From NCBI GenBank assembly GCA_013297655.1, contig JAAFHV010000031.1, positions 1-51,014 on the forward strand: 51,014 nucleotides of DNA, read 5' to 3'. Positions 1 to 51,014 of the stretch are shown piece after piece. A program made the translations under genes and the position numbers. Under the pieces are notes generated by a model. It saw nothing but the letters and a program-made list of their open reading frames with translations, was not told the DNA's origin and did not search any database. How positions within the stretch are numbered: the stretch's first letter is position 1; each line of letters opens with the position of its first letter. Source of the DNA: Myxococcales bacterium (GTDB lineage: Bacteria; Myxococcota_A; Polyangia; Polyangiales; Polyangiaceae).

Positions 1-1
1 G

Positions 2-484
2 GGCGGCGATCGGCATTTCCTCGGCAACGGCGCCGACTTCTCCCGCGGCACGGCCGACCTCAACACCGACGGCGTGAGCTGGGTGTGGAGCGAAGGCGAA
101 GGGCGCACCACCGGCGCCTTCCCCGTGGTCAAAATCGCCACCGCGCCCTTCACTCGCGATCCCTCCAAGGTTCAGAAGCGCATCGTTCGAACCGACCTCG
201 GTAGCTCCGCCTTCGGAGCCACTCGATTCGCGGTTGGCCACGGATACGCTGGCCACATCTCCGGAGACCCGAGCGGCGACCGCGGCTCGATGATCGTGCG
301 CCTCTCGGATGGGGAAGCGTGGCTCCTCCCGGGTGGCAATGGGTCGCCCGTCATCTTCCAGCACGTCCTCGCCTTCACCGCCGACGAGGTGTTCATCCGC
401 GTCCGCGACGAGAACGGCACCAACCTGTATCGCGTGCGCCTCGACTCGCTCGGGGCCTTCGCACTGCCGCCGGCTCCGAATTGA
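2..484 (+). CDS. Hypothetical protein, C-terminal part (5' end outside window)
   Basis: The frame is open from base 2 to a TGA ending at 484, with no stop up to the window edge, so the true start lies upstream. A GTG at 74 is in frame, but the residues before it (a G/D/N-rich stretch with DLNTDGVSW) read as protein. The visible 160 residues alternate short hydrophobic strands with Gly/Asp turns (RGSMIVRLSDGEAWLLPGG, DEVFIRVRDENGTNLYRVRL), as in a beta-propeller or similar all-beta extracellular domain. No catalytic motif is seen and I do not recognise the family. Function unknown. Confidence 0.6.
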   Translation, partial: GGDRHFLGNGADFSRGTADLNTDGVSWVWSEGEGRTTGAFPVVKIATAPFTRDPSKVQKRIVRTDLGSSAFGATRFAVGHGYAGHISGDPSGDRGSMIVRLSDGEAWLLPGGNGSPVIFQHVLAFTADEVFIRVRDENGTNLYRVRLDSLGAFALPPAPN

Positions 485-494
485 GCTCGTCGGA

Positions 495-605
495 ATGAAA
501 CGGTGGCTCCCCGGGGCATTGGCAATCGCGCGCTCGCTCATGGCGCTTCGACCCTCGAGCGGGTGCTCGTGGGAACGCAGCACGCTCATGCCGTTTCACG
601 CCTAA
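495..605 (+). CDS. Possible tiny lipoprotein or lipoprotein remnant
   Basis: A 36-codon frame begins MKRWLPGALAIA and runs to PSSGC, a possible lipobox, before ending 13 residues later. A signal-like N-terminus (KR, then a mostly hydrophobic stretch) followed by Cys suggests a lipoprotein start, but an Arg interrupts the hydrophobic stretch and the mature part is only about 14 residues. It lies 11 bp after the preceding gene, in the same direction. It could be a truncated lipoprotein gene or chance. No clear ribosome binding site is seen. Confidence 0.2.
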   Translation: MKRWLPGALAIARSLMALRPSSGCSWERSTLMPFHA

Positions 606-703
606 CGGAGCGCACCTTCGGTCGATAAGCCGTACGAGGTATCATCCTCTATCGTCGTCTCCGCCCGCCTGACCCCATCGCCGCCCACCGCCCCACAAAG
701 CCC

Positions 704-1525
704 ATGTCCACCGAGCCCCTCGACCTCTTCCACCGCGCCCGCGCCCTCGCCCTCGCCGACGACTACGACACGCGCTGGGACTGCATCGTCGCGCTTCAGG
801 GCATGGCATCGGAGCGCGTCTTCGAACAGGCCATCGCGTGGTGCACGAGCCCCGATCCTCTCGAGCGCGCGATCGCGGCCGACGTGCTCGCTGGGCTCGG
901 TGAAGGCAACGCCACGCCTCTTGGCGACCGCGCCGCCCCGCACGTATCCCGTCTCCTGCGCGACTCCGACGCCAGCGTCCTGATGGCCGCGGCGAGGGCG
1001 CTGAGCTACATCGGAGTACGCGACGAGCTCGACGACTTGGTCGCGTTGGCGTCACACCCGGACCCGGACGTGCGTCGCGGCGTCGTGCTCGCGCTGAACC
1101 GAACCCACGTGCCGCTCGCCTTGGAAACGCTCGTCCGGTTGTCTGCAGACGAAGACGACGACGTGCGAGATTGGGCCACGTTCGGACTCGGCTCCCAGAC
1201 CGACGCGGACACCCCAGCGCTTCGCGACGCGCTCGTCGCGCGCCTCGACGACTGGAGCTTCGACGTGCGTGGCGAAGCACTCGTCGGCCTCGCCCGCGTG
1301 CGCGATAGTCGCGTATATCCCTCGCTCCTCCGAGAGCTCCAGTCCGGCCACATCGGTTCGCTCGCCGTCGAAGCCGCGCGCGACTTTCCCTCGCCGCTGT
1401 TCCTCGAGAGCTTGGAGGCCATGCGCTCCTGGTGGGACGGAGACCACGCGCTCCTCGAAGCCGCCATCACTCGGTGCCGAGAAGCCGAGTCTGGAGTGCC
1501 TTTGGGGGAGAACGGCTGCGACTAG
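704..1525 (+). CDS. HEAT-repeat protein
   Basis: The 273-residue protein is built of alpha-helical repeats of about 30 residues typical of HEAT/PBS-lyase HEAT proteins. Units include 'DPLERAIAADVLAGLG', 'DASVLMAAARALSYIG', 'HPDPDVRRGVVLALNRT', 'DEDDDVRDWATFGLGS' and 'DWSFDVRGEALVGLARV', each with the conserved Asp-x-x-Val-Arg turn. There is no signal peptide, so it is probably cytoplasmic and acts as a binding scaffold. The ATG at 704 is the first start before the first helix. Neighbours give no functional clue. The family is confidently recognised; the partner is unknown. Confidence 0.85.
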   Translation: MSTEPLDLFHRARALALADDYDTRWDCIVALQGMASERVFEQAIAWCTSPDPLERAIAADVLAGLGEGNATPLGDRAAPHVSRLLRDSDASVLMAAARALSYIGVRDELDDLVALASHPDPDVRRGVVLALNRTHVPLALETLVRLSADEDDDVRDWATFGLGSQTDADTPALRDALVARLDDWSFDVRGEALVGLARVRDSRVYPSLLRELQSGHIGSLAVEAARDFPSPLFLESLEAMRSWWDGDHALLEAAITRCREAESGVPLGENGCD

Positions 1526-1918
1526 GGCGCCCTTGGCCTCGCGAATCTCGCCGGCGAAGTGCAGTCGTGCGCGCCTCCGAGTCCTGGGACGTTCTGCTCT
1601 GCGGCTCTGGCGCTCCTATCTCGAGAGACGCTTCACCTCGGTGGTTGACCATGCCTCGCACCGGCCGCCCGAGCCACGACGTACATCGCCGCCGAACGCT
1701 GAACCCCTGCCGCACGCGCTTCCCCCTCGCCTCAGTCGAGTTTCCGAAAATCGACCTCCCCCAAGCAACGAAGCTGAAGACGGCTCCGATATGGCGCCCA
1801 TGAATTCCACCAAGCTTCGGCTCGCTCGTTTCTCCCCCCTCTCCGCCGACCGTTCTCGCTGCGTTCAAGCGTCGCCGACGGACTTTCGCGCGGTCCTCGA
1901 CGGCAGCGGCAAGCTGGT
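1526..1918. other. Intergenic stretch with no convincing gene
   Basis: About 390 bases between the HEAT-repeat gene and the next lipoprotein. Open frames cross it on both strands but none has a protein-like composition throughout. One short plus-strand frame starting ATG at 1792 and ending TGA at 1928 finishes with 'TDFRAVLDGSGKLVC', which looks protein-like and overlaps the start of the next gene. It may be the tail of a lost gene. No terminator or tandem repeat was seen. Confidence 0.4.
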
Positions 1919-2464
1919 GTGCAAGTGATCACCCGCCACCGACGCGCGCTCTGCCTCTTCGCCTCCGCCCTGGTCCTCGCCCTGCTCGTAGCCGGCTGCA
2001 GGCAGGAGCCCGCGTGGAACTGCGTAGACAACGAGTACCCGTTCGACCGCTTCGACTCCCCATCCGGCACCGAAGATCTCGTATTCGCGTGCAAGCCCAA
2101 CCCAATCGGTGTCGGAATCCGCGCCGACGGCACGGTGGTGCTCCTCGAAGCACGCTCGACCAACTTCGTGCTCGACCCTTGGGCACGGCTATTGACCGAC
2201 GGCGGGGCCCTCGCCGGAACATCCACGGTGGTGCCGCGTGCCGAGCTCGAGGCGCGGCGGGCCGAGGGCATCCACGAACCCACCATGCCGTGGCCGTGGG
2301 ACCGAACGTTGCGCGAGAGCCTGGAGTGCTTCGAACGCGTAGGAACGGACACCCGAACCGTCGTGCCGCTCACGGCGAAAGGCCGTAAACCGAGCGCCGT
2401 CGGGCTTCGACTCGCCACTTGGATTCGAGCGCAGGGTGCTCGCGCGGCCGCTGGCGCGCGGTAG
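1919..2464 (+). CDS. Putative lipoprotein, unknown function
   Basis: A 181-residue protein with a classic lipoprotein signal: positive N-terminus (TRHRR), hydrophobic core (ALCLFASALVLALLVAG) and lipobox LVAGC at about residues 23-27, so it is probably anchored in the inner or outer membrane. Two further cysteines in the mature part (WNCVDNEYPF and VFACKPNP) could form a disulfide, and a third lies near the C-terminus (SLECFER). I chose GTG 1919; GTG 1925 would give nearly the same signal. The family is not recognised and the neighbours do not help. Confidence 0.6.
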   Translation: MQVITRHRRALCLFASALVLALLVAGCRQEPAWNCVDNEYPFDRFDSPSGTEDLVFACKPNPIGVGIRADGTVVLLEARSTNFVLDPWARLLTDGGALAGTSTVVPRAELEARRAEGIHEPTMPWPWDRTLRESLECFERVGTDTRTVVPLTAKGRKPSAVGLRLATWIRAQGARAAAGAR

Positions 2465-2622
2465 GAACAGCTTAACCGGCAGACGCGAGGCCAGCGAACC
2501 CGGAGCGCCCGCTCGAACAGGCGGCAGCTGTTTCTTCACGGTTCGTCGTCGCTCGGCCAGTCCTGCATAGGCGGCAACCGTCCCTCTGTGCCAAAGGCGA
2601 GAGCGGCGCTACCGGGCGCTCC

Positions 2623-3663
2623 CTACGCAGCGACGCTTTCGCCCAATGCTCCGTCGCTAATTCCCGTCCCCTTCCGCGCCGCCCTCCAGCCCGAGAAGAG
2701 CTCCAGTGCCTGCCCCGCGCTCGGAATCCCTAGGCCCGAAACGGGCTCGGAGACACGGAGAGAAGCTTCGAGCGCGACGAGCGCTTCCTCCGTCGCGGCG
2801 TCGAGCCGAGCGATCGCCGCGGGCGAGAGCGCGGTGCGGGCCCAGGCGTCGATGCGGGCAGAGAGAGCGGCGTGGCGAAGCTCGTCGTTCGTGATGGCGC
2901 CGAAAAAGGCGCGCAATTCGGCATTGGGCGCCGCGACCGATTGCCACATTCCAATGAGCACCCCAAACGTCTCGCGAACACAGCCCTCGACGGCATTTTC
3001 GATCGCGAGCGTCTCGAGGTCGCGGTGAGCCTGCGCGTGGAGCACCGGCGCCGGCGGGGTACCACCGTAGGTCGTCGCCAAAGACGATGCCATTTGCGCA
3101 TGGCGAGCCTCGTCGCGCTTGGCGTCGCGGCACCCCTGAACAAGGCTCTTCGGCGCGCCGAGCGCACCGAGATCGCGCTCCAGAATCGCGAACGCGTCGA
3201 CCGACGCCGCCTCGAAGAACGCCATTCGCGAGAGATACGAGCCAATGTCCCGAGCGTTCGGCGCCGCGCGGTCGTCCAGGCCGCTGTACCTTCGTCCGTC
3301 CACCGCGCACGGGAATGGCTCGCATGCGAGGGTGCTGCCCGTGCGCGTACAGCTCCGTACGCTCTCGCCGCAGAGCTCCCTGCACGTCTCCGACGACAGC
3401 GCACCGCCATCGCCGCAGGTCGACAAGTCGCCCGCGAGCGACACGGAGAAGGCCGCCTTCGACCCGCAGCCTCGTGGTGCGTCCGCCACGTCGAGCGCAC
3501 GGCACGCGCCAGCGCTGTTGGCGTCGGCTCCAGCGTCGTCCGCGGTCGACTCCGCGGAGCTGCAAGCGATGACGAGCCCGAGCGGCATCGGCAACGCGAT
3601 CGTGCCAATCACGATACGACGAAAGAGGCGACGAAGCGTCGTAGCGTGAAGGCTTTCTTTCAT
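2623..3663 (-). CDS. Ferritin-like domain lipoprotein
   Basis: A 346-residue protein. The start is placed at the ATG at 3663 because MKESLHATTLRRLFRR followed by a hydrophobic run to VIAC (Cys34) makes a good lipoprotein signal; a longer upstream frame is not signal-like. A Cys-rich linker (about residues 40-140) precedes a four-helix region with ferritin-like diiron signatures: 'FFEAASVDAFAILERDL', 'DEARHAQM' (ExxH) and later 'NDELRHAAL' (ExxH). Such secreted or anchored ferritin-like proteins are common in myxobacteria. Whether it binds iron or has oxidase activity is not known. It is a single gene, transcribed away from 4.2 kb. Confidence 0.75.
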   Translation of the reverse strand: MKESLHATTLRRLFRRIVIGTIALPMPLGLVIACSSAESTADDAGADANSAGACRALDVADAPRGCGSKAAFSVSLAGDLSTCGDGGALSSETCRELCGESVRSCTRTGSTLACEPFPCAVDGRRYSGLDDRAAPNARDIGSYLSRMAFFEAASVDAFAILERDLGALGAPKSLVQGCRDAKRDEARHAQMASSLATTYGGTPPAPVLHAQAHRDLETLAIENAVEGCVRETFGVLIGMWQSVAAPNAELRAFFGAITNDELRHAALSARIDAWARTALSPAAIARLDAATEEALVALEASLRVSEPVSGLGIPSAGQALELFSGWRAARKGTGISDGALGESVAA

Positions 3664-4232
3664 GGTGAATCCCAGTGCAAACCGCGAGCCACAGCACACC
3701 TTCGCCCTCGCGGGGCGTAGCGAACGATCGACCGCTGTGGCGACCGAGCCGCACATGGCACGAGGTGACACGGCTGGAAACCAGCGAACGCTGGAACCGT
3801 TGAAATACTAACGGCGGGGTCATCCTGCTCTTCGCGCGTTCGCTGATCCGTCATTGCTGCTGCACTCTTTTTGCGATTCGCTCGCGGGCTCGGCGGGTCC
3901 GCGATGGCGGTCTCGTGGCCCTGGCAGGTGCGCTCGGGCGCCTACGAGCGACCACGACCTCTGCACGTGAGGAGGGATTCGCGGAACGCGCCGGAGCGGA
4001 TCAGCAGAACGAAGCTCGCCCACACGGCATCCGAGCGCGTGCTTCGGGCCAGGCGGCGCGGCGACCTTGCGCCAACGGTCGTCGCGGGGTCGTAGGCCGC
4101 GCCGTCGGGGAGGAAATCGCCGCGGAGTGAGGCGCATCGGAGTTGGCGCCGGAGTCGGTGTGCAACGGAAGGGACCCGTGCTGGACAGCGGAACCTCAGG
4201 CACTGGCAGCATTCGACGACCAAACGTAAACA
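3664..4232. other. Long intergenic region upstream of the ferritin-like gene
   Basis: About 570 bases separating two minus-strand genes. The part next to 3663 must contain the promoter of the ferritin-like lipoprotein, but I see no clear -35/-10 pair. A 93-codon minus-strand frame (3942-4223) has a locally protein-like run (LRGDFLPDGAAYDPATTVGA) and could be a decayed gene. I do not recognise it, and it has no good start or ribosome binding site. No repeats or RNA gene were seen. Confidence 0.35.
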
Positions 4233-4772
4233 TCAGCCGTCCGCGAGGGTGCGCACTCGAGCAAGCACAACGAGCTGGCCCAGCTTGAACCGCGCGAGGT
4301 CGGCCGCGTTCTCGAGGTGAAAGGCATAGATGTCGAACCTCGGCGCGCCCGTCGCGTAGAGCGTGCGCGGCTGAGATAAGACGGGCTTGATCGGGTGCCC
4401 GTTGAGCGCGCTCTGCTCCACCTCGAAGCTCCCGCTGCCGAGCTCGCGACAGAGCACGTACCCTTCGCGCTTCCGACCCACGTGAACGATCTCGAACAGC
4501 ACACCGGAGGGCTCCGTCACGAGCGCCTCCTCTTGAGCGAGCCGCTCTGCGTGGAACGCAGCTTCCACCATGCTCAGAACCTGTCGATAGAGGTGCGACC
4601 GGAGCATCACCGGATCGAGCCCCTCCGCGACAATCACCGCGTCGGTGAACGCTCGCGGCTCTACGGGCGGCTGCTCACAGATCGTTCGATACGGCTCTGG
4701 GCCCAAGCAAAAGCCGAGCTTGACGCAAAGCAGGTCGAGCAAGCGACGGATGGCTGTTTCCGAGAAAATCAC
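4233..4772 (-). CDS. Hypothetical protein
   Basis: A 179-residue protein starting at GTG 4772 (MIFSETAIRRLLDLLC). It has no signal peptide. Composition is normal for a soluble globular protein: an alpha-helical N-terminal half (RSHLYRQVLSMVEAAFHAERLAQEEAL) and a beta-rich C-terminal half (GVLFEIVHVGRKREGYVLCREL; RFDIYAFHLENAADLARFKLGQLVVLARV). No motif I can name. It lies upstream of the ferritin-like gene and downstream of another small hypothetical on the same strand, separated from that by 93 bp. Confidence 0.6.
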   Translation of the reverse strand: MIFSETAIRRLLDLLCVKLGFCLGPEPYRTICEQPPVEPRAFTDAVIVAEGLDPVMLRSHLYRQVLSMVEAAFHAERLAQEEALVTEPSGVLFEIVHVGRKREGYVLCRELGSGSFEVEQSALNGHPIKPVLSQPRTLYATGAPRFDIYAFHLENAADLARFKLGQLVVLARVRTLADG

Positions 4773-4865
4773 GTTAGTCCCAACCCACGTAACCGGGATT
4801 CAGCCATCGCGGCTCGTCGGGTAGAATCCCACGATACGCGGCCCAGGTCGTTCGACATGCCATAT

Positions 4866-5255
4866 TCACCGGTAGATCGACCGCCCAAGGGCCTCGGCGC
4901 TTTCGACGACCAACACGTCGCCAAACGACGCCTGCATATCCTCGGGCATCATCGCTACCGCAGCGCGTTCGGCGACCACGGCGCGAAGCGGGTCACTCGG
5001 AAAGTAGAACACCGAATCACCGCGCGAGAGCACGCCGAAGAGACCGTTCCATAGGCGTTCGAGTCCCGTCGGTCGGTTCACGGAGATGTGGACGACGCGA
5101 CCGTCGTCGCCCTTCGAGAGGAAGAGCTCGCAGTCCTCGAGTGGCCAGCTCGTCTCGGAGTCCGCCGATCCAGGCTCGCTGAGGCCGAACAAGCGGCGCA
5201 GGTCTGCGGTCGGAATGCCCGGGGCGGCGATAGCGAGGTAGATGTCGAAGCTCAT
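4866..5255 (-). CDS. Hypothetical protein
   Basis: A 129-residue soluble protein beginning MSFDIYLAIAAPGIPTADL. The opening (FDIYLA) and the overall two-layer alpha/beta pattern, with 'CELFLSKGDDGRVVHISVNRP' in the middle, resemble small stand-alone myxobacterial proteins, some of which act as immunity proteins. That is only a weak impression, and no toxin gene is adjacent. The start ATG is well placed and there is no signal peptide. Function unknown. Confidence 0.6.
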   Translation of the reverse strand: MSFDIYLAIAAPGIPTADLRRLFGLSEPGSADSETSWPLEDCELFLSKGDDGRVVHISVNRPTGLERLWNGLFGVLSRGDSVFYFPSDPLRAVVAERAAVAMMPEDMQASFGDVLVVESAEALGRSIYR

Positions 5256-5513
5256 CGTGGTCGGGGGCGGCTCTGCGCTTCGCCAAGCCTACAGGCGCCC
5301 TTCGCCACGCGCCACACGCACGCTTCGCCGCCGTCTCGGGCTTGCTCCCTCACCGTCCCCGCTTCCCGCGACGTTCGCCACGTGGACGTCGCTTGGTGGC
5401 GTGGAGGCGATGCGATCTCGGCGCTGCCGTCGCCGCCGCTCCCGCTCCCGGCCGCGGCCCCTGAGAGTGCCTATCTGCGACATCGAATTACGGCTCGCAC
5501 CTCCGATGGAACC

Positions 5514-6197
5514 GTGCAACCCTATCTCCCCCACGTGCTACTTCCCTCCACTCAATACGGGTCTCGTGCCTCGTTCGAGCAGAGCCTCGTGTACGCTTGT
5601 GAACATTGTGGGAAGCCGAAGCGTGCCATCGTTCGTGGTTACGGTTTCGGGTACGCGACCGTCCCGCTCGACATCGACGGAGGAAATGTGGGCGGAAGGC
5701 GACGGGCCGCTCATGGCGCGAGCTCGTCGGCCCAGTCGCAGCTCCAATGGGTCCTCGCCCTGACGAAGTGTCCGCGTTGCTCCCGCCCTAGCCTATGGGC
5801 CGAGGAAAAGGCCAACGAGGACGCGGCGCGGGCAAAAACACGCTACCGACTGATGGCCTGGGTGCCGCTCCTCACCGGGGCGGTCGTGGTCTTCATGGCC
5901 TCCATGTCGAACCTCTCGACGTCCGGAGATATCGGCTCACCGAGCACCCTCGCGACGATCGCCTTGGCGGCAGCGATCGTCGCGTTCGCGACCCTCGTCA
6001 TCCCACACGGCGGCACGCCCGCGATCACCGCCGAGGTGCTCTTTTTCCCCGACGAGGGCGACGAGCCGGCGGCGGGCCAGGTGCGCGCAGAGCTCGCCGT
6101 GCGGCCCGGTTATGGCTCGGCATACGGGGCGGCCGCCCTCGGTTTCCTCGCCGTCATCGTGCTTTGCGGAGCGCTCGTCCTCGCGATCCGTCCGTGA
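5514..6197 (+). CDS. Zinc-ribbon membrane protein, unknown function
   Basis: The frame is open far upstream, but protein-like sequence begins near GTG 5514 (VQPYLPHVLLPSTQYGS), so I start there and give about 227 residues. Two CxxC pairs, 'CEHCGK' and 'CPRCSR', about 70 residues apart, probably bind one zinc. They are followed by a two-helix membrane hairpin (LMAWVPLLTGAVVVFMASM; LATIALAAAIVAFATLVIP), a beta-rich segment and a last membrane helix (AAALGFLAVIVLCGALVLAI). Probably an inner-membrane protein with a cytoplasmic metal-binding head. The start is uncertain. No functional context. Confidence 0.55.
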   Translation: MQPYLPHVLLPSTQYGSRASFEQSLVYACEHCGKPKRAIVRGYGFGYATVPLDIDGGNVGGRRRAAHGASSSAQSQLQWVLALTKCPRCSRPSLWAEEKANEDAARAKTRYRLMAWVPLLTGAVVVFMASMSNLSTSGDIGSPSTLATIALAAAIVAFATLVIPHGGTPAITAEVLFFPDEGDEPAAGQVRAELAVRPGYGSAYGAAALGFLAVIVLCGALVLAIRP

Positions 6198-6378
6198 ATC
6201 CAATGGTCCCGCAGCGCATCACACGGCGCGCACCCGACCGTGAGATCTCACGAAGCGAAACGCGGAAACAAGACTGTATCCAAGAGTAAGGCTCTCCTTG
6301 CCTCGGAGCTATCGCGTGGCGACACTCCGCTCCACATCCCTTTACCGCAACACGAACGTACGCTACGTCGCCTCCACG

Positions 6379-7011
6379 ATGAAAACGTATCTCCCGGAAG
6401 ACCTCGCGGAGATCGCGAGAGGCACCCTCGCCCACTACGACGCAAACGCCGACTCCTTCTGGGAGGGCACGCGCGACCACGACGTGTCGCAGAACTACGC
6501 GGCGCTCCTCGGCGCGATCGAAGGCGCGCCTCCCTTCACCATCCTCGACTTCGGGTGCGGGCCGGGCCGCGATCTGGCCTTTTGGAAGGCACAGGGGCAC
6601 GAAGCGGTGGGGCTCGAGGGGTCTCCGCGCTTCGTCGCGATGGCGCGCGCACACACCGGCTGCGAGGTGCTCGCGCAAGACTTCCTCGCCCTCGACTTGC
6701 CCCCCGAGCGTTTCGACGGCGTCTTCGCCAACGCGTCGCTCTTTCACGTCCCGCGGGCTGAGCTCCCACGTGTGCTCCGCCAGCTCCGCGCCACGCTCCG
6801 GCCACGGGGCGTCCTCTTCGCGTCGAACCCGCGCGGCAACGACGAAGAAGGGTGGAACGGCGCGCGCTTCGGCTCGTTCCACACCTGGGAGTCGTGGCGC
6901 GACGAGGTGACCGCCGCAGGTTTCGACGAGATTGACCATTATTATCGCCCGGCGGGAAAGCCTCGCGCGGAGCAGCCGTGGCTCGCGTCGGTCTGGCGCC
7001 GTCGCGACTGA
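6379..7011 (+). CDS. Class I SAM-dependent methyltransferase
   Basis: A 210-residue protein. The SAM-binding motif I 'LDFGCGPGRDL' lies near residues 57-67, followed by an acidic motif-II position (VGLEGSPRF) and 'FDGVFANASLFHVP' (motif IV region), the Rossmann pattern of methyltransferase type 11/25 proteins such as those acting on small molecules. ATG 6379 (MKTYLPEDLAEIARG) is preferred over an upstream ATG at 6298 whose extra 27 residues are not protein-like. The substrate cannot be inferred. A 46-bp stretch of this gene (6654-6699) is found again at 9198-9242. Confidence 0.85.
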   Translation: MKTYLPEDLAEIARGTLAHYDANADSFWEGTRDHDVSQNYAALLGAIEGAPPFTILDFGCGPGRDLAFWKAQGHEAVGLEGSPRFVAMARAHTGCEVLAQDFLALDLPPERFDGVFANASLFHVPRAELPRVLRQLRATLRPRGVLFASNPRGNDEEGWNGARFGSFHTWESWRDEVTAAGFDEIDHYYRPAGKPRAEQPWLASVWRRRD

Positions 7012-7078
7012 ACGGAGCGCCGTTCACCCGCCGCTACCCGCGACGTCCGCCTCGAGTGACGAACGCGGAGCGATGACC

Positions 7079-7867
7079 TCACACGGTCCGAACGGTGCCG
7101 CCGTCGATGACGAACTCGGCGCCGTGAATCGCCGCGGCGCGATCGGAGGCGAGGTAAGCGATGAGATCGGCCACCTCGGAGGGCTCGGCCGCACGCCCGA
7201 TGGGGATTCCGCCAAGACCGTCGAGCACGAGCTTCCGCGCGTCTTCGATCGTGCCGCCATTGGCGGCCTGCAGACGCTCGAGGAAGTGCACCGTCGACTC
7301 GGTCATGATCCATCCGGGGGAAACGACGTTCACCCGCACGCCCTTCGGCCCCAGCTCCTTCGAGATGGACTTGCTGTAGGTCCTGAGCGCGGCTTTGGCG
7401 GCGGCGTAAGCGGTTGTCGACTCGGGCAGAGGCAGCACCGACTGAATCGAGGTCACGTGCACCACCGCGCCGCCGCCCCGCTCGATCATCTGTGGAATCA
7501 GGAGCCGATCGAGGCGCACCGTGGCGAGCAGGTTCAGGTTCAGCTCGGAGAGCCAGAGCTCGTCCGTCAGGGCGACGAAGCCTCCGCCCGGCGCGGTCGA
7601 GCCGCCGAGCACGTGGGCGAGAATGTCCACCCCGCCCAAACGTTCGATCGCCGCTTTGGCCACGATCTCCCCGCCCTCGGCCGTGGTCAGGTCCGCGCGC
7701 ACGAACTCGACACCTTCGATCGGCTCCGGCGCTACACGGGCGGCCGTGATCACCCGCGCGCCGCCGGCGAGGAAGCGATCGACGGTGGCGCGGCCCGCCC
7801 CCTTGGTGCCAGCACTGACGAGCACGCGCTTTCCCGCGAACTCGGTCGGATCGATTTTGATGCTCAT
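7079..7867 (-). CDS. SDR family oxidoreductase
   Basis: A 262-residue short-chain dehydrogenase/reductase of classical length. It has the nucleotide-binding glycine motif 'GTKGAG' (residues 20-25), the NxxG-region equivalent 'LAHVLGG', the catalytic Ser/Tyr/Lys set with Tyr154 and Lys158 in 'YAAAK', and the family C-terminus 'GAEFVIDGG'. It should use NAD(P)H to interconvert an alcohol and a carbonyl; the substrate is unknown. Its ATG overlaps the stop of the upstream NTF2-like gene by 4 bp (ATGA), so the two are translationally coupled, and both are divergent from a LysR regulator. Confidence 0.9.
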
Positions 7868-8193
7868 ACCGTGACCTCCAAAGCTTCGATGACGCCATCT
7901 TCGAGCGTGAAACGGTAGGTGAAGCGGATCGGGCTGCCTTTGAAGTCGCCGTGGGCAGGGCCCTCGACCACGACCTGGCCGTCCTCGTGACGAACGGTGT
8001 CCGGGGTGAAGATCGCCTTGGCGGCGACCACCGCCTCCTCGAGCAACTTCCGCAGCTCGGCGTGGCCGGCGTGGCGGACTCCGTTGTCGAGGAAGACCGC
8101 GTCGGCGGCGAAGGGTGCGAGCATGCCGTCGACATCGAGCCGTGCGTTGGCCGCGACATAATCGGCGATGGGCTTGGGTAGCGTGAGCGCCAT
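7864..8193 (-). CDS. NTF2-like / SnoaL-like small protein
   Basis: A 109-residue protein of the NTF2-like superfamily: '[30 protein letters not shown]' is the usual N-terminal helix-loop with the xxWFAxDAxxxD pattern, followed by the curved beta sheet. Stand-alone members bind or isomerise small molecules, often beside an SDR. I start at ATG 8193 because a GAGGAGA ribosome binding site sits about 6 bases upstream; an ATG at 8199 is too close to it. It is the first gene of a two-gene unit with the SDR, and faces the LysR gene across a roughly 100-bp AT-rich divergent promoter region. Confidence 0.8.
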
Positions 8194-8199
8194 GAACAT

Positions 8200-8294
8200 T
8201 CTCCTCTGCAGTTGGTGGCTTCGGAGACAGTAGCCCCGCAAAACATAATGAAAACATGCTTAATGGTGCATGGTATGTGTAGCCAAGCTACACA
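8200..8294. promoter_or_regulatory. Divergent promoter region between LysR and NTF2/SDR genes
   Basis: The region is clearly richer in A/T than its surroundings (aaaacataatgaaaac, gcttaatgg). It carries a perfect inverted repeat, TGTGTAGC-CAA-GCTACACA, at 8276-8294, ending one base before the LysR ATG. LysR-type regulators usually bind T-N11-A type dyads in the divergent region, so an operator for autoregulation and control of the SDR unit is likely. The dyad could also fold in the 5' end of the lysR mRNA. Binding is inference. Confidence 0.55.
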
Positions 8295-9197
8295 ATGCGC
8301 GACGACCTCTCCGGGCTCCGGGCCTTCCTTTGTGTGGCCGAAAAGCGCAGCTTCAGGGCGGCGGCGGCCGAGCTGGGGGTCACGCCGTCGGCGGTGAGTC
8401 AGATCGTTCGTGCGCTCGAGGAGCGCGTCGGCGTGCGTCTGCTCCAACGAACCACGCGCAACGTCGGATTGACCGAGGCGGGCGAGCACTTCATCGCGCA
8501 GCTCAGGCCCGCGTTCGACGGCATCAACGTCGCGTTCGAGTCGCTCACGGCCATGAACGGCCGCCCGTCGGGTGTCTTGCGCCTCACCATGCTGCGAAGC
8601 GGCTACGCCGACGTCATCAAGCCAAAGCTCGCCGCCTTTCTCGCCGCGTACCCCGACATTCGAATCGACATCTCTCTCGAAGAGGCGCTCACGAACATCG
8701 TCGCGGAGGGCTTCGACGCGGGGATACGCCTCGGCCAAAGCCTCGATGTCGAGATGATTGCCGTGCGCGTCAGCCCGGACCAGCGCCTCGTCGTCGTCGG
8801 CTCACGCGATTACTTCGCGCGCCGAGGCAAGCCTACGCATCCACGCGAGCTCCACGCCCACGAGTGCATCGGTCTGCGCATGTCGACCGGCGCGGTCGCC
8901 CGCTGGAGGTTCCTCGAGAACGACAAGGAGCTCGAGCTCACCGTCGCCGGCCGCGTCGTGACCAACGACGGATCGGTGTTGGTCGACGCCGCCGTCGAGG
9001 GCGTCGGGCTCGCGTACGTCTTCGAAGACATGGTGAGCGCGCTCGTCTCCGAGAAGCGACTCGTGCGGGTGCTCGACAAGTTTTGCCCGCACATCCCGGG
9101 CTATTTTCTCTACTACCCGAGCCGGCTCAACCTCGCCCCTAAGCTGCAGGTGTTGATCGACTTTCTAAAAAAGGGTGGTGGGCGCGGCCGAAAGTAG
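8295..9197 (+). CDS. LysR family transcriptional regulator
   Basis: A 300-residue protein of standard LysR length. The N-terminal winged helix-turn-helix is clear (LSGLRAFLCVAEKRSFRAAA, then ELGVTPSAVSQIVRALEERVG), followed by 'RLLQRTTRNVGLTEAGEHF'. The C-terminal two-lobed effector domain starts with 'GRPSGVLRLTM' and shows the CrgA/DhT-type pattern 'FDAGIRLG'. It is divergent from the NTF2-like/SDR pair and most probably regulates it. The gene ends exactly at the junction with a short repeat of methyltransferase sequence (9198 onward). Confidence 0.92.
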   Translation: MRDDLSGLRAFLCVAEKRSFRAAAAELGVTPSAVSQIVRALEERVGVRLLQRTTRNVGLTEAGEHFIAQLRPAFDGINVAFESLTAMNGRPSGVLRLTMLRSGYADVIKPKLAAFLAAYPDIRIDISLEEALTNIVAEGFDAGIRLGQSLDVEMIAVRVSPDQRLVVVGSRDYFARRGKPTHPRELHAHECIGLRMSTGAVARWRFLENDKELELTVAGRVVTNDGSVLVDAAVEGVGLAYVFEDMVSALVSEKRLVRVLDKFCPHIPGYFLYYPSRLNLAPKLQVLIDFLKKGGGRGRK

Positions 9198-9242
9198 CAC
9201 CGGCTGCGAGGTGCTCGCCCAAGACTTCCTCGCCTCGACTTG
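9198..9242 (+). repeat. 45-bp partial copy of the methyltransferase gene
   Basis: Bases 9198-9242 match 6654-6699 inside the methyltransferase gene, in the same orientation, with one substitution (position 9219 C instead of G) and one single-base deletion near 9234. In the intact gene this stretch encodes TGCEVLAQDFLALDL. Here it starts directly after the LysR stop codon and is followed by unrelated sequence. It is a remnant of a second copy or of a recombination event; the two copies flank the SDR/NTF2/LysR block as direct repeats. Confidence 0.8.
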
Positions 9243-9247
9243 GCACC

Positions 9248-9440
9248 CGGATCTTCGTGGAGACGGTGCTTGGGTTCTACCGCGAACGAGGTGGTGGGCC
9301 TCCACGCGGCCCGAGCGGAGCGGTGGTTGCGGTTCAGCGCACGTCTTCCGATCCGAAGCTGAACCCGCACGTACGCGGTGTTCCTCGACGGCGCCTATCG
9401 GGACAAGGGCAACGAGCTCGACTTCCACCTTCGTGCCTTC
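9248..9440 (+). mobile_element. Frameshifted remnant of an IS91-type transposase
   Basis: In one frame the sequence reads 'RIFVETVLGFYRERGG' and then 'GAVVAVQRTSSDPKLNPHV'; after a one-base shift near 9370 it continues 'AVFLDGAYRDKGNELDFH'. The combination VxVQR...LNPHxH...LDGxY...FH is the conserved core of IS91/Y2-type transposases found in myxobacteria and proteobacteria. Only about 65 residues remain, with no start, no catalytic tyrosines and no element ends, so it is a dead fragment. Identification rests on motif memory, not on a search. Confidence 0.6.
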
Positions 9441-9450
9441 GTGGGCTCGA

Positions 9451-10011
9451 TTAGAGATTGCCCGGCAAAAAGTACTTTCGATACCGGGCGACGGTCGGTC
9501 CCGCGACCATGAAGAGCCCATCGCCGCGATAGTGGATTGTCTTCGGAAACTTGGGGGCCTTCGCGACGTTGGCGGCGACGACCTCGAAGACGAAGAGGCT
9601 GTACTTCCGGATCAGGCTCGTATCGACGAGGCGGCAATCGAAGCTCGCGTGGCACTCCGCGATACGCGGAGCGGAGACATGCTCGCCGAACACCGCGGTC
9701 AGCCCGAGCTCGGCAAACTTGTCCACGTCGCGCCCGGAGCAGTTGCCAATCCTCACGACCGTGCTCGCCATCGCGACGGTGGGGAGATTGATCACGCACT
9801 CTTTGCTCTTCCGGATCATCTCGTAGCTATGATTTCGATCCCACACGAAACAGCCCACGAGCGAGGGCTCTTGGCCCATGATCATGTGCCAGCCCGCGGT
9901 CATCACGTTGAGCTTGCCCTCGTGAGCAGAGCTCAGCAGCACGATCGGACCCGGCTCGAGGAACCTCCGCACGTCCGCGACGGGGAACGGCTTTTTCGCT
10001 GATATCTTCAT
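9451..10011 (-). CDS. Flavin reductase family protein
   Basis: A 186-residue protein beginning MKISAKKPFPVADVRRFLEP. It shows the FMN-binding split-barrel pattern of the flavoredoxin/flavin reductase-like group: 'GPIVLLSSAHEGKLNVMTAGW', 'PSLVGCFVWDRNHSYEMI', 'ECVINLPT' and 'RIAECHASFDCRLVDT'. Members bind FMN and shuttle electrons or reduce flavin for partner monooxygenases. The start ATG at 10011 is chosen because residues further upstream are not protein-like. Its 3' end lies in the region scarred by transposase debris. It is probably cytoplasmic; the partner is unknown. Confidence 0.85.
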   Translation of the reverse strand: MKISAKKPFPVADVRRFLEPGPIVLLSSAHEGKLNVMTAGWHMIMGQEPSLVGCFVWDRNHSYEMIRKSKECVINLPTVAMASTVVRIGNCSGRDVDKFAELGLTAVFGEHVSAPRIAECHASFDCRLVDTSLIRKYSLFVFEVVAANVAKAPKFPKTIHYRGDGLFMVAGPTVARYRKYFLPGNL

Positions 10012-10061
10012 CGCGCGAACATACACGTCGCGCGGCGAGTCACGTCGCGCGCGCTCGTTTG

Positions 10062-10330
10062 CTAACGATCGACGGGGGGGACGACGGGGTCGAATCGAAG
10101 CGAGACCGAGCCCGCGGCATCGTCGAGGTCGTAACGAATCGTGCCCGCCGCCGAGCTCGTAGCGGGGATGGAGCGCGAGCGCGCCTCGGAACGCGCGACT
10201 TTGCGCGAGCTCGCGCGTGGCCACCGCGAGTCGGTCACCGAGGTCCTCCGCGAAGAGGGGCAGATCGTAGGGCTCGACCGCGATCGACAAGAGCTCGAGC
10301 CCTCCGCGTGCCGCCCACGCCGCGGTTCGT
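10062..10330 (-). pseudogene. Frameshifted gene remnant
   Basis: On the minus strand one frame reads 'GLELLSIAVEPYDLPLFA', 'GDRLAVATRELAQSRAFRGA' and 'LALHPRYELGGG', then loses sense. The adjacent frame continues 'GTIRYDLDDAAGSVSLRFDP' and stops at 10062. A single extra G near 10141-10146 would explain the switch. Upstream, no start codon or protein-like N-terminus joins it; only 'VALTNRGVGG' in the third frame is suggestive. So at least one frameshift, and probably N-terminal loss, has hit a small gene that once preceded the flavin reductase by 50 bp. Family not recognised. Confidence 0.45.
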
Positions 10331-10507
10331 GAGCGCCACTTGCGCCTCGCCGCGCCATCAATCGGTAACCCTGCTTCCGATGCACACGCAGGAGACGCGC
10401 CGTCGCGCCGTAACGAGGAGAGAGGACGGTGGCACGGTCGCGCGCAGGTACCATCGACGAGGCGCCCACGACGGTCCTGCGCCCGCCACGGCTCTCCTCC
10501 GCGCCCC

Positions 10508-11503
10508 TCAATCCCTCCCCGCGTCCGCCACCTCGTCCCCCACGCCATTCACCGGCATCGCCACGAAATGCCGCCCCGCCGGCGGGCCGACGAGGAACAA
10601 CAAAAACGGGCTCTTCGTGCGGTAAAACGCGTCGATTGGCACTCGCGGCTCGGAGTGCTGGTGAATCTCCTCCAGCGTCTCGCGGTGCCCTCCCGCGCTC
10701 AACGAAGCAAACCTGTAATCTGCAGGCAACGGATACGACGTGGCAGGCACGTTCGCGAACTGGGGCACCGCTTCGTCGAGCTCGTAGCTGGCGCGCGAGT
10801 CGCGGCCGGTGAAATCGCGAAAGTCGAAGTCTACGTGATTCACACACCCCGGCTCTATGGCGCGACCCTCCTCGAGCTCGATCCGCGGGCCCGCCGCGCC
10901 GTCGTCGCGCAAAACGGCGATCGTGCCAGCCTTCGCGAACCCGCTCGCAGCGCCCCCGTCCGCCACGCCGAGCACCGGTACACGCAGCACGTCGGCAGCA
11001 GCAAAACAGTCGCCCGCAGGCGCGCTCCCACACGCGAGCTGACGACAGCTCGCCGTCGCGATCGTGGGGTTGTCCTTCGCGTTCTGCCCAATCTTCAAGA
11101 CGAGCACATGGCTGCCCGCGAGCACGTTCGTCGGCGCGATGCGCACCGCCGACGCGACGTCGACCCCCGCCAGGTTGGAGCGCGGCATGATGCTCGTCGG
11201 CACCGGCGGCTCGAAGCTGCGGCTCGATCCGTCGTCCGCAGCAGGACAAAGCCGCACCGCGCCGAGACTCGCGCTCGCGTTCACGAGCACCACCGCAGGA
11301 CGCACGTCCGGCGCCGGCTTGCGAGCACAAGGCTCCATCGGCGCCGAGCCGTCGGCGTAAGGCGCGACCCCCGTCACGATGGGCGTCGCATCCGCTTCTC
11401 GATTGTCGACCGCAGGCGGACCAATCGAGCCGCTCATGTTCGAGCACGCGGCGACCACGAGCGGGACGAGACATGCGGAACAAGCGAGCCACGATGCGCG
11501 CAT
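10508..11503 (-). CDS. Lipoprotein, tandem paralogue family (copy 3 of 3)
   Basis: A 331-residue lipoprotein with signal sequence and lipobox ending at Cys20 (PLVVAAC), a short Asp/Ala-rich linker, then a domain shared with the two genes upstream. Shared pieces are 'VVLVNASASLGAVRLCP', 'IMPRSNLAGVDVASAVRI', 'HVLVLKIGQNAKDNPTIA' with a following Cys-rich segment (SCRQLACGS...GDCF), 'LEEIHQHSEP' and a C-terminal 'FVAMPV'. The domain looks beta-rich and is held by several conserved cysteines. Function unknown; probably surface or periplasmic. It is the most diverged copy. The gene is separated from its upstream paralogue by 177 bp that contain a pentanucleotide repeat. Confidence 0.75.
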   Translation of the reverse strand: MRASWLACSACLVPLVVAACSNMSGSIGPPAVDNREADATPIVTGVAPYADGSAPMEPCARKPAPDVRPAVVLVNASASLGAVRLCPAADDGSSRSFEPPVPTSIMPRSNLAGVDVASAVRIAPTNVLAGSHVLVLKIGQNAKDNPTIATASCRQLACGSAPAGDCFAAADVLRVPVLGVADGGAASGFAKAGTIAVLRDDGAAGPRIELEEGRAIEPGCVNHVDFDFRDFTGRDSRASYELDEAVPQFANVPATSYPLPADYRFASLSAGGHRETLEEIHQHSEPRVPIDAFYRTKSPFLLFLVGPPAGRHFVAMPVNGVGDEVADAGRD

Positions 11504-11640
11504 GACGAGCCTTTCGGACGAGGGGTCCGTTCATTGTTGCACGCTTCACGCAGCACTTTCCCGTGTTCTCAGGGGCGCTTGCTAAACGGCACGAACGACA
11601 CGAAGCGCGGCGCTGCGAAGCGCTCGCGAGACGAGACGAG

Positions 11641-11672
11641 ACCAGACCAGACCAGACCAGACCAGACCAGAC
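11641..11672. repeat. Pentanucleotide microsatellite (ACCAG)n
   Basis: Six and a half uninterrupted copies of ACCAG, preceded by two copies of the related ACGAG. It lies in the 177-bp gap between two lipoprotein paralogues, just past the stop of the upstream one (11681, minus strand) and upstream of the start of the downstream one (11503). It can vary in copy number by slippage and could alter spacing in the leader of the downstream lipoprotein. Confidence 0.9.
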
Positions 11673-11680
11673 GCCTGCCG

Positions 11681-12793
11681 CTACCTCGCGTCGGTGCCCG
11701 CGTCGGTCGCGTTCGGATCTCGCTCGTCGGCCGGGCTCGTGAACGGCACCGCGACCAGCTTCAGCCTGCGCGCGTCGTCCGCCGGGGCAGCCTCGTTGCC
11801 GAGGAGAAAGAGACCCATCACCGAGCGCGTCGCGTAAAACGCCGAGATGTCCGTCGCCGGCTCCGACACGCGGTGAACCTCGGCGAGAGACACCGTCAAT
11901 CCACCCACCGTGAACGAGCTCGAGTCGAACGAAGACGACGCATAAGGCAGCCTGACGAGCGTGTTCTTCGCCACGCCTAGTGAGCCGGCGTCGCCCCCGC
12001 CGTCGCCGAGCCCCCCGTCGCCGAGCCCCCCGTCGCCTGCCCCCGTCGCGAAGCCCGTGTCGTAGGTGAGGTTCGCGGACGAGGTCGAGAAGTTGTCGTA
12101 CGCGAGGGTGAGCTCGTTCGCCCGCGACGGCACGACACCCGGCATGTCGAGCACGTCGAACACGAGGCCCTGGCCTTGGTCGCGCAGCACGAGAACATGA
12201 CCGGCGCTGAACGCTCCCGCGAACGGAGCACCATTTTTTACCGTAGAGACGCGCCGCACGCGGTCTTTGCCAAAGCAGTTGCCGCCACCCGTGCAGGCGA
12301 GCTCGCGGCAAGAGCCGGTCAAGATCGAGGGGTTGTCCTTCGACCCCTGGTCGATCGCGAGGACGAGCACCGAAGAGGCGCCCGCGACTTGGCTCGCCGC
12401 GCTCGGATCGAGGCGCACCGCGCCGTTCACGTCGACGCCGGGCAGGCTGGAGCTAGGCATGCGCGTGAGCGGAAACGGCTTCTCGAACGACGCGCTCGTG
12501 AGCTCCGCGCTCGTGGGATCGCCGTCGTTGCAGATGCGAAACGCAGGGAACGTTCGGCTCGCGTTCACGATGACCAGCGCGCTACCACGCACGTCGTCGC
12601 TCGGAGGAAGACCAATCGCGCCAGCGTCGGCCTTGGGCTCGGGGCTAGGAGCCGCGCGCCCCGAGTCGCTCGTGGTGCCGGGCGCACTCTCGAAGCTGGT
12701 CGAATCGCTCGTCGCGCTGCAGGCGAGCGCGGACACGAGCAAGCTCGACGTGAGGAGCGCGAGAGGCCCGATGCTGCGGATGGTGATGCTCAT
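11681..12793 (-). CDS. Lipoprotein, tandem paralogue family (copy 2 of 3)
   Basis: A 370-residue lipoprotein; start at ATG 12793 (MSITIRSIGPLALL) with lipobox Cys25 (SALAC). It shares with its neighbours 'VIVNASRTFPAFRICNDG', 'RMPSSSLPGVDVNGAVRL', 'VLVLAIDQGSKDNPSILTG' followed by 'SCRELACTGGGNCFGKDRV', 'HVLVLRD', 'EVHRVSEPATDISAFYATRS' and 'LKLVAVPF'. An in-frame low-complexity insertion of repeated GDGGL units (around 11990-12045) is absent from the other copies. Cysteines are conserved between copies, suggesting disulfides and an exported location. Function unknown. Confidence 0.75.
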   Translation of the reverse strand: MSITIRSIGPLALLTSSLLVSALACSATSDSTSFESAPGTTSDSGRAAPSPEPKADAGAIGLPPSDDVRGSALVIVNASRTFPAFRICNDGDPTSAELTSASFEKPFPLTRMPSSSLPGVDVNGAVRLDPSAASQVAGASSVLVLAIDQGSKDNPSILTGSCRELACTGGGNCFGKDRVRRVSTVKNGAPFAGAFSAGHVLVLRDQGQGLVFDVLDMPGVVPSRANELTLAYDNFSTSSANLTYDTGFATGAGDGGLGDGGLGDGGGDAGSLGVAKNTLVRLPYASSSFDSSSFTVGGLTVSLAEVHRVSEPATDISAFYATRSVMGLFLLGNEAAPADDARRLKLVAVPFTSPADERDPNATDAGTDAR

Positions 12794-12830
12794 GAGTTGG
12801 CCCTTCGTACCGGACGATAGCGTCTCGTGG

Positions 12831-13898
12831 TCAGTCTGCGGAAGCGTCGGCGGCGCCACCATCGGGCTTGACCGTAGGCGACACCGGCACCGCCAAGAAG
12901 CGCAAGCCGCGCCCGACCCCGCCGTCTCCCGCGTCTGCGCCGGCGCCGCTGAGGCCCACCAAGATGAGCGCGAACGAGCCGGGCGAAGCGTAGAAGCTGT
13001 CGATCGCGGCGCGCGGGTTCGAGGCTTGGTGGATGTCGATCAGCGACGCGGTGGTCTGCCCAGCGGTGAAGCGCGAGCCCGCGTAGTCGCCCGCGACGGT
13101 GAGCAGCGTCGAAGTCTCCTCGCTGATGGGGACCGCCCCCCCGTCGCCGCGCCGAAACGTCACGTTCCCCTTGTATTCCGAGATGTTACGATACTCGACG
13201 CGCAGGGTCCCGTCGCTCACGCTGGGCGTGTTCGCGATCGGGATCACCTCGAAGTGGAGGTCGCCGGGCACGTCTTCGCGAAGCGCGAGGATCTTGCCCG
13301 TGCTCGCGAAGGCGCCGAACGCGGGGGTTCCGTTCGTGTTGCGCACGGGCACCGACTCGATCTTGCCCGCGCCGATGCAGCCGGTGCCGGTCGTGCACGA
13401 GAGCGTGCGGCAGTTGCCGTTGACGAGCGACTCGTAGCCCTTGGTTTGCTCGTCGACGCGGAGCACGAGCACACGATCCTGGCCCGTGTAATCGGCCTGC
13501 GGCTCGATCTGCGCGGCGCCGTTGACGTCGACCCCCGCGAGGCTCGACTGCGGCATCAGCGTGGTGGGCTGCGGCGCCCCATAGCTCTGGCTCGAGGTGC
13601 CGTCGGTGGTGGGGCACACCCGAAACGCAGGGAACGTACGCGTCGCGTTTACGAGGAGCAGGCCCGAAGCGAGCCCGCGCGCTTCGCCGTTCGGCGCCGT
13701 GGGCACGAGGTCCGACGGGCGCCCGCCATCTGCAGTCGCGCCGGAGCCGGCACCATCCTGGGACCCCGTCGTCTCCGGATCGCTGAACGAATCGCTTAGC
13801 CCCTGCGAGCTCACCCCGCAGTGAACCGACGCGAGCGCCGCCACGAGGCCCGAAGCGACGAAGACGAGGCGAAACGAAGACGACGTGGAGAGGTTCAT
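12831..13898 (-). CDS. Lipoprotein, tandem paralogue family (copy 1 of 3)
   Basis: A 355-residue exported protein: signal MNLSTSSSFRLVFVASGLVA ending near Cys27 (ASVHC, a weak lipobox), then an Asp/Gly/Thr-rich linker. The conserved domain reads 'LLLVNATRTFPAFRVCP', 'LMPQSSLAGVDVNGAAQIEP', 'VLVLRVDEQTKGYESLVNG' with 'CRTLSCTTGTGCIGAGKI', 'GKILALRED', 'LIDIHQASNPRAAIDSFY' and 'LRFLAVPV'. It precedes copy 2 by 37 bp, so the first two at least are likely co-transcribed. It faces the Ser/Thr kinase operon across a roughly 270-bp divergent region. Function unknown. Confidence 0.75.
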   Translation of the reverse strand: MNLSTSSSFRLVFVASGLVAALASVHCGVSSQGLSDSFSDPETTGSQDGAGSGATADGGRPSDLVPTAPNGEARGLASGLLLVNATRTFPAFRVCPTTDGTSSQSYGAPQPTTLMPQSSLAGVDVNGAAQIEPQADYTGQDRVLVLRVDEQTKGYESLVNGNCRTLSCTTGTGCIGAGKIESVPVRNTNGTPAFGAFASTGKILALREDVPGDLHFEVIPIANTPSVSDGTLRVEYRNISEYKGNVTFRRGDGGAVPISEETSTLLTVAGDYAGSRFTAGQTTASLIDIHQASNPRAAIDSFYASPGSFALILVGLSGAGADAGDGGVGRGLRFLAVPVSPTVKPDGGAADASAD

Positions 13899-14036
13899 GG
13901 TGCTCCTGCGCGCCAGCGGCGCTCGAATCTTCCTTAAGCATGCTCCATGCCGCCGACCCGTGAGGAGAAACCTGCGGGATCTCCCCTCCCCGGGCCGCCT
14001 TTGCCCCAGGGCGACAGGCTGATCCGACCTTTCGGT

Positions 14037-14052
14037 GTGCCAATTGGCACAG
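14037..14052. promoter_or_regulatory. Perfect 16-bp palindrome in divergent intergenic region
   Basis: The sequence TGTGCCAATTGGCACA is its own reverse complement and sits between the divergent lipoprotein (13898) and kinase (14169) genes, about 115-130 bp upstream of the kinase start. A perfect 16-mer palindrome is a plausible operator for a homodimeric regulator. It contains TGGCAC, as in the -24 element of sigma-54 promoters, but the -12 GC element is missing at the right distance. Confidence 0.4.
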
Positions 14053-14168
14053 CCTCTCGATCTCTCGGCGGAGACGCGCTACGCCCGGGCAAAGAAGTTG
14101 CACCCGTTGGATGGGTCACGCATTCTCTCAAGAGACTCCGAGGCCCCCCTTTGCAGCCCGAAGCCGGC

Positions 14169-15587
14169 ATGATGGTCACCCCGAACGTTCGGCTCACCCG
14201 CCCTCTCAACGAGGGTGGGATGGGAGCGGTGTGGGTCGCCGATCACCTCGCGTTGCGTACGCAGGTCGTCGTGAAGTTCATCACCGGCGACCTCGTGAAG
14301 AACCCGGACGCCCTCGCGCGCTTCGAACGTGAAGCGGCCGCGGCCTCGCAAGTGAAGAGCCCCCACGTCGTCCAGACCTTCGACCACGGCTTCACCGGCG
14401 ACGGCATCCCGTACATCGTGATGGAGCTGCTCGAAGGCGACGAGCTCGGCGACTACCTCGAGAAGCACGGCACGATGGCGCCGGCACAAGTGGTCTCCCT
14501 CGTTTCGCAGCTCGGGCGCGCCCTCGACAAGGCCCACGCGAAGGGGATCGTTCACCGCGATATCAAGCCGAACAACATCTTCCTCACCGAGGGAGAAGGC
14601 GGCGAGTTCTTCGTCAAGCTCCTTGACTTCGGCATCGCCAAAGGTGTCGACATGCCGCGCATCGACAGCGCGACCCGCACCGGCGCGGTCATGGGGTCGC
14701 CCTTCTATATGAGCCCGGAGCAAATCGTCGGCGCGAAGGAGATAGGCCCGCGCTCGGATCTTTGGGCGGTCGGCGTGGTCGCGTTCGAGGCCCTCACCGG
14801 CTCGCGGCCGTTCGAGGCGGAGACCATGGGCGCGCTCGCGATCCAGATCCACGGGGGCGTGCTCCCGAAGCCCTCGTCGAAGCTCACGTCGCTCCCGGAG
14901 GCGGTCGACACCTGGTTCGAACGAGCCTGCGCGCGCGAGCCGGCGGCCCGCTTCGGCACCGCGCGTGAGCTCTCGGACGCCCTCGGTCGTGCGCTCGCGG
15001 TGGCTTCGACGATGCCGCCCACGTCGTCCACCGGGCCGCGCAAGGTGCCGCTCTCGAGCAACGAGATGCTCGCGAAGACCACCGAGGCACCGCCGCCTTC
15101 GTTCGGACCGGGGATGCCGTCCACCTCCGCCGCGGCCACCTCGGCGTCCTCCGAGAACGAGAGCTCCACCCACGGGATGGCGTCGACCACGTCGGTCTCG
15201 CCGCAAAAATCGAAGACCGGCGCCTACGTTGGTCTCGGCGTCGCGGCGGTCGTCGCGGTCGCGATCGCGTTCTTCGCGTTCGGCCGCGGCGGCACGAGCA
15301 CCACGACCACCCCTCCCGCGCCCACCACCGCGCCTTCTGGCACCACCGCTCCCGCGCCCTCCACCGCCGCGCACCCGACCACGACGGCTCCCGAGTCGAG
15401 CGCGGTGGGCCTCGTCCCCCTCCCCACGTCGCATCCCTCGGTCGCCCCCGCGAGCAGCGGTCACGGTCCGAAGAACGTCGCGGGCACGACGGGGACGGGC
15501 AAGTCGCACACCACGCCCACGCCTTCCGCGAGCACCGCACCCGTAACGCCTCATCCTAGTGCCACTTCCAATGACCCGATTTATTAG
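14169..15587 (+). CDS. Serine/threonine protein kinase with C-terminal membrane anchor
   Basis: A 472-residue Hanks-type kinase. Glycine loop 'NEGGMGAV' at residues 14-21, catalytic Lys36, 'HRDIKPNN' with Asp131, DFG Asp153, then 'GSPFYMSPEQ' and 'DLWAVGVVAFEALTG'. A Ser/Thr/Pro linker leads to one membrane helix (residues about 352-372, YVGLGVAAVVAVAIAFFAFG) and a Thr/Pro/Ala-rich tail outside. It phosphorylates cytoplasmic proteins; the signal is unknown. ATG 14169 is the conservative start; TTG 14151 (LQPEAG) is in frame, has a better-spaced GAGG and would restore the usual leader of this kinase group. Its stop overlaps the next gene by 17 bp. Confidence 0.9.
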   Translation: MMVTPNVRLTRPLNEGGMGAVWVADHLALRTQVVVKFITGDLVKNPDALARFEREAAAASQVKSPHVVQTFDHGFTGDGIPYIVMELLEGDELGDYLEKHGTMAPAQVVSLVSQLGRALDKAHAKGIVHRDIKPNNIFLTEGEGGEFFVKLLDFGIAKGVDMPRIDSATRTGAVMGSPFYMSPEQIVGAKEIGPRSDLWAVGVVAFEALTGSRPFEAETMGALAIQIHGGVLPKPSSKLTSLPEAVDTWFERACAREPAARFGTARELSDALGRALAVASTMPPTSSTGPRKVPLSSNEMLAKTTEAPPPSFGPGMPSTSAAATSASSENESSTHGMASTTSVSPQKSKTGAYVGLGVAAVVAVAIAFFAFGRGGTSTTTTPPAPTTAPSGTTAPAPSTAAHPTTTAPESSAVGLVPLPTSHPSVAPASSGHGPKNVAGTTGTGKSHTTPTPSASTAPVTPHPSATSNDPIY

Positions 15588-16566
15588 ACGTGCGCGGGGG
15601 GCTGCGTTCGCGCTCGTCCTCCTCGGCTCCGTAGCCTCTTTTCCTCGGGTCGCCGCCGCTCAAAACGCGGGCAGCGCCGCCGATCTCGAGTCGGCGCGCG
15701 AGCTCATCGTGAAGGGCCGCGAGCTCCGCGACAAAGGGGACCTCCCCGCCGCGCTCGAGAAGTTCCGCTCCGCCCACGCGCTCGCGCACACCCCGGTCAC
15801 CGGGATCGAGCTCGCGCGCACCCACGTCGCGCTCAAGCAGCCCCTCGAGGCGCGCGACGTGTGCTTGGGCATCGGACGCATGCCGGTCACCCGCGAGGAG
15901 ACCGCGCGCTCACGAGAAGCGCGCGACGAGGCGAACAAGATCGCCGACGAAATGAAGAACAAGATCGCAACGTTATCCGTAAAGGTAACCGCACCGAAGG
16001 ACCGCACCGTCACGGTGAAGGTCGACGGCGTCGAGGTACCTTCGGCCGCGCTCGAGAGCCGCAAGGTGAACCCTGGCAAGCACGTGGTCACGGCGCGCGT
16101 GGACGACGGCCCCGAGAGCACGCTCACCGCGGAGGTCGCCGAGGGCGAGACCCGCGGCGTAGCGCTCGAGCCGAAGGTGCCGGCGGTGGTGAAGCACGTC
16201 GACGGGCCCGGCATTTTCTCCAAGCCAGACGAGTACGTCGAGGAGAAGCACATGTCGCCGCTCGTCCCGGTCGGCTTCGTGGTCGCGGGCGTAGGCGCGG
16301 TCGTGGGGTCCGTCACCGGCATCGTCGCGATCAGCAAGAACAGCACGATCGAGTGCACCGAGTGCAGCGGGGTCGCCGGCGACAAGCTGAGCACCGCGAA
16401 GATGTTCGCCGACGTGAGCACCGTCTCGTTCGCGATCGCGGGGGTCGGCGCGGCGGTGGGCATCGTGGGCTTGCTCACGCCGAGCACGGTGCGTGTTCGG
16501 CGCGGCAGCTTGACGGTCACGCCGTATGTCGCGGGAACGGGGGCGGGGCTACATGGCACTTTCTAA
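15571..16566 (+). CDS. Signal-peptide TPR / PEGA-like membrane protein
   Basis: A 331-residue protein starting MTRFIRRARGAAFALVLLGS, a cleavable signal ending near 'VAAAQN'. Residues about 40-130 form TPR-like helices (ESARELIVKGRELRDKGDLP; ALEKFRSAHALAHTP) typical of myxobacterial proteins placed after Ser/Thr kinases. Then comes a PEGA-like beta domain (TVTVKVDGVEVPSAALESRK, NPGKHVVTARV) and two C-terminal membrane helices (VGFVVAGVGAVVGSVTGIVA; FAIAGVGAAVGIVGLL). It probably sits in the inner membrane with its N-terminal part in the periplasm, as a partner or sensor of the upstream kinase. Overlaps the kinase stop and the next gene's start. Confidence 0.75.
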   Translation: MTRFIRRARGAAFALVLLGSVASFPRVAAAQNAGSAADLESARELIVKGRELRDKGDLPAALEKFRSAHALAHTPVTGIELARTHVALKQPLEARDVCLGIGRMPVTREETARSREARDEANKIADEMKNKIATLSVKVTAPKDRTVTVKVDGVEVPSAALESRKVNPGKHVVTARVDDGPESTLTAEVAEGETRGVALEPKVPAVVKHVDGPGIFSKPDEYVEEKHMSPLVPVGFVVAGVGAVVGSVTGIVAISKNSTIECTECSGVAGDKLSTAKMFADVSTVSFAIAGVGAAVGIVGLLTPSTVRVRRGSLTVTPYVAGTGAGLHGTF

Positions 16567-17320
16567 TCGGCCGCGGGTGAAGTGGCTCGCGATGGCAGGC
16601 GTGGGGAGCCTGCTCGGGTTGTTCGCGTGTCAGCAGCTCTTGGGCCTCGACGACCGCAAGGTCTGCACCGAGCTCGAGCCGTGCGACGCGAGCGTCGATG
16701 CCGAGCCGCCGATCGACGGCGACGTGCTCGACGGGGGGCGCGACGGGCAGGTCGACGCGACCGTCGACGCCGCAGAAGCGGGGCCCGTGTTTCCGCAGGG
16801 GTCGTCGGGCTCGGACTGGATCACGTTCCCGATGCCCTTCCCGGACCGCGGCCTGGTCGACGCGGCGGCGTTCGGGGGTGGCTCGCCGCTCAGGTTCTCC
16901 TCGAACCCCGCGAATCGTCAGATTCTGCAGCCCACCGACGCGGGCGCTCCGGCGGTGCTCGATACGATCACGACGCGCACGTGGTTCGTGATGTCGATCG
17001 CGCGCTCGACCAACGAGTTCGCGAGGGCGCTCTCGGAGTGCGAGCGCGACAAGGGCCGCGTCCCGACCCGCATCGAGCTCGTGAGCCTGCTCGACACCTC
17101 CCCCGCGGTCGACGCCGGCGGAAGCGACGCGGGCGTCGTGATGATTCGGCCCGAGGTGGTGGGCACCTCCGGTCTCCCGACCGCCTATTGGAGCTCCACC
17201 GCGGTGCAGCTCCCGAATCGCTCGTTCGCGTTCTGGATCTTCGATTTTGCGCAGGGAAAGACGTTCCTCGCGGAGGACCGCGGCGCCACGTCCTACGGGG
17301 TCATATGCGTGCTCAAGTGA
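16553..17320 (+). CDS. Lipoprotein with Lcl (DUF1566)-like domain
   Basis: A 255-residue lipoprotein: MALSNRPRVKWLAMAGVGSL with lipobox Cys near residue 26 (GLFAC), an Asp/Ala/Gly-rich spacer (residues 40-90), then a domain with 'RVPTRIELVSLLD' and 'AYWSSTAVQ...SFAFWIFDFAQGK', the (R-[LV]-P-T-x-x-E-L) ... (Y-W-[ST]-[ST]) pattern of Lcl C-terminal/DUF1566 domains. These extracellular domains have a C-type-lectin-like look and may bind ligands. It overlaps the preceding gene by 14 bp and the following one by 16 bp, so all are co-translated. Confidence 0.75.
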   Translation: MALSNRPRVKWLAMAGVGSLLGLFACQQLLGLDDRKVCTELEPCDASVDAEPPIDGDVLDGGRDGQVDATVDAAEAGPVFPQGSSGSDWITFPMPFPDRGLVDAAAFGGGSPLRFSSNPANRQILQPTDAGAPAVLDTITTRTWFVMSIARSTNEFARALSECERDKGRVPTRIELVSLLDTSPAVDAGGSDAGVVMIRPEVVGTSGLPTAYWSSTAVQLPNRSFAFWIFDFAQGKTFLAEDRGATSYGVICVLK

Positions 17321-17787
17321 AGCTCTTGCGAAGGCTCGTCGTCGTGGGCGTCGCGCTCTTGGTCCCCGCGCTCGGGCTCGCCGACGCGCCGGCGAAACAA
17401 TACAAGCCGTACCTCTCGAACGATCCGTTCGTGCAAGACGACTTCACCGGCCTCCAGTGGGAGCGCGACTCGAGCCCCGCGAAGGCGATCTTCGCCGCGT
17501 CGGCCTGCAGCACGCGCAACCCGCGGTTGAACGCGAACTTCCGTTTGCCCACCCTGCGCGAGCTCGCGACCTTGCTCGACAACCAACCTCGCAAGACGAT
17601 CTACGAAGGGGCGCCGAAGGACCTCCACGTCGACCAGAGCGCCTTCCCGCGGTCGAACCCAGACGTCTACTGGACGCTCACGCAGGCCCCGAGCGGCGAC
17701 GTGTTCGTGATCGACTTTTCGTCTGGCGAGATCGGCACGATGGCGCCCACCGCGACCGCTTTCGTACGCTGCGTGAACCCCACCTAG
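17305..17787 (+). CDS. Secreted Lcl (DUF1566)-like domain protein
   Basis: A 160-residue protein with a signal peptide ([20 protein letters not shown] to LADA) and one Lcl-like domain: '[14 protein letters not shown]', '[16 protein letters not shown]', '[18 protein letters not shown]' and a terminal 'AFVRCVNPT'. These are the usual DUF1566 landmarks (T-G-L-x-W, R-L-P-T-x-x-E-L, Y-W-T, C-V). It lacks a lipobox, so it is probably periplasmic or secreted. It is the last gene of the kinase operon and a diverged partner of the lipoprotein before it. Start ATG 17305 lies inside the preceding gene. Confidence 0.75.
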
Positions 17788-18133
17788 GAGGCAGGACGCT
17801 TTTCGCCAATACCTTCGCCTGGGCGTTGTCCCTCGTCAGGGACTTCCAAGGGTCGTCGGCCGTGCTCACCGACAGGAGTCGGCTCCGCGCGGCCTCCTAG
17901 CCCAGGCTCGGTCTCGACGAAAATCGTCCTACCTCCTCCTCGTTGGCTCGGCGTCGCGGCCGAAGTCGCGACGGGGCAGAAGGGGAGTGTTCTGCGGATG
18001 CGAAATCCTTGGGAGCCCGGATCGGGGTGATTTTGCGGTCGCGAGGGCTGCGCTGGGTGCTCGCGGGGTGGGGGTGAGCTGCGTAGGTTGCTCTGCATCG
18101 CCACACGGGAAAAGCCGTGGTACATCGCGCCGC
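17788..18133. other. Intergenic region before the LarA-like gene
   Basis: About 345 bases with no convincing gene. It contains a short hairpin, GTCCCT-CGTC-AGGGAC near 17838-17853, with no T-run, which might weakly terminate the kinase operon. The second half must hold the promoter of the LarA-like gene. Frames crossing it have shadow composition. Nothing else was recognised. Confidence 0.4.
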
Positions 18134-19714
18134 ATGAGCCACCCCTTGGTCGTCACGCTCGATCGGCGCAGCGCCCCGCGGACTATTTTTTCGGGCGATC
18201 GCCTCGTCGAGGTCGACATGCCAGCCGGCACGCGGGTCATTTACCCGAAGCCTCCCCTCGCTGGCCTGAAGGACGTGGACGCCGCCATCCGCTACGCGAT
18301 CAACCACCCGTACAACTCGGATCCGCTCCACGCGAAGCTTCGCCCGGGGATGAAGGTCGTCATCGCGATCGACGACATCTCCCTGCCGCTCCCGCCGATG
18401 CGCAAGCCAGACGTGCGCGAGCGCGTGCTCACGGTGGTGCTCGATCTCCTCGCCGACCACGGCGTGGAGGACATCGAGATGATCATCGCGACGAGCGTGC
18501 ACCGCCGCATGACCGGCCCCGAGATTCGCCACGTGGTCGGCGACAAGATCTTCAATGCCTACTACCCGGACCGCCTCTACAACCACGACGCGGAAGATCC
18601 GAAGGGCATGGTCGAGCTCGGGACGACGGAGCTCGGTGAGATCGTGGAGCTCAACCGCAAAGCGGTGGAGAGCGATCTTCTCATCTACGTGAACTTGAAC
18701 CTCGTCCCGATGGACGGCGGGCACAAGTCGGTCGCGGTGGGCCTCTGCGGGTACAAGAGCCTGCGCGCGCACCACAACCCGAAGACGATGCGCAACTGCC
18801 ACTCGTACATGGACCCCTCTTCGTCCGCGCTCGCGACGAGCGTGGAGCGCATGGGCCGCTTGGCGAACAAGAAGCTCAACGTGTTTACGATCGAGACCAC
18901 GATCAACAACCGCATGTTCGATCGTCCGCTCGAGTTCCTCGCCAAGAACGAGGACGACCTCACGGTGAGCGAGCGCGCCGCGCTGAAGGCCCTCACGTTC
19001 ACCCTCTCGCGCGTGCCGCAGCCGGCGCGGGAAGCTATTTTTCAGCGGGTCCCGAGCCCCTACGAAGTGACCGGCGTGTTCGCGGGGGAGACCGAAGCGA
19101 CCCACGAGCACACCCTCGCGAAGGCCTACGAGCAATACCTCGTGCCGATCAAGGGCCAGGCCGACATCCTCGTGACGGGCATTCCGTACATCAGCCCGTA
19201 CAACGTGAACTCGTTCCTGAACCCGCTCCTCGTGCAGGTGATGGCGCAGGGGTACCTGTTCAATCTCTACAAGGGTGTTCCGCTCGTGAAAAAGGGCGGC
19301 ACGATGATCATCACCCACCCGTGCACCGACCAATTCGACAAGGAGCACCACGCTCCGTACATCGAGTTCGTGCACAACCTGCTCCCGGAAACGCGCGACG
19401 CGATGGAGCTCCACAAGCGCTACGAGCAAAAGTTCGCGCAGAACCCGGCGTACATCCAGATGTACCGAACCGGCCACGCCTACCACCCGACGCATCCGTT
19501 TTTCATGTGGTACTGGGGCGAGGCGGGTCGTCAGCACCTCGGGCGCGTCATCGTCGTCGGCGCCGACAACGAGTACATCCCCAAGCTGCTCGGCTACGAG
19601 ACGGCCAAGTCGATGGCCGAAGCGCTCGAGATGGCAAAAGACACCGCCGGTCCGTCGCCGGAGATCACCATGCTCCACTCGCCCCCGATCATGATGGCGA
19701 GCTGCACGGCCTGA
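18134..19714 (+). CDS. LarA-like (lactate racemase domain, DUF2088) protein
   Basis: A 526-residue protein; ATG 18134 ([19 protein letters not shown]) is chosen because the upstream open frame is not protein-like. It follows the LarA fold order: an N-terminal domain with '[16 protein letters not shown]' (counterpart of the D-H-T-R-P region), '[14 protein letters not shown]' (counterpart of the A-x-G-x-H-R motif), '[20 protein letters not shown]' (counterpart of G-G-x-K) and '[17 protein letters not shown]'. LarA racemases use a nickel pincer nucleotide; this branch is longer and its Asp-Ile-Ser replaces the usual residues, so racemase activity is not assured. A single transcription unit, ending in a strong terminator. 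Confidence 0.75.
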
Positions 19715-19742
19715 CCCGAGACGCACCGCGTCCGATTGCCGT

Positions 19743-19779
19743 AAAGGCGTCGCGAGCCATGGGGCCCGCGGCGCCTTTT
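19743..19779 (+). terminator. Rho-independent terminator after the LarA-like gene
   Basis: A 12-bp stem, AAAGGCGTCGCG (19743-19754) pairing with CGCGGCGCCTTT (19767-19778) with one G-U pair, encloses a 12-base loop. The 3' arm ends in a T-tract (cctttt). It lies 29 bp after the LarA-like stop codon and 19 bp before the next gene, so it should separate the two. Confidence 0.75.
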
Positions 19780-19797
19780 CTCGTGTAAGGTCTCACC

Positions 19798-21150
19798 ATG
19801 GCGAAGGCGCAAAGCACGAAGTCCACGAAGAAGACCACGACCCCCAGCGCCACGAAGAAGGCTGCCCCGAAGAAGGCCGCAGCTCCCGCCACGAAGAAGA
19901 GCAGCGCCCCGGTGAAGAAGGCTGCTCCCGTGAAGGCCGCGAAGGCTCCCGCAAAAGCTGCTCCCGCGAAGGCTCCCGCGAAAGCCGCAAAAGCCGCTCC
20001 CGCGAAGGCTCCCGCAAAAGCCGCAAAAGCTGCTCCCGCGAAGGCTCCCGCAAAAGCCGCAAAAGCTGCCCCCGCGAAGCCCACGAAGGCTCTCGCGAAA
20101 GCCGCGAAAGCTGCCCCCGCGAAGCCCACGAAGGCTCCCGCGAAAGCCGCAAAAGCTGCTCCCGCGAAGCCCACGAAGGCTCTCGCGAAAGCCGCAAAAG
20201 CTGCCCCCGCGAAGCCCGTGGCCAAAAAGCCCGCGGCGAAGGCCCCCGCGAAGAAGACCACGAGCAAAGGCGGCAAAGCCGCGGCGGTCGTGAAGAGCGC
20301 GCTCGGGGCGGTCGCGAACGAGGTCCGCGCGCTCATCGCCGGCACCGTCGCAGACGAGATTCACCAAAAGGCAGTCGAGCTCTTCTCGTCGATCACCGCG
20401 GGCACCAAGGGCGAGGCGCACCTCGGCCTCGTCGCGGTCGCGTTCCGTCGCGCGGGCGAGCTCGGGCACGCCGAAGCTTGGGTCGATTTCGGGCGCTGCC
20501 TCGATCACGGCTGGGGCGTCGAGCTCGATCACGACGCGGCGATCGCGGCCTACACGCAAGCGGCCAAGCTCGGCTCGGACCAAGGCGCGTACGCCCTCGC
20601 GATGAACGCGTATTGGAACGACGAAGACTTCACCGCCGCACAAAAATGGGCAAAGCAGGCCCTCAAGGGCGACGACCCGGTCGGCGCGGTTCGTTACCTG
20701 CTCGGCCTCATGGCCTTCCACGGACGGGGCACCAAGAAGGACGCCGCGAAGAGCCACGCGCTGCACGAGCAAGCGGCCCAAGCTGGCGACGCGGACGCGA
20801 TGTTCGAGCTCTTCGCCCTCGCCTCCACCGGCCAAGGCACGAAGAAGGACGAGCCGCGCGCGGTGGTGTGGCTCATGGAAGCGGCGAAGCGCAACCACCC
20901 CCGCGCGCTCTACAACTTGGGCGCCTTCCACGCGATGGGCACCTTCGGCTTCGCGCAAGACTACGAGGCCTCCGCGCGCTTCTACGAAGCCGCGAGCGAG
21001 TGCGGACACGGCCGCGCGAGCGCCACGTTGGGCACGATGTACCTCGGCGGCCAAGGCGTGAAGAAGAGCGAAAAGAAGGCGAAAGAGTTCTTCTCGCGAG
21101 CCGAGGCGCAGGGCTTCGACGTCCGAGAGTTCCTCGAGCAACTGGGCTGA
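19798..21150 (+). CDS. Histone H1-like Ala/Lys/Pro-rich tail fused to Sel1 repeats
   Basis: A 450-residue protein in two parts. Residues 1-160 are almost only Ala, Lys, Pro, Ser and Thr, made of imperfect repeats of 'KAPAKAAKAAPA' and 'KPTKALAKAAKAAPA', like the C-terminal tail of histone H1 and bacterial H1-like proteins. Residues about 200-450 are Sel1-like/TPR repeats ('AEAWVDFGRCLDHGWGVELD', 'AVRYLLGLMAFHGRGTKKD', 'ALYNLGAFHAMGTFGFAQD', 'ASATLGTMYLGGQGVKKS'). The basic tail should bind DNA or another polyanion, the repeats a protein partner. No signal peptide. The DNA of the tail (19940-20215) is a tandem array open to copy-number change. Confidence 0.85.
   Translation: MAKAQSTKSTKKTTTPSATKKAAPKKAAAPATKKSSAPVKKAAPVKAAKAPAKAAPAKAPAKAAKAAPAKAPAKAAKAAPAKAPAKAAKAAPAKPTKALAKAAKAAPAKPTKAPAKAAKAAPAKPTKALAKAAKAAPAKPVAKKPAAKAPAKKTTSKGGKAAAVVKSALGAVANEVRALIAGTVADEIHQKAVELFSSITAGTKGEAHLGLVAVAFRRAGELGHAEAWVDFGRCLDHGWGVELDHDAAIAAYTQAAKLGSDQGAYALAMNAYWNDEDFTAAQKWAKQALKGDDPVGAVRYLLGLMAFHGRGTKKDAAKSHALHEQAAQAGDADAMFELFALASTGQGTKKDEPRAVVWLMEAAKRNHPRALYNLGAFHAMGTFGFAQDYEASARFYEAASECGHGRASATLGTMYLGGQGVKKSEKKAKEFFSRAEAQGFDVREFLEQLG
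19940..20215. repeat. Coding tandem repeats in the H1-like tail
   Basis: Imperfect repeats of about 36-48 bp built from gctcccgcgaaagccgcaaa-type units encode the Ala/Lys/Pro tail. Neighbouring units are nearly identical at DNA level, including silent positions, which indicates recent duplication by slippage or recombination. Unit numbers can be expected to differ between strains. Confidence 0.8.
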
Positions 21151-21240
21151 TCGCGAGCTCCCTCCGCGCTCGCCTCTCCGCGCGCGGCGATCGGCGTGGG
21201 TAGTCCTCCCACGCGAAGACAAGCGCTGGAGCGCCCGCGC

Positions 21241-21275
21241 TTGACAATGGTTGCCTCTAGAGGAAACTATTTCCT
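21241..21275 (+). promoter_or_regulatory. Probable promoter/operator of the VOC-ArsR operon
   Basis: A TTGACA box (21241-21246) is followed by an 18-bp imperfect palindrome, GTTGCCTCTAGAGGAAAC (21250-21267), whose core CCTCTAGAGG is perfect. It overlaps a second dyad, AGGAAA-CTA-TTTCCT (21261-21275). A weak -10 candidate (AACTAT, 21265-21270) lies 18 bp after the -35. All sit just upstream of the first ATG (21280) of an operon that encodes an ArsR repressor, so autorepression at this dyad is a natural reading. Binding is inference. Confidence 0.55.
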
Positions 21276-21279
21276 CATC

Positions 21280-21717
21280 ATGAAAGCACCTCCCAAAGGC
21301 TGGCCCCGCCTCACCCTCAGTCTTTTCTATCGAGACGCCAGCGCCGCCATCGACTGGCTCGTCACTGCGTTCGGCTTCGAGGTTCGCCTCAAGGTCGAGG
21401 GCGAGGGCGGCAAAATCGAATACAGCGAGCTCGTCTTCGGCGACGCCGTGGTCTCCTGCGGCGAAGAGAGCGGCCAAATCGCGAAGGGCCGCACGATGCG
21501 CAGCCCGAAGTCCACGGGCGGCATGGTCACCAGCGCGCCCTGCATCTTCGTCGACGACGCTGACGCACATTGCGCCCGGGCACGCGCGGCGGGCGCCAAG
21601 ATCACCTACGAGCCGACCACCACCGATTACGGGGACGAGTACTGGTCCGATCGCAGCTACGGCGTCGAAGACCTCGAAGGCCACCAGTGGTGGTTCATGC
21701 AGCGCATCCGAAGCTAA
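21280..21717 (+). CDS. VOC family (glyoxalase/PhnB-like) protein
   Basis: A 145-residue vicinal-oxygen-chelate protein: 'PRLTLSLFYRDASAAIDWLVTAFGF' opens the first beta-alpha-beta-beta-beta module, 'APCIFVDDADAHCARARAAG' the second, and it ends 'YGVEDLEGHQWWFMQ' with the usual D-x-x-G-H-x-W-x-F element. This subgroup is frequently found with ArsR and SRPBCC genes. The substrate is unknown. ATG 21280 lies right after the operator dyad; its stop codon overlaps the ArsR start (TAATG). Confidence 0.85.
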   Translation: MKAPPKGWPRLTLSLFYRDASAAIDWLVTAFGFEVRLKVEGEGGKIEYSELVFGDAVVSCGEESGQIAKGRTMRSPKSTGGMVTSAPCIFVDDADAHCARARAAGAKITYEPTTTDYGDEYWSDRSYGVEDLEGHQWWFMQRIRS

Positions 21718-22055
21718 TGTCGCTCGACGCCACATTCACCGCGCTCGCCGACCCCACCCGCCGCGGCGTCGTCGCGCTCCTACGCGCCCGGCCCTACCGC
21801 GCGGGCGAGCTCGCCGACAAGCTCGGCACCAGCGCGCCGGCGATGAGCAAGCACCTCCGCGTTCTCCGCACGAGCGGCCTCGTCGAGCACGCTTCGGACG
21901 GCGACGACGCGCGCGCCAAAATCTTCTCCCTCCGCCAAAAGCCCTTCCGCGAGCTCCGCGACTGGCTCGAGCAAGTCGAACGCTTCTGGGAAAACCAGCT
22001 CGACGCCTTCGCAGCCCACGCCGAGCGCACCCGCGGAAAGAAGACGTCGCGATGA
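21717..22055 (+). CDS. ArsR family winged-helix transcriptional repressor
   Basis: A 112-residue protein of the SdpR-like ArsR group. 'ATFTALADPTRRGVVALLRA' is helix 1-2, followed by the recognition motif 'LADKLGTSAPAMSKHLRVLR' and the wing 'GLVEHASDGDDARAKIFSLR'. No metal-binding Cys/His pair (such as ELCVCDL) is present, so it is not a metal sensor of the classic type. It is co-translated with the VOC gene before it and the SRPBCC gene after it (ATGA at 22052) and probably represses the operon through the dyad at 21250-21267. Confidence 0.9.
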   Translation: MSLDATFTALADPTRRGVVALLRARPYRAGELADKLGTSAPAMSKHLRVLRTSGLVEHASDGDDARAKIFSLRQKPFRELRDWLEQVERFWENQLDAFAAHAERTRGKKTSR

Positions 22056-22552
22056 CCATCGCGGGCGACAAAGTACGCGTGCAGACCTTCGTCCGTGTCC
22101 CGGTGGCCGAAGCGTTCGACGTGTTCACCCTCGAGCTCGACGCGTGGTGGGGGCGCGGCAAGGCGTACCGAATCGGCGGCAAGCACGTCGGCCCCATGCA
22201 GCTCGAGCCCCGCCTCGGCGGGCGCGTGACGCAGAGCTACGGCGAGACCGGCGAGGCCGTGCACGAGATCGGCACGATCACGATCTGGGAGCCCCCCGTC
22301 CACTTCGCGTTCCGCTGGCGCGGCATCAACTTCGAGCACACCGATCCGGACACCACGGTCGAAGTGTGGTTCGAGGCGAGCGGCGAGGGCACGCGGGTCA
22401 CCCTCGAGCACCGCGGCTTCGCGGCGCTGCGTCCCGATCATCCCGTGCGCCACGGCAAGCCGGTCGTCGAGTTCATCGGCGACATGGCGATGTGGTGGGG
22501 CTCGCTCGCCACGTCGATGCGCCAATACGCAGAAGACAAGGAGGCTCGATGA
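22052..22552 (+). CDS. SRPBCC (AHSA1-like) domain protein
   Basis: A 166-residue START/Bet v1-like protein. 'RVQTFVRVPVAEAFDVFTLELDAWW' starts the first strand and helix, 'GTITIWEPPVHFAFRWR' is the central hairpin, and 'EGTRVTLEHRGF' precedes the long C-terminal helix. Members bind hydrophobic ligands or activate Hsp90 in eukaryotes; in this ArsR-linked context the ligand is unknown. It overlaps ArsR (ATGA) and the next VOC gene (ATGA at 22549), forming one tightly coupled unit. Confidence 0.88.
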   Translation: MTIAGDKVRVQTFVRVPVAEAFDVFTLELDAWWGRGKAYRIGGKHVGPMQLEPRLGGRVTQSYGETGEAVHEIGTITIWEPPVHFAFRWRGINFEHTDPDTTVEVWFEASGEGTRVTLEHRGFAALRPDHPVRHGKPVVEFIGDMAMWWGSLATSMRQYAEDKEAR

Positions 22553-22960
22553 GAGCGCAGCCGCTCATTTACGTGAAGGACGTGCCGAAGAGCAGCCGCT
22601 GGTACTGCACCTTGCTCGGCGCCGCGAGCGGCCACGGGGGCGAAGAATACGAGCGCATCGTCGATCCGAAGCGCCACGACGCGAACGACCCGTACAGCAC
22701 GAAGCACCTCGTGCTCCAGCTCCACTCGTGGAAAGAAGACCACCACCACGGCACCCCGGGGGACGCGAAAGCGAAGGTGGGCAATGGTCTCTTGCTGTGG
22801 TTCGTGGTCGACGATTTCGACGCCGCGGCGAAGCGCGCGAAGACCATGAAAGCGACCATCGTGACCGACGTGCACGAGAACCCCAACGCGAAGCAGCGCG
22901 AGATTTGGCTCGAGGACCCCGACGGCTACGTCGTGGTCCTCGCGAGCGAGCCGAACCTGA
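22549..22960 (+). CDS. VOC family protein lacking its own stop codon
   Basis: From ATG 22549 the frame encodes a VOC protein: 'AQPLIYVKDVPKSSRWYCTLLGA', 'STKHLVLQLHSWKEDHH', 'LLLWFVVDDFDAAAKRAK' and the closing 'EIWLEDPDGYVVVLASEP', after which such proteins normally end. Here the frame has no stop and runs on to 23694 through two other genes with shadow composition. A TGA at 22958-22960 lies one base out of frame, right where the stop is expected. I end the gene there; a one-base insertion or an assembly error is the likely cause. Last gene of the ArsR operon. Confidence 0.65.
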
Positions 22961-23021
22961 AGTCGCGGCAGTGCACGCGCGTCGGAGCGCGTTCGCGGGG
23001 CCATTTTGCTACTCTCCGCCC

Positions 23022-23513
23022 GTGCCCGCTCCGACGATTCGTGTCTGCTTCGTGTGCACCGGAAACATCTGCCGCTCGCCCACGGCGGAGGGCATCTTCA
23101 AGCGGCTCGTCGCCGACGCGGGGCTCGCGCACACCTTCCACGTCGAGAGCGCGGGCATCGACTCGTATCACGTCGGCGAGCGACCCGACCCACGCACCCT
23201 CCGCGCGGCCGAGGCGCGGGGGTACCGCCTCGATGGCCGCGCCCAACAATGGAAGGTGCGCGACTTCGACCGGTTCGACTACGTCGTCGCGATGGACCGA
23301 ACGCACGTCGGCTCGCTCGGTCGGCTCGCCACGAGCGAAGCAACGAGAGCGAAGATCTCGCTCGCGCGCGATCACGTCGCCGAAGGGCCACGCGACCTCG
23401 ACGTGCCCGATCCGTACTACGGCGAGCGCGAGGGCTTCGACGAGTGCGTCGACATCTGCCTCGCGGCCTGCACCGCGCTCCTCGCCCGTATTCGAAAAGA
23501 CCACGCGTTGTGA
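23022..23513 (+). CDS. Low-molecular-weight protein tyrosine phosphatase
   Basis: A 163-residue protein starting at GTG 23022. The catalytic P-loop 'CTGNICRS' (Cys12, Arg18) gives the C-x5-R-S signature, and the general acid Asp130 is present in 'DVPDPYYG'. 'DYVVAMDRTH' is another family landmark. It hydrolyses phosphotyrosine or small phosphate esters in the cytoplasm. The GTG is favoured because it places the P-loop at the usual position. Its TGA overlaps the GTG start of the next gene (GTGA), so phosphatase and kinase-like protein are co-translated. Confidence 0.92.
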   Translation: MPAPTIRVCFVCTGNICRSPTAEGIFKRLVADAGLAHTFHVESAGIDSYHVGERPDPRTLRAAEARGYRLDGRAQQWKVRDFDRFDYVVAMDRTHVGSLGRLATSEATRAKISLARDHVAEGPRDLDVPDPYYGEREGFDECVDICLAACTALLARIRKDHAL

Positions 23514-24337
23514 CCTTCGCCGACGAGCTCGAACGCGCGCTCGGGTCGCGCCCGCGAGACCCTTCCTCGCCGAGCGCCGGCGTGGTGGAGCTCCGCGACG
23601 GACGCCGCGTCTTCGTGAAGGCCCCGCGCGACTCACGCGCGCACGCGATGGTCGCCGCGGAGGAGCACGGGCTCGAATTCCTCCGCGGCCATAGCGAGCT
23701 GCGAGTCCCCGACGTGCTCGCGCGCGGCACCGATTTCCTCGTGCTCGAGGCGCTCGATCTTCGACCGCTCGAGGGCCCTTCTGCCGAGCGCTTCGGCCAC
23801 GCCCTCGCCGAGCTGCACCGAAGCGGCGCCCCGTCGTTCGGACTCGATCGCGACAATTTCATCGGCCTCACCGAGCAGCGCAACGAGCCCCATGCGCGCT
23901 GGGCCGACTTCTACCGCGACGAGCGCATCCTCGCCGTCGCCGCGCGCGCCAACCTCGAGCGCAGCACACGCGCCCTCGTCGATGCAGTCGCGAACAAGAT
24001 GGACGTTCTCGTCGGCGACGAGGAGCCCCCCGCGCGTCTTCACGGCGATCTCTGGTCCGGCAACGCCTGCGCCGACGCGAGAGGGGTCCCGTGTGTGTTC
24101 GATCCTGCCGTCTCGGGAGGCTCCCGCGAGCTCGACCTCGCGATGATGCGTCTCTTCGGAGGCTTTCCGCGCCGCACCTTCGACGCCTACGAAGAGAGCT
24201 TCCAGCTCTTACCCGGCCACGCCGATCGCGGCGCGCTCTATCAGCTCTATTTCTTGCTCGTCCACGTCGCGATCTTCGGAGAAGGCTACCAAGCCCAAAC
24301 CGACCGCTGTTTGCGCCGCATCCTAGAGAAGCACTAA
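23510..24337 (+). CDS. Fructosamine kinase family protein
   Basis: A 275-residue protein of the fructosamine/ketosamine-3-kinase family. N-lobe 'GGVVELRDGRRVFVK'-like strand with Lys, 'VPDVLARGTDFLVLEAL', then the phosphotransferase loop 'ARLHGDLWSGNACAD' and 'CVFDPAVSGGSRELDLAMM' carrying the metal-binding Asp. It phosphorylates sugar adducts on protein amines so that they fall off (deglycation). In bacteria it is commonly paired with a low-MW tyrosine phosphatase, as here, so the pair probably acts in one repair pathway. GTG 23510 overlaps the phosphatase stop. Confidence 0.88.
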   Translation: MTFADELERALGSRPRDPSSPSAGVVELRDGRRVFVKAPRDSRAHAMVAAEEHGLEFLRGHSELRVPDVLARGTDFLVLEALDLRPLEGPSAERFGHALAELHRSGAPSFGLDRDNFIGLTEQRNEPHARWADFYRDERILAVAARANLERSTRALVDAVANKMDVLVGDEEPPARLHGDLWSGNACADARGVPCVFDPAVSGGSRELDLAMMRLFGGFPRRTFDAYEESFQLLPGHADRGALYQLYFLLVHVAIFGEGYQAQTDRCLRRILEKH

Positions 24338-24413
24338 TCCGCAAACGCACCCTACCAAATCCGCCCCCGTGCAAGCCGCAAGACGCCGGTCTCGCAACCG
24401 CATCAAGCCGATC

Positions 24414-24480
24414 CTCTCTTCTCTCTTCTCTCTTCTCTCTTCTCTCTTCTCTCTTCTCTCTTCTCTCTTCTCTCTCTCTC
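24414..24480. repeat. Heptanucleotide microsatellite (CTCTCTT)8 plus (CT)n
   Basis: Eight perfect copies of CTCTCTT (24414-24469) followed by an 11-base CT run. It lies 77 bp after the fructosamine kinase-like stop in a non-coding stretch between convergent genes. The strand is pure pyrimidine for 67 bases, able to form triplex (H-DNA) and prone to slippage. Confidence 0.95.
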
Positions 24481-24525
24481 GTCCTTGCGACGAGACGTCT
24501 CTGGGTTGAGGGGTTCGGCACGGGG

Positions 24526-24675
24526 GCGGCTTTGGGATTGGGGGGTGGGGGGGTCCTGTGTCTGAGGCGAGTGCGTATGTTTGGGCTGGAAATACCCTCT
24601 GCGTCTCGCATGGACTTCGAAGAGCCTGTCAGCCGCCGAGTCCGGGGGGGACCCACCCCCCAATCCCAAAGCCGC
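24526..24675. repeat. Inverted repeat with 24-bp perfect G-rich arms
   Basis: The left arm at 24526-24549 begins GCGGCTTTGGGATTGGGG and ends GGTGGG. The right arm at 24652-24675 is its exact reverse complement over 24 bp. The arms are 102 bp apart. The left arm runs into further Gs, so the top strand has GGG-ATT-GGGGGG-T-GGGGGGG, a G-quadruplex-prone sequence. The unit may be a small non-autonomous mobile element or a genome-wide intergenic repeat; no transposase or target duplication was recognised. Confidence 0.75.
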
Positions 24676-24924
24676 ACCGGTGACGGCCCCGGCCTACCTG
24701 TCCGTGGTCTCTGGCTGGTCCCACACGCCCCACGCCCAAATCCAAGTCTTTCAGGCCCCGCCGCCCCACAGCCGTGTGCGCGCCGCGCACAAAAAACCAT
24801 GCCCCCGCGGGCCCCTTCCCGATGGTCCCGAGACTTCCGTTGGCGTCGTGCCGGAACGGACTCCCCACGACGCCCGCCTCGAGGGCACGTGTACGGGGCG
24901 AGACCGGAGCCACAAAAAGGACAG

Positions 24925-24956
24925 CCGCGGCACACCTGACGGTGCACCGCGGTTTT
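24925..24956. terminator. Bidirectional terminator hairpin
   Basis: CCGCGGCACACC (24925-24936) pairs with GGTGCACCGCGG (24941-24952) at 10 of 12 positions, with a 4-base loop, followed by TTTT on the plus strand. On the minus strand the same hairpin is followed after seven bases by TTTTT. It lies 19 bp beyond the stop of the minus-strand VWA gene and so can end transcription from both convergent sides. Confidence 0.6.
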
Positions 24957-24975
24957 CGTTCGAGGTCGACGCGAG

Positions 24976-26694
24976 TCACTTCGCCACGGCGATCCCCACG
25001 TTGGTCGCCGGCCGTTGCCCCGAGAGCTGCGCCGCCTTGTTCACGAGACCCACCAGCTCGAGCCGCTCCGCGCGCCCCTGGCTCGCGTCGTTCGCGATGC
25101 GGGCGACTTGGTCGAGACGCCACTCCGCAGCGAGGGGGCTCTTGCGGAGCACCTCGGCGAGCCCCACCACCGCGGTCGCGAAACGGAAGTCCGCCGAGGC
25201 CGACTCGAAGGTGCGCGCGATGCTGGTCGCGGGCATCGGGAAGACGCTCTCCTCCGCGCGCTCGCTGCCGGTCGGCGTCTTGTGGCGCACCCGCACGGTG
25301 ACGGGAGATTTGTCGGTCCGCGTGAGCACCACGTCGTAGAGGGCGGTCACGGTGTGGCCAGAGCCGACCTCACCGGCGTCGACCTTGTCGTTGCGGAAAT
25401 CGCGGTCCTTGATGTCGCGGTTCTCGTAGCCGAGGAGGCGGTAGGTGCGCACCACGCTCGGATCGAGCTCGACCTGGATTTTCACGTCGCGCGCGATCAC
25501 CTGGAGGAGGCCGTCGACCTGCTCGCCGAACACGCGCCGCGATTGCTCCTCCGAGTCGATGTAGCTGTAGTTGCCGTCGCCGGAGTCGGCGAGCGCCTCC
25601 ATCGTGGCGTCCTTGTAGTTGCCGGAGCCGAAGCCGACGGTGCTGAGGGTGATGCCCTCGCCGCGGTGGCCGTGGATGATCTTCTTGAGCTCCTCTTGGG
25701 AAGCGCGGCCCACGTTCGCGTCGCCGTCGGAGAGCACGACCACGCGGTTCACGTGGGTCTTCACGAGGGTTTTCTTCGCGAGCTCGTAGGCCATCGCGAG
25801 GCCGTCGCCCATCGCGGTCGACCCGCCGGCGCGGAGGCGCTCGATCGCGGCGAGGATGCGGTCTTTGTGCTCGATGCTGGTCGGATCGAGGATCTTTTCG
25901 ACGCCGCCGGCATACGTGCAGATCGCGACCGTGTCGCCGCGCTGGAGCTTGTCGGTGAGCACCTTGAGGCTCTTTTTTGCGAGCTCCATGCGATCGGCGC
26001 CGCCCATCGAGCCGCTCGTGTCGACGAGGTAAACGAGGTGGACCGGCACTCGCTCCGCGCCTTGCACCTTCTTGCCCTGGAGGCCCACGCGGAGGAGGTG
26101 GTGGCCCGGGGTGAACGGCGAGGGTGCCGCGTCGGTGTAGACTGCAAACGGTTTCTGCGTGGGCGCTTCGTAGCCGTAGCGGAAGTAGTTCACGTACTCC
26201 TCGACGCGGACCGAGGCGAAGGGCGGCAAGGTGCCCTCGTTCAGCTTGCGGCGCGAGATCGTGTACGAGGCGGTGTCGACGTCGATCGCGAAGGTGCTCA
26301 GGCGATCCTTCGAGGTATCCACGGTCGGGTTCACGCCGTGGTCTTGGTAGTGCTCGGTGCCGGTCGGCTCGGCGGGGGCGCCGGCGATCGTGGCGACCGG
26401 TTGGCTCTGCGCGACGGGGGCGGGCATCCCGGGGATCCCGGGCATCGGAGGGGCCGGGGGGGCCGGCACGGCGCCCGGGTTCACCTGGTACGTCGGCGCC
26501 CCGGCCGGCTGCGGCGCTTGGGGGTAGGCCTGCTGCTCCGGGTACCCGGCCGCGGGGTAGTCCTTCGTGCTCGCGACGGCCTCGGGGGCCCGCGCAGCGT
26601 GGTCCATCGTCCCGCCCGCGCCACATCCGACGAGGCCCGCGGCGAGCGGAACGAGCACGAAACAAGCGGACAGGGCGGCGCGGGACCTTCGCAT
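24976..26694 (-). CDS. VWA domain lipoprotein, YfbK-like
   Basis: A 572-residue lipoprotein; ATG 26694 has a good AGGAG at 6-7 bases. Lipobox LVGC with Cys24, a Pro/Ala/Gly-rich linker (residues 45-110), then the YfbK-type N-terminal VWF domain ('DRLSTFAIDVDTASYTISRR', 'VRVEEYVNYFRYGY'), a von Willebrand A domain with MIDAS 'DTSGSMGG' (Asp225, Ser227, Ser229), Thr and Asp partners ('GGSTAMGDGL', 'VVVLSDGDANVG'), and the C-terminal DUF3520-like part ending 'ATNVGIAVAK'. It probably binds a ligand through a metal at the membrane surface. Single gene, divergent from the acyl-reductase megaenzyme. Confidence 0.88.
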   Translation of the reverse strand: MRRSRAALSACFVLVPLAAGLVGCGAGGTMDHAARAPEAVASTKDYPAAGYPEQQAYPQAPQPAGAPTYQVNPGAVPAPPAPPMPGIPGMPAPVAQSQPVATIAGAPAEPTGTEHYQDHGVNPTVDTSKDRLSTFAIDVDTASYTISRRKLNEGTLPPFASVRVEEYVNYFRYGYEAPTQKPFAVYTDAAPSPFTPGHHLLRVGLQGKKVQGAERVPVHLVYLVDTSGSMGGADRMELAKKSLKVLTDKLQRGDTVAICTYAGGVEKILDPTSIEHKDRILAAIERLRAGGSTAMGDGLAMAYELAKKTLVKTHVNRVVVLSDGDANVGRASQEELKKIIHGHRGEGITLSTVGFGSGNYKDATMEALADSGDGNYSYIDSEEQSRRVFGEQVDGLLQVIARDVKIQVELDPSVVRTYRLLGYENRDIKDRDFRNDKVDAGEVGSGHTVTALYDVVLTRTDKSPVTVRVRHKTPTGSERAEESVFPMPATSIARTFESASADFRFATAVVGLAEVLRKSPLAAEWRLDQVARIANDASQGRAERLELVGLVNKAAQLSGQRPATNVGIAVAK

Positions 26695-26959
26695 GAGACT
26701 CTCCTCTGCGCGCTCGCGACCGGCCACCACCTCGGTGTCTCGGAGCTGCGCGGGTTGTGGGGGTCCGAACGAGGGCTCGGTTCGGCGCTTACACTCGCCG
26801 CGAAGATTTCCTTTTTACGGAACATCTAGACTCGGTGCGTTGCGGGATTCGCACCGGCGGCCCGTATTTTCCTGGGGTTCGGTTGAAGGAAGGGGGTGCC
26901 TGTTGTAGGTACGGCCGAGCCCTGTCGCCTCGTTTTCCGAGCGCCGGCTCCCCCCAGCC
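26695..26959. promoter_or_regulatory. Divergent promoter region (VWA lipoprotein / lipid megaenzyme)
   Basis: 265 bases between divergent starts must carry both promoters. A locally AT-richer patch (gaagatttcctttttacgg, 26801-26819) and a TTGCGG...TATTTT pair (about 26838-26874, spacing slightly long) are the best candidates, but neither is convincing. No operator-like dyad was found. Confidence 0.35.
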
Positions 26960-29900
26960 ATGCACCAGAACGGAATCTCGAACGGCGCCAACGGCGCCTC
27001 CCCCTCCAACGCTCCTGCCGCCGCGGGCCTCGCCCCTCTCGACGTGGCGCGGCAGCTCGAAGGAGCGCGCCTCCTCATCCTCGGAGGCACCGGCTTTCTC
27101 GGGAAGATTTTCTGGCTCATGCTCCTCGACCGGTACCCGGGGGTGGGCAAAATTTTCCTCCTCGTGCGCAGCTCGAAGAAGGCCACGAGCGAGCAGCGCT
27201 TCTGGAAAGACGTCGCGACGAGCGAGGCCATGCTCCCGCTCACCCAGAAGTACGGCGATGGCTTCGAGGCGTTCCTCCGCGAGAAGATCGTGCCCATCGA
27301 CGGTGACGTAGGGAACCCCAACTGCGGCATCGACGCCGATTGGATCCGCGATCACAAGGGCACGATCGACGCCGTGATCAACGTCGCGGGCGTGGTCGAC
27401 TTCAACCCGCCGCTCGACGAAGCGCTCGATACGAACGCGTTCGGCACCCAAAACCTGGTCTCGCTCTGCCGCGGCCTCGGCGACGCGCCGCTCTTCCACA
27501 CGAGCACGTGTTACGTGGTCGGCAACCGGAAGGGCCTCATCCAAGAGGACATCCCGGGCACGAAATATCCGTTCCCGCGGGCAGACGAGCTCGGCCGCGA
27601 GCTCTGGGATCCGGAGCGCGAGATCACCGACTGCCTCGACATCGTGGCGCAGGCGAAGAGCCGCTGCGAGGACGCGTTCCGCCAGAGCGAGTTCCAAGAG
27701 AAGGCGATGAAGAACCTCCTCGCGAAGGGCGAGCCGACTCACGGCGCGTCGCTCGAGGCGGAGCTCAAGAGCGTGAAGCGCCGCTGGGTGAGCGACAAGC
27801 TGGTGGACGCGGGCGTGGAGCGCGCCATCCACTGGGGCTGGCCGAACGTCTACACGTACACGAAGAGCATCGGCGAGCAGATCATCGCCCGCTCCGGAAT
27901 CACGTACCTCATCGCGCGCCCGGCCTGCTGCGAGAGCACGATCGAGTTCCCCTTCCCCGGCTGGAACGAGGGCATCGGCACCTCGGCGCCGATCGTGTTC
28001 CTCATCATGAAGGGCCACCACCAGGTGGTCGCGCGCGACGTGATCTTGGATTTTATCCCCGCCGACACCGTGTGCGCGGGCATGATCTTGAGCCTCGCGG
28101 AGCTGCTCGAGGGCACCCACAAGCCGGTCTACCAATACGGCACGAGCGACGTGAACCCGGGCACGAGCGATCGCCTCGGTGAGCTCATGGGGCTCTATCG
28201 CCGCAAGCACTACCAGCGCACGAACAAGGGCAACCCGTTCGTGAACTTCCTCCAGGCCCACTACGAGCCGGCGATCGTCGATCTCGATCGCTACAACGCG
28301 ACCGGCCCCGGGCAGATCGCGCGCGCCGCGCGCACCTTCTCGAAGATGCTCAAGTCGGCCCCCGGCCCCACCGCGAAGTTCGCGAAGCCGATGGCGAAGA
28401 GCCTCGACGGGTTCGCGTACCAAGAAGAGAAGATCGACATGATCATTCGTCTCTTCTTGCCGTTCACCTACGACCAGAAGGGCCCGTTCTCCTGCGGCAA
28501 CACGCGCGAGGCGTATGCCCGCGCCACCGCCGCCGACCGCGCGAAGCTCGCGTGGAACCCGGAGAAGCTCGACTGGGCCGACTACTTCATGAACCACCAC
28601 ATGCCCGCGCTCGAGAAGCGGGTCATCCCGTGGATGACGGAGCGCTACAAGAAGGAGCTCAAGCCCCTCAAGGCGCACCAGACCCTCGCCTCGCTCGTCG
28701 ATCAAATGGCCGAGCGGCACGAGCACGCGGTCGCGCTCGGGCGCTTCGAGGGCGACGACGGCTTCACCCGCGTCACGTATGCCGACGTGCTCGCGCGCGC
28801 CGAGGACGTCGCCTGCCGCCTCTTCGATCTCGGCGTGAAGAAGGGCGATCGTGTGGTGCTCGCGGGCAAAAACTGCCCCGAGTGGAGCATCGCCTACTTC
28901 GGTATCGTGCGCGCCGGCGCCGCCTGCGTGCCGATGGATCCGGACATGGAACCTGCCGCGTTCGTGAACGTGGTCAAAGAGAGCGAAGCGCGCGTCGCGA
29001 TTTTGGATCCACACGTGGAGCGTAAATCGGGGGCGGCCCTCGACGCCGACGTGGCCGGAACGAAGCGCCTCGATCTCCAGGCCGTGTGCGAGCTCGATCC
29101 GGGCCTCGCGCGACCGGCGGTCGAGATTTACGACGAGGACGTCGCGAGCCTTATTTTTACGAGCGGTACGACCGGGAAGCCCAAGGGCGTCATGCTCTCG
29201 CACGGGAATTTCACGTCGCTCATCGCGTCGCTCGCGCCTCTCTTTCCGCTCTCGACGAACGACCGTGTGCTCTCGGTCTTGCCGCTCCACCACACGTTCG
29301 AGTTCACCGCCGGGTTGCTGCTCCCGTTCTCGCGCGGCACTCGGATCTTTTACCCCGGCGAGCTCACCGGCGATCGCATCACGAAGGCGCTCAAGCAGGG
29401 GCGAATCACGGGCATGGTCGGCGTGCCGGCGGTGTGGCAGCTCCTCGAGCGTCGCATCCTCTCGCGCGTACACGCCAAGGGCCGCACGGTGGAGGCGCTC
29501 TTCGACGTGGGCGGCGAGGTGTCTCGTTTCCTCGCGAAAAGTACGGGGATCGACCTCGGACGCACCTTGTTCGGCACCGTGCACGACGAGCTCGGTGGCC
29601 ACGTGAAGTGGCTCATCTCCGGCGGCGCCGCGCTCCCGAAGGACACCCAGAAGCTCTTCACCGGCCTCGGGCTCAAGCTCACGGAGGGTTACGGCCTCAC
29701 CGAAGCGGCGCCCGTGCTCGCCGTCGCGAAGGCTGGCTCTCCCGCCGGGCAAGTGGGCAAAGCGATCCCGGGCGTGGAGCTCAAGATCGACGCGCCGGAC
29801 GCCGACGGCGTGGGCGAGGTGCTCGCCCGCGGCAAGAACGTGATGGTCGGCTACACCGACGGCGACGCCACCAAGTCCACGATCGACGCGGACGGCTGGC

Positions 29901-31675
29901 TCCACACCGGGGACCTCGGCAAGTTCGACAAGCAGGGCCGCCTGCAAATCGTGGGACGCTCGAAGGACGTCGTCGTCACGTCGAACGGGGAAAACCTGTA
30001 TCCCGACGATCTCGAGCGCTTGCTCGGCAACGTGGCCCACATCGAGGAGCTCGCGTTCGTCGGCGTCGACAACGCGGCCGGCGGAGAGCGCCTCGCCTGC
30101 ATCGCGGTCCCCAAGACCGACGACACCGTGACGCGCCACGAGCGCATGAGCCGCGCAGAACGCTCGCTCCGCGACGCGCTCGGCAAGCTCCCCTACGGCA
30201 AGCAGCCGTCCGTGGTTCACTTGTATGATGCACCTTTGCCGCGCACCTCGACGCGGAAGGTGAAGCGGATCGACGTGCGCCAGATCTTGCACCGCACGAT
30301 CGCCGCGACCCAGCGCACGAAGGACGAGGGGGTCACCCCCGTGCGCGCCGCGATCGCGGGGCTCAAGGGCCTCAAGCCCGCGGAAATCACGGGCGACATG
30401 ACGATCGCGGGCGATCTCGCGCTCGACTCTCTCGCCCTCACCGAGCTCCTCGCCGCCCTCGAATCGAAGGTCGGCACGATCGAGCCGGCGGAGCTGCAAG
30501 CGTGCCGCACCGTCGCCGACGTAGAGGTCCTCGTCGGCACCGAGCGGCAGAGCCTACGCCCGCAAAAAGCCGAGGTCGCCTCGCGCTACCGCATCGAAGG
30601 GCGCGCCAAGCCCCAAGACGACAAGGGCGACGACGCCTTCCTCCTCCCGCCGGAGATGCAGAACGCGGGCAAGAAGCTCATCGGCAAGCTGCAAGACGCG
30701 TTCTACGGCAACGTGATGAGCTCCAAGGTCTCGGGGCGCGCGTTCATCCCGCACAACCGAAACGTGCTCGTCGTCGCGAACCACGCGAGCCACTTGGACA
30801 TGGGCTTCGTTCGCCATGCCCTCGGGCCTTACGGCGAGGACGTGGTCACCCTCGCCGCGCAGGACTACTTCTTCGACAAGAACAGCATCAAGCGCGCGTT
30901 CTTCGAGAACCTCACGAACCTCAAGGCGATCGATCGTAAGAGCGGGCTCCGCGCGAGCGAACGGCAGGCCGGCGAGGTGCTCTCGCAGGGCAAGACGATG
31001 CTCATCTTCCCGGAGGGCACGCGCAGCCAAGACGGGGAAATTCACGAGTTCAAATCGTTCCTCGGTCACCTCGCGCTCACCTACGGGGTCGACGTGCTCC
31101 CCATCTACGTGGGCGGCACGTACCAATCGATGGGCAAGGGCGCGCGGGTGCCCACGCGTCGCGAGATCTTCGCCCGCATCGGCCCGGTGCTCGCGCTCTC
31201 GGACGTGAAGCGGCTCACCGCCGGGCTCTCCTACGGCGAGGCTTCTCGCGAGGTCGCGAAGCTCGCGCGGGCGGCGGTCGTGGCCCTCCGCGACGGCGAC
31301 GTGCTCGACCTCAGCCGCATCGAGTCGCTCGACGGCACCAAGAAGAAAAAAGAGCACCCGCTCGTCACGCTCTTCTCCGAGCTCGGCACCAAGTTCCGCA
31401 AAGAAAAGGTGGAGCGCCCGGTCTCGTTCTATTTCACCCTCGGCGGTGAGGATCAGGCCAAGTGGACGGTGCGCGTGAACGGCGAAGGCTGCCAAATCAT
31501 CAACGGAAAACCCGAAGGTGGCACCGCCGACTGCGTGCTCAAGACCAGCCCCGAGATCTTCACCAAGATCGTGAACGGCTACATGCCTAGCCCCGCCGAG
31601 TTCATCTCCGGCGCGATCAAGTCGAACGACGTGAGCCTGCTCATGGAGTTCCAGAAGGTCTTCGAGCTCGGCTGA
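26960..31675 (+). CDS. Multifunctional lipid enzyme: acyl reductase-acyl ligase-ACP-PlsC-SCP2 (ElbD-like)
   Basis: A single 1571-residue protein. (1) Fatty acyl reductase, residues about 35-580: 'GGTGFLGK' (42-49), Tyr298/Lys302 in 'YTYTK', and a FAR C-terminal part ('DWADYFMNHHMPALEKRVIP'). (2) AMP-forming acyl ligase, about 590-1110: 'LIFTSGTTGKPKG' (near 731), 'YGLTEAAP', 'GWLHTGD'. (3) Carrier protein, about 1115-1195: 'DLALDSLALTEL' with phosphopantetheine Ser1157. (4) PlsC acyltransferase, about 1210-1420: 'NHASHLD' (H-x4-D) and 'FPEGTRS'. (5) SCP2-like lipid-binding C-terminus, about 1440-1571. All key residues are present. It should activate a fatty acid, load it on the carrier, reduce it to the alcohol and acylate a glycerol backbone. 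As I recall, ElbD of the Myxococcus ether-lipid locus is such an enzyme. Two lipid genes follow. Confidence 0.9.
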   Translation: MHQNGISNGANGASPSNAPAAAGLAPLDVARQLEGARLLILGGTGFLGKIFWLMLLDRYPGVGKIFLLVRSSKKATSEQRFWKDVATSEAMLPLTQKYGDGFEAFLREKIVPIDGDVGNPNCGIDADWIRDHKGTIDAVINVAGVVDFNPPLDEALDTNAFGTQNLVSLCRGLGDAPLFHTSTCYVVGNRKGLIQEDIPGTKYPFPRADELGRELWDPEREITDCLDIVAQAKSRCEDAFRQSEFQEKAMKNLLAKGEPTHGASLEAELKSVKRRWVSDKLVDAGVERAIHWGWPNVYTYTKSIGEQIIARSGITYLIARPACCESTIEFPFPGWNEGIGTSAPIVFLIMKGHHQVVARDVILDFIPADTVCAGMILSLAELLEGTHKPVYQYGTSDVNPGTSDRLGELMGLYRRKHYQRTNKGNPFVNFLQAHYEPAIVDLDRYNATGPGQIARAARTFSKMLKSAPGPTAKFAKPMAKSLDGFAYQEEKIDMIIRLFLPFTYDQKGPFSCGNTREAYARATAADRAKLAWNPEKLDWADYFMNHHMPALEKRVIPWMTERYKKELKPLKAHQTLASLVDQMAERHEHAVALGRFEGDDGFTRVTYADVLARAEDVACRLFDLGVKKGDRVVLAGKNCPEWSIAYFGIVRAGAACVPMDPDMEPAAFVNVVKESEARVAILDPHVERKSGAALDADVAGTKRLDLQAVCELDPGLARPAVEIYDEDVASLIFTSGTTGKPKGVMLSHGNFTSLIASLAPLFPLSTNDRVLSVLPLHHTFEFTAGLLLPFSRGTRIFYPGELTGDRITKALKQGRITGMVGVPAVWQLLERRILSRVHAKGRTVEALFDVGGEVSRFLAKSTGIDLGRTLFGTVHDELGGHVKWLISGGAALPKDTQKLFTGLGLKLTEGYGLTEAAPVLAVAKAGSPAGQVGKAIPGVELKIDAPDADGVGEVLARGKNVMVGYTDGDATKSTIDADGWLHTGDLGKFDKQGRLQIVGRSKDVVVTSNGENLYPDDLERLLGNVAHIEELAFVGVDNAAGGERLACIAVPKTDDTVTRHERMSRAERSLRDALGKLPYGKQPSVVHLYDAPLPRTSTRKVKRIDVRQILHRTIAATQRTKDEGVTPVRAAIAGLKGLKPAEITGDMTIAGDLALDSLALTELLAALESKVGTIEPAELQACRTVADVEVLVGTERQSLRPQKAEVASRYRIEGRAKPQDDKGDDAFLLPPEMQNAGKKLIGKLQDAFYGNVMSSKVSGRAFIPHNRNVLVVANHASHLDMGFVRHALGPYGEDVVTLAAQDYFFDKNSIKRAFFENLTNLKAIDRKSGLRASERQAGEVLSQGKTMLIFPEGTRSQDGEIHEFKSFLGHLALTYGVDVLPIYVGGTYQSMGKGARVPTRREIFARIGPVLALSDVKRLTAGLSYGEASREVAKLARAAVVALRDGDVLDLSRIESLDGTKKKKEHPLVTLFSELGTKFRKEKVERPVSFYFTLGGEDQAKWTVRVNGEGCQIINGKPEGGTADCVLKTSPEIFTKIVNGYMPSPAEFISGAIKSNDVSLLMEFQKVFELG

Positions 31676-31688
31676 TCACGTCTCGTAC

Positions 31689-31705
31689 GCGTGCATCTTG
31701 CACGC
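31689..31705. other. Perfect 7-bp hairpin between megaenzyme and epimerase genes
   Basis: GCGTGCA-TCT-TGCACGC lies 14 bp after the megaenzyme stop in a 104-bp gap. There is no T-run, so it is not a classical terminator. It could be an mRNA processing or stability element within a lipid operon, or an operator. Confidence 0.35.
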
Positions 31706-31779
31706 AATCGTGGGGCGCGTCTCGGAGTGGTCCGCGCGCCTCGCCTGCCCCGTTTCGTCACGCAAAGGATCGATCGCAC

Positions 31780-32844
31780 ATGGCACGCATGCTCGTCACC
31801 GGCGCCACTGGATTTCTCGGCGCGCACCTCGTCGCGAAGCTTCTCGAGCGCGGAGACACCGTCGTCGCGCTCTGCCGCGGCGAAGGCCCCGACGTCACGG
31901 TGCAGGGAAAATCTGCGGAGATCGTGAGCGGCGACGTGCTCGACGCTTCGAGCGTGGAGCGCGCGGCGGCGGGCTGCGACGGCGTATACCACTGCGCCGG
32001 CAAGGTCTCCCGCGACGTGCGCGACGCGGAAGAGCTCCGCACGCTGCACGTCGAAGGCACCAAACGAACGCTCGACGCGTGCAAAGCGGCCGGCGTAAGG
32101 CGCGCAGTGGTCGCCTCCACGAGCGGCGTGGTCGCGGTCTCAGACGACGAGGACAAGGTCTCGACCGAAAAAGACGAAGCGCCGATGGGGCTCTTGAACC
32201 GCTGGCCCTACTACCGCTCCAAGCTCTTCCAAGAGAAGGCCGCGTTCGAGCGCAACGTGCCCGGCTTCGAGGTCGTCTGCGTGAACCCCACGCTCCTCCT
32301 CGGCCCTGGCGACCTCCGCGGCTCGTCGACGGAGGACGTGCGTCTCTTCTTGGAGAAGCGTGTCCCTGCGGTGCCGCCGGGAGGCCTCTCCTACGTCGAC
32401 GTGCGCGACGCGGCGGAGGGCATGATCCTCGCGATGGAGAAGGGCCGCCCCGGCTCCCGCTATTTGCTCGGCGCGAGCAACGTCACGATTCGTGAGTTCT
32501 TCGCCCGCCTCGAGCGCATCTCGGGGATCAAGGCCCCAATGATGCCGCTCCCGCGCGCGCCGGAGCTCTCCAAGATCGGGACCGACTTGCTCGAGAAGAT
32601 GCTCGGGCGCTTCGGGATGGCGCTCCCGGTCGATCCGGTGAGCCTCGATATGGCGCAGCACTTTTGGTACCTCGACGCCTCCCTCGCCGAGGCCGAGCTA
32701 GGCTGGTTCCCGCGCGACGCGGTGGAGACCCTGGTCGACACGGTGCGTGATCTGGAAGACCGCGGCGTGGTGTGGCCGGAGCCGGATTTCGTGCGAAAGG
32801 GCAGCCTCGCGTCGTACGTTCGAGGTGGAGACTCCGCCGTATGA
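31780..32844 (+). CDS. NAD(P)-dependent epimerase/dehydratase family reductase
   Basis: A 354-residue extended-SDR protein: 'MLVTGATGFLGAHL' nucleotide-binding motif at the N-terminus, 'VYHCAGKVSRD', 'STSGVVAVS' and catalytic Tyr144/Lys148 in 'YYRSK', then 'VVCVNPTLLLGPGD'. The 3-beta-hydroxysteroid dehydrogenase/dihydroflavonol reductase branch reduces or oxidises hydroxyl/keto groups on hydrophobic substrates. Placed after the acyl reductase-acyltransferase and overlapping the lipid kinase (ATGA), it could reduce a keto intermediate such as an alkyl- or acyl-dihydroxyacetone species. That role is inference. Confidence 0.88.
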   Translation: MARMLVTGATGFLGAHLVAKLLERGDTVVALCRGEGPDVTVQGKSAEIVSGDVLDASSVERAAAGCDGVYHCAGKVSRDVRDAEELRTLHVEGTKRTLDACKAAGVRRAVVASTSGVVAVSDDEDKVSTEKDEAPMGLLNRWPYYRSKLFQEKAAFERNVPGFEVVCVNPTLLLGPGDLRGSSTEDVRLFLEKRVPAVPPGGLSYVDVRDAAEGMILAMEKGRPGSRYLLGASNVTIREFFARLERISGIKAPMMPLPRAPELSKIGTDLLEKMLGRFGMALPVDPVSLDMAQHFWYLDASLAEAELGWFPRDAVETLVDTVRDLEDRGVVWPEPDFVRKGSLASYVRGGDSAV

Positions 32845-33773
32845 AAAAACCCGTGCTCGTCGTGAACCCGAAGTCCGGCGGGGGGAAAACCGGAAAGACC
32901 TTCGGCGCGATGCGCGGCACGATCGAGAAGCGGGTCGGCGAGTGCGAAATCCGGGAGACGGAGCGCGCAGGGCACGCGATCGCCCTCGCGGAAGAAGCGG
33001 CCTCCGAAGGGCACCCCCTCGTCGTCGCGGTCGGCGGCGACGGCACCTTCAACGAGGTCGTGAACGGCCTCATGAAGGCGAAAAAGAAGGGCCACGAGGC
33101 CGAGCTCGGGCTCATTGCGCAGGGCACCGGCGGCGACTTTCGTCGCTCCCTCGACCTCGAGCACCGCCTCGACAAGTACCTCGACGCGCTCACGAGCGGC
33201 CGCACCCGTCGCATCGACGTGGGCCTCCTCGAGCACGACGGCGGCAAGCAGCGTTACTTCGTGAACATCTTGTCGGCCGGCATGGGCGGGCTCGTCGACC
33301 AGTACGTGTCCGAGTCGTCGCGCGCGATGGGCGGCACCGCGGCCTACTTCTTCGCGTCGCTGAAGGCGCTCGTGAACGCCAAGCTCGGCCACGTGAAGTG
33401 CAAGGTCACCAAGGGCGGCGTCATCACCGAGCGCACCATCCCGACGATGATGATTGCAATATGCAACGGTCGTTTCTTCGGCTCCGGGATGAAGGTCGCC
33501 CCGATGGCCGAGGTCGACGACGGCATCCTCGAGCTCGTCGCGATCGGACAAACGTCCAAGCTCGGCTTCGCGCTCACCTCGAACGCGATCTACTCCGCCG
33601 GCCACATGAAGAGCGACTCCACCGTGCACATGCGCGGCGAGGAGATCGAGCTCACCCTCGAGAACGGCGACGCGACGCCGCATTTTCTCCTCGATTTGGA
33701 CGGCGAGCCCCTCGGCCCGCTCCCGATCAAGGTGAAGGTGGACCCGGGCGCCCTCGCGCTCCGCGTTTCGTAA
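32841..33773 (+). CDS. Diacylglycerol kinase family lipid kinase
   Basis: A 310-residue protein of the YegS/DagK/sphingosine kinase family: 'VLVVNPKSGGGKTGK' at the N-terminus, nucleotide-binding 'GGDGTFNEVVNG' (GGDGT, residues 65-69), 'GTGGDFRRSL' and 'NGRFFGSGMKVAPMAEVDDG', the last being the conserved lipid-kinase metal/lipid region. It transfers phosphate from ATP to a lipid hydroxyl such as diacylglycerol or alkylacylglycerol at the inner membrane face. Its ATG overlaps the epimerase stop, so it belongs to the same lipid operon as the megaenzyme. Confidence 0.9.
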   Translation: MKKPVLVVNPKSGGGKTGKTFGAMRGTIEKRVGECEIRETERAGHAIALAEEAASEGHPLVVAVGGDGTFNEVVNGLMKAKKKGHEAELGLIAQGTGGDFRRSLDLEHRLDKYLDALTSGRTRRIDVGLLEHDGGKQRYFVNILSAGMGGLVDQYVSESSRAMGGTAAYFFASLKALVNAKLGHVKCKVTKGGVITERTIPTMMIAICNGRFFGSGMKVAPMAEVDDGILELVAIGQTSKLGFALTSNAIYSAGHMKSDSTVHMRGEEIELTLENGDATPHFLLDLDGEPLGPLPIKVKVDPGALALRVS

Positions 33774-33794
33774 AGAGGCGCGACGATCGGCGTG

Positions 33795-34601
33795 TCAGCG
33801 CCCGAGCTCGGCGCGCAGCTTCGCGAGCTCGGCCTCGGCGCGGTCGGCGCGCTCGGCCTCTTTCGCGGCGCGCTCGGCCTCTTTCGTGGCGCGGTCCTCG
33901 GCGTCCTCGAGGCGGAGGTCGCGTTCGCTCACCATGCGCTCGAGCATCCCCACGAGCTCGCCGCTGTCGAGAACTTGCGCGGTGTCGTTGAAGAACCGAA
34001 GCCGTCCGTCGACGATCGCGAGATCCAGCCCCAACACGGCCGAGGGGATGCGACCGCCCTGGCCGAGGAGAGGCACGTAGACCTTGGACGCGCCGGAGAG
34101 GTGAAACCCGCGCAGCACCTTCTTGCGAACGTCGAACGTGAAATACTCTTGGATCCCGAGACGCGCGTACTCACGCACGTTCTCCACGGTGTCCTTGTGC
34201 TTGCGGCCGAGGTTTCGCAGCTCGAGCACGAAGTCGATCCCTCGCCCCTCGCGCGCGACGAGCCAGCTCTCCACCTCTTTGTCCGGATCGGTGTCGCGCA
34301 CGGCGAGGATGTCCGGCGCGAAGACCTCTTCCCCGGGGTAAAACACGGCGAGCTCGGACGCGAGGAAGATACGGCGACGCGCGCGCTCGAAAAAATCCGA
34401 CAGCGTGGTGAGCGCGCGTGTGTTCGGCCGCGAGTGGCGCGTGCCCTCCGCCATCGCCTCTTGCATCGAGTCGAGGATCGTCAGGATCTGGTCCACCGCC
34501 GCGTCTTGCTGCTCGACCGACATGGCGTTCCACGTCGCCTCGTCTGGCGCGCGCGGGAAAACCAAAGGAGGCTTGGAAGGGGGACGGACCGGTTCGCTCA
34601 T
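33795..34601 (-). CDS. Uma2 family (DUF820) protein with C-terminal coiled coil
   Basis: A 268-residue protein with the Uma2/DUF820 restriction-endonuclease-like core: 'HSRPNTRALTTLSDFF' (helix), 'FAPDILAVRD' with the catalytic Asp, 'GIDFVLELRNLGRKHKDTVENVREYARLGIQEYFTFD' with the E-x-Lys type residues. In many Uma2 proteins the motif is P-D-x(n)-E-x-K; here it is 'VLELR', so the last basic residue is Arg. The C-terminus (about 215-268) is a charged coiled coil of EAERA repeats. Biological role uncertain. Convergent with the lipid operon and divergent from the sigma factor gene. Confidence 0.8.
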   Translation of the reverse strand: MSEPVRPPSKPPLVFPRAPDEATWNAMSVEQQDAAVDQILTILDSMQEAMAEGTRHSRPNTRALTTLSDFFERARRRIFLASELAVFYPGEEVFAPDILAVRDTDPDKEVESWLVAREGRGIDFVLELRNLGRKHKDTVENVREYARLGIQEYFTFDVRKKVLRGFHLSGASKVYVPLLGQGGRIPSAVLGLDLAIVDGRLRFFNDTAQVLDSGELVGMLERMVSERDLRLEDAEDRATKEAERAAKEAERADRAEAELAKLRAELGR

Positions 34602-34724
34602 CGGCGGCCAGGAAAGAGCGTAGCACCGGCCACGATCCGCGCGCGAGGAAGGGAAATGTCGGACGAGAATCGAATCGTGGAATGGCGGTCACGAATTCGC
34701 GTGGCATGCCTCTCACGGTTCTGA

Positions 34725-35591
34725 ATGACTGCTCCCGACGACCCTTCGAAGTCCCCGACGACAGAATCCCTGTCGAAGGACGATCCTCTCGCCCCTCTCG
34801 CAGAGCGTGCCCTCGAAGGCGACAGCGACGCGCTCGAAGCGCTGTGCCGCGCGCTCTCGGGTCCACTTTTTCGCCTCGCGGTGAGGCTCCTCGACCACCC
34901 GGAAGATGCGCGCGACGCGACGCAGGAGGTGCTGGTGCTCGTCGCGACGCACCTTTCGCAGTTTCGGTCCGAGAGCCGCCTCCTCACGTGGGCGTATGCG
35001 ATCGCGACGCGCCATCTCCTTCGGACGCGCAAGAAGCTCGTGCGTGTGCGGAGCATGGAGCGGCTCGAGGGGACCATTCGAATGGGCCTCGAGGTGACGG
35101 CGCCGACGAGCGTGCCCGAAGGCGACGCACGCCTGCTCGCGCGCGAGACGCAGATCGGTTGCACCCAGGCGATGCTCGCGTGCCTCTCGCTCGAGGAGCG
35201 GGTCGTGATCGTGCTCAGCGAGGTGCTCGCGGCAGACGACGCGCTCGGCGCGCGGCTAACCAGGATCTCGACGGTCACGTATCGCAAGCGGCTCTCCCGC
35301 GCGCGGAACAAGCTGCGACCCGTGCTGGAAGAGCTCTGTGGCCTCGCGCGCCCCGACGCGCCGTGCTCGTGTACGCGTCAGTCGCGCGCGAAGGAGATTG
35401 GCAATCTCCCACCTCCGAAGATAGCGCGCCTCCCGGTGATCGCGAACGACGTGAGCGTCGCGATGGAGAGCCTCGGCGCCTTGCGAAGACTGGGTCCGCT
35501 CTTCGCGATCGATCCGCCGCTCGCGCCGCCCGAGGATCTGTGGGAGCACGTCCGCGCGAACCTGCCCGCGTTGCTCGGAGGTGTGGGATGA
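34725..35591 (+). CDS. ECF-type RNA polymerase sigma factor with C-terminal extension
   Basis: A 288-residue sigma-70 family protein. Region 2: 'LFRLAVRLLDHPEDARDATQEVLVLVATHLSQF' and 'LLTWAYAIATRHLLRTRKK'. Region 4: 'LSLEERVVIVLSEVLAADDALGARL' and 'YRKRLSRARNKLRPVLEEL'. Beyond it lies an extension of about 80 residues that starts with a Cys pair (DAPCSCTRQSRAKEIG), also seen in related ECF factors, which may bind metal or self-regulate. No anti-sigma gene is adjacent; its ATGA overlap with a zinc alcohol dehydrogenase gene suggests that the enzyme is its co-expressed partner. Confidence 0.88.
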   Translation: MTAPDDPSKSPTTESLSKDDPLAPLAERALEGDSDALEALCRALSGPLFRLAVRLLDHPEDARDATQEVLVLVATHLSQFRSESRLLTWAYAIATRHLLRTRKKLVRVRSMERLEGTIRMGLEVTAPTSVPEGDARLLARETQIGCTQAMLACLSLEERVVIVLSEVLAADDALGARLTRISTVTYRKRLSRARNKLRPVLEELCGLARPDAPCSCTRQSRAKEIGNLPPPKIARLPVIANDVSVAMESLGALRRLGPLFAIDPPLAPPEDLWEHVRANLPALLGGVG

Positions 35592-36691
35592 AGCAGCTCT
35601 TCTTCCTCGCCCCCGGCGATCTCGCGTGGGACGACGTGGAGGCCCCCGTCCTCGAAGGCCCCGGCGAGGCGATCGTGAAGCCGCTCGCGGTCGCGCGGTG
35701 CGATTTGGACGCCGCGATCGTGGGCGGAGAGGCGCCGTTTCGTGGGCGCGCGCTCCATTTCCTGCGCAATCATTTGCCGGAGCGAGTGGGTCAAAAGGGC
35801 CTCTTCAAGAATGCTCCTTTCCGTGGCCCCTACCCGCTCGGGCACGAGTGTGTCGCAGAGGTGCTCGCGGTGGGGAGCGACGTGACGAGCTTCGCGAAGG
35901 GCGATCGGGTGGTCGTCCCGTTTCAAATCTCGTGCGGCGCGTGCGAGCGATGCAAGCGCGGGCTCACCGCGAGCTGCACCGGCGTGCCCCCACGATCGAT
36001 GTACGGATTCGGCGCCCTCGGTGGAATGCGCTGGGGCGGCATGCTCTGCGACGCGGTTCGCGTGCCGTTCGCAGAGGCGATGCTCGTCGCTGCACCGAAG
36101 GGAGTCCCGAACGCGCTCCTCGCAAGCACGGGCGACAACGTGGTCGATGGGTATCGCACAGTGGCGGAGCCGCTCGCGAAAACGCCGAGAGCGCCGGTGC
36201 TCGTGGTCGGCGGATTGGCGACGAGCGTGGGCCTCTACGCGGTGGCGTGCGCGCGGGCCCTCGGCGCGAGCGAGGTCGTGTACCACGACGTGAATCGTGA
36301 CAGGCTCGAGCTCGCCGAGAAGCTCGGCGCGAAGGTCGTGGAGGGGCCCTATCGCACGCAGCGCGGAGGCTACCCGATCACCGTCGACGCGAGCGCGACC
36401 CCCGCCGGTCTCGCCGCGGCGATGCTCTCCACCGAGCCGGGAGGCACCTGCACCAGCGTCGGCATCTACTACGACGAGCGCACCCCCGTGCCCCTCCGCG
36501 GGGCGTACGGCATCGGGCTCACCTTCGTGACCGGCCGTGTGCAAGCGCGCACCGAGCTTCCCCACGTGCTCGCCCTCCTCGCCGACCAGCGCCTCGACAT
36601 CACGGCGGCGACCACCCTCGTCGCGCGCTGGGACGACGCCGCCGAAGCGATGAAGCACCGCGGCGCGAAGGTCGTCGTCAGTCGCGACTGA
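35588..36691 (+). CDS. Zinc-dependent alcohol dehydrogenase family protein
   Basis: A 367-residue medium-chain dehydrogenase/reductase. Catalytic-zinc ligands Cys38 and His86-Glu87 ('YPLGHECVAEVLAVGSDV'), structural-zinc cysteines 116, 119, 122 and 130 ('CGACERCKRGLTASC'), and a Rossmann-type 'VLVVGGLATSVGLYAVACARALGA'. The usual G-x-G-x-x-G is degenerate (G-G-L-A-T-S), so cofactor binding is not guaranteed but the rest of the fold is intact. It oxidises an alcohol or polyol in the cytoplasm; substrate unknown. The ATG at 35588 overlaps the sigma factor stop by 4 bp. Confidence 0.87.
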   Translation: MKQLFFLAPGDLAWDDVEAPVLEGPGEAIVKPLAVARCDLDAAIVGGEAPFRGRALHFLRNHLPERVGQKGLFKNAPFRGPYPLGHECVAEVLAVGSDVTSFAKGDRVVVPFQISCGACERCKRGLTASCTGVPPRSMYGFGALGGMRWGGMLCDAVRVPFAEAMLVAAPKGVPNALLASTGDNVVDGYRTVAEPLAKTPRAPVLVVGGLATSVGLYAVACARALGASEVVYHDVNRDRLELAEKLGAKVVEGPYRTQRGGYPITVDASATPAGLAAAMLSTEPGGTCTSVGIYYDERTPVPLRGAYGIGLTFVTGRVQARTELPHVLALLADQRLDITAATTLVARWDDAAEAMKHRGAKVVVSRD

Positions 36692-36814
36692 CACGACCTC
36701 GGCTTGCGGCGCTTCGAGCGTCGACCCGCCGCACGGTGCTCCCCGCGAGAACACCGATTTAACTACTTTTGTAAATTCAGTACACAAGGGCAAGGTTCGT
36801 CGTAGGCTGCTCTC
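36692..36814. promoter_or_regulatory. Promoter region of the Mo hydroxylase locus (candidate)
   Basis: The 123-bp gap contains an AT-rich patch (gatttaactacttttgtaaattcag, about 36756-36780) unusual for this genome, 35-60 bp upstream of the GTG of the first gene of the following locus. This is a likely promoter location; no clean -35/-10 hexamers were found. Confidence 0.4.
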
Positions 36815-37387
36815 GTGCGATTTCGAGGGGTGCTCGCGGCGGTCGTATTGCTCTTCGTGGCCCTCGGTCCGCGGTCGGCGTTCGCCGCCTGTCCGGACGA
36901 GCGTGACGAGCCCATCTGCGAGCCGTTCGCCGGCACGTTCCAGCCTTCGCTCACCGGCAACGCGGCGGTCACGAACGGCCTCGGCTCGTATCTCGGTGGC
37001 GGGCTCGAGCTCGTGCTCCTCGGTTGGAAAAACGGCGGTCCCACGTTCGGGCCTTCGGACGGCAAGATTCGCCTCGGCGTGGGTGTGCTCGCGTCTACCC
37101 GCGACAGCTCGCGCCTCATGGTTCCGTTCCGTATCGGCACCGCGCTCTCGTTCGAGACACGGGCGACGCGAAAGTTCCTCGTCCCCTACTTCGCGGTCGA
37201 CGTGGGCGGTATCTACGAGAGCGATCTCAAGACGCGCATGTTCGCGGACGCGGGGCTCGGGCTTTACCTACTCCACACGCGTACGGTGAGCATCGACTTC
37301 GAGGGCACCTACGTGCTCCCGTTCAGCGCCGTGAAAGAGCTCCACGGCCCCAAAATGCAGCTTACGGCGACCTTCGCGGTGTTTTGA
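36815..37387 (+). CDS. Signal-peptide outer-membrane-type protein
   Basis: A 190-residue protein beginning at GTG 36815 with signal [20 protein letters not shown] cleaved near 'AFAA'. Mature strands alternate polar and hydrophobic residues ([56 protein letters not shown]) and the protein ends 'LTATFAVF', an aromatic C-terminal residue as in outer-membrane beta barrels. It has an N-terminal Cys pair. It precedes the 2Fe-2S subunit gene by 2 bp, so it is in the operon, perhaps as a small barrel for substrate entry; that is inference. Confidence 0.65.
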
Positions 37388-37389
37388 CC

Positions 37390-37860
37390 ATGCCCAACAT
37401 CTCCTTCTTCGTGAACGGTCGCGCGGTCTCCATCGATGCCCCGGAGGACACCCCGCTTCTTTGGATTCTGCGCGAGGAGCTCGGCCTCACCGGCACCAAG
37501 TTCGGCTGCGGGATGGCGCTTTGCGGTGCATGCACCGTACACGTAGAAGACCTGCCCGTTCGTGCGTGCATGGCGCGCCTCGGCGAGGTGGCCGGCAAAC
37601 GGGTGCTCACCATCGAGGGCCTCGGGCAAAACGGGCTCCACCCGGTGCAAGAGGCTTGGCTCGAAGAGAACGTGCCGCAGTGCGGTTATTGCCAATCGGG
37701 GCAAATCATGGGCACCGTCGCGCTCCTCCGCAAAAAGCCGAAGCCCACGGACGAAGACATCGACGCCGTGCTCTCGTCCCACCTCTGTCGTTGCGGCACG
37801 TATTGCCGTATCCGGCGCGCCGTCCACCGCGCGGCGGAGAAGATGGGAGGCACGCCGTGA
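37390..37860 (+). CDS. 2Fe-2S subunit of a molybdenum hydroxylase (isoquinoline 1-oxidoreductase alpha-like)
   Basis: A 156-residue subunit with two [2Fe-2S] domains. The plant-ferredoxin-like N-terminal cluster has Cys40, Cys45, Cys48 and Cys60 ('[14 protein letters not shown]'); the helical C-terminal cluster has Cys98, Cys101, Cys133 and Cys135 ('QCGYCQSGQ', 'HLCRCGTY'). All eight ligands are present. It passes electrons from the Mo centre of the downstream subunit outward. It has no signal and probably rides out with its Tat-targeted partner. It overlaps the partner's GTG start by 4 bp (GTGA). Confidence 0.93.
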
Positions 37861-40127
37861 GCGCGCGGGGGCCGGAGGCGACACGACGTGACTTCTTGAA
37901 GGTGGTCGGCCTCGCCGGCGGCACGTTCGCGCTCGGCCTCGAGCTGCCGGGGTGCTCCCCGAAGATGCCGATGGCGGCGGGGGGCGACTTCGCGCCGAAC
38001 GCGTGGATTCGCATCACGCAGACGAACCGGTTCCTCTTCGCGCTCGACCGCGTGGAGATGGGACAGGGCACGACCACGTCGCACGCGACCTTGGTGGCCG
38101 AGGAGCTCGACGTCGATCCGAGCCGAATCGAGGTGGTCGCCGCGCCCCCCGATCGCGCTTACGACAACCCGGAGCTCGGCTTCCAAGCTACGGGCGGGAG
38201 CACCAGCCTGAAGAGCTCGTTCATGCCCCTCCGCCGTGCGGGAGCCACCACCCGAGAGATGCTTAGGCGCGCGGCATCGGTCGCGTTCGGCGCACCTCTC
38301 GCCGAGTGTGTCGCCGCCGACGGCGAGGTTCGTCACGTACCCTCCGGGCGCAAAAAGACCTACGGCGAGGTCGCCCAGCTCGCGTCGACGTTGCCTATCC
38401 CCGAGAACGTCGCGCTCAAAGATCCGGCCACGTTTCGCTTCGTGGGCAAGCGGGTAAATCGCCTCGACGCGCGCGCCAAGGTCGACGGCTCCGCGGTCTA
38501 TGGCATCGACGTGAAGGTTCCGCACGCGCTCGTCGCGATCGTGATTCGCTCGCCCACCATCGGCGGAAAGCTCGTCTCGTTCGATCCGGGATCCGCAAAG
38601 ACACGCCCCGGCGTGGTCGACGTGGTGCGCGTACCGAGCGGCGTCGCGATCGTCGCGGAGAGCTACTACCGCGCGCGCGCCGCCGAAAAAGACGTCACCT
38701 GCACGTGGGACGCCGGCGCGACGATGAGCACCGAGGTGCTCCGCAAAGCGTACGCCGAGCGCCTCGAACGCTCCGCCGACGTGGTCGCCTCCCACGGCTC
38801 GATCGGCTCCGGAATGGCGAAGGCTCGTCACGTGCTCGAGGCCCGCTACGAGGCGCCGTACCTCGCCCACGCCACCCTCGAGCCACAGAACACGACCGTG
38901 CATGTGAGGGAGAACGACTGCGACATTTGGGCGCCGACCCAGGCCCCCGCCCTCACGGTCGAGGCCGCGCGCCGCATCTTGGGTTTCTCGCGCGCCAACA
39001 TTCACGTGCATACCACATGCATTGGCGGCGGCTTCGGGCGCAGGCTCGCGCAGGATTTCGTCGTCGAAGCGGTCCACGTCGCCGTCGCGATCCGCGCGCT
39101 CGGGAGGCCGGTGAAGGTGGTGTGGTCGCGCGAGGACGACACGACGAACGACCCTTATCGCCCTATGTCGCTCCACTCCGTCAAAGGGGGCGTGGGGGAG
39201 GACGGTAAAATTTCTGCGTGGTCCCAGCGCGTCGTCACACAGTCGATCGTGGGGCAAGTGGGCCGCGAATGGGCGCCGGTGCTCCTCCCCAACGGGGCGC
39301 CTGGCATCATGAAGCTCGCGATCGGGCACACCGCCGGCGCGCTCTTCGGCACCAACGCGACGACCGACCCTTCGAGCCACGAAGGTGTCAGCGACATGAC
39401 CTACGAGGCGGCCTTCGGCGCGTTTCGTGTGGAGTATGCACCTGTAGAATCAGGGGTACCGGTCGGGTTTTGGCGCAGCGTTGGCCACTCCGAGAACGCG
39501 TTCATCGTAGAGAGCTTCATCGACGAGCTCGCCCACGCCGCGGGTCGCGATCCGCTCGAGTTTCGCCTCGCGCACTTGGCGAAGGGCTCTCGCGCGCGCG
39601 CCGTCCTCGAGCTCGCGGCGGAGAAGATCGGGTGGAAAACCGCGCCGGCAAAGGGCATTTTCCGGGGGATCGGGCTCACCCACGCGTTCTCCACGTTCTG
39701 CGCCGAGATCGCCGAGGTCGCCGTCGACGGACACGCGGTCTCCGTGAAGCGGGTCGTCGCGGCGGTCGATTGTGGCGCGGTGGTGAACCCCGACATCGTG
39801 ACCGCGCAAATCGAAGGTGGCATATGCTTCGGCCTCGGCGCCGCGCTAAAGCAGGCGATCACGATCGAGCACGGGCGCGTGAAAGAGACGAACTTCCACC
39901 AGTTCCCGCTCCTTCGCATGAACGAGATGCCCAAGGTGGAGGTGTTCATCGTGCCGAGCAAAGAAGATCCCACCGGGGTCGGCGAGCCCGGTGTTCCTCC
40001 GATCGCGCCCGCGGTCGCGAACGCCATCTTCGCCGGAACGGGGGTGCGCCTTCGTCGCGTCCCGCTCTTGCCTGCCCTCGCCGAAGCGCTCGCTGCGCGT
40101 TCGGGAGGCGCGAAGGAAAGACGATGA
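37857..40127 (+). CDS. Mo-binding subunit of a molybdenum hydroxylase (isoquinoline 1-oxidoreductase beta-like)
   Basis: A 756-residue subunit of the xanthine dehydrogenase family. N-terminal Tat signal '[14 protein letters not shown]', then '[20 protein letters not shown]', '[20 protein letters not shown]', '[19 protein letters not shown]', '[16 protein letters not shown]' (Mo-cofactor loop, here '[10 protein letters not shown]') and '[17 protein letters not shown]' with the catalytic Glu near the C-terminus. Two-subunit enzymes of this type hydroxylate N-heterocycles or oxidise aldehydes and lack a FAD subunit, giving electrons to a cytochrome, which fits the diheme cytochrome gene downstream. 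Start GTG 37857 is inside the preceding stop. Confidence 0.93.
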
Positions 40128-40207
40128 CCATAGAGGCGATACAAGCGCGGAGCAGAGGTATGCGACCGGACCCCCTCTTCCGAACGAAATCAGGGAGGGT
40201 GCAGTGA
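40124..40207 (+). CDS. 27-residue bridging small ORF
   Basis: A small frame fills the gap between the Mo-subunit gene and the XdhC-MobA gene. Its ATG (40124) overlaps the upstream TGA as ATGA, and its TGA (40205-40207) overlaps the downstream GTG start as GTGA. AAGGAAAG lies about 3-10 bases before its ATG. The peptide ([13 protein letters not shown] and 14 more residues) has no recognised motif and includes Arg and Pro. Its likely job is to carry ribosomes across the 76-bp gap so that the maturation protein is made in step with the enzyme. Confidence 0.45.
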
Positions 40208-41895
40208 CCGAGCTCTACGACATCGTCGACCGTTACCGCGCGGAGCGTGAAAAGGGCACTCGGGTCCTTCACCTCGCGACGCTGCTCGCGACGGAAGGGT
40301 CGACCTATCGACGTCCCGGCGCGCGCACTCTCTTCGTGACGGACGACTCCCCGCGAGGATATGCCACGATAGGGCTCGTGAGCGGGGGGTGCGTGGAGGG
40401 CGATCTCGCGCTCCGACGTACGAACGAAGGCCCCCGCGCCGAGCTCCATGCCTACGATCTGGACGCCGACGGCGACGTGCTCTTCGGCCTCGGCTTGGGC
40501 TGCAAAGGCAAATTGTGGATTTGCCTCGAGCGGATCGAAGTGGGCAGTCCCGACGATATCCTCGCGCAAATGGAAGGGTGGCTCGCGCGCGCGGGAGGCC
40601 CTGGTTTCTTGGTGCATTCGCTCGACATGGAGAGCCAAGGGACCCCATCGTGGGCGCCCTCGCTCGAGGAAGCGCTCGTGGGTGCGCGCGCCACGACGGC
40701 TCGCCGCGCCTTCGTGGAGGTTCTCGCGGCGCGAACGCGGCTCGCGCTCTTCGGCGCCGGCCCCGACGTGGTGCCCCAAATCGAGATCGCGCGAACCCTC
40801 GGGTGGCACGTCGCGGCGACGGACCACCGCCCCGCCCTCCTCGCTCAGCTCGCCGATCTCGGCGCCGAGACCCGGGTCTGCCCGATAGCGTCGCTCGCGA
40901 AGGCCGCGGACGTTGCGGCGGCGGAGGCGGTCGTCGTGATGACCCATCAGCTCGAGGCCGACGTGGAGGTGCTTCGTGGCCTCGCCGCGCAGCTCGCGCG
41001 CGGGTCTTCGATCGTCCGATACGTGGGCCTTCTCGGGCCTTCACGACGTCGCGACGACGCGCTCGCCTCGCTCACGAGCGACGAACGGGACGCGCTCGCG
41101 GGTGTTCTTCATGGTCCGTGCGGGCTCGATCTCGGCGGTGATGGGCCGGCGGCCGTCGCGCTCGCCGTCACGGCCGAGATCCAAGCGACGCTCCATCGAC
41201 GCAGCGGCGTAGCGCTACGGACGAAGCGAACGGCGATTCACGACGATCACGAGCGTCCGCTGCTCGCCGTGGTGCTCGCGGGAGGCGAATCGCGCCGCTT
41301 CGGAGGCCCGAAGGCGCTCGCGGAGCTGGGAGGGAAGACCCTGCTCGCGCACGCGGTCGACGAGCTCCGAGCCACCGCGGGAGTGACCGACGTGGTGGCC
41401 GTCGTCGGCGCACGCGCGGACACGGTCGGACGAGCCGCCAGCGATCTCGGCGCGCGAATCGTCGTCAACGAGGAGTGGGAACGTGGCATGACCTCGTCGC
41501 TCCGCGTCGCGGCGCGCGAGGCCCACGAACGCGGGGCACGCGGACTCTTGGTCGTCGCCGTCGACCAGCCGTCGCTCACCAGCGCCCACCTCGCGTCGAT
41601 GATCGCGGCGTTCGATCGTGGGCACTCGATCGTAGGCAGCTACTACGACGATACGCTTGGAATTCCGGCGCTTTTCGGCGCGGCCCATCTCGACGAAATC
41701 ATGACCCTCGCCGACGACGAGCGCGGAAAAGATCTCCTCGCGCGGCACCACGAGTCGCTCGCACGCGTTCCGCTCGCACGCGGTGGCCTCGACGTCGACA
41801 CGCGCGCGGACCTCCTCGCCTACGATCCCGTGCGCGAGGGGGGCGGCGCGCGACCGTCGTTCATCGGGAAGCCGAACGAGAGGAGGAAAGCATGA
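40204..41895 (+). CDS. XdhC-MobA fusion: Mo-cofactor maturation protein
   Basis: A 563-residue fusion. Residues 1-345 are XdhC/CoxI-like: 'EGSTYRRPGARTLFV', 'GLVSGGCVEGDLA', 'CKGKLWICLE', the Rossmann 'LALFGAGPDVVPQIEIARTL' and 'RYVGLLGPSRRRDDAL'. Residues about 354-550 are a MobA/MocA-type nucleotidyltransferase: 'AVVLAGGESRRFGGPKALAEL', 'DVVAVVGARADTV' and 'VVAVDQPSLTSAHL' with its acidic metal-binding Asp. XdhC binds Mo cofactor and helps sulfurate it; MocA attaches CMP to make the cytosine dinucleotide form. One protein would thus mature, hold and deliver cofactor to the adjacent enzyme. GTG 40204 follows a GGGAGG at 5 bases; the stop overlaps the cytochrome start. Confidence 0.9.
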   Translation: MTELYDIVDRYRAEREKGTRVLHLATLLATEGSTYRRPGARTLFVTDDSPRGYATIGLVSGGCVEGDLALRRTNEGPRAELHAYDLDADGDVLFGLGLGCKGKLWICLERIEVGSPDDILAQMEGWLARAGGPGFLVHSLDMESQGTPSWAPSLEEALVGARATTARRAFVEVLAARTRLALFGAGPDVVPQIEIARTLGWHVAATDHRPALLAQLADLGAETRVCPIASLAKAADVAAAEAVVVMTHQLEADVEVLRGLAAQLARGSSIVRYVGLLGPSRRRDDALASLTSDERDALAGVLHGPCGLDLGGDGPAAVALAVTAEIQATLHRRSGVALRTKRTAIHDDHERPLLAVVLAGGESRRFGGPKALAELGGKTLLAHAVDELRATAGVTDVVAVVGARADTVGRAASDLGARIVVNEEWERGMTSSLRVAAREAHERGARGLLVVAVDQPSLTSAHLASMIAAFDRGHSIVGSYYDDTLGIPALFGAAHLDEIMTLADDERGKDLLARHHESLARVPLARGGLDVDTRADLLAYDPVREGGGARPSFIGKPNERRKA

Positions 41896-42503
41896 ACGCA
41901 CGCGCGCTCGGCGCCGGTCTCCTCGCCGCCCTCACCCTCGGGTCGCTCGTCTCCCCCGCGCCCGCCGACGAGCCGGAAAAATCTCCGAGGGTCGAAGCCG
42001 CGAGGCCCGTCTCGATCGCGGACGTCGCGGCCGGTGAGGCGGCCTACCTCGTCATCCACCGCGTGCTGCTCTCGCCGCGCTGCATGAATTGCCACCCCTC
42101 GGGCGACGCGCCCCTCCATGGCGACGTGGCAGTGCCACACTCGATGAACGTCTCCCGAAAAAGCGTCGAAGCAGGGCTCGTTTGCACGACCTGCCATCGC
42201 TCCAAAAATGGCGCGGTACCGCACTCGCCTCCCGGGGTAACTCCGGAGTGGCGTATGCCCACGCGCGACCAGCCGATGGTGTTCCAAGGCAAGAGCCCTC
42301 ACGACCTCTGCGAGCAGCTAAAAGACCCCGCGCGGAACGGCGGAAAGAGCCTCTCCGAGCTGGCGGAGCACATGGGCCACGATCCGCTCGTGCTGTGGGC
42401 GTGGGCTCCTGGCCCAGGGCGCTCCGTGCCGCCGATTCCCCACGCCGAGCTCGCACGCGCCGCAGAGACGTGGACCCACGCTGGCGCGCCGTGCCCGAAG
42501 TAA
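41892..42503 (+). CDS. Diheme c-type cytochrome
   Basis: A 203-residue exported protein: signal MNARALGAGLLAALTLGSLV ending at 'APAD', then two heme-binding motifs, CMNCH (Cys64-His68) and CTTCH (Cys98-His102), and further His/Met candidates for axial ligands. It has a perfect AGGAGG ribosome binding site 6 bases before ATG 41892. Its ATG overlaps the XdhC-MobA stop, so it is part of the molybdenum hydroxylase operon. It is most likely the periplasmic electron acceptor of the two-subunit enzyme, replacing the missing FAD subunit. Confidence 0.85.
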   Translation: MNARALGAGLLAALTLGSLVSPAPADEPEKSPRVEAARPVSIADVAAGEAAYLVIHRVLLSPRCMNCHPSGDAPLHGDVAVPHSMNVSRKSVEAGLVCTTCHRSKNGAVPHSPPGVTPEWRMPTRDQPMVFQGKSPHDLCEQLKDPARNGGKSLSELAEHMGHDPLVLWAWAPGPGRSVPPIPHAELARAAETWTHAGAPCPK

Positions 42504-42522
42504 CGACCGTGAGGCCGTCGCG

Positions 42523-43731
42523 ATGATCACGAGCCCGGAGCGTTCGCAGTTTCCGGCGCTCGCGAACGGGCTCGTCTACCTCGACAGCGCGGCGACCGCG
42601 CTCAAGCCGACGTGCGTCGTCGACGCGGTGACCGCCGTTTATACCGAGGGGGAAGGCGCGGCCCACCGTGGCACCTTCGCCCTCGCTGCGCGTGCGACCG
42701 CAAAAATCGAGGCGGCGCGCGGGAAGGTCGCAGCCCTCCTCGGAGCGCGCGACGAACGAATCGTGTTCTGCCGCGGCGTCACCGAGGGGTTGAACATGCT
42801 CGCGCGCGGGCTCGCCGAGTCGCTCTCCCCCGGCGACGAGATCGTGGTGTCCGAGCTGTGCCACCACGCGAGCTTCGTCGGTTTTTCGCTCGCCGCCGCG
42901 CGCGTGGGAGCCACCTTGCGAGTGGCGAAGGTGACCCCCGACGGGGACCTCACGGTCGACGCGATCGCAGCGTGCATCTCGCCGCGCACCAAGGTCGTCT
43001 CGCTTCCGCACGTGTCGAACGTGACCGGTGCGGTCCTCGACGCCGGGCTCGTCGCCGAGCTCGCTCGCCGCGTGAATGCCATCTTCGTATTGGACGGCGC
43101 GCAGGCCTTTCCCCACCTGCCGGTCGACGTCGCGACGCTCGGCTGCGACGCGTACGTGCTCGGTGCGCACAAGGCTTATGGTCCGAGCGGAGTCGGCGTG
43201 CTTCATGCGAACGCAGCGCTCCTCGCCACTCTCCCGCCGCTCCACGGGGGCGGGCACATGGTGCTCGAGGCGCGGGCAGACGAGCTTCGCCTCGCGCCTG
43301 CACCCGCGCGCCACGAAGCAGGCACTCCGAACCTCGAAGGGATCGCGGGATTTTCTGCCGCGATCGACCTCCTCGTCGCAGCGCGCGCGAGGGGCGCGAT
43401 TGCGCGGGAGCAGGCCCTCGTGGGGTATCTGCGAGAGCGCCTCGAAGGATTGCCGTTCGTGCGCATCGTTGGGCGCGGACGCGGGCGCCCGCGCGTCGCT
43501 CTCGTTTCGTTCGAGGTAGAAGGATGTCATCCCCACGACGTCGCCACCCTCCTCGACGAAGACGGGGTCGCGGTCCGCGCGGGGCGAATGTGCGCGCACC
43601 CGCTCTTTGCCGCGATCGGCTCTCGCGGCGCCCTCCGCGCATCCATTGCACTCTACAATGATTCGTCCGACGTCGACCGCCTCGTCGCGGGCCTCGTTCG
43701 GGCGCACGCCGTGCTCCACGGGGCGCCATGA
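42523..43731 (+). CDS. Aminotransferase class V, SufS-like cysteine desulfurase
   Basis: A 402-residue PLP enzyme of SufS length. 'YLDSAATALKPTCVV' at the N-terminus, 'HRGTFALA', 'NMLARGLAES', 'SELCHHASF', 'LPHVSNVTGAVLD', 'DGAQAFPHLPVDVATL', PLP-binding Lys217 in 'GAHKAYGPSGVG', and the catalytic Cys357 in 'RAGRMCAHPLF'. It removes sulfur from cysteine as a protein-bound persulfide. It follows the cytochrome gene by 19 bp and precedes a SufU-like gene. In this context it may sulfurate the Mo cofactor as well as, or instead of, feeding Fe-S assembly. Confidence 0.9.
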   Translation: MITSPERSQFPALANGLVYLDSAATALKPTCVVDAVTAVYTEGEGAAHRGTFALAARATAKIEAARGKVAALLGARDERIVFCRGVTEGLNMLARGLAESLSPGDEIVVSELCHHASFVGFSLAAARVGATLRVAKVTPDGDLTVDAIAACISPRTKVVSLPHVSNVTGAVLDAGLVAELARRVNAIFVLDGAQAFPHLPVDVATLGCDAYVLGAHKAYGPSGVGVLHANAALLATLPPLHGGGHMVLEARADELRLAPAPARHEAGTPNLEGIAGFSAAIDLLVAARARGAIAREQALVGYLRERLEGLPFVRIVGRGRGRPRVALVSFEVEGCHPHDVATLLDEDGVAVRAGRMCAHPLFAAIGSRGALRASIALYNDSSDVDRLVAGLVRAHAVLHGAP

Positions 43732-43822
43732 GCGCATCGCCGCGCGCTCGACTGACGCGAACCCTCGGGCAAGTCCGACCTCCGCCCTCGATGCGTCGGC
43801 GCGGGCACGGAGCCGTCGAGCG

Positions 43823-44284
43823 GTGAACGAGGCGACGCTCCTCTATCGCGCCGTCGTCACGGAGCGTGGTCGCGCCCCACGTTTCCGCGGCTTCGCATTT
43901 TCTCCTGCTCGAGCTTCAGCTCATCGCGAGACCGCGGCGAACCCCGTGTGCGGCGACGAGCTCACCCTCGAGCTCACCTGCGCGGACGACGCCCTCGCTA
44001 TGCGGTTCGACGGCCACGCGTGCTTGGTGTGCCTCGCGTCCGCCGATTTGCTCGCGGAGAGCGTGGACTCCGCCTCGGTCGCGGAGGCGCGGCGCACCAC
44101 CGCTCGGTTCCTCGCCGCGCTCGACTCGGGCGCGACGGAGGGGCTCTCGCCTGCGCTCGTCTCGCTCCTCGGCGTGCGGGCGCTTCCGATCCGTGTCGCT
44201 TGCGCGAAGCTGCCTTGGGACGCCGCGACGAAGGCGCTCGCGGCCATCGCCGGGGACCCGTTCAGCGCCGAATCTGCTCGTTGA
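43823..44284 (+). CDS. SufU/NifU-like iron-sulfur scaffold or sulfur acceptor
   Basis: A 153-residue protein starting at GTG 43823. The three conserved cysteines of SufU are all there: 'NPVCGDELTLEL' (Cys43 and Asp45), 'GHACLVCLASADLL' (Cys67) and 'RVACAKLPWDAATKAL' (Cys127). It accepts sulfur from a SufS-type desulfurase, or serves as scaffold, for [2Fe-2S] assembly, matching the [2Fe-2S] subunit in the same locus. Upstream frame extensions are not protein-like. The last 23 bases overlap convergently with the response regulator gene. Confidence 0.87.
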   Translation: MNEATLLYRAVVTERGRAPRFRGFAFSPARASAHRETAANPVCGDELTLELTCADDALAMRFDGHACLVCLASADLLAESVDSASVAEARRTTARFLAALDSGATEGLSPALVSLLGVRALPIRVACAKLPWDAATKALAAIAGDPFSAESAR

Positions 44285-44674
44285 GCTCGAGCCAATAGAC
44301 GCCGATTCGCCCGGCGGCCTCGACGAACTCGGGGAAGCTGACCGGCTTGCGGATGTAGCTGTTCGCCCCGCGCGAATAACCCTCGACGACGTCTTGCTCC
44401 TCGCGAGAGGTGGTCAAAATGACGACGGGAATGAGCTTGGTGCGCGGCTCGGCGCGAATGCGCTTCAGCACCTCGAGACCATCGATTTTCGGAAGCTTGA
44501 GATCGAGCAGCACGAGCCCGGGGAGCCGGTTTTCGTCCGGGCCGTGCAAGAACGCGAGCGCCTCGGCGCCGTCGCGAGCCACCTTCACCTCGGTGCCGAG
44601 CCCGGCCTTCTTGAACGCGCGAAGCGCCAAGAGCTCGTCGTCCGGGTTGTCCTCGACCAACAGGATGTATCCAC

Positions 44675-44678
<4 letters not shown>
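44262..44678 (-). CDS. Response regulator (single receiver domain, Rcp1-like)
   Basis: A 138-residue stand-alone receiver domain. 'ILLVEDNPDDELLALRAFKK' carries the acidic pair, phospho-acceptor Asp59 is in 'LVLLDLKLPKIDG', switch Thr near 90 in 'VVILTTSREEQD', and Lys111 in 'YIRKPVSFPEF'. The E-D-N-P-D-D start and length place it with Rcp1/phytochrome-associated regulators. With no output domain it acts by protein contacts or as a phosphate relay. Its ATG overlaps the histidine kinase stop (ATGA), so they form a pair. Confidence 0.93.
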
Positions 44679-46888
<2,210 letters not shown>

Positions 46889-46950
46889 CGCGGGCGAGAA
46901 AACACGCTATCAGCTCGCCAGCACACAAAGGAAGTAAGCTACGATCGGGA

Positions 46951-49215
46951 GTGATGGGGGGAAACGTGCCCGGCCGCTCCGACAATCAGCGTACGACCGT
47001 GGAGGTTGGCGCCGTGGTCGGTCAACGCTTCGAGATCTTGAGGCTGCTCGGCTCCGGCGGCATGGGAAACGTGTATCTTGCACGTGACACGGAGCTCGAG
47101 GAGCTCGTCGCCCTGAAGCTCCTCCACGCGAATGCGCGCGAAGGGCCCGACGCGCTCGACTTGCTCAAGATGTTCCGCCGCGAGGTGCGGCTCGCGCGGC
47201 GGATTACCCACGTCAACGTCGCTCGCGTTTACGACATCGGCACCCACGGGACTCGCAAGTTCATGACGATGGAGCTCATCGAGGGGCAGTCGCTCCACGA
47301 CGAGCTCGAGCGCAACGGTCCTTTCCCCGTGCATCGGCTGGAGGCGTGCCTCGTCTCGATGGCGCGCGGCCTCGCGGCTGCCCACGACGCGGGCGTGATT
47401 CACCGCGACCTGAAGCCGGACAACGTGCTCGTCGAGTCGTCGTCGGGGCGAATCGTCGTTACGGACTTCGGCGTCGCGCGGCCGCTCGGCGGCAACAAGA
47501 CCACCGTCAACTCGCGAGGAACCCTCGTATACATGGCTCCGGAGCAGCTCGACACGAGCGCGGCCCTCGACCATCGAGTGGATATCTACGCGCTCGGAGT
47601 CACCCTCTTCGAGCTCGCGACCGGTCGCCTCCCGTTCGACGGCGCGTCTCCAATCGCGATCGCCGCCGCCCGCCTCGCGCACGAGGCCCTCGACCCGCGG
47701 ATCTTCAGGCAAGATCTGCCGGCGCCCTTCGCCGATCTCGTCTTGCGTTGCCTCCAGCGCGCTCCGGCGGAGCGCTTCGCCTCGGCGGCGGAGGTGCTCC
47801 AGGCGATGGGACACGGGTCCGATACGATGGCGGTACCCGCGCCGCGTAAGGTTCCACGCGCACACGTCGTGGCGGTGCTTCCGTTCGAGGGGCCCGATCC
47901 GTTCGCGAGGCTCGCGACCGAGGGTGTTTCCGACGCGCTCGTCGGTACGCCGCATCTGAGGTGCACGTCGGCGGACGTGGTCCGGCGCGCGCGCGAGCGG
48001 CAAGACGAGCCAATCACCCTCGGGGTCGAGGTCGGCGCCGACGCGGTCGCGACCGGCCAAGTCGACGTCCGCGGCGATCAGCTCAGGGTCACCCTCCGCG
48101 GCTTCGGAGTCGTGGAGCAAACCCTCTTCTTTTCGCGAACGATCACGTGCACGGCGGAGCGGCTCGAGGGAGTGCTCGCCTCACTCGCGACCCCGTTCGC
48201 CGGCGCGCTCGGGGGCGCTATCCAGGTCGCCGCCGCGAGCACGAACGCGGCGGGCACGCCCGTGCTCGACGCAAAAAGCGTCGCCGAGACGGCCTTCCTC
48301 GAGCTCCCGAAGTCGACCCTCTCCGGCCTCGAGGAAGCCGCCAAGCGTTCGCCGAGCGACCCTTCGGTGCTGGTACCGCTCGGGCTCGCCCTCCTCCGAT
48401 CGTACTTCCTAGAGGGTGAAACGGCGCGTTTGGCCTCCGCCACCAAGGCGATCGACGCCGCGGCGACCGTCGCGCCCAAGCACCCCGAGGTGCTCCATGC
48501 GCGGGCCCTCCTCTCACTCCACCGAGGCAACGTTCGCGATTGTGTGCGCCTCCTCGGCGAAGCGGTCGACTCGAGCGACAGCGCCCTCTCTCACGAGACG
48601 CTCGGTGGTCTCTTCGTCGAGCTCGGGCGGTCGGACTTGGCGGTTCGCCACTTTCAAATCGCGCTCGGAGAGAACCGCGACAGCCTCGCTTCGCTCGTCG
48701 AGCTCGTGCGTCTCGACGTCTACGAGCGGCGCTGGGGGCGCGCGCGCGACGCCCTACGCGCGCTTCGTCGAAGATTGCCTCCGACCACGCACCGCGCCCT
48801 CGGCGAGGTCGAGCTCCGCGTCGCGCTTTGGTCCGGCGACCTCTCCACGATCCGCGGCGCGGCGCAGATCGTCGAACAGAGCCCGTTCCTACCTGCCGCG
48901 GCGGTCATTGCCCTCCGCGAAGGCGACCTCGCCGAGGCACTGCGCGTGACGACGGCGGCGCAGGTCGTCACGAGGAGCCCGCGGAGGGCCGCGCTCGTCG
49001 GCCAAATGGAGGCCGAGCTCGCCATGATCGCGAGCAACCCGACCGCCGCGTTCCTCGCGATCGATCGCGCCATTCGCGCCGGGCTCTTCGATGTCGCCTG
49101 GCTCGAGCAATGCCCAATATTGGACGCGGCGAGAGCACACGACGACTACCCACGACGACTCGCCGTCGTTCGTCAACGGGCGAACGAGGCGTTGCTCGGC
49201 GTCACCCGCCCCTGA
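46951..49215 (+). CDS. Serine/threonine protein kinase with FlgO/TolB-like and TPR regions
   Basis: A 754-residue kinase; GTG 46951 and ATG 46954 are both possible starts. Glycine loop 'GSGGMGNV' (34-41), Lys56, 'HRDLKPDN' (Asp153), DFG Asp172 and 'GTLVYMAPEQLDT'. After the kinase (to about 290), residues about 306-410 contain 'VVAVLPFEGPDPFARLATEG', a FlgO/TolB-N-like fold also seen after kinases and cyclases. The rest (about 420-750) is TPR helices ('HPEVLHARALLSLHRGNV', 'SHETLGGLFVELGRSDLAVR'). There is no membrane segment, so it should be cytoplasmic. Divergent from the histidine kinase across a 62-bp gap. Confidence 0.9.
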   Translation: MMGGNVPGRSDNQRTTVEVGAVVGQRFEILRLLGSGGMGNVYLARDTELEELVALKLLHANAREGPDALDLLKMFRREVRLARRITHVNVARVYDIGTHGTRKFMTMELIEGQSLHDELERNGPFPVHRLEACLVSMARGLAAAHDAGVIHRDLKPDNVLVESSSGRIVVTDFGVARPLGGNKTTVNSRGTLVYMAPEQLDTSAALDHRVDIYALGVTLFELATGRLPFDGASPIAIAAARLAHEALDPRIFRQDLPAPFADLVLRCLQRAPAERFASAAEVLQAMGHGSDTMAVPAPRKVPRAHVVAVLPFEGPDPFARLATEGVSDALVGTPHLRCTSADVVRRARERQDEPITLGVEVGADAVATGQVDVRGDQLRVTLRGFGVVEQTLFFSRTITCTAERLEGVLASLATPFAGALGGAIQVAAASTNAAGTPVLDAKSVAETAFLELPKSTLSGLEEAAKRSPSDPSVLVPLGLALLRSYFLEGETARLASATKAIDAAATVAPKHPEVLHARALLSLHRGNVRDCVRLLGEAVDSSDSALSHETLGGLFVELGRSDLAVRHFQIALGENRDSLASLVELVRLDVYERRWGRARDALRALRRRLPPTTHRALGEVELRVALWSGDLSTIRGAAQIVEQSPFLPAAAVIALREGDLAEALRVTTAAQVVTRSPRRAALVGQMEAELAMIASNPTAAFLAIDRAIRAGLFDVAWLEQCPILDAARAHDDYPRRLAVVRQRANEALLGVTRP

Positions 49216-49306
49216 AGCAGCGATTCCCTTCCTGCCTATGGGCGCGCTCGAGCGAGGGTATGCTGCGGCTCGCGTCCGCGCGCGATTGCGGTAACATCTT
49301 TCGACG

Positions 49307-49915
49307 ATGACACTCACGCGCGATCGAGTCGTAAAGGCCATTCGCACCCCCGCGGCGACGTACGGGCTCTGCGTGGAGCTGGGGCGCGACGGCGATCTCG
49401 AGAACCTCTACTTGGTGCTCGCCGCGATCGCAGGAGGCGCCACCGAGTGGTTCGACGACGAAATGCGGATCGAGCTTCGTCCGACGACCGCGGGCGAATC
49501 CACCGTCGACGTCCACGTCGATATCGGCGACGGCCGCCGCGAGCGCCTGTTCCGCCCGTTCAACGTCGCGATCGGGGAGATCGACGCGCGTACCCTGCTC
49601 GATGGAGCACGGGAGCGCCTCTTCCCCCTCGAGCCGGTCGGCCAACAAGAGTGTATCGTACATTCTACGCTGGCTTCGGATCGGCACGCGGACGACACCC
49701 AAGTTTTGGTCGAGGGCACCGAGCCGAAAGCGCGAAAAGAGCGTCACCGAACCATCGTCGGGGTGCAAACCGTCGCGGTCACTCTCCCCTTCGGCCTCCC
49801 CCTCGCCGTCCCCACGCACGCCAAGCTGCGCGCGCGGTCGGCAGCCGTACCGTTCGCCTCGACGCTGCCCTTCGGCCGCCCGAAGACGCCTACCGAGGGA
49901 AACGACGGGCCTTAG
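49307..49915 (+). CDS. Hypothetical protein
   Basis: A 202-residue soluble protein starting MTLTRDRVVKAIRTPAATYG. The first two thirds look globular (DNLYLVLAAIAGGATEWFD-like helix, then 'RIELRPTTAGESTVDVHVDI' and 'RRERLFRPFNVAIGEID' strands); the last third is basic, Pro/Ala/Arg-rich and probably disordered. No motif I can name. It lies 91 bp after a kinase gene on the same strand and converges on a CheA-like kinase gene, so it may be part of the same signalling island. Confidence 0.6.
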   Translation: MTLTRDRVVKAIRTPAATYGLCVELGRDGDLENLYLVLAAIAGGATEWFDDEMRIELRPTTAGESTVDVHVDIGDGRRERLFRPFNVAIGEIDARTLLDGARERLFPLEPVGQQECIVHSTLASDRHADDTQVLVEGTEPKARKERHRTIVGVQTVAVTLPFGLPLAVPTHAKLRARSAAVPFASTLPFGRPKTPTEGNDGP

Positions 49916-49955
49916 GGATTGAGCACCCAGAGAACGCATGCGTAATACACGTTCA

Positions 49956-51014
49956 TCAAACGCGTATCGCCGCGAAGAGAAACGTGAAGACCACGCCTTG
50001 CTCGCTCGTGCGAACGGAAGCTCGACCGCCCGCTCGGAGGCACGCTTCGCGGACGGCAAAGAGACCCACGCCACGCCCGGACAGGCTCGTCACCTCCGAC
50101 TTGGTCGACAGCCGAGGCTCGAAAACGAGCTCCGGACGCGCGTCCTCGATTGGCACGTTCGCGGACCGCGCGAGCGCGGTGAGGTCGAGCCCGGGGCCGT
50201 CGTCGGCGACCTCGAGCGTCAAGCGCCCGTCGGTCCCGAACGCGCGGAACGTAACGGTCAGGTTCGCCGGCTTGCCCCTCGACGTACGCGCGTCGACCGG
50301 CTCCACCGCGTGATCGAGCGCGTTGCGAACGAGGTGCACGAGGGTGGACAGGAACGGGCGGAGGGGCTCGTGCGGCACGCGGAGCTCACTCGCGTCGACC
50401 ACGAAGCGCACGTTGCCAGTCCCGAGGCGCTCTGCGAGCGCGCGCCCTCGCTCTGCCACCCCATCGAGCTGGGTCGATATTCGTGGATGCACGAGCGCGG
50501 ACAGCGCAGCGAGGATCCTCGTCGGCACTCCCTCGGTCGACGCGGCGAAGACGAGGTTCGTGAGCTCTGCCGCAGATACGCGCGCCCCCTGGTAGGTCAC
50601 CGCTCGGAGCAGCGGCGCGACGTAGCGCTCCACCGCGTCGAACCGCTCGCGGAGCGGCGCGAGCAGAGGGGTCTCGCCATCGGCCACCCGTGACTCGAGA
50701 TCGTCCGCGAGGCGGGTCAGCCCCCGGAGACCGAAGAGGCTCGCGTTGCCCTTCAGCGTATGCAGCGCGAGCGCCGTCTCGTCCGAGGCGTCGGCGTATT
50801 CTCCGAGGGAAGCGAAGAGACGGCGTCCCTCTTCGACGAAGTCTTCCATTCCGAACGGGTCGCGCACGGCGACGTAGATCGCGGCGACCGCGTCGGTGGC
50901 TTCGGCAGAGGCGTCCCGCGCGTCTTCTTCTTTCGTCACGTCGTGGGCGACGACGAGCACCTGCGCGTCGTCGTCGGCGGCGGGTGGGAGCTGGTAGGAG
51001 AGCGCGAGGCTTCG
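49956..51014 (-). CDS. CheA-like PAS-Hpt-HATPase kinase (5' end outside window)
   Basis: The frame is open to the right edge, and residues before the GTG at 50960 (RSLALSYQLPPAADDDAQ) read as the end of a PAS domain ('VLVVAHDVTKEEDARDA'), so the start lies beyond the window. Next is an Hpt domain with phospho-acceptor His in 'ALHTLKGNASLFGL'. The HATPase region has 'LSTLVHLVRNALDHAVEP', 'VADDGPGLD' and 'LSGRGVGLFAVREACLRAGG', the CheA pattern. No P3 dimerisation domain or CheW domain is obvious; the protein ends after the ATPase. It is probably a cytoplasmic hybrid sensor passing phosphate from its own Hpt. Confidence 0.88.
   Translation of the reverse strand, partial: RSLALSYQLPPAADDDAQVLVVAHDVTKEEDARDASAEATDAVAAIYVAVRDPFGMEDFVEEGRRLFASLGEYADASDETALALHTLKGNASLFGLRGLTRLADDLESRVADGETPLLAPLRERFDAVERYVAPLLRAVTYQGARVSAAELTNLVFAASTEGVPTRILAALSALVHPRISTQLDGVAERGRALAERLGTGNVRFVVDASELRVPHEPLRPFLSTLVHLVRNALDHAVEPVDARTSRGKPANLTVTFRAFGTDGRLTLEVADDGPGLDLTALARSANVPIEDARPELVFEPRLSTKSEVTSLSGRGVGLFAVREACLRAGGRASVRTSEQGVVFTFLFAAIRV

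Follow-up and report, generated by a model that had tools for sequence, protein, structure and literature searches.

The 51,014-nt stretch of DNA analysed here (hereafter the window; contig C235 of the 9.9-Mb, 546-contig assembly of a Myxococcales bacterium) carries a conspicuous palindrome in the space between two genes, and the question that this locus raises is whether such a structure marks the ends of a small mobile element or does its work as a folded single strand. Judging from the comparison of related copies, we consider it fairly probable that the feature belongs to a family of dispersed palindromes that is restricted to one lineage and would act through its folded top strand, most likely as RNA.

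The palindrome and its copies in one genome

A previous sequence-only reading had drawn attention to a pair of perfect 24-bp inverted arms, and positions 24526-24549 and 24652-24675 are indeed exact reverse complements separated by 102 bp. The observation is correct but does not go far enough: these arms form the inner part of a longer, imperfect inverted repeat that encloses them (Table 1). Folded as single-stranded DNA, positions 24515-24690 reach -55.1 kcal/mol as opposed to -35.7 kcal/mol (sd 3.0) for dinucleotide shuffles, which corresponds to a z of -6.5, and none of 200 shuffles folds equally well. An 18-nt segment further upstream (24355-24372) is 94% complementary to 24518-24535 and represents an alternative partner for the 5' arm.

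Table 1. Features of the palindrome and its surroundings (positions in the window)
Feature	Position	Strand	Remarks
Fructosamine kinase domain gene, upstream	23006..24337	+	Pfam PF03881, E 4e-64; true start inside frame
Poly-pyrimidine tract, CTCTCTT x 9.7 (7-bp unit)	24414..24480	+	directly 5' of hairpin; TRF
Outer helix, 5' arm	24511..24549	+	39 nt; 87% complementary to 24652-24690
Perfect arm of the sequence-only reading (24 bp)	24526..24549	+	exact match to opposite arm
Core, 5' half TCCTGTGTCTGAG: C-stem 5' strand CCTG, TGTCT, GAG	24554..24566	+	(near-)invariant in alignment A3
Apical region, variable	24567..24636	+	first pairs, 24566-24569 with 24634-24637, covary
Core, 3' half CGAGTCCGGGGGGGA	24637..24651	+	alignment A3
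Outer helix, 3' arm	24652..24690	+	39 nt
Small G+C hairpin GTGCGC-GCC-GCGCAC, then AAAAAA	24776..24790	+	sequence; alignment of 11 copies
Von Willebrand A / YfbK-like gene, downstream, convergent	24976..26730	-	Pfam PF12034, PF12450, PF00092

The palindrome is not confined to this locus. A BLAST search of the own genome with positions 24500-24700 returned 19 matches, made up of 11 distinct places plus arm-against-arm matches of the same copies, and the inner 16-mer GTCCTGTGTYTGAGGC occurs exactly at 16 places in the 9.9 Mb, a copy number that is more than chance: the reversed-pattern control gave none at up to one mismatch, and 3 and 2 at up to two mismatches. A covariance model (R1), built from an alignment of 20 copies from five genomes (A3), finds 18 matches in the own genome with E no higher than 2.6e-4 and a further two with E of about 0.02; this count of about 20 is a lower bound, because several copies are cut by contig ends. 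The description of the feature as a palindromic intergenic repeat unit was therefore well chosen, in that it is dispersed in some 20 copies of mostly intergenic location. Its immediate surroundings are partly shared as well, since variable pyrimidine tracts also lie 5' of the other own-genome copies displayed with enough flank, and the 3' tail (the small G+C hairpin followed by A's) is common to the other own-genome copies, being altered in one of the 11 aligned. Two loci depart from the simple arrangement: the copy on contig C366 is without its 5' arm, and on contig C163 of the own genome (G000; L094, ~6134-6337) two hairpin units are joined head to head into a composite palindrome.

A further proposal, that the top strand could form a quadruplex and the bottom strand an i-motif, holds for the window copy as far as its G runs are concerned: the + strand has a pattern of quadruplex type from 24522 onwards, and the - strand has none within 24501-24700. 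The emphasis on it did not survive comparison, since only 8 of 58 copies show such a pattern on the + strand and one shows it on the - strand. The quadruplex was thus ruled out as a conserved property, and what is conserved instead is a hairpin with an internal-loop core.

Distribution and architecture of the hairpin family

Detection of the family beyond the own genome depends on the search employed. DNA similarity at E 0.001 found matches in none of 38 relatives besides the own genome, a two-part core pattern found 5 of the order's 183 genomes (own genome included; reversed-pattern control 0), and model R1 found related hairpins in 17 of the 183, Sorangium-like genomes among them, with six of six genomes of the group g15 and four of six of g20 as carriers. 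A wider model, R2, applied to 188 genomes sampled across the phylum, recovered two, the own genome and G080, both of the same order. Within the genome_contigs collection the two-part pattern with strict gaps gave no match and a looser pattern gave five stretches from two myxobacterial MAG assemblies, titled Myxococcales bacterium and Proteobacteria bacterium. Carriers other than the own genome, with its approximately 20 copies, hold one to eight each. The sequence-only reading would have been contradicted by a sequence unique in its genome and missing from relatives, and the element is neither.

A phage origin was rejected, as the 13 exact 16-mer matches in viral_contigs come without the other core half and two-part patterns number 0 there. 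Rfam (4227 families), scanned with window positions 24300-25000 and 13 loci, yields no family at the gathering cut-off; sub-threshold matches are to eukaryotic miRNA hairpins only, plus one tRNA in a flank. Searches of the open-access literature on myxobacterial and Sorangium palindromic repeats, MITEs and small or noncoding RNA turned up no paper listed as describing the element, which is weak evidence of absence, and the same holds for the portions seen of PMC8632094, PMC3733652 and PMC10434271, which contain nothing on it. The hairpins are apparently an uncatalogued, lineage-restricted family, of which the structured core is new and the kind, dispersed bacterial palindrome, is already known.

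All copies displayed fold as one long hairpin, and the intact ones follow a single plan in which a long outer helix is followed by a near-invariant bipartite core and a variable apical helix, the whole unit measuring about 130-200 nt. The sequence of the outer helix is completely different between genomes, and the apical region varies in length between 5 bp capped by a triloop and about 29 bp; G034, G051, G105, G080, G124 and G103 possess a second internal loop farther out. The core consensus, by comparison, has CC(TGU-type C-stem)TGTYTGAG as its left part and CGAGTYCGG together with G's as its right part. Even within the core the C-stem, as read by eye, changes on both sides, from CCTG/CGGG in the window to CCCG/CGGG in G080 and G124 and CCGA/TCGG in the Sorangium-like genomes, where it also appears lengthened by G-C or A-T. 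Conservation thus resides in the middle of the unit and not at its ends. Where copies of G034, G051 and G105 were aligned, they are bounded by the foot of the hairpin and their flanks are unrelated.

The combination of free stems, paired arms and a near-constant core suggests that the unit works as a folded single strand, probably RNA. The outer and apical helices, which would need only to pair, may serve to hold a bipartite internal-loop core consisting of the short C-stem (CCTG/CGGG here, CCGA/UCGG in Sorangium-like copies) with a G-rich asymmetric loop outside it and a loop of pyrimidines and tandem G-A inside. This core would be the recognised part, either by a host or element-encoded protein or through the RNA's own chemistry, and could amount to a site of recognition or reaction that two helices present, most likely in RNA or else in single-stranded DNA.

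Paired change, strand asymmetry and fixed loci

If pairing is what matters, the two arms of a copy should match each other better than the arms of different copies, and this is what we observe. In 21 copies with both arms (of 23 listed), the mean alignment score for arm complementarity is 25.5 within a copy versus 10.4 between copies, and the own partner arm ranks best in 17 of the 21. Cells in which both sides of a pair have changed number 57 in alignment A3, as opposed to 22 after shuffling and no more than 21 when the partners are slid, and 169 versus 64 in A4, an alignment of 54 copies that was fitted to the model; at the first apical pairs both sides are changed in 6 to 10 of 20 sequences.

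The two strands are not equivalent in this respect. The strand test rests on 58 copies, retained from 87 raw core matches after removal of duplicates and weak cores, whose isolated arm mismatches on the top strand comprise 45 G-T, 10 A-C and 28 others (p 2e-6), the own genome contributing 19 G-T and one A-C. Merging similar contexts reduces the imbalance to 20 versus 7 (p 0.019), and p ranges from 0.009 to 0.12 over four merging settings, the weakest being the looser alignment setting (22:12, p 0.12). Since mutation of duplex DNA should give equal numbers of G-T and A-C, the excess is indicative of a top strand that acts in folded, single-stranded form. Compensatory changes and a strand-specific G-U excess (weaker after context merging), the generic hallmarks of a structured RNA, are thus both found. 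The G-T excess alone does not separate RNA from single-stranded DNA, in which G-T is also the better tolerated mismatch, and the asymmetry fits equally an alternative that we regard as rather improbable, namely that the top strand acts as a hairpin in the lagging-strand template, recognised and copied by a single-strand nuclease or transposase in the manner of IS200/IS605 ends and REPs.

Copies that occupy the same locus in several species reveal how the arms change over time. Four g15 genomes, belonging to four species, share one copy within about 10 kb of 89% identical synteny; 8 of its 54 pairs vary, four of them on both sides, with nine G-U cells and one A-C, and the changes pass through G-U states (e.g., C-G, U-G, U-A), while none of the 31 unpaired columns varies. 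An orthologous copy in two Sorangium-like genomes, in 91% identical synteny, varies at 10 of 68 pairs, seven on both sides, and at 4 of 28 unpaired columns. These paired changes at orthologous loci imply that copies persist and stay paired. The g15 copy lies antisense and in frame inside a gene that Pfam identifies as a topoisomerase III-RecQ fusion, with frames open in four of four genomes, so that a + strand RNA there would need its own promoter. In this fusion gene (L220:3297-7304 in G160, and L221-L223) the hairpin is translated antisense in a linker.

A separate observation concerns G162, which, compared with G160 and G161 (one copy each), has some 1.95 kb extra between two copies (L218:4134-6080, two frames), the second copy being without the outer 5' arm. 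The extra segment could be a cassette-like gain or loss by recombination, and it is a sign of copy turnover at this locus.

The genes around the copies bear on a different explanation, namely that the hairpin terminates transcription in both directions, or acts as a barrier at 3' ends, where two genes converge. An automatic gene caller, with frames through the hairpin ignored, assigned both neighbours to 38 of the 58 copies; its own rows give 14 convergent, 12 and 11 co-directional and one divergent, the window being miscalled co-directional, and with the window set to convergent the settings become 15 convergent, 22 co-directional and one divergent. The avoidance of divergent regions (1 of 38), together with Sorangium-like loci in which the hairpin fills the gap between convergent genes, would suit a terminator, but by eye there is no T run after 24690 or after the displayed copies, an invariant asymmetric core is not needed for termination, and in four species one orthologous copy is located within a coding gene, all of which renders this explanation highly improbable. 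Co-directional copies display no preferred orientation (12 same versus 10 opposite after the correction of the window), and a separate scan found frames that appear to be coding on both sides at 3 of 58 copies, which belong to two loci in a single genus. A role as a cis-regulator was rejected on the grounds that the neighbour genes of different copies are unrelated to each other, and no reverse transcriptase, the partner expected of a retron msr-msd, was noticed among the neighbour proteins scanned.

Spread, meaning and comparison with known systems

How the copies multiply bears on the sequence-only suggestion that the arms may be the ends of a small non-autonomous element: the unit does end at the hairpin foot, but no matching transposase was found among the families searched (Y1 and one DDE_5 protein). 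Nor is a target duplication clear by eye in the aligned flanks of the G034, G051 and G105 copies. For the single-stranded DNA alternative, the hairpin nature of the unit is what one would expect; it can also draw on a GTAGG at the 5' foot of 8 of 10 Sorangium-like copies, reminiscent of GTAG-tagged REPs, and on the top strand of six of seven copies, which are co-oriented with the replication fork, falling on the lagging-strand template in three complete Sorangium-like genomes that start at dnaA (G169, G170 and G171) if the terminus lies opposite the origin, a small sample with a one-sided p of 0.06 and too few copies to weigh. The GTAGG foot is, however, absent from all 48 other copies, 15 of the own genome included, and the Y1 transposase that this alternative calls for (PF01797, RAYT) is missing from the own genome and from the four Sorangium-like carriers. 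Over 183 genomes Y1 occurs in 86, that is, in 6 of 17 carriers versus 80 of 166 non-carriers; RAYT/REP mobilisation was rejected on this lack of association.

A classical MITE of a DDE transposon, whose arms would be terminal inverted repeats maintained by the transposase and whose covariation would reflect no more than subfamilies and arm-to-arm conversion, seems distinctly unlikely to us. Terminal inverted repeats, a defining trait of MITEs, are present as the outer arms of each intact copy, copies do multiply within genomes, and on contig C60 of G034 a DDE_5 transposase lies between two copies in inverted orientation, beyond which comes another inverted repeat of 33 nt. Yet this transposase is present in 15 of the 183 genomes, is missing from the own genome and occurs in only four of the 17 carriers (G034, G103, G169 and G170), and was discarded as mobiliser because 13 of 17 carriers lack it; moreover, the conserved part of the unit is central and not terminal, two-sided changes also build up between orthologous fixed copies, and arm conversion would leave the excess of G-T over A-C unexplained. 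The C60 arrangement in itself (L085:117-2303), which holds the DDE_5 gene and, by eye, a small SEC-C-like frame between inverted hairpins, may be an insertion sequence with a hairpin at both ends.

Against our preferred reading, a folded top strand that is most likely RNA, count the weaker G-T excess under the looser alignment setting, the tolerance of G-T in single-stranded DNA, the lack of a preferred orientation among co-directional copies and the antisense position of the g15 copy; in addition, no mobiliser was found and no empty site proved. On this reading we infer that the molecule is RNA, that its core serves for binding or processing and that the copies spread as small non-autonomous units, probably by an enzyme acting in trans. 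As a tentative possibility, we would entertain that these hairpins represent a hitherto undescribed class of structured RNA in bacteria, perhaps a ribozyme or a mobile RNA guided by a protein, in which an invariant two-stranded core lies between helices of arbitrary sequence. Such an RNA would spread in hairpin form among Polyangiales genomes and be kept at fixed loci because its folded top strand is active even when antisense in a gene.

Dispersed bacterial palindromes are usually regarded as selfish elements or as targets of DNA-binding proteins. In this family the ends vary freely and the internal core is fixed, both arms of a given locus change in concert from species to species, and wobble pairs favour one strand. 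The idea that such a palindrome acts in folded, single-stranded form is directly testable in culturable Sorangium, and covariance model R2 provides the means of following the hairpin family.

Among known systems, the GTAG-tagged REPs and REPINs with their RAYT (TnpA-REP) resemble these hairpins in being dispersed, strand-specific palindromes with a hairpin unit, a likeness extended by the GTAG foot of most Sorangium-like copies. Excerpts of PMC3733652 report intragenic REPs in repair genes for the GTAG-REP family, and one hairpin copy here likewise lies within a TopoIII-RecQ gene. REPs differ, however, in being 20-40 bp long and of high copy number, as opposed to about 130-200 nt and few to about 20 copies, and the hairpins have an invariant internal core and no accompanying Y1 in the own genome or the Sorangium-like carriers. 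Rickettsia palindromic elements, which according to passages of PMC10969869 are dispersed, about 150 bp long and able to sit in frame in protein genes, are similar in all three respects, whereas the present hairpins are mostly intergenic and in frame in 3 of 58 cases at two loci, not in many unrelated genes. The Correia/NEMIS, ERIC and RUP MITEs, described in part of the same source as 100-200 bp long, often near gene ends and giving RNA hairpins processed by RNases (PMC10969869), are comparable as dispersed inverted-repeat elements of 100-200 bp. Their termini are conserved, in contrast to the free termini and invariant central core found here, where the searches yielded no cognate transposase.

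Small structured RNA motifs, such as self-cleaving ribozymes and k-turn-like protein sites, place an internal-loop core between free helices. The hairpins have no Rfam match at gathering score, and a canonical kink-turn was rejected by eye, tandem G-A being present but the pairing on the C-stem side not fitting; like those motifs, nonetheless, they possess a bipartite invariant core that joins arbitrary helices, with tandem G-A beside a covarying helix.

Follow-up and report, generated by a model that had tools for sequence, protein, structure and literature searches.

What would a bacterium make with a protein that joins, in one reading frame, a fatty acyl reductase, an AMP-forming acyl ligase, a carrier domain, an acyltransferase and an SCP2-like tail, and what are a short-chain dehydrogenase/reductase (SDR) and a lipid kinase doing directly behind it? 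The question is raised by three adjacent genes in a 51,014 nucleotide stretch of DNA from a Myxococcales bacterium (phylum Myxococcota; contig JAAFHV010000031.1), the whole of which is called the window here. The background is that ether-lipid synthesis in aerobic bacteria is largely unsolved and that, according to PMC9131029, the source of the ether bond in Myxococcus xanthus is not settled. The features under discussion, both within the window and elsewhere in the same genome (G000), are collected in Table 1.

Table 1. Features of the locus, its borders and related genes in the same genome (window positions unless a contig is given)
Feature	Position	Strand	Basis and remarks
elbC homologue, Lar_N / lactate-racemase N-terminal domain family	18110..19714	+	82% identical to G037 ElbC; start approximate
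YfbK-like VWA lipoprotein	24976-26730	-	Pfam; one border of the three-gene unit
elbD-like multidomain gene	26960..31675	+	single 1571-aa frame
Fatty acyl reductase region, residues 27-556	27038..28627	+	Pfam NAD_binding_4 8e-44; GGTGFLG, YTYTK
AMP-forming acyl ligase domain, residues 582-1110	28703..30289	+	Pfam AMP-binding 2e-75; motifs
Carrier (PP-binding) domain, residues 1128-1188	30341..30523	+	Pfam 3e-7; DSL, phosphopantetheine Ser1157
PlsC-type acyltransferase domain, residues 1256-1384	30725..31111	+	Pfam Acyltransferase 1e-19; NHASHLD, FPEGTRS
C-terminal tail with SCP2-like domain (Pfam match residues 1491-1568)	31247..31672	+	Pfam, tail profile, conservation
elbE-like extended SDR, NAD-dependent epimerase/dehydratase family, 354 aa	31780..32844	+	YYRSK; Pfam, synteny
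DAGK_cat/YegS-type lipid kinase, 310 aa	32841..33773	+	GGDGT at residue 65; start overlaps elbE stop (ATGA)
Uma2-family protein	33795-34601	-	Pfam; other border of the three-gene unit
AGPS-like protein (L122)	G000:C523:15405-16259		closest solved relatives are alkyl-dihydroxyacetonephosphate synthases; HHH motif
AGPS-like protein (L123)	G000:C334:17855-18601		closest solved relatives are alkyl-dihydroxyacetonephosphate synthases; HHH motif
CarF/PEDS1-like desaturase, Lipid_desat protein (L124, P0001)	G000:C116:13009-13530		PF10520; PEDS1 histidines

The ElbD-like protein

Pfam places the domains of the large protein in the order NAD_binding_4, AMP-binding, PP-binding, Acyltransferase (PlsC) and SCP2. 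Among proteins of known structure the reductase region matches the fatty acyl-CoA reductase 7eoz (1e-42, over residues 27-556), and the ligase domain matches malonyl-CoA and long-chain acyl-CoA synthetases. The motifs are intact throughout, with GGTGFLG at residue 42 and YTYTK at 298 in the reductase, TSGTTGKPKG at 734 and YGLTE at 911 in the ligase, DSL with Ser1157 in the carrier, and NHASHLD at 1274 and FPEGTRS at 1350 in the acyltransferase; in all four catalytic or carrier domains they are also kept in relatives. Pfam domains, motifs and orthologues alike bear out the 1571-residue, five-domain frame of the preliminary description and, judged from full-length orthologue alignments, conserved motifs and recurrence in dozens of genomes, such a gene is far beyond chance. 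A minus-strand frame at 26789-30499 was considered as a gene and rejected, being a shadow frame of elbD with no support.

ElbD relatives were sought in 141 genomes of the phylum and in a separate set of 59 closer relatives. A colinear match in one piece is present in 34 of the 141, with about 10 more having it in two pieces or as fragments, and among the 59 most members of the same family have an ElbD match. A plasmid search with the protein yielded partial relatives of the ligase and acyltransferase only. The carrier motif varies: throughout one clade (L098, L101, L106, L107) it is SSL or GSL, not DSL, the serine being kept and the aspartate lost. Two further ElbD-like proteins, those of L114 (7592-12295, in G154) and L115 (7662-12437, in G075), have no carrier domain, and while L115 has a degraded ligase P-loop (TSGSGGQPKQV), L114 has an altered A10 motif. 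They are either decaying copies or enzymes that work with a separate carrier.

How real is the SCP2-like tail? With the whole protein as query, SCP2 (PF02036) scores 20.4 bits (7e-4), just under the gathering cut-off of 21.3 bits, and with the isolated tail 25.0 bits, above it. Run against the PDB, a profile of the tail built from 32 sequences picks up no domains other than SCP-2-like ones (best E 1.4e-4). Its best solved relatives are the SCP-2-like domain of peroxisomal multifunctional enzyme type 2 (HSD17B4), where the setting differs in that the domain is fused to beta-oxidation enzymes, and in eukaryotes. Structure models made from two-sequence alignments (window plus L009), one covering the PlsC domain and the tail and the other just the tail, had a pLDDT of 36-37. 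The tail had been suspected of setting this locus apart from elb; it is not special to it, being present in 38 of 41 ElbD-like proteins of the phylum, deep branches included. The three that are without it (L096, L099, L105) fall together in a single clade of the tree, so that a single loss or, depending on the root, a single gain explains the pattern. The literature searched contained no mention of ElbD together with SCP2 or a sterol carrier, and the tail is a conserved and apparently undescribed part of these ElbD-like proteins.

A probable dispersed elb cluster

In M. xanthus the gene order, as given in PMC9131029, is elbB (HAD), elbC, elbD, elbE. How much of this is kept around the ElbD-like genes of the phylum? 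Synteny was counted over 41 loci, made up of L009 and 40 neighbourhoods, each at most 20 kb long. The clusters given by the all-against-all comparison of neighbourhoods include shadow frames, and none was used without support from Pfam or synteny. An ElbE-like SDR is downstream of ElbD, usually less than 100 bases away, in all of these loci except L079 (G090) and L094 (G092), that is in 39 of 41. Immediately upstream of elbD the comparison, with Pfam, gives a Lar_N protein (the elbC homologue) in 27 of the 41 and a HAD hydrolase (the elbB homologue) in 25. The ElbD of L079, despite having no adjacent ElbE-like SDR, is one of the proteins most closely related to that of the window.

The SDR of the window sits at the ElbE position, which disposes of the earlier suggestion that this epimerase/reductase might be unlike elb. 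As a hopanoid-associated sugar epimerase it was rejected, its score against HpnA (TIGR03466) being 212.7 bits, far under the cut-off of 367.65.

When the genome was searched with the elbC gene that lies next to elbD in G037, a homologue turned up within the window (match at 18110-19708), on the same strand as elbD and 7 kb upstream of it, and an elbB homologue with 69% identity to the G037 copy is on contig C25. The preliminary description had taken 26960-33773 as the whole locus and its three genes as a complete set; elbC, which probably belongs to the cluster, lies outside that stretch, and elbB is on another contig. The approximately 7 kb that separate elbC from elbD (19715-26959) hold genes for a Sel1-repeat protein (19798-21150, plus strand), a glyoxalase-family protein (22144-23694, plus strand) and the VWA lipoprotein, together with unassigned frames, and it looks as though an insertion had divided the cluster here. 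Since elbC is 7 kb upstream and elbB on another contig, the window can be regarded as having a partly dispersed elb cluster, a known form, with unlinked elb genes already described for myxobacteria (PMC9131029). On domain order and synteny the locus is most likely the ElbD/ElbE pair of such a dispersed cluster. Further downstream, the window has a zinc alcohol dehydrogenase frame (34418-36691, ADH domains at residues 414-721) and a large subunit of the molybdopterin-dependent aldehyde oxidase/xanthine dehydrogenase type (37461-40127).

The lipid kinase gene and its distribution

The third gene scores 139.5 bits against the YegS/Rv2252/BmrU family (TIGR00147), above the NCBIfam cut-off of 118.65, and its presence, like that of the SDR, after elbD and on the same strand agrees with what had first been described. 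Its start is most likely the ATG at 32841, with a 4-base overlap with the SDR stop, rather than the GTG at 32772, and since that start lies inside the SDR stop codon, elbE and the kinase gene look translationally coupled.

In the window and in six further loci (L080, L081, L082, L108, L109, L113) the gene immediately after elbE encodes a YegS-type kinase; in L009 such a gene is 4.6 kb beyond elbE, and for G160 and G167 the elbE-kinase order is implied by match coordinates. All loci with this order are in one subclade of the ElbD tree. The early remark that the kinase pairing may differ from elb thus holds, as a real difference restricted to that subclade. A genome-wide search, with orthologues at 46-58% identity and paralogues at 40% or less, revealed orthologues unlinked to elb in G149, G154, G161 and G181, and others in genomes without any ElbD match (G141, G146, G158, G162). 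On gene order, then, elbE-kinase coupling is real and not obligate, and with orthologues in genomes lacking an ElbD match, and unlinked in several others, the kinase may have a wider role.

Other arrangements are relevant. Related families have a separate-gene cluster (L133-L140) with genes for a HAD protein, a fatty acyl reductase (FAR), a thioester-reductase-like SDR, a PS_pyruv_trans-like protein, an AMP ligase, an enoyl-CoA hydratase-like protein, a second AMP ligase, a YegS-type lipid kinase and a TetR protein. The four loci chosen only for having separate FAR and ACS genes (L134, L135, L136, L140) all have an ElbB-like HAD, and in 4/4 a kinase of the same family is beside the ACS. Those chosen for kinase-ACS adjacency (L137, L138, L139) have a PlsC gene beside the kinase. 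The separate-gene FAR/ACS/HAD clusters provide independent support for pairing of the kinase with this chemistry.

AGPS-like proteins and a CarF/PEDS1-like desaturase elsewhere in the genome

No known ether-bond former is among elbD, the elbE-like SDR and kinase genes, and AGPS-like proteins are encoded elsewhere, so the proposal of an alkyl glycerolipid being built from a single operon went too far. The two AGPS-like proteins match alkyl-DHAP synthase structures with E values of 7e-57 and 5e-61. Both genes are away from other lipid genes, having as neighbours MTHFR/homocysteine methyltransferase and pirin genes (C523) and TPM/LemA genes (C334).

The Lipid_desat protein of C116 has equivalents of the eight essential PEDS1 histidines, of the PEDS1-specific ninth (H131), and of D100 and F118. 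In a survey of 27 genomes CarF was confined to Cystobacterineae and, otherwise, N. exedens (PMC9304148). In the present work PF10520 matches were found in 96 of 379 genomes of the phylum, and the ten best other matches, which were the ones examined, keep the PEDS1-type TRHxF/RHD region. Could these genes be strays in a draft of 546 contigs? The CarF and AGPS contigs resemble the window in both G+C content and tetranucleotide usage, which speaks against a foreign origin for them and makes contamination unlikely.

What the locus may make

We consider it likely that the locus belongs to a dispersed myxobacterial elb (ether-lipid) cluster, its mechanism being drawn from ElbD genetics and domains. 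In favour of this are the ElbD domain order, colinear orthologues, elbB/C/E synteny, intact motifs, the coupled kinase, and the AGPS-like and CarF/PEDS1-like proteins encoded in the genome. As to the genetics, PMC9131029 has elbD being needed for most of the alkyl and vinyl ether lipid in M. xanthus and elbE contributing, with an insertion in elbA leaving ether lipids unaffected. The same paper has the ACS and ACP activities of M. xanthus ElbD confirmed in vitro and its FAR and acyltransferase activities undetected.

In the proposed scheme the ligase domain would adenylate a free fatty acid and load it onto the protein's own carrier at Ser1157, and the reductase domain would then reduce this carrier-bound thioester, giving a fatty aldehyde or alcohol. 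Acylation of an acceptor of the glycerophosphate or dihydroxyacetone-phosphate type would fall to the PlsC domain, with the SCP2-like tail perhaps holding hydrophobic intermediates and the ElbE SDR carrying out a linked redox step. The ether bond itself could arise in an ElbD-dependent step or with the help of the unlinked AGPS-like proteins. The kinase may phosphorylate a glycerolipid, for instance (alkyl)acylglycerol, allowing neutral ether lipid to enter or re-enter the phospholipid pool, a step that would be opposite to that of the HAD phosphatase ElbB. It is tempting, but we think it unlikely, to go further and envisage one lineage having wired ElbD-type ether-lipid synthesis to a dedicated glycerolipid kinase, with the tail as an in-line shuttle of alcohol or lyso-lipid between domains and, courtesy of the unlinked AGPS-like and CarF/PEDS1-like proteins, true plasmalogens being made outside the group to which CarF was thought nearly confined.

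Would other products not be served as well by these domains? Ligase and reductase might yield alcohol, PlsC phosphatidate and the kinase ordinary diacylglycerol salvage, with the locus making fatty alcohols, wax-ester-like or acylated storage lipids, not ether lipids. All the domains fit this equally well, the locus is without an ether-forming enzyme, FAR-type reductases feed alcohol to wax esters as well as to ether lipids (PMC11948995), and there are ElbD carriers without detected ether lipids, Pontiella with its ElbD homologue being a case (PMC11868695). Nevertheless, synteny of elbB, elbC and elbE ties the locus to a cluster genetically linked to the ether lipids of M. xanthus, AGPS-like proteins are encoded in the genome, and we regard this reading as distinctly improbable. 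A lipid-like secondary metabolite, for which the ElbD-like protein would release a reduced acyl chain in the manner of an NRPS-like enzyme, and the SDR, kinase and ElbC would tailor a product that has no glycerol, seems very improbable indeed given that glycerophospholipid chemistry is what the PlsC and DAGK-type domains indicate and that a protein conserved so very widely in the phylum is more in keeping with a housekeeping lipid than with a specialised metabolite. Its attraction is that cluster-mining tools call ElbD homologues NRPS-like and that versions in sponge symbionts differ in predicted ligase specificity (both PMC9426513), while ElbC, with its resemblance to the N-terminal domain of lactate racemase, has no evident place in ether-lipid synthesis.

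A narrower doubt concerns the kinase, which might lie outside the pathway and merely be encoded by the next gene. Its unlinked orthologues, and those in genomes with no ElbD match, speak for this; the 4-base overlap with elbE in the window, the same order in the six further loci, which are spread over the subclade, and the independent pairing of its family with FAR/ACS/HAD clusters count against a bystander, and we take this to be rather unlikely. The conserved tail and the lineage-specific coupled kinase provide two concrete handles on bacterial ether-lipid synthesis: the tail is open to deletion, and the kinase makes alkyl- or acylglycerol a possible intermediate. The separate-gene cluster, with its HAD, FAR, ligases, kinase and sometimes PlsC, divides the same chemistry among single enzymes, which lend themselves more readily to assays.

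Relation to known systems

ElbD of the Myxococcus elb locus was named at the outset as the closest described system, and so it is: set side by side by published description, M. xanthus ElbD (ABF88003.1) has FAR1-like, ACS, ACP and AGPAT-like domains in the order found here, as PMC9131029 has it. In the M. xanthus cluster (Lorenzen et al. 2014, via PMC9131029) the NAD-dependent epimerase/dehydratase ElbE adjoins ElbD, as in the window. Unlike that cluster, the window has elbC 7 kb away, elbB is unlinked, and a lipid kinase gene is third. The SCP2-like tail is unmentioned in the descriptions of M. xanthus ElbD that we found, the comparison being one of descriptions.

The MXAN_1676-1674 operon (AGPS, a FAR1-GNPAT fusion and an SDR) is on the same biochemical theme, and the genome considered here also has AGPS-like proteins, but their genes (C523, C334), unlike those of that operon, stand alone. 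ElbD-like clusters of sponge symbionts in Acidobacteriota and Poribacteria have FAR, ACS, thiolation and acylglycerolphosphate acyltransferase combined in a single protein, as here, though the flanking genes are others and PMC9426513 mentions neither an SCP2 tail nor a kinase. Aas-type acyl-[ACP]-phospholipid O-acyltransferase fusions (PRK08633, PRK06814) combine acyltransferase and AMP ligase, and match the ligase part; unlike the window protein they are without a reductase, carrier or SCP2 domain, and its scores against the two NCBIfam models, 174 vs a cut-off of 1221 bits and 164 vs 1349 bits, are far under. The ElbD/elb type was, then, already known; the added lipid-kinase gene is a real difference, and the tail is a feature that has been little noticed.
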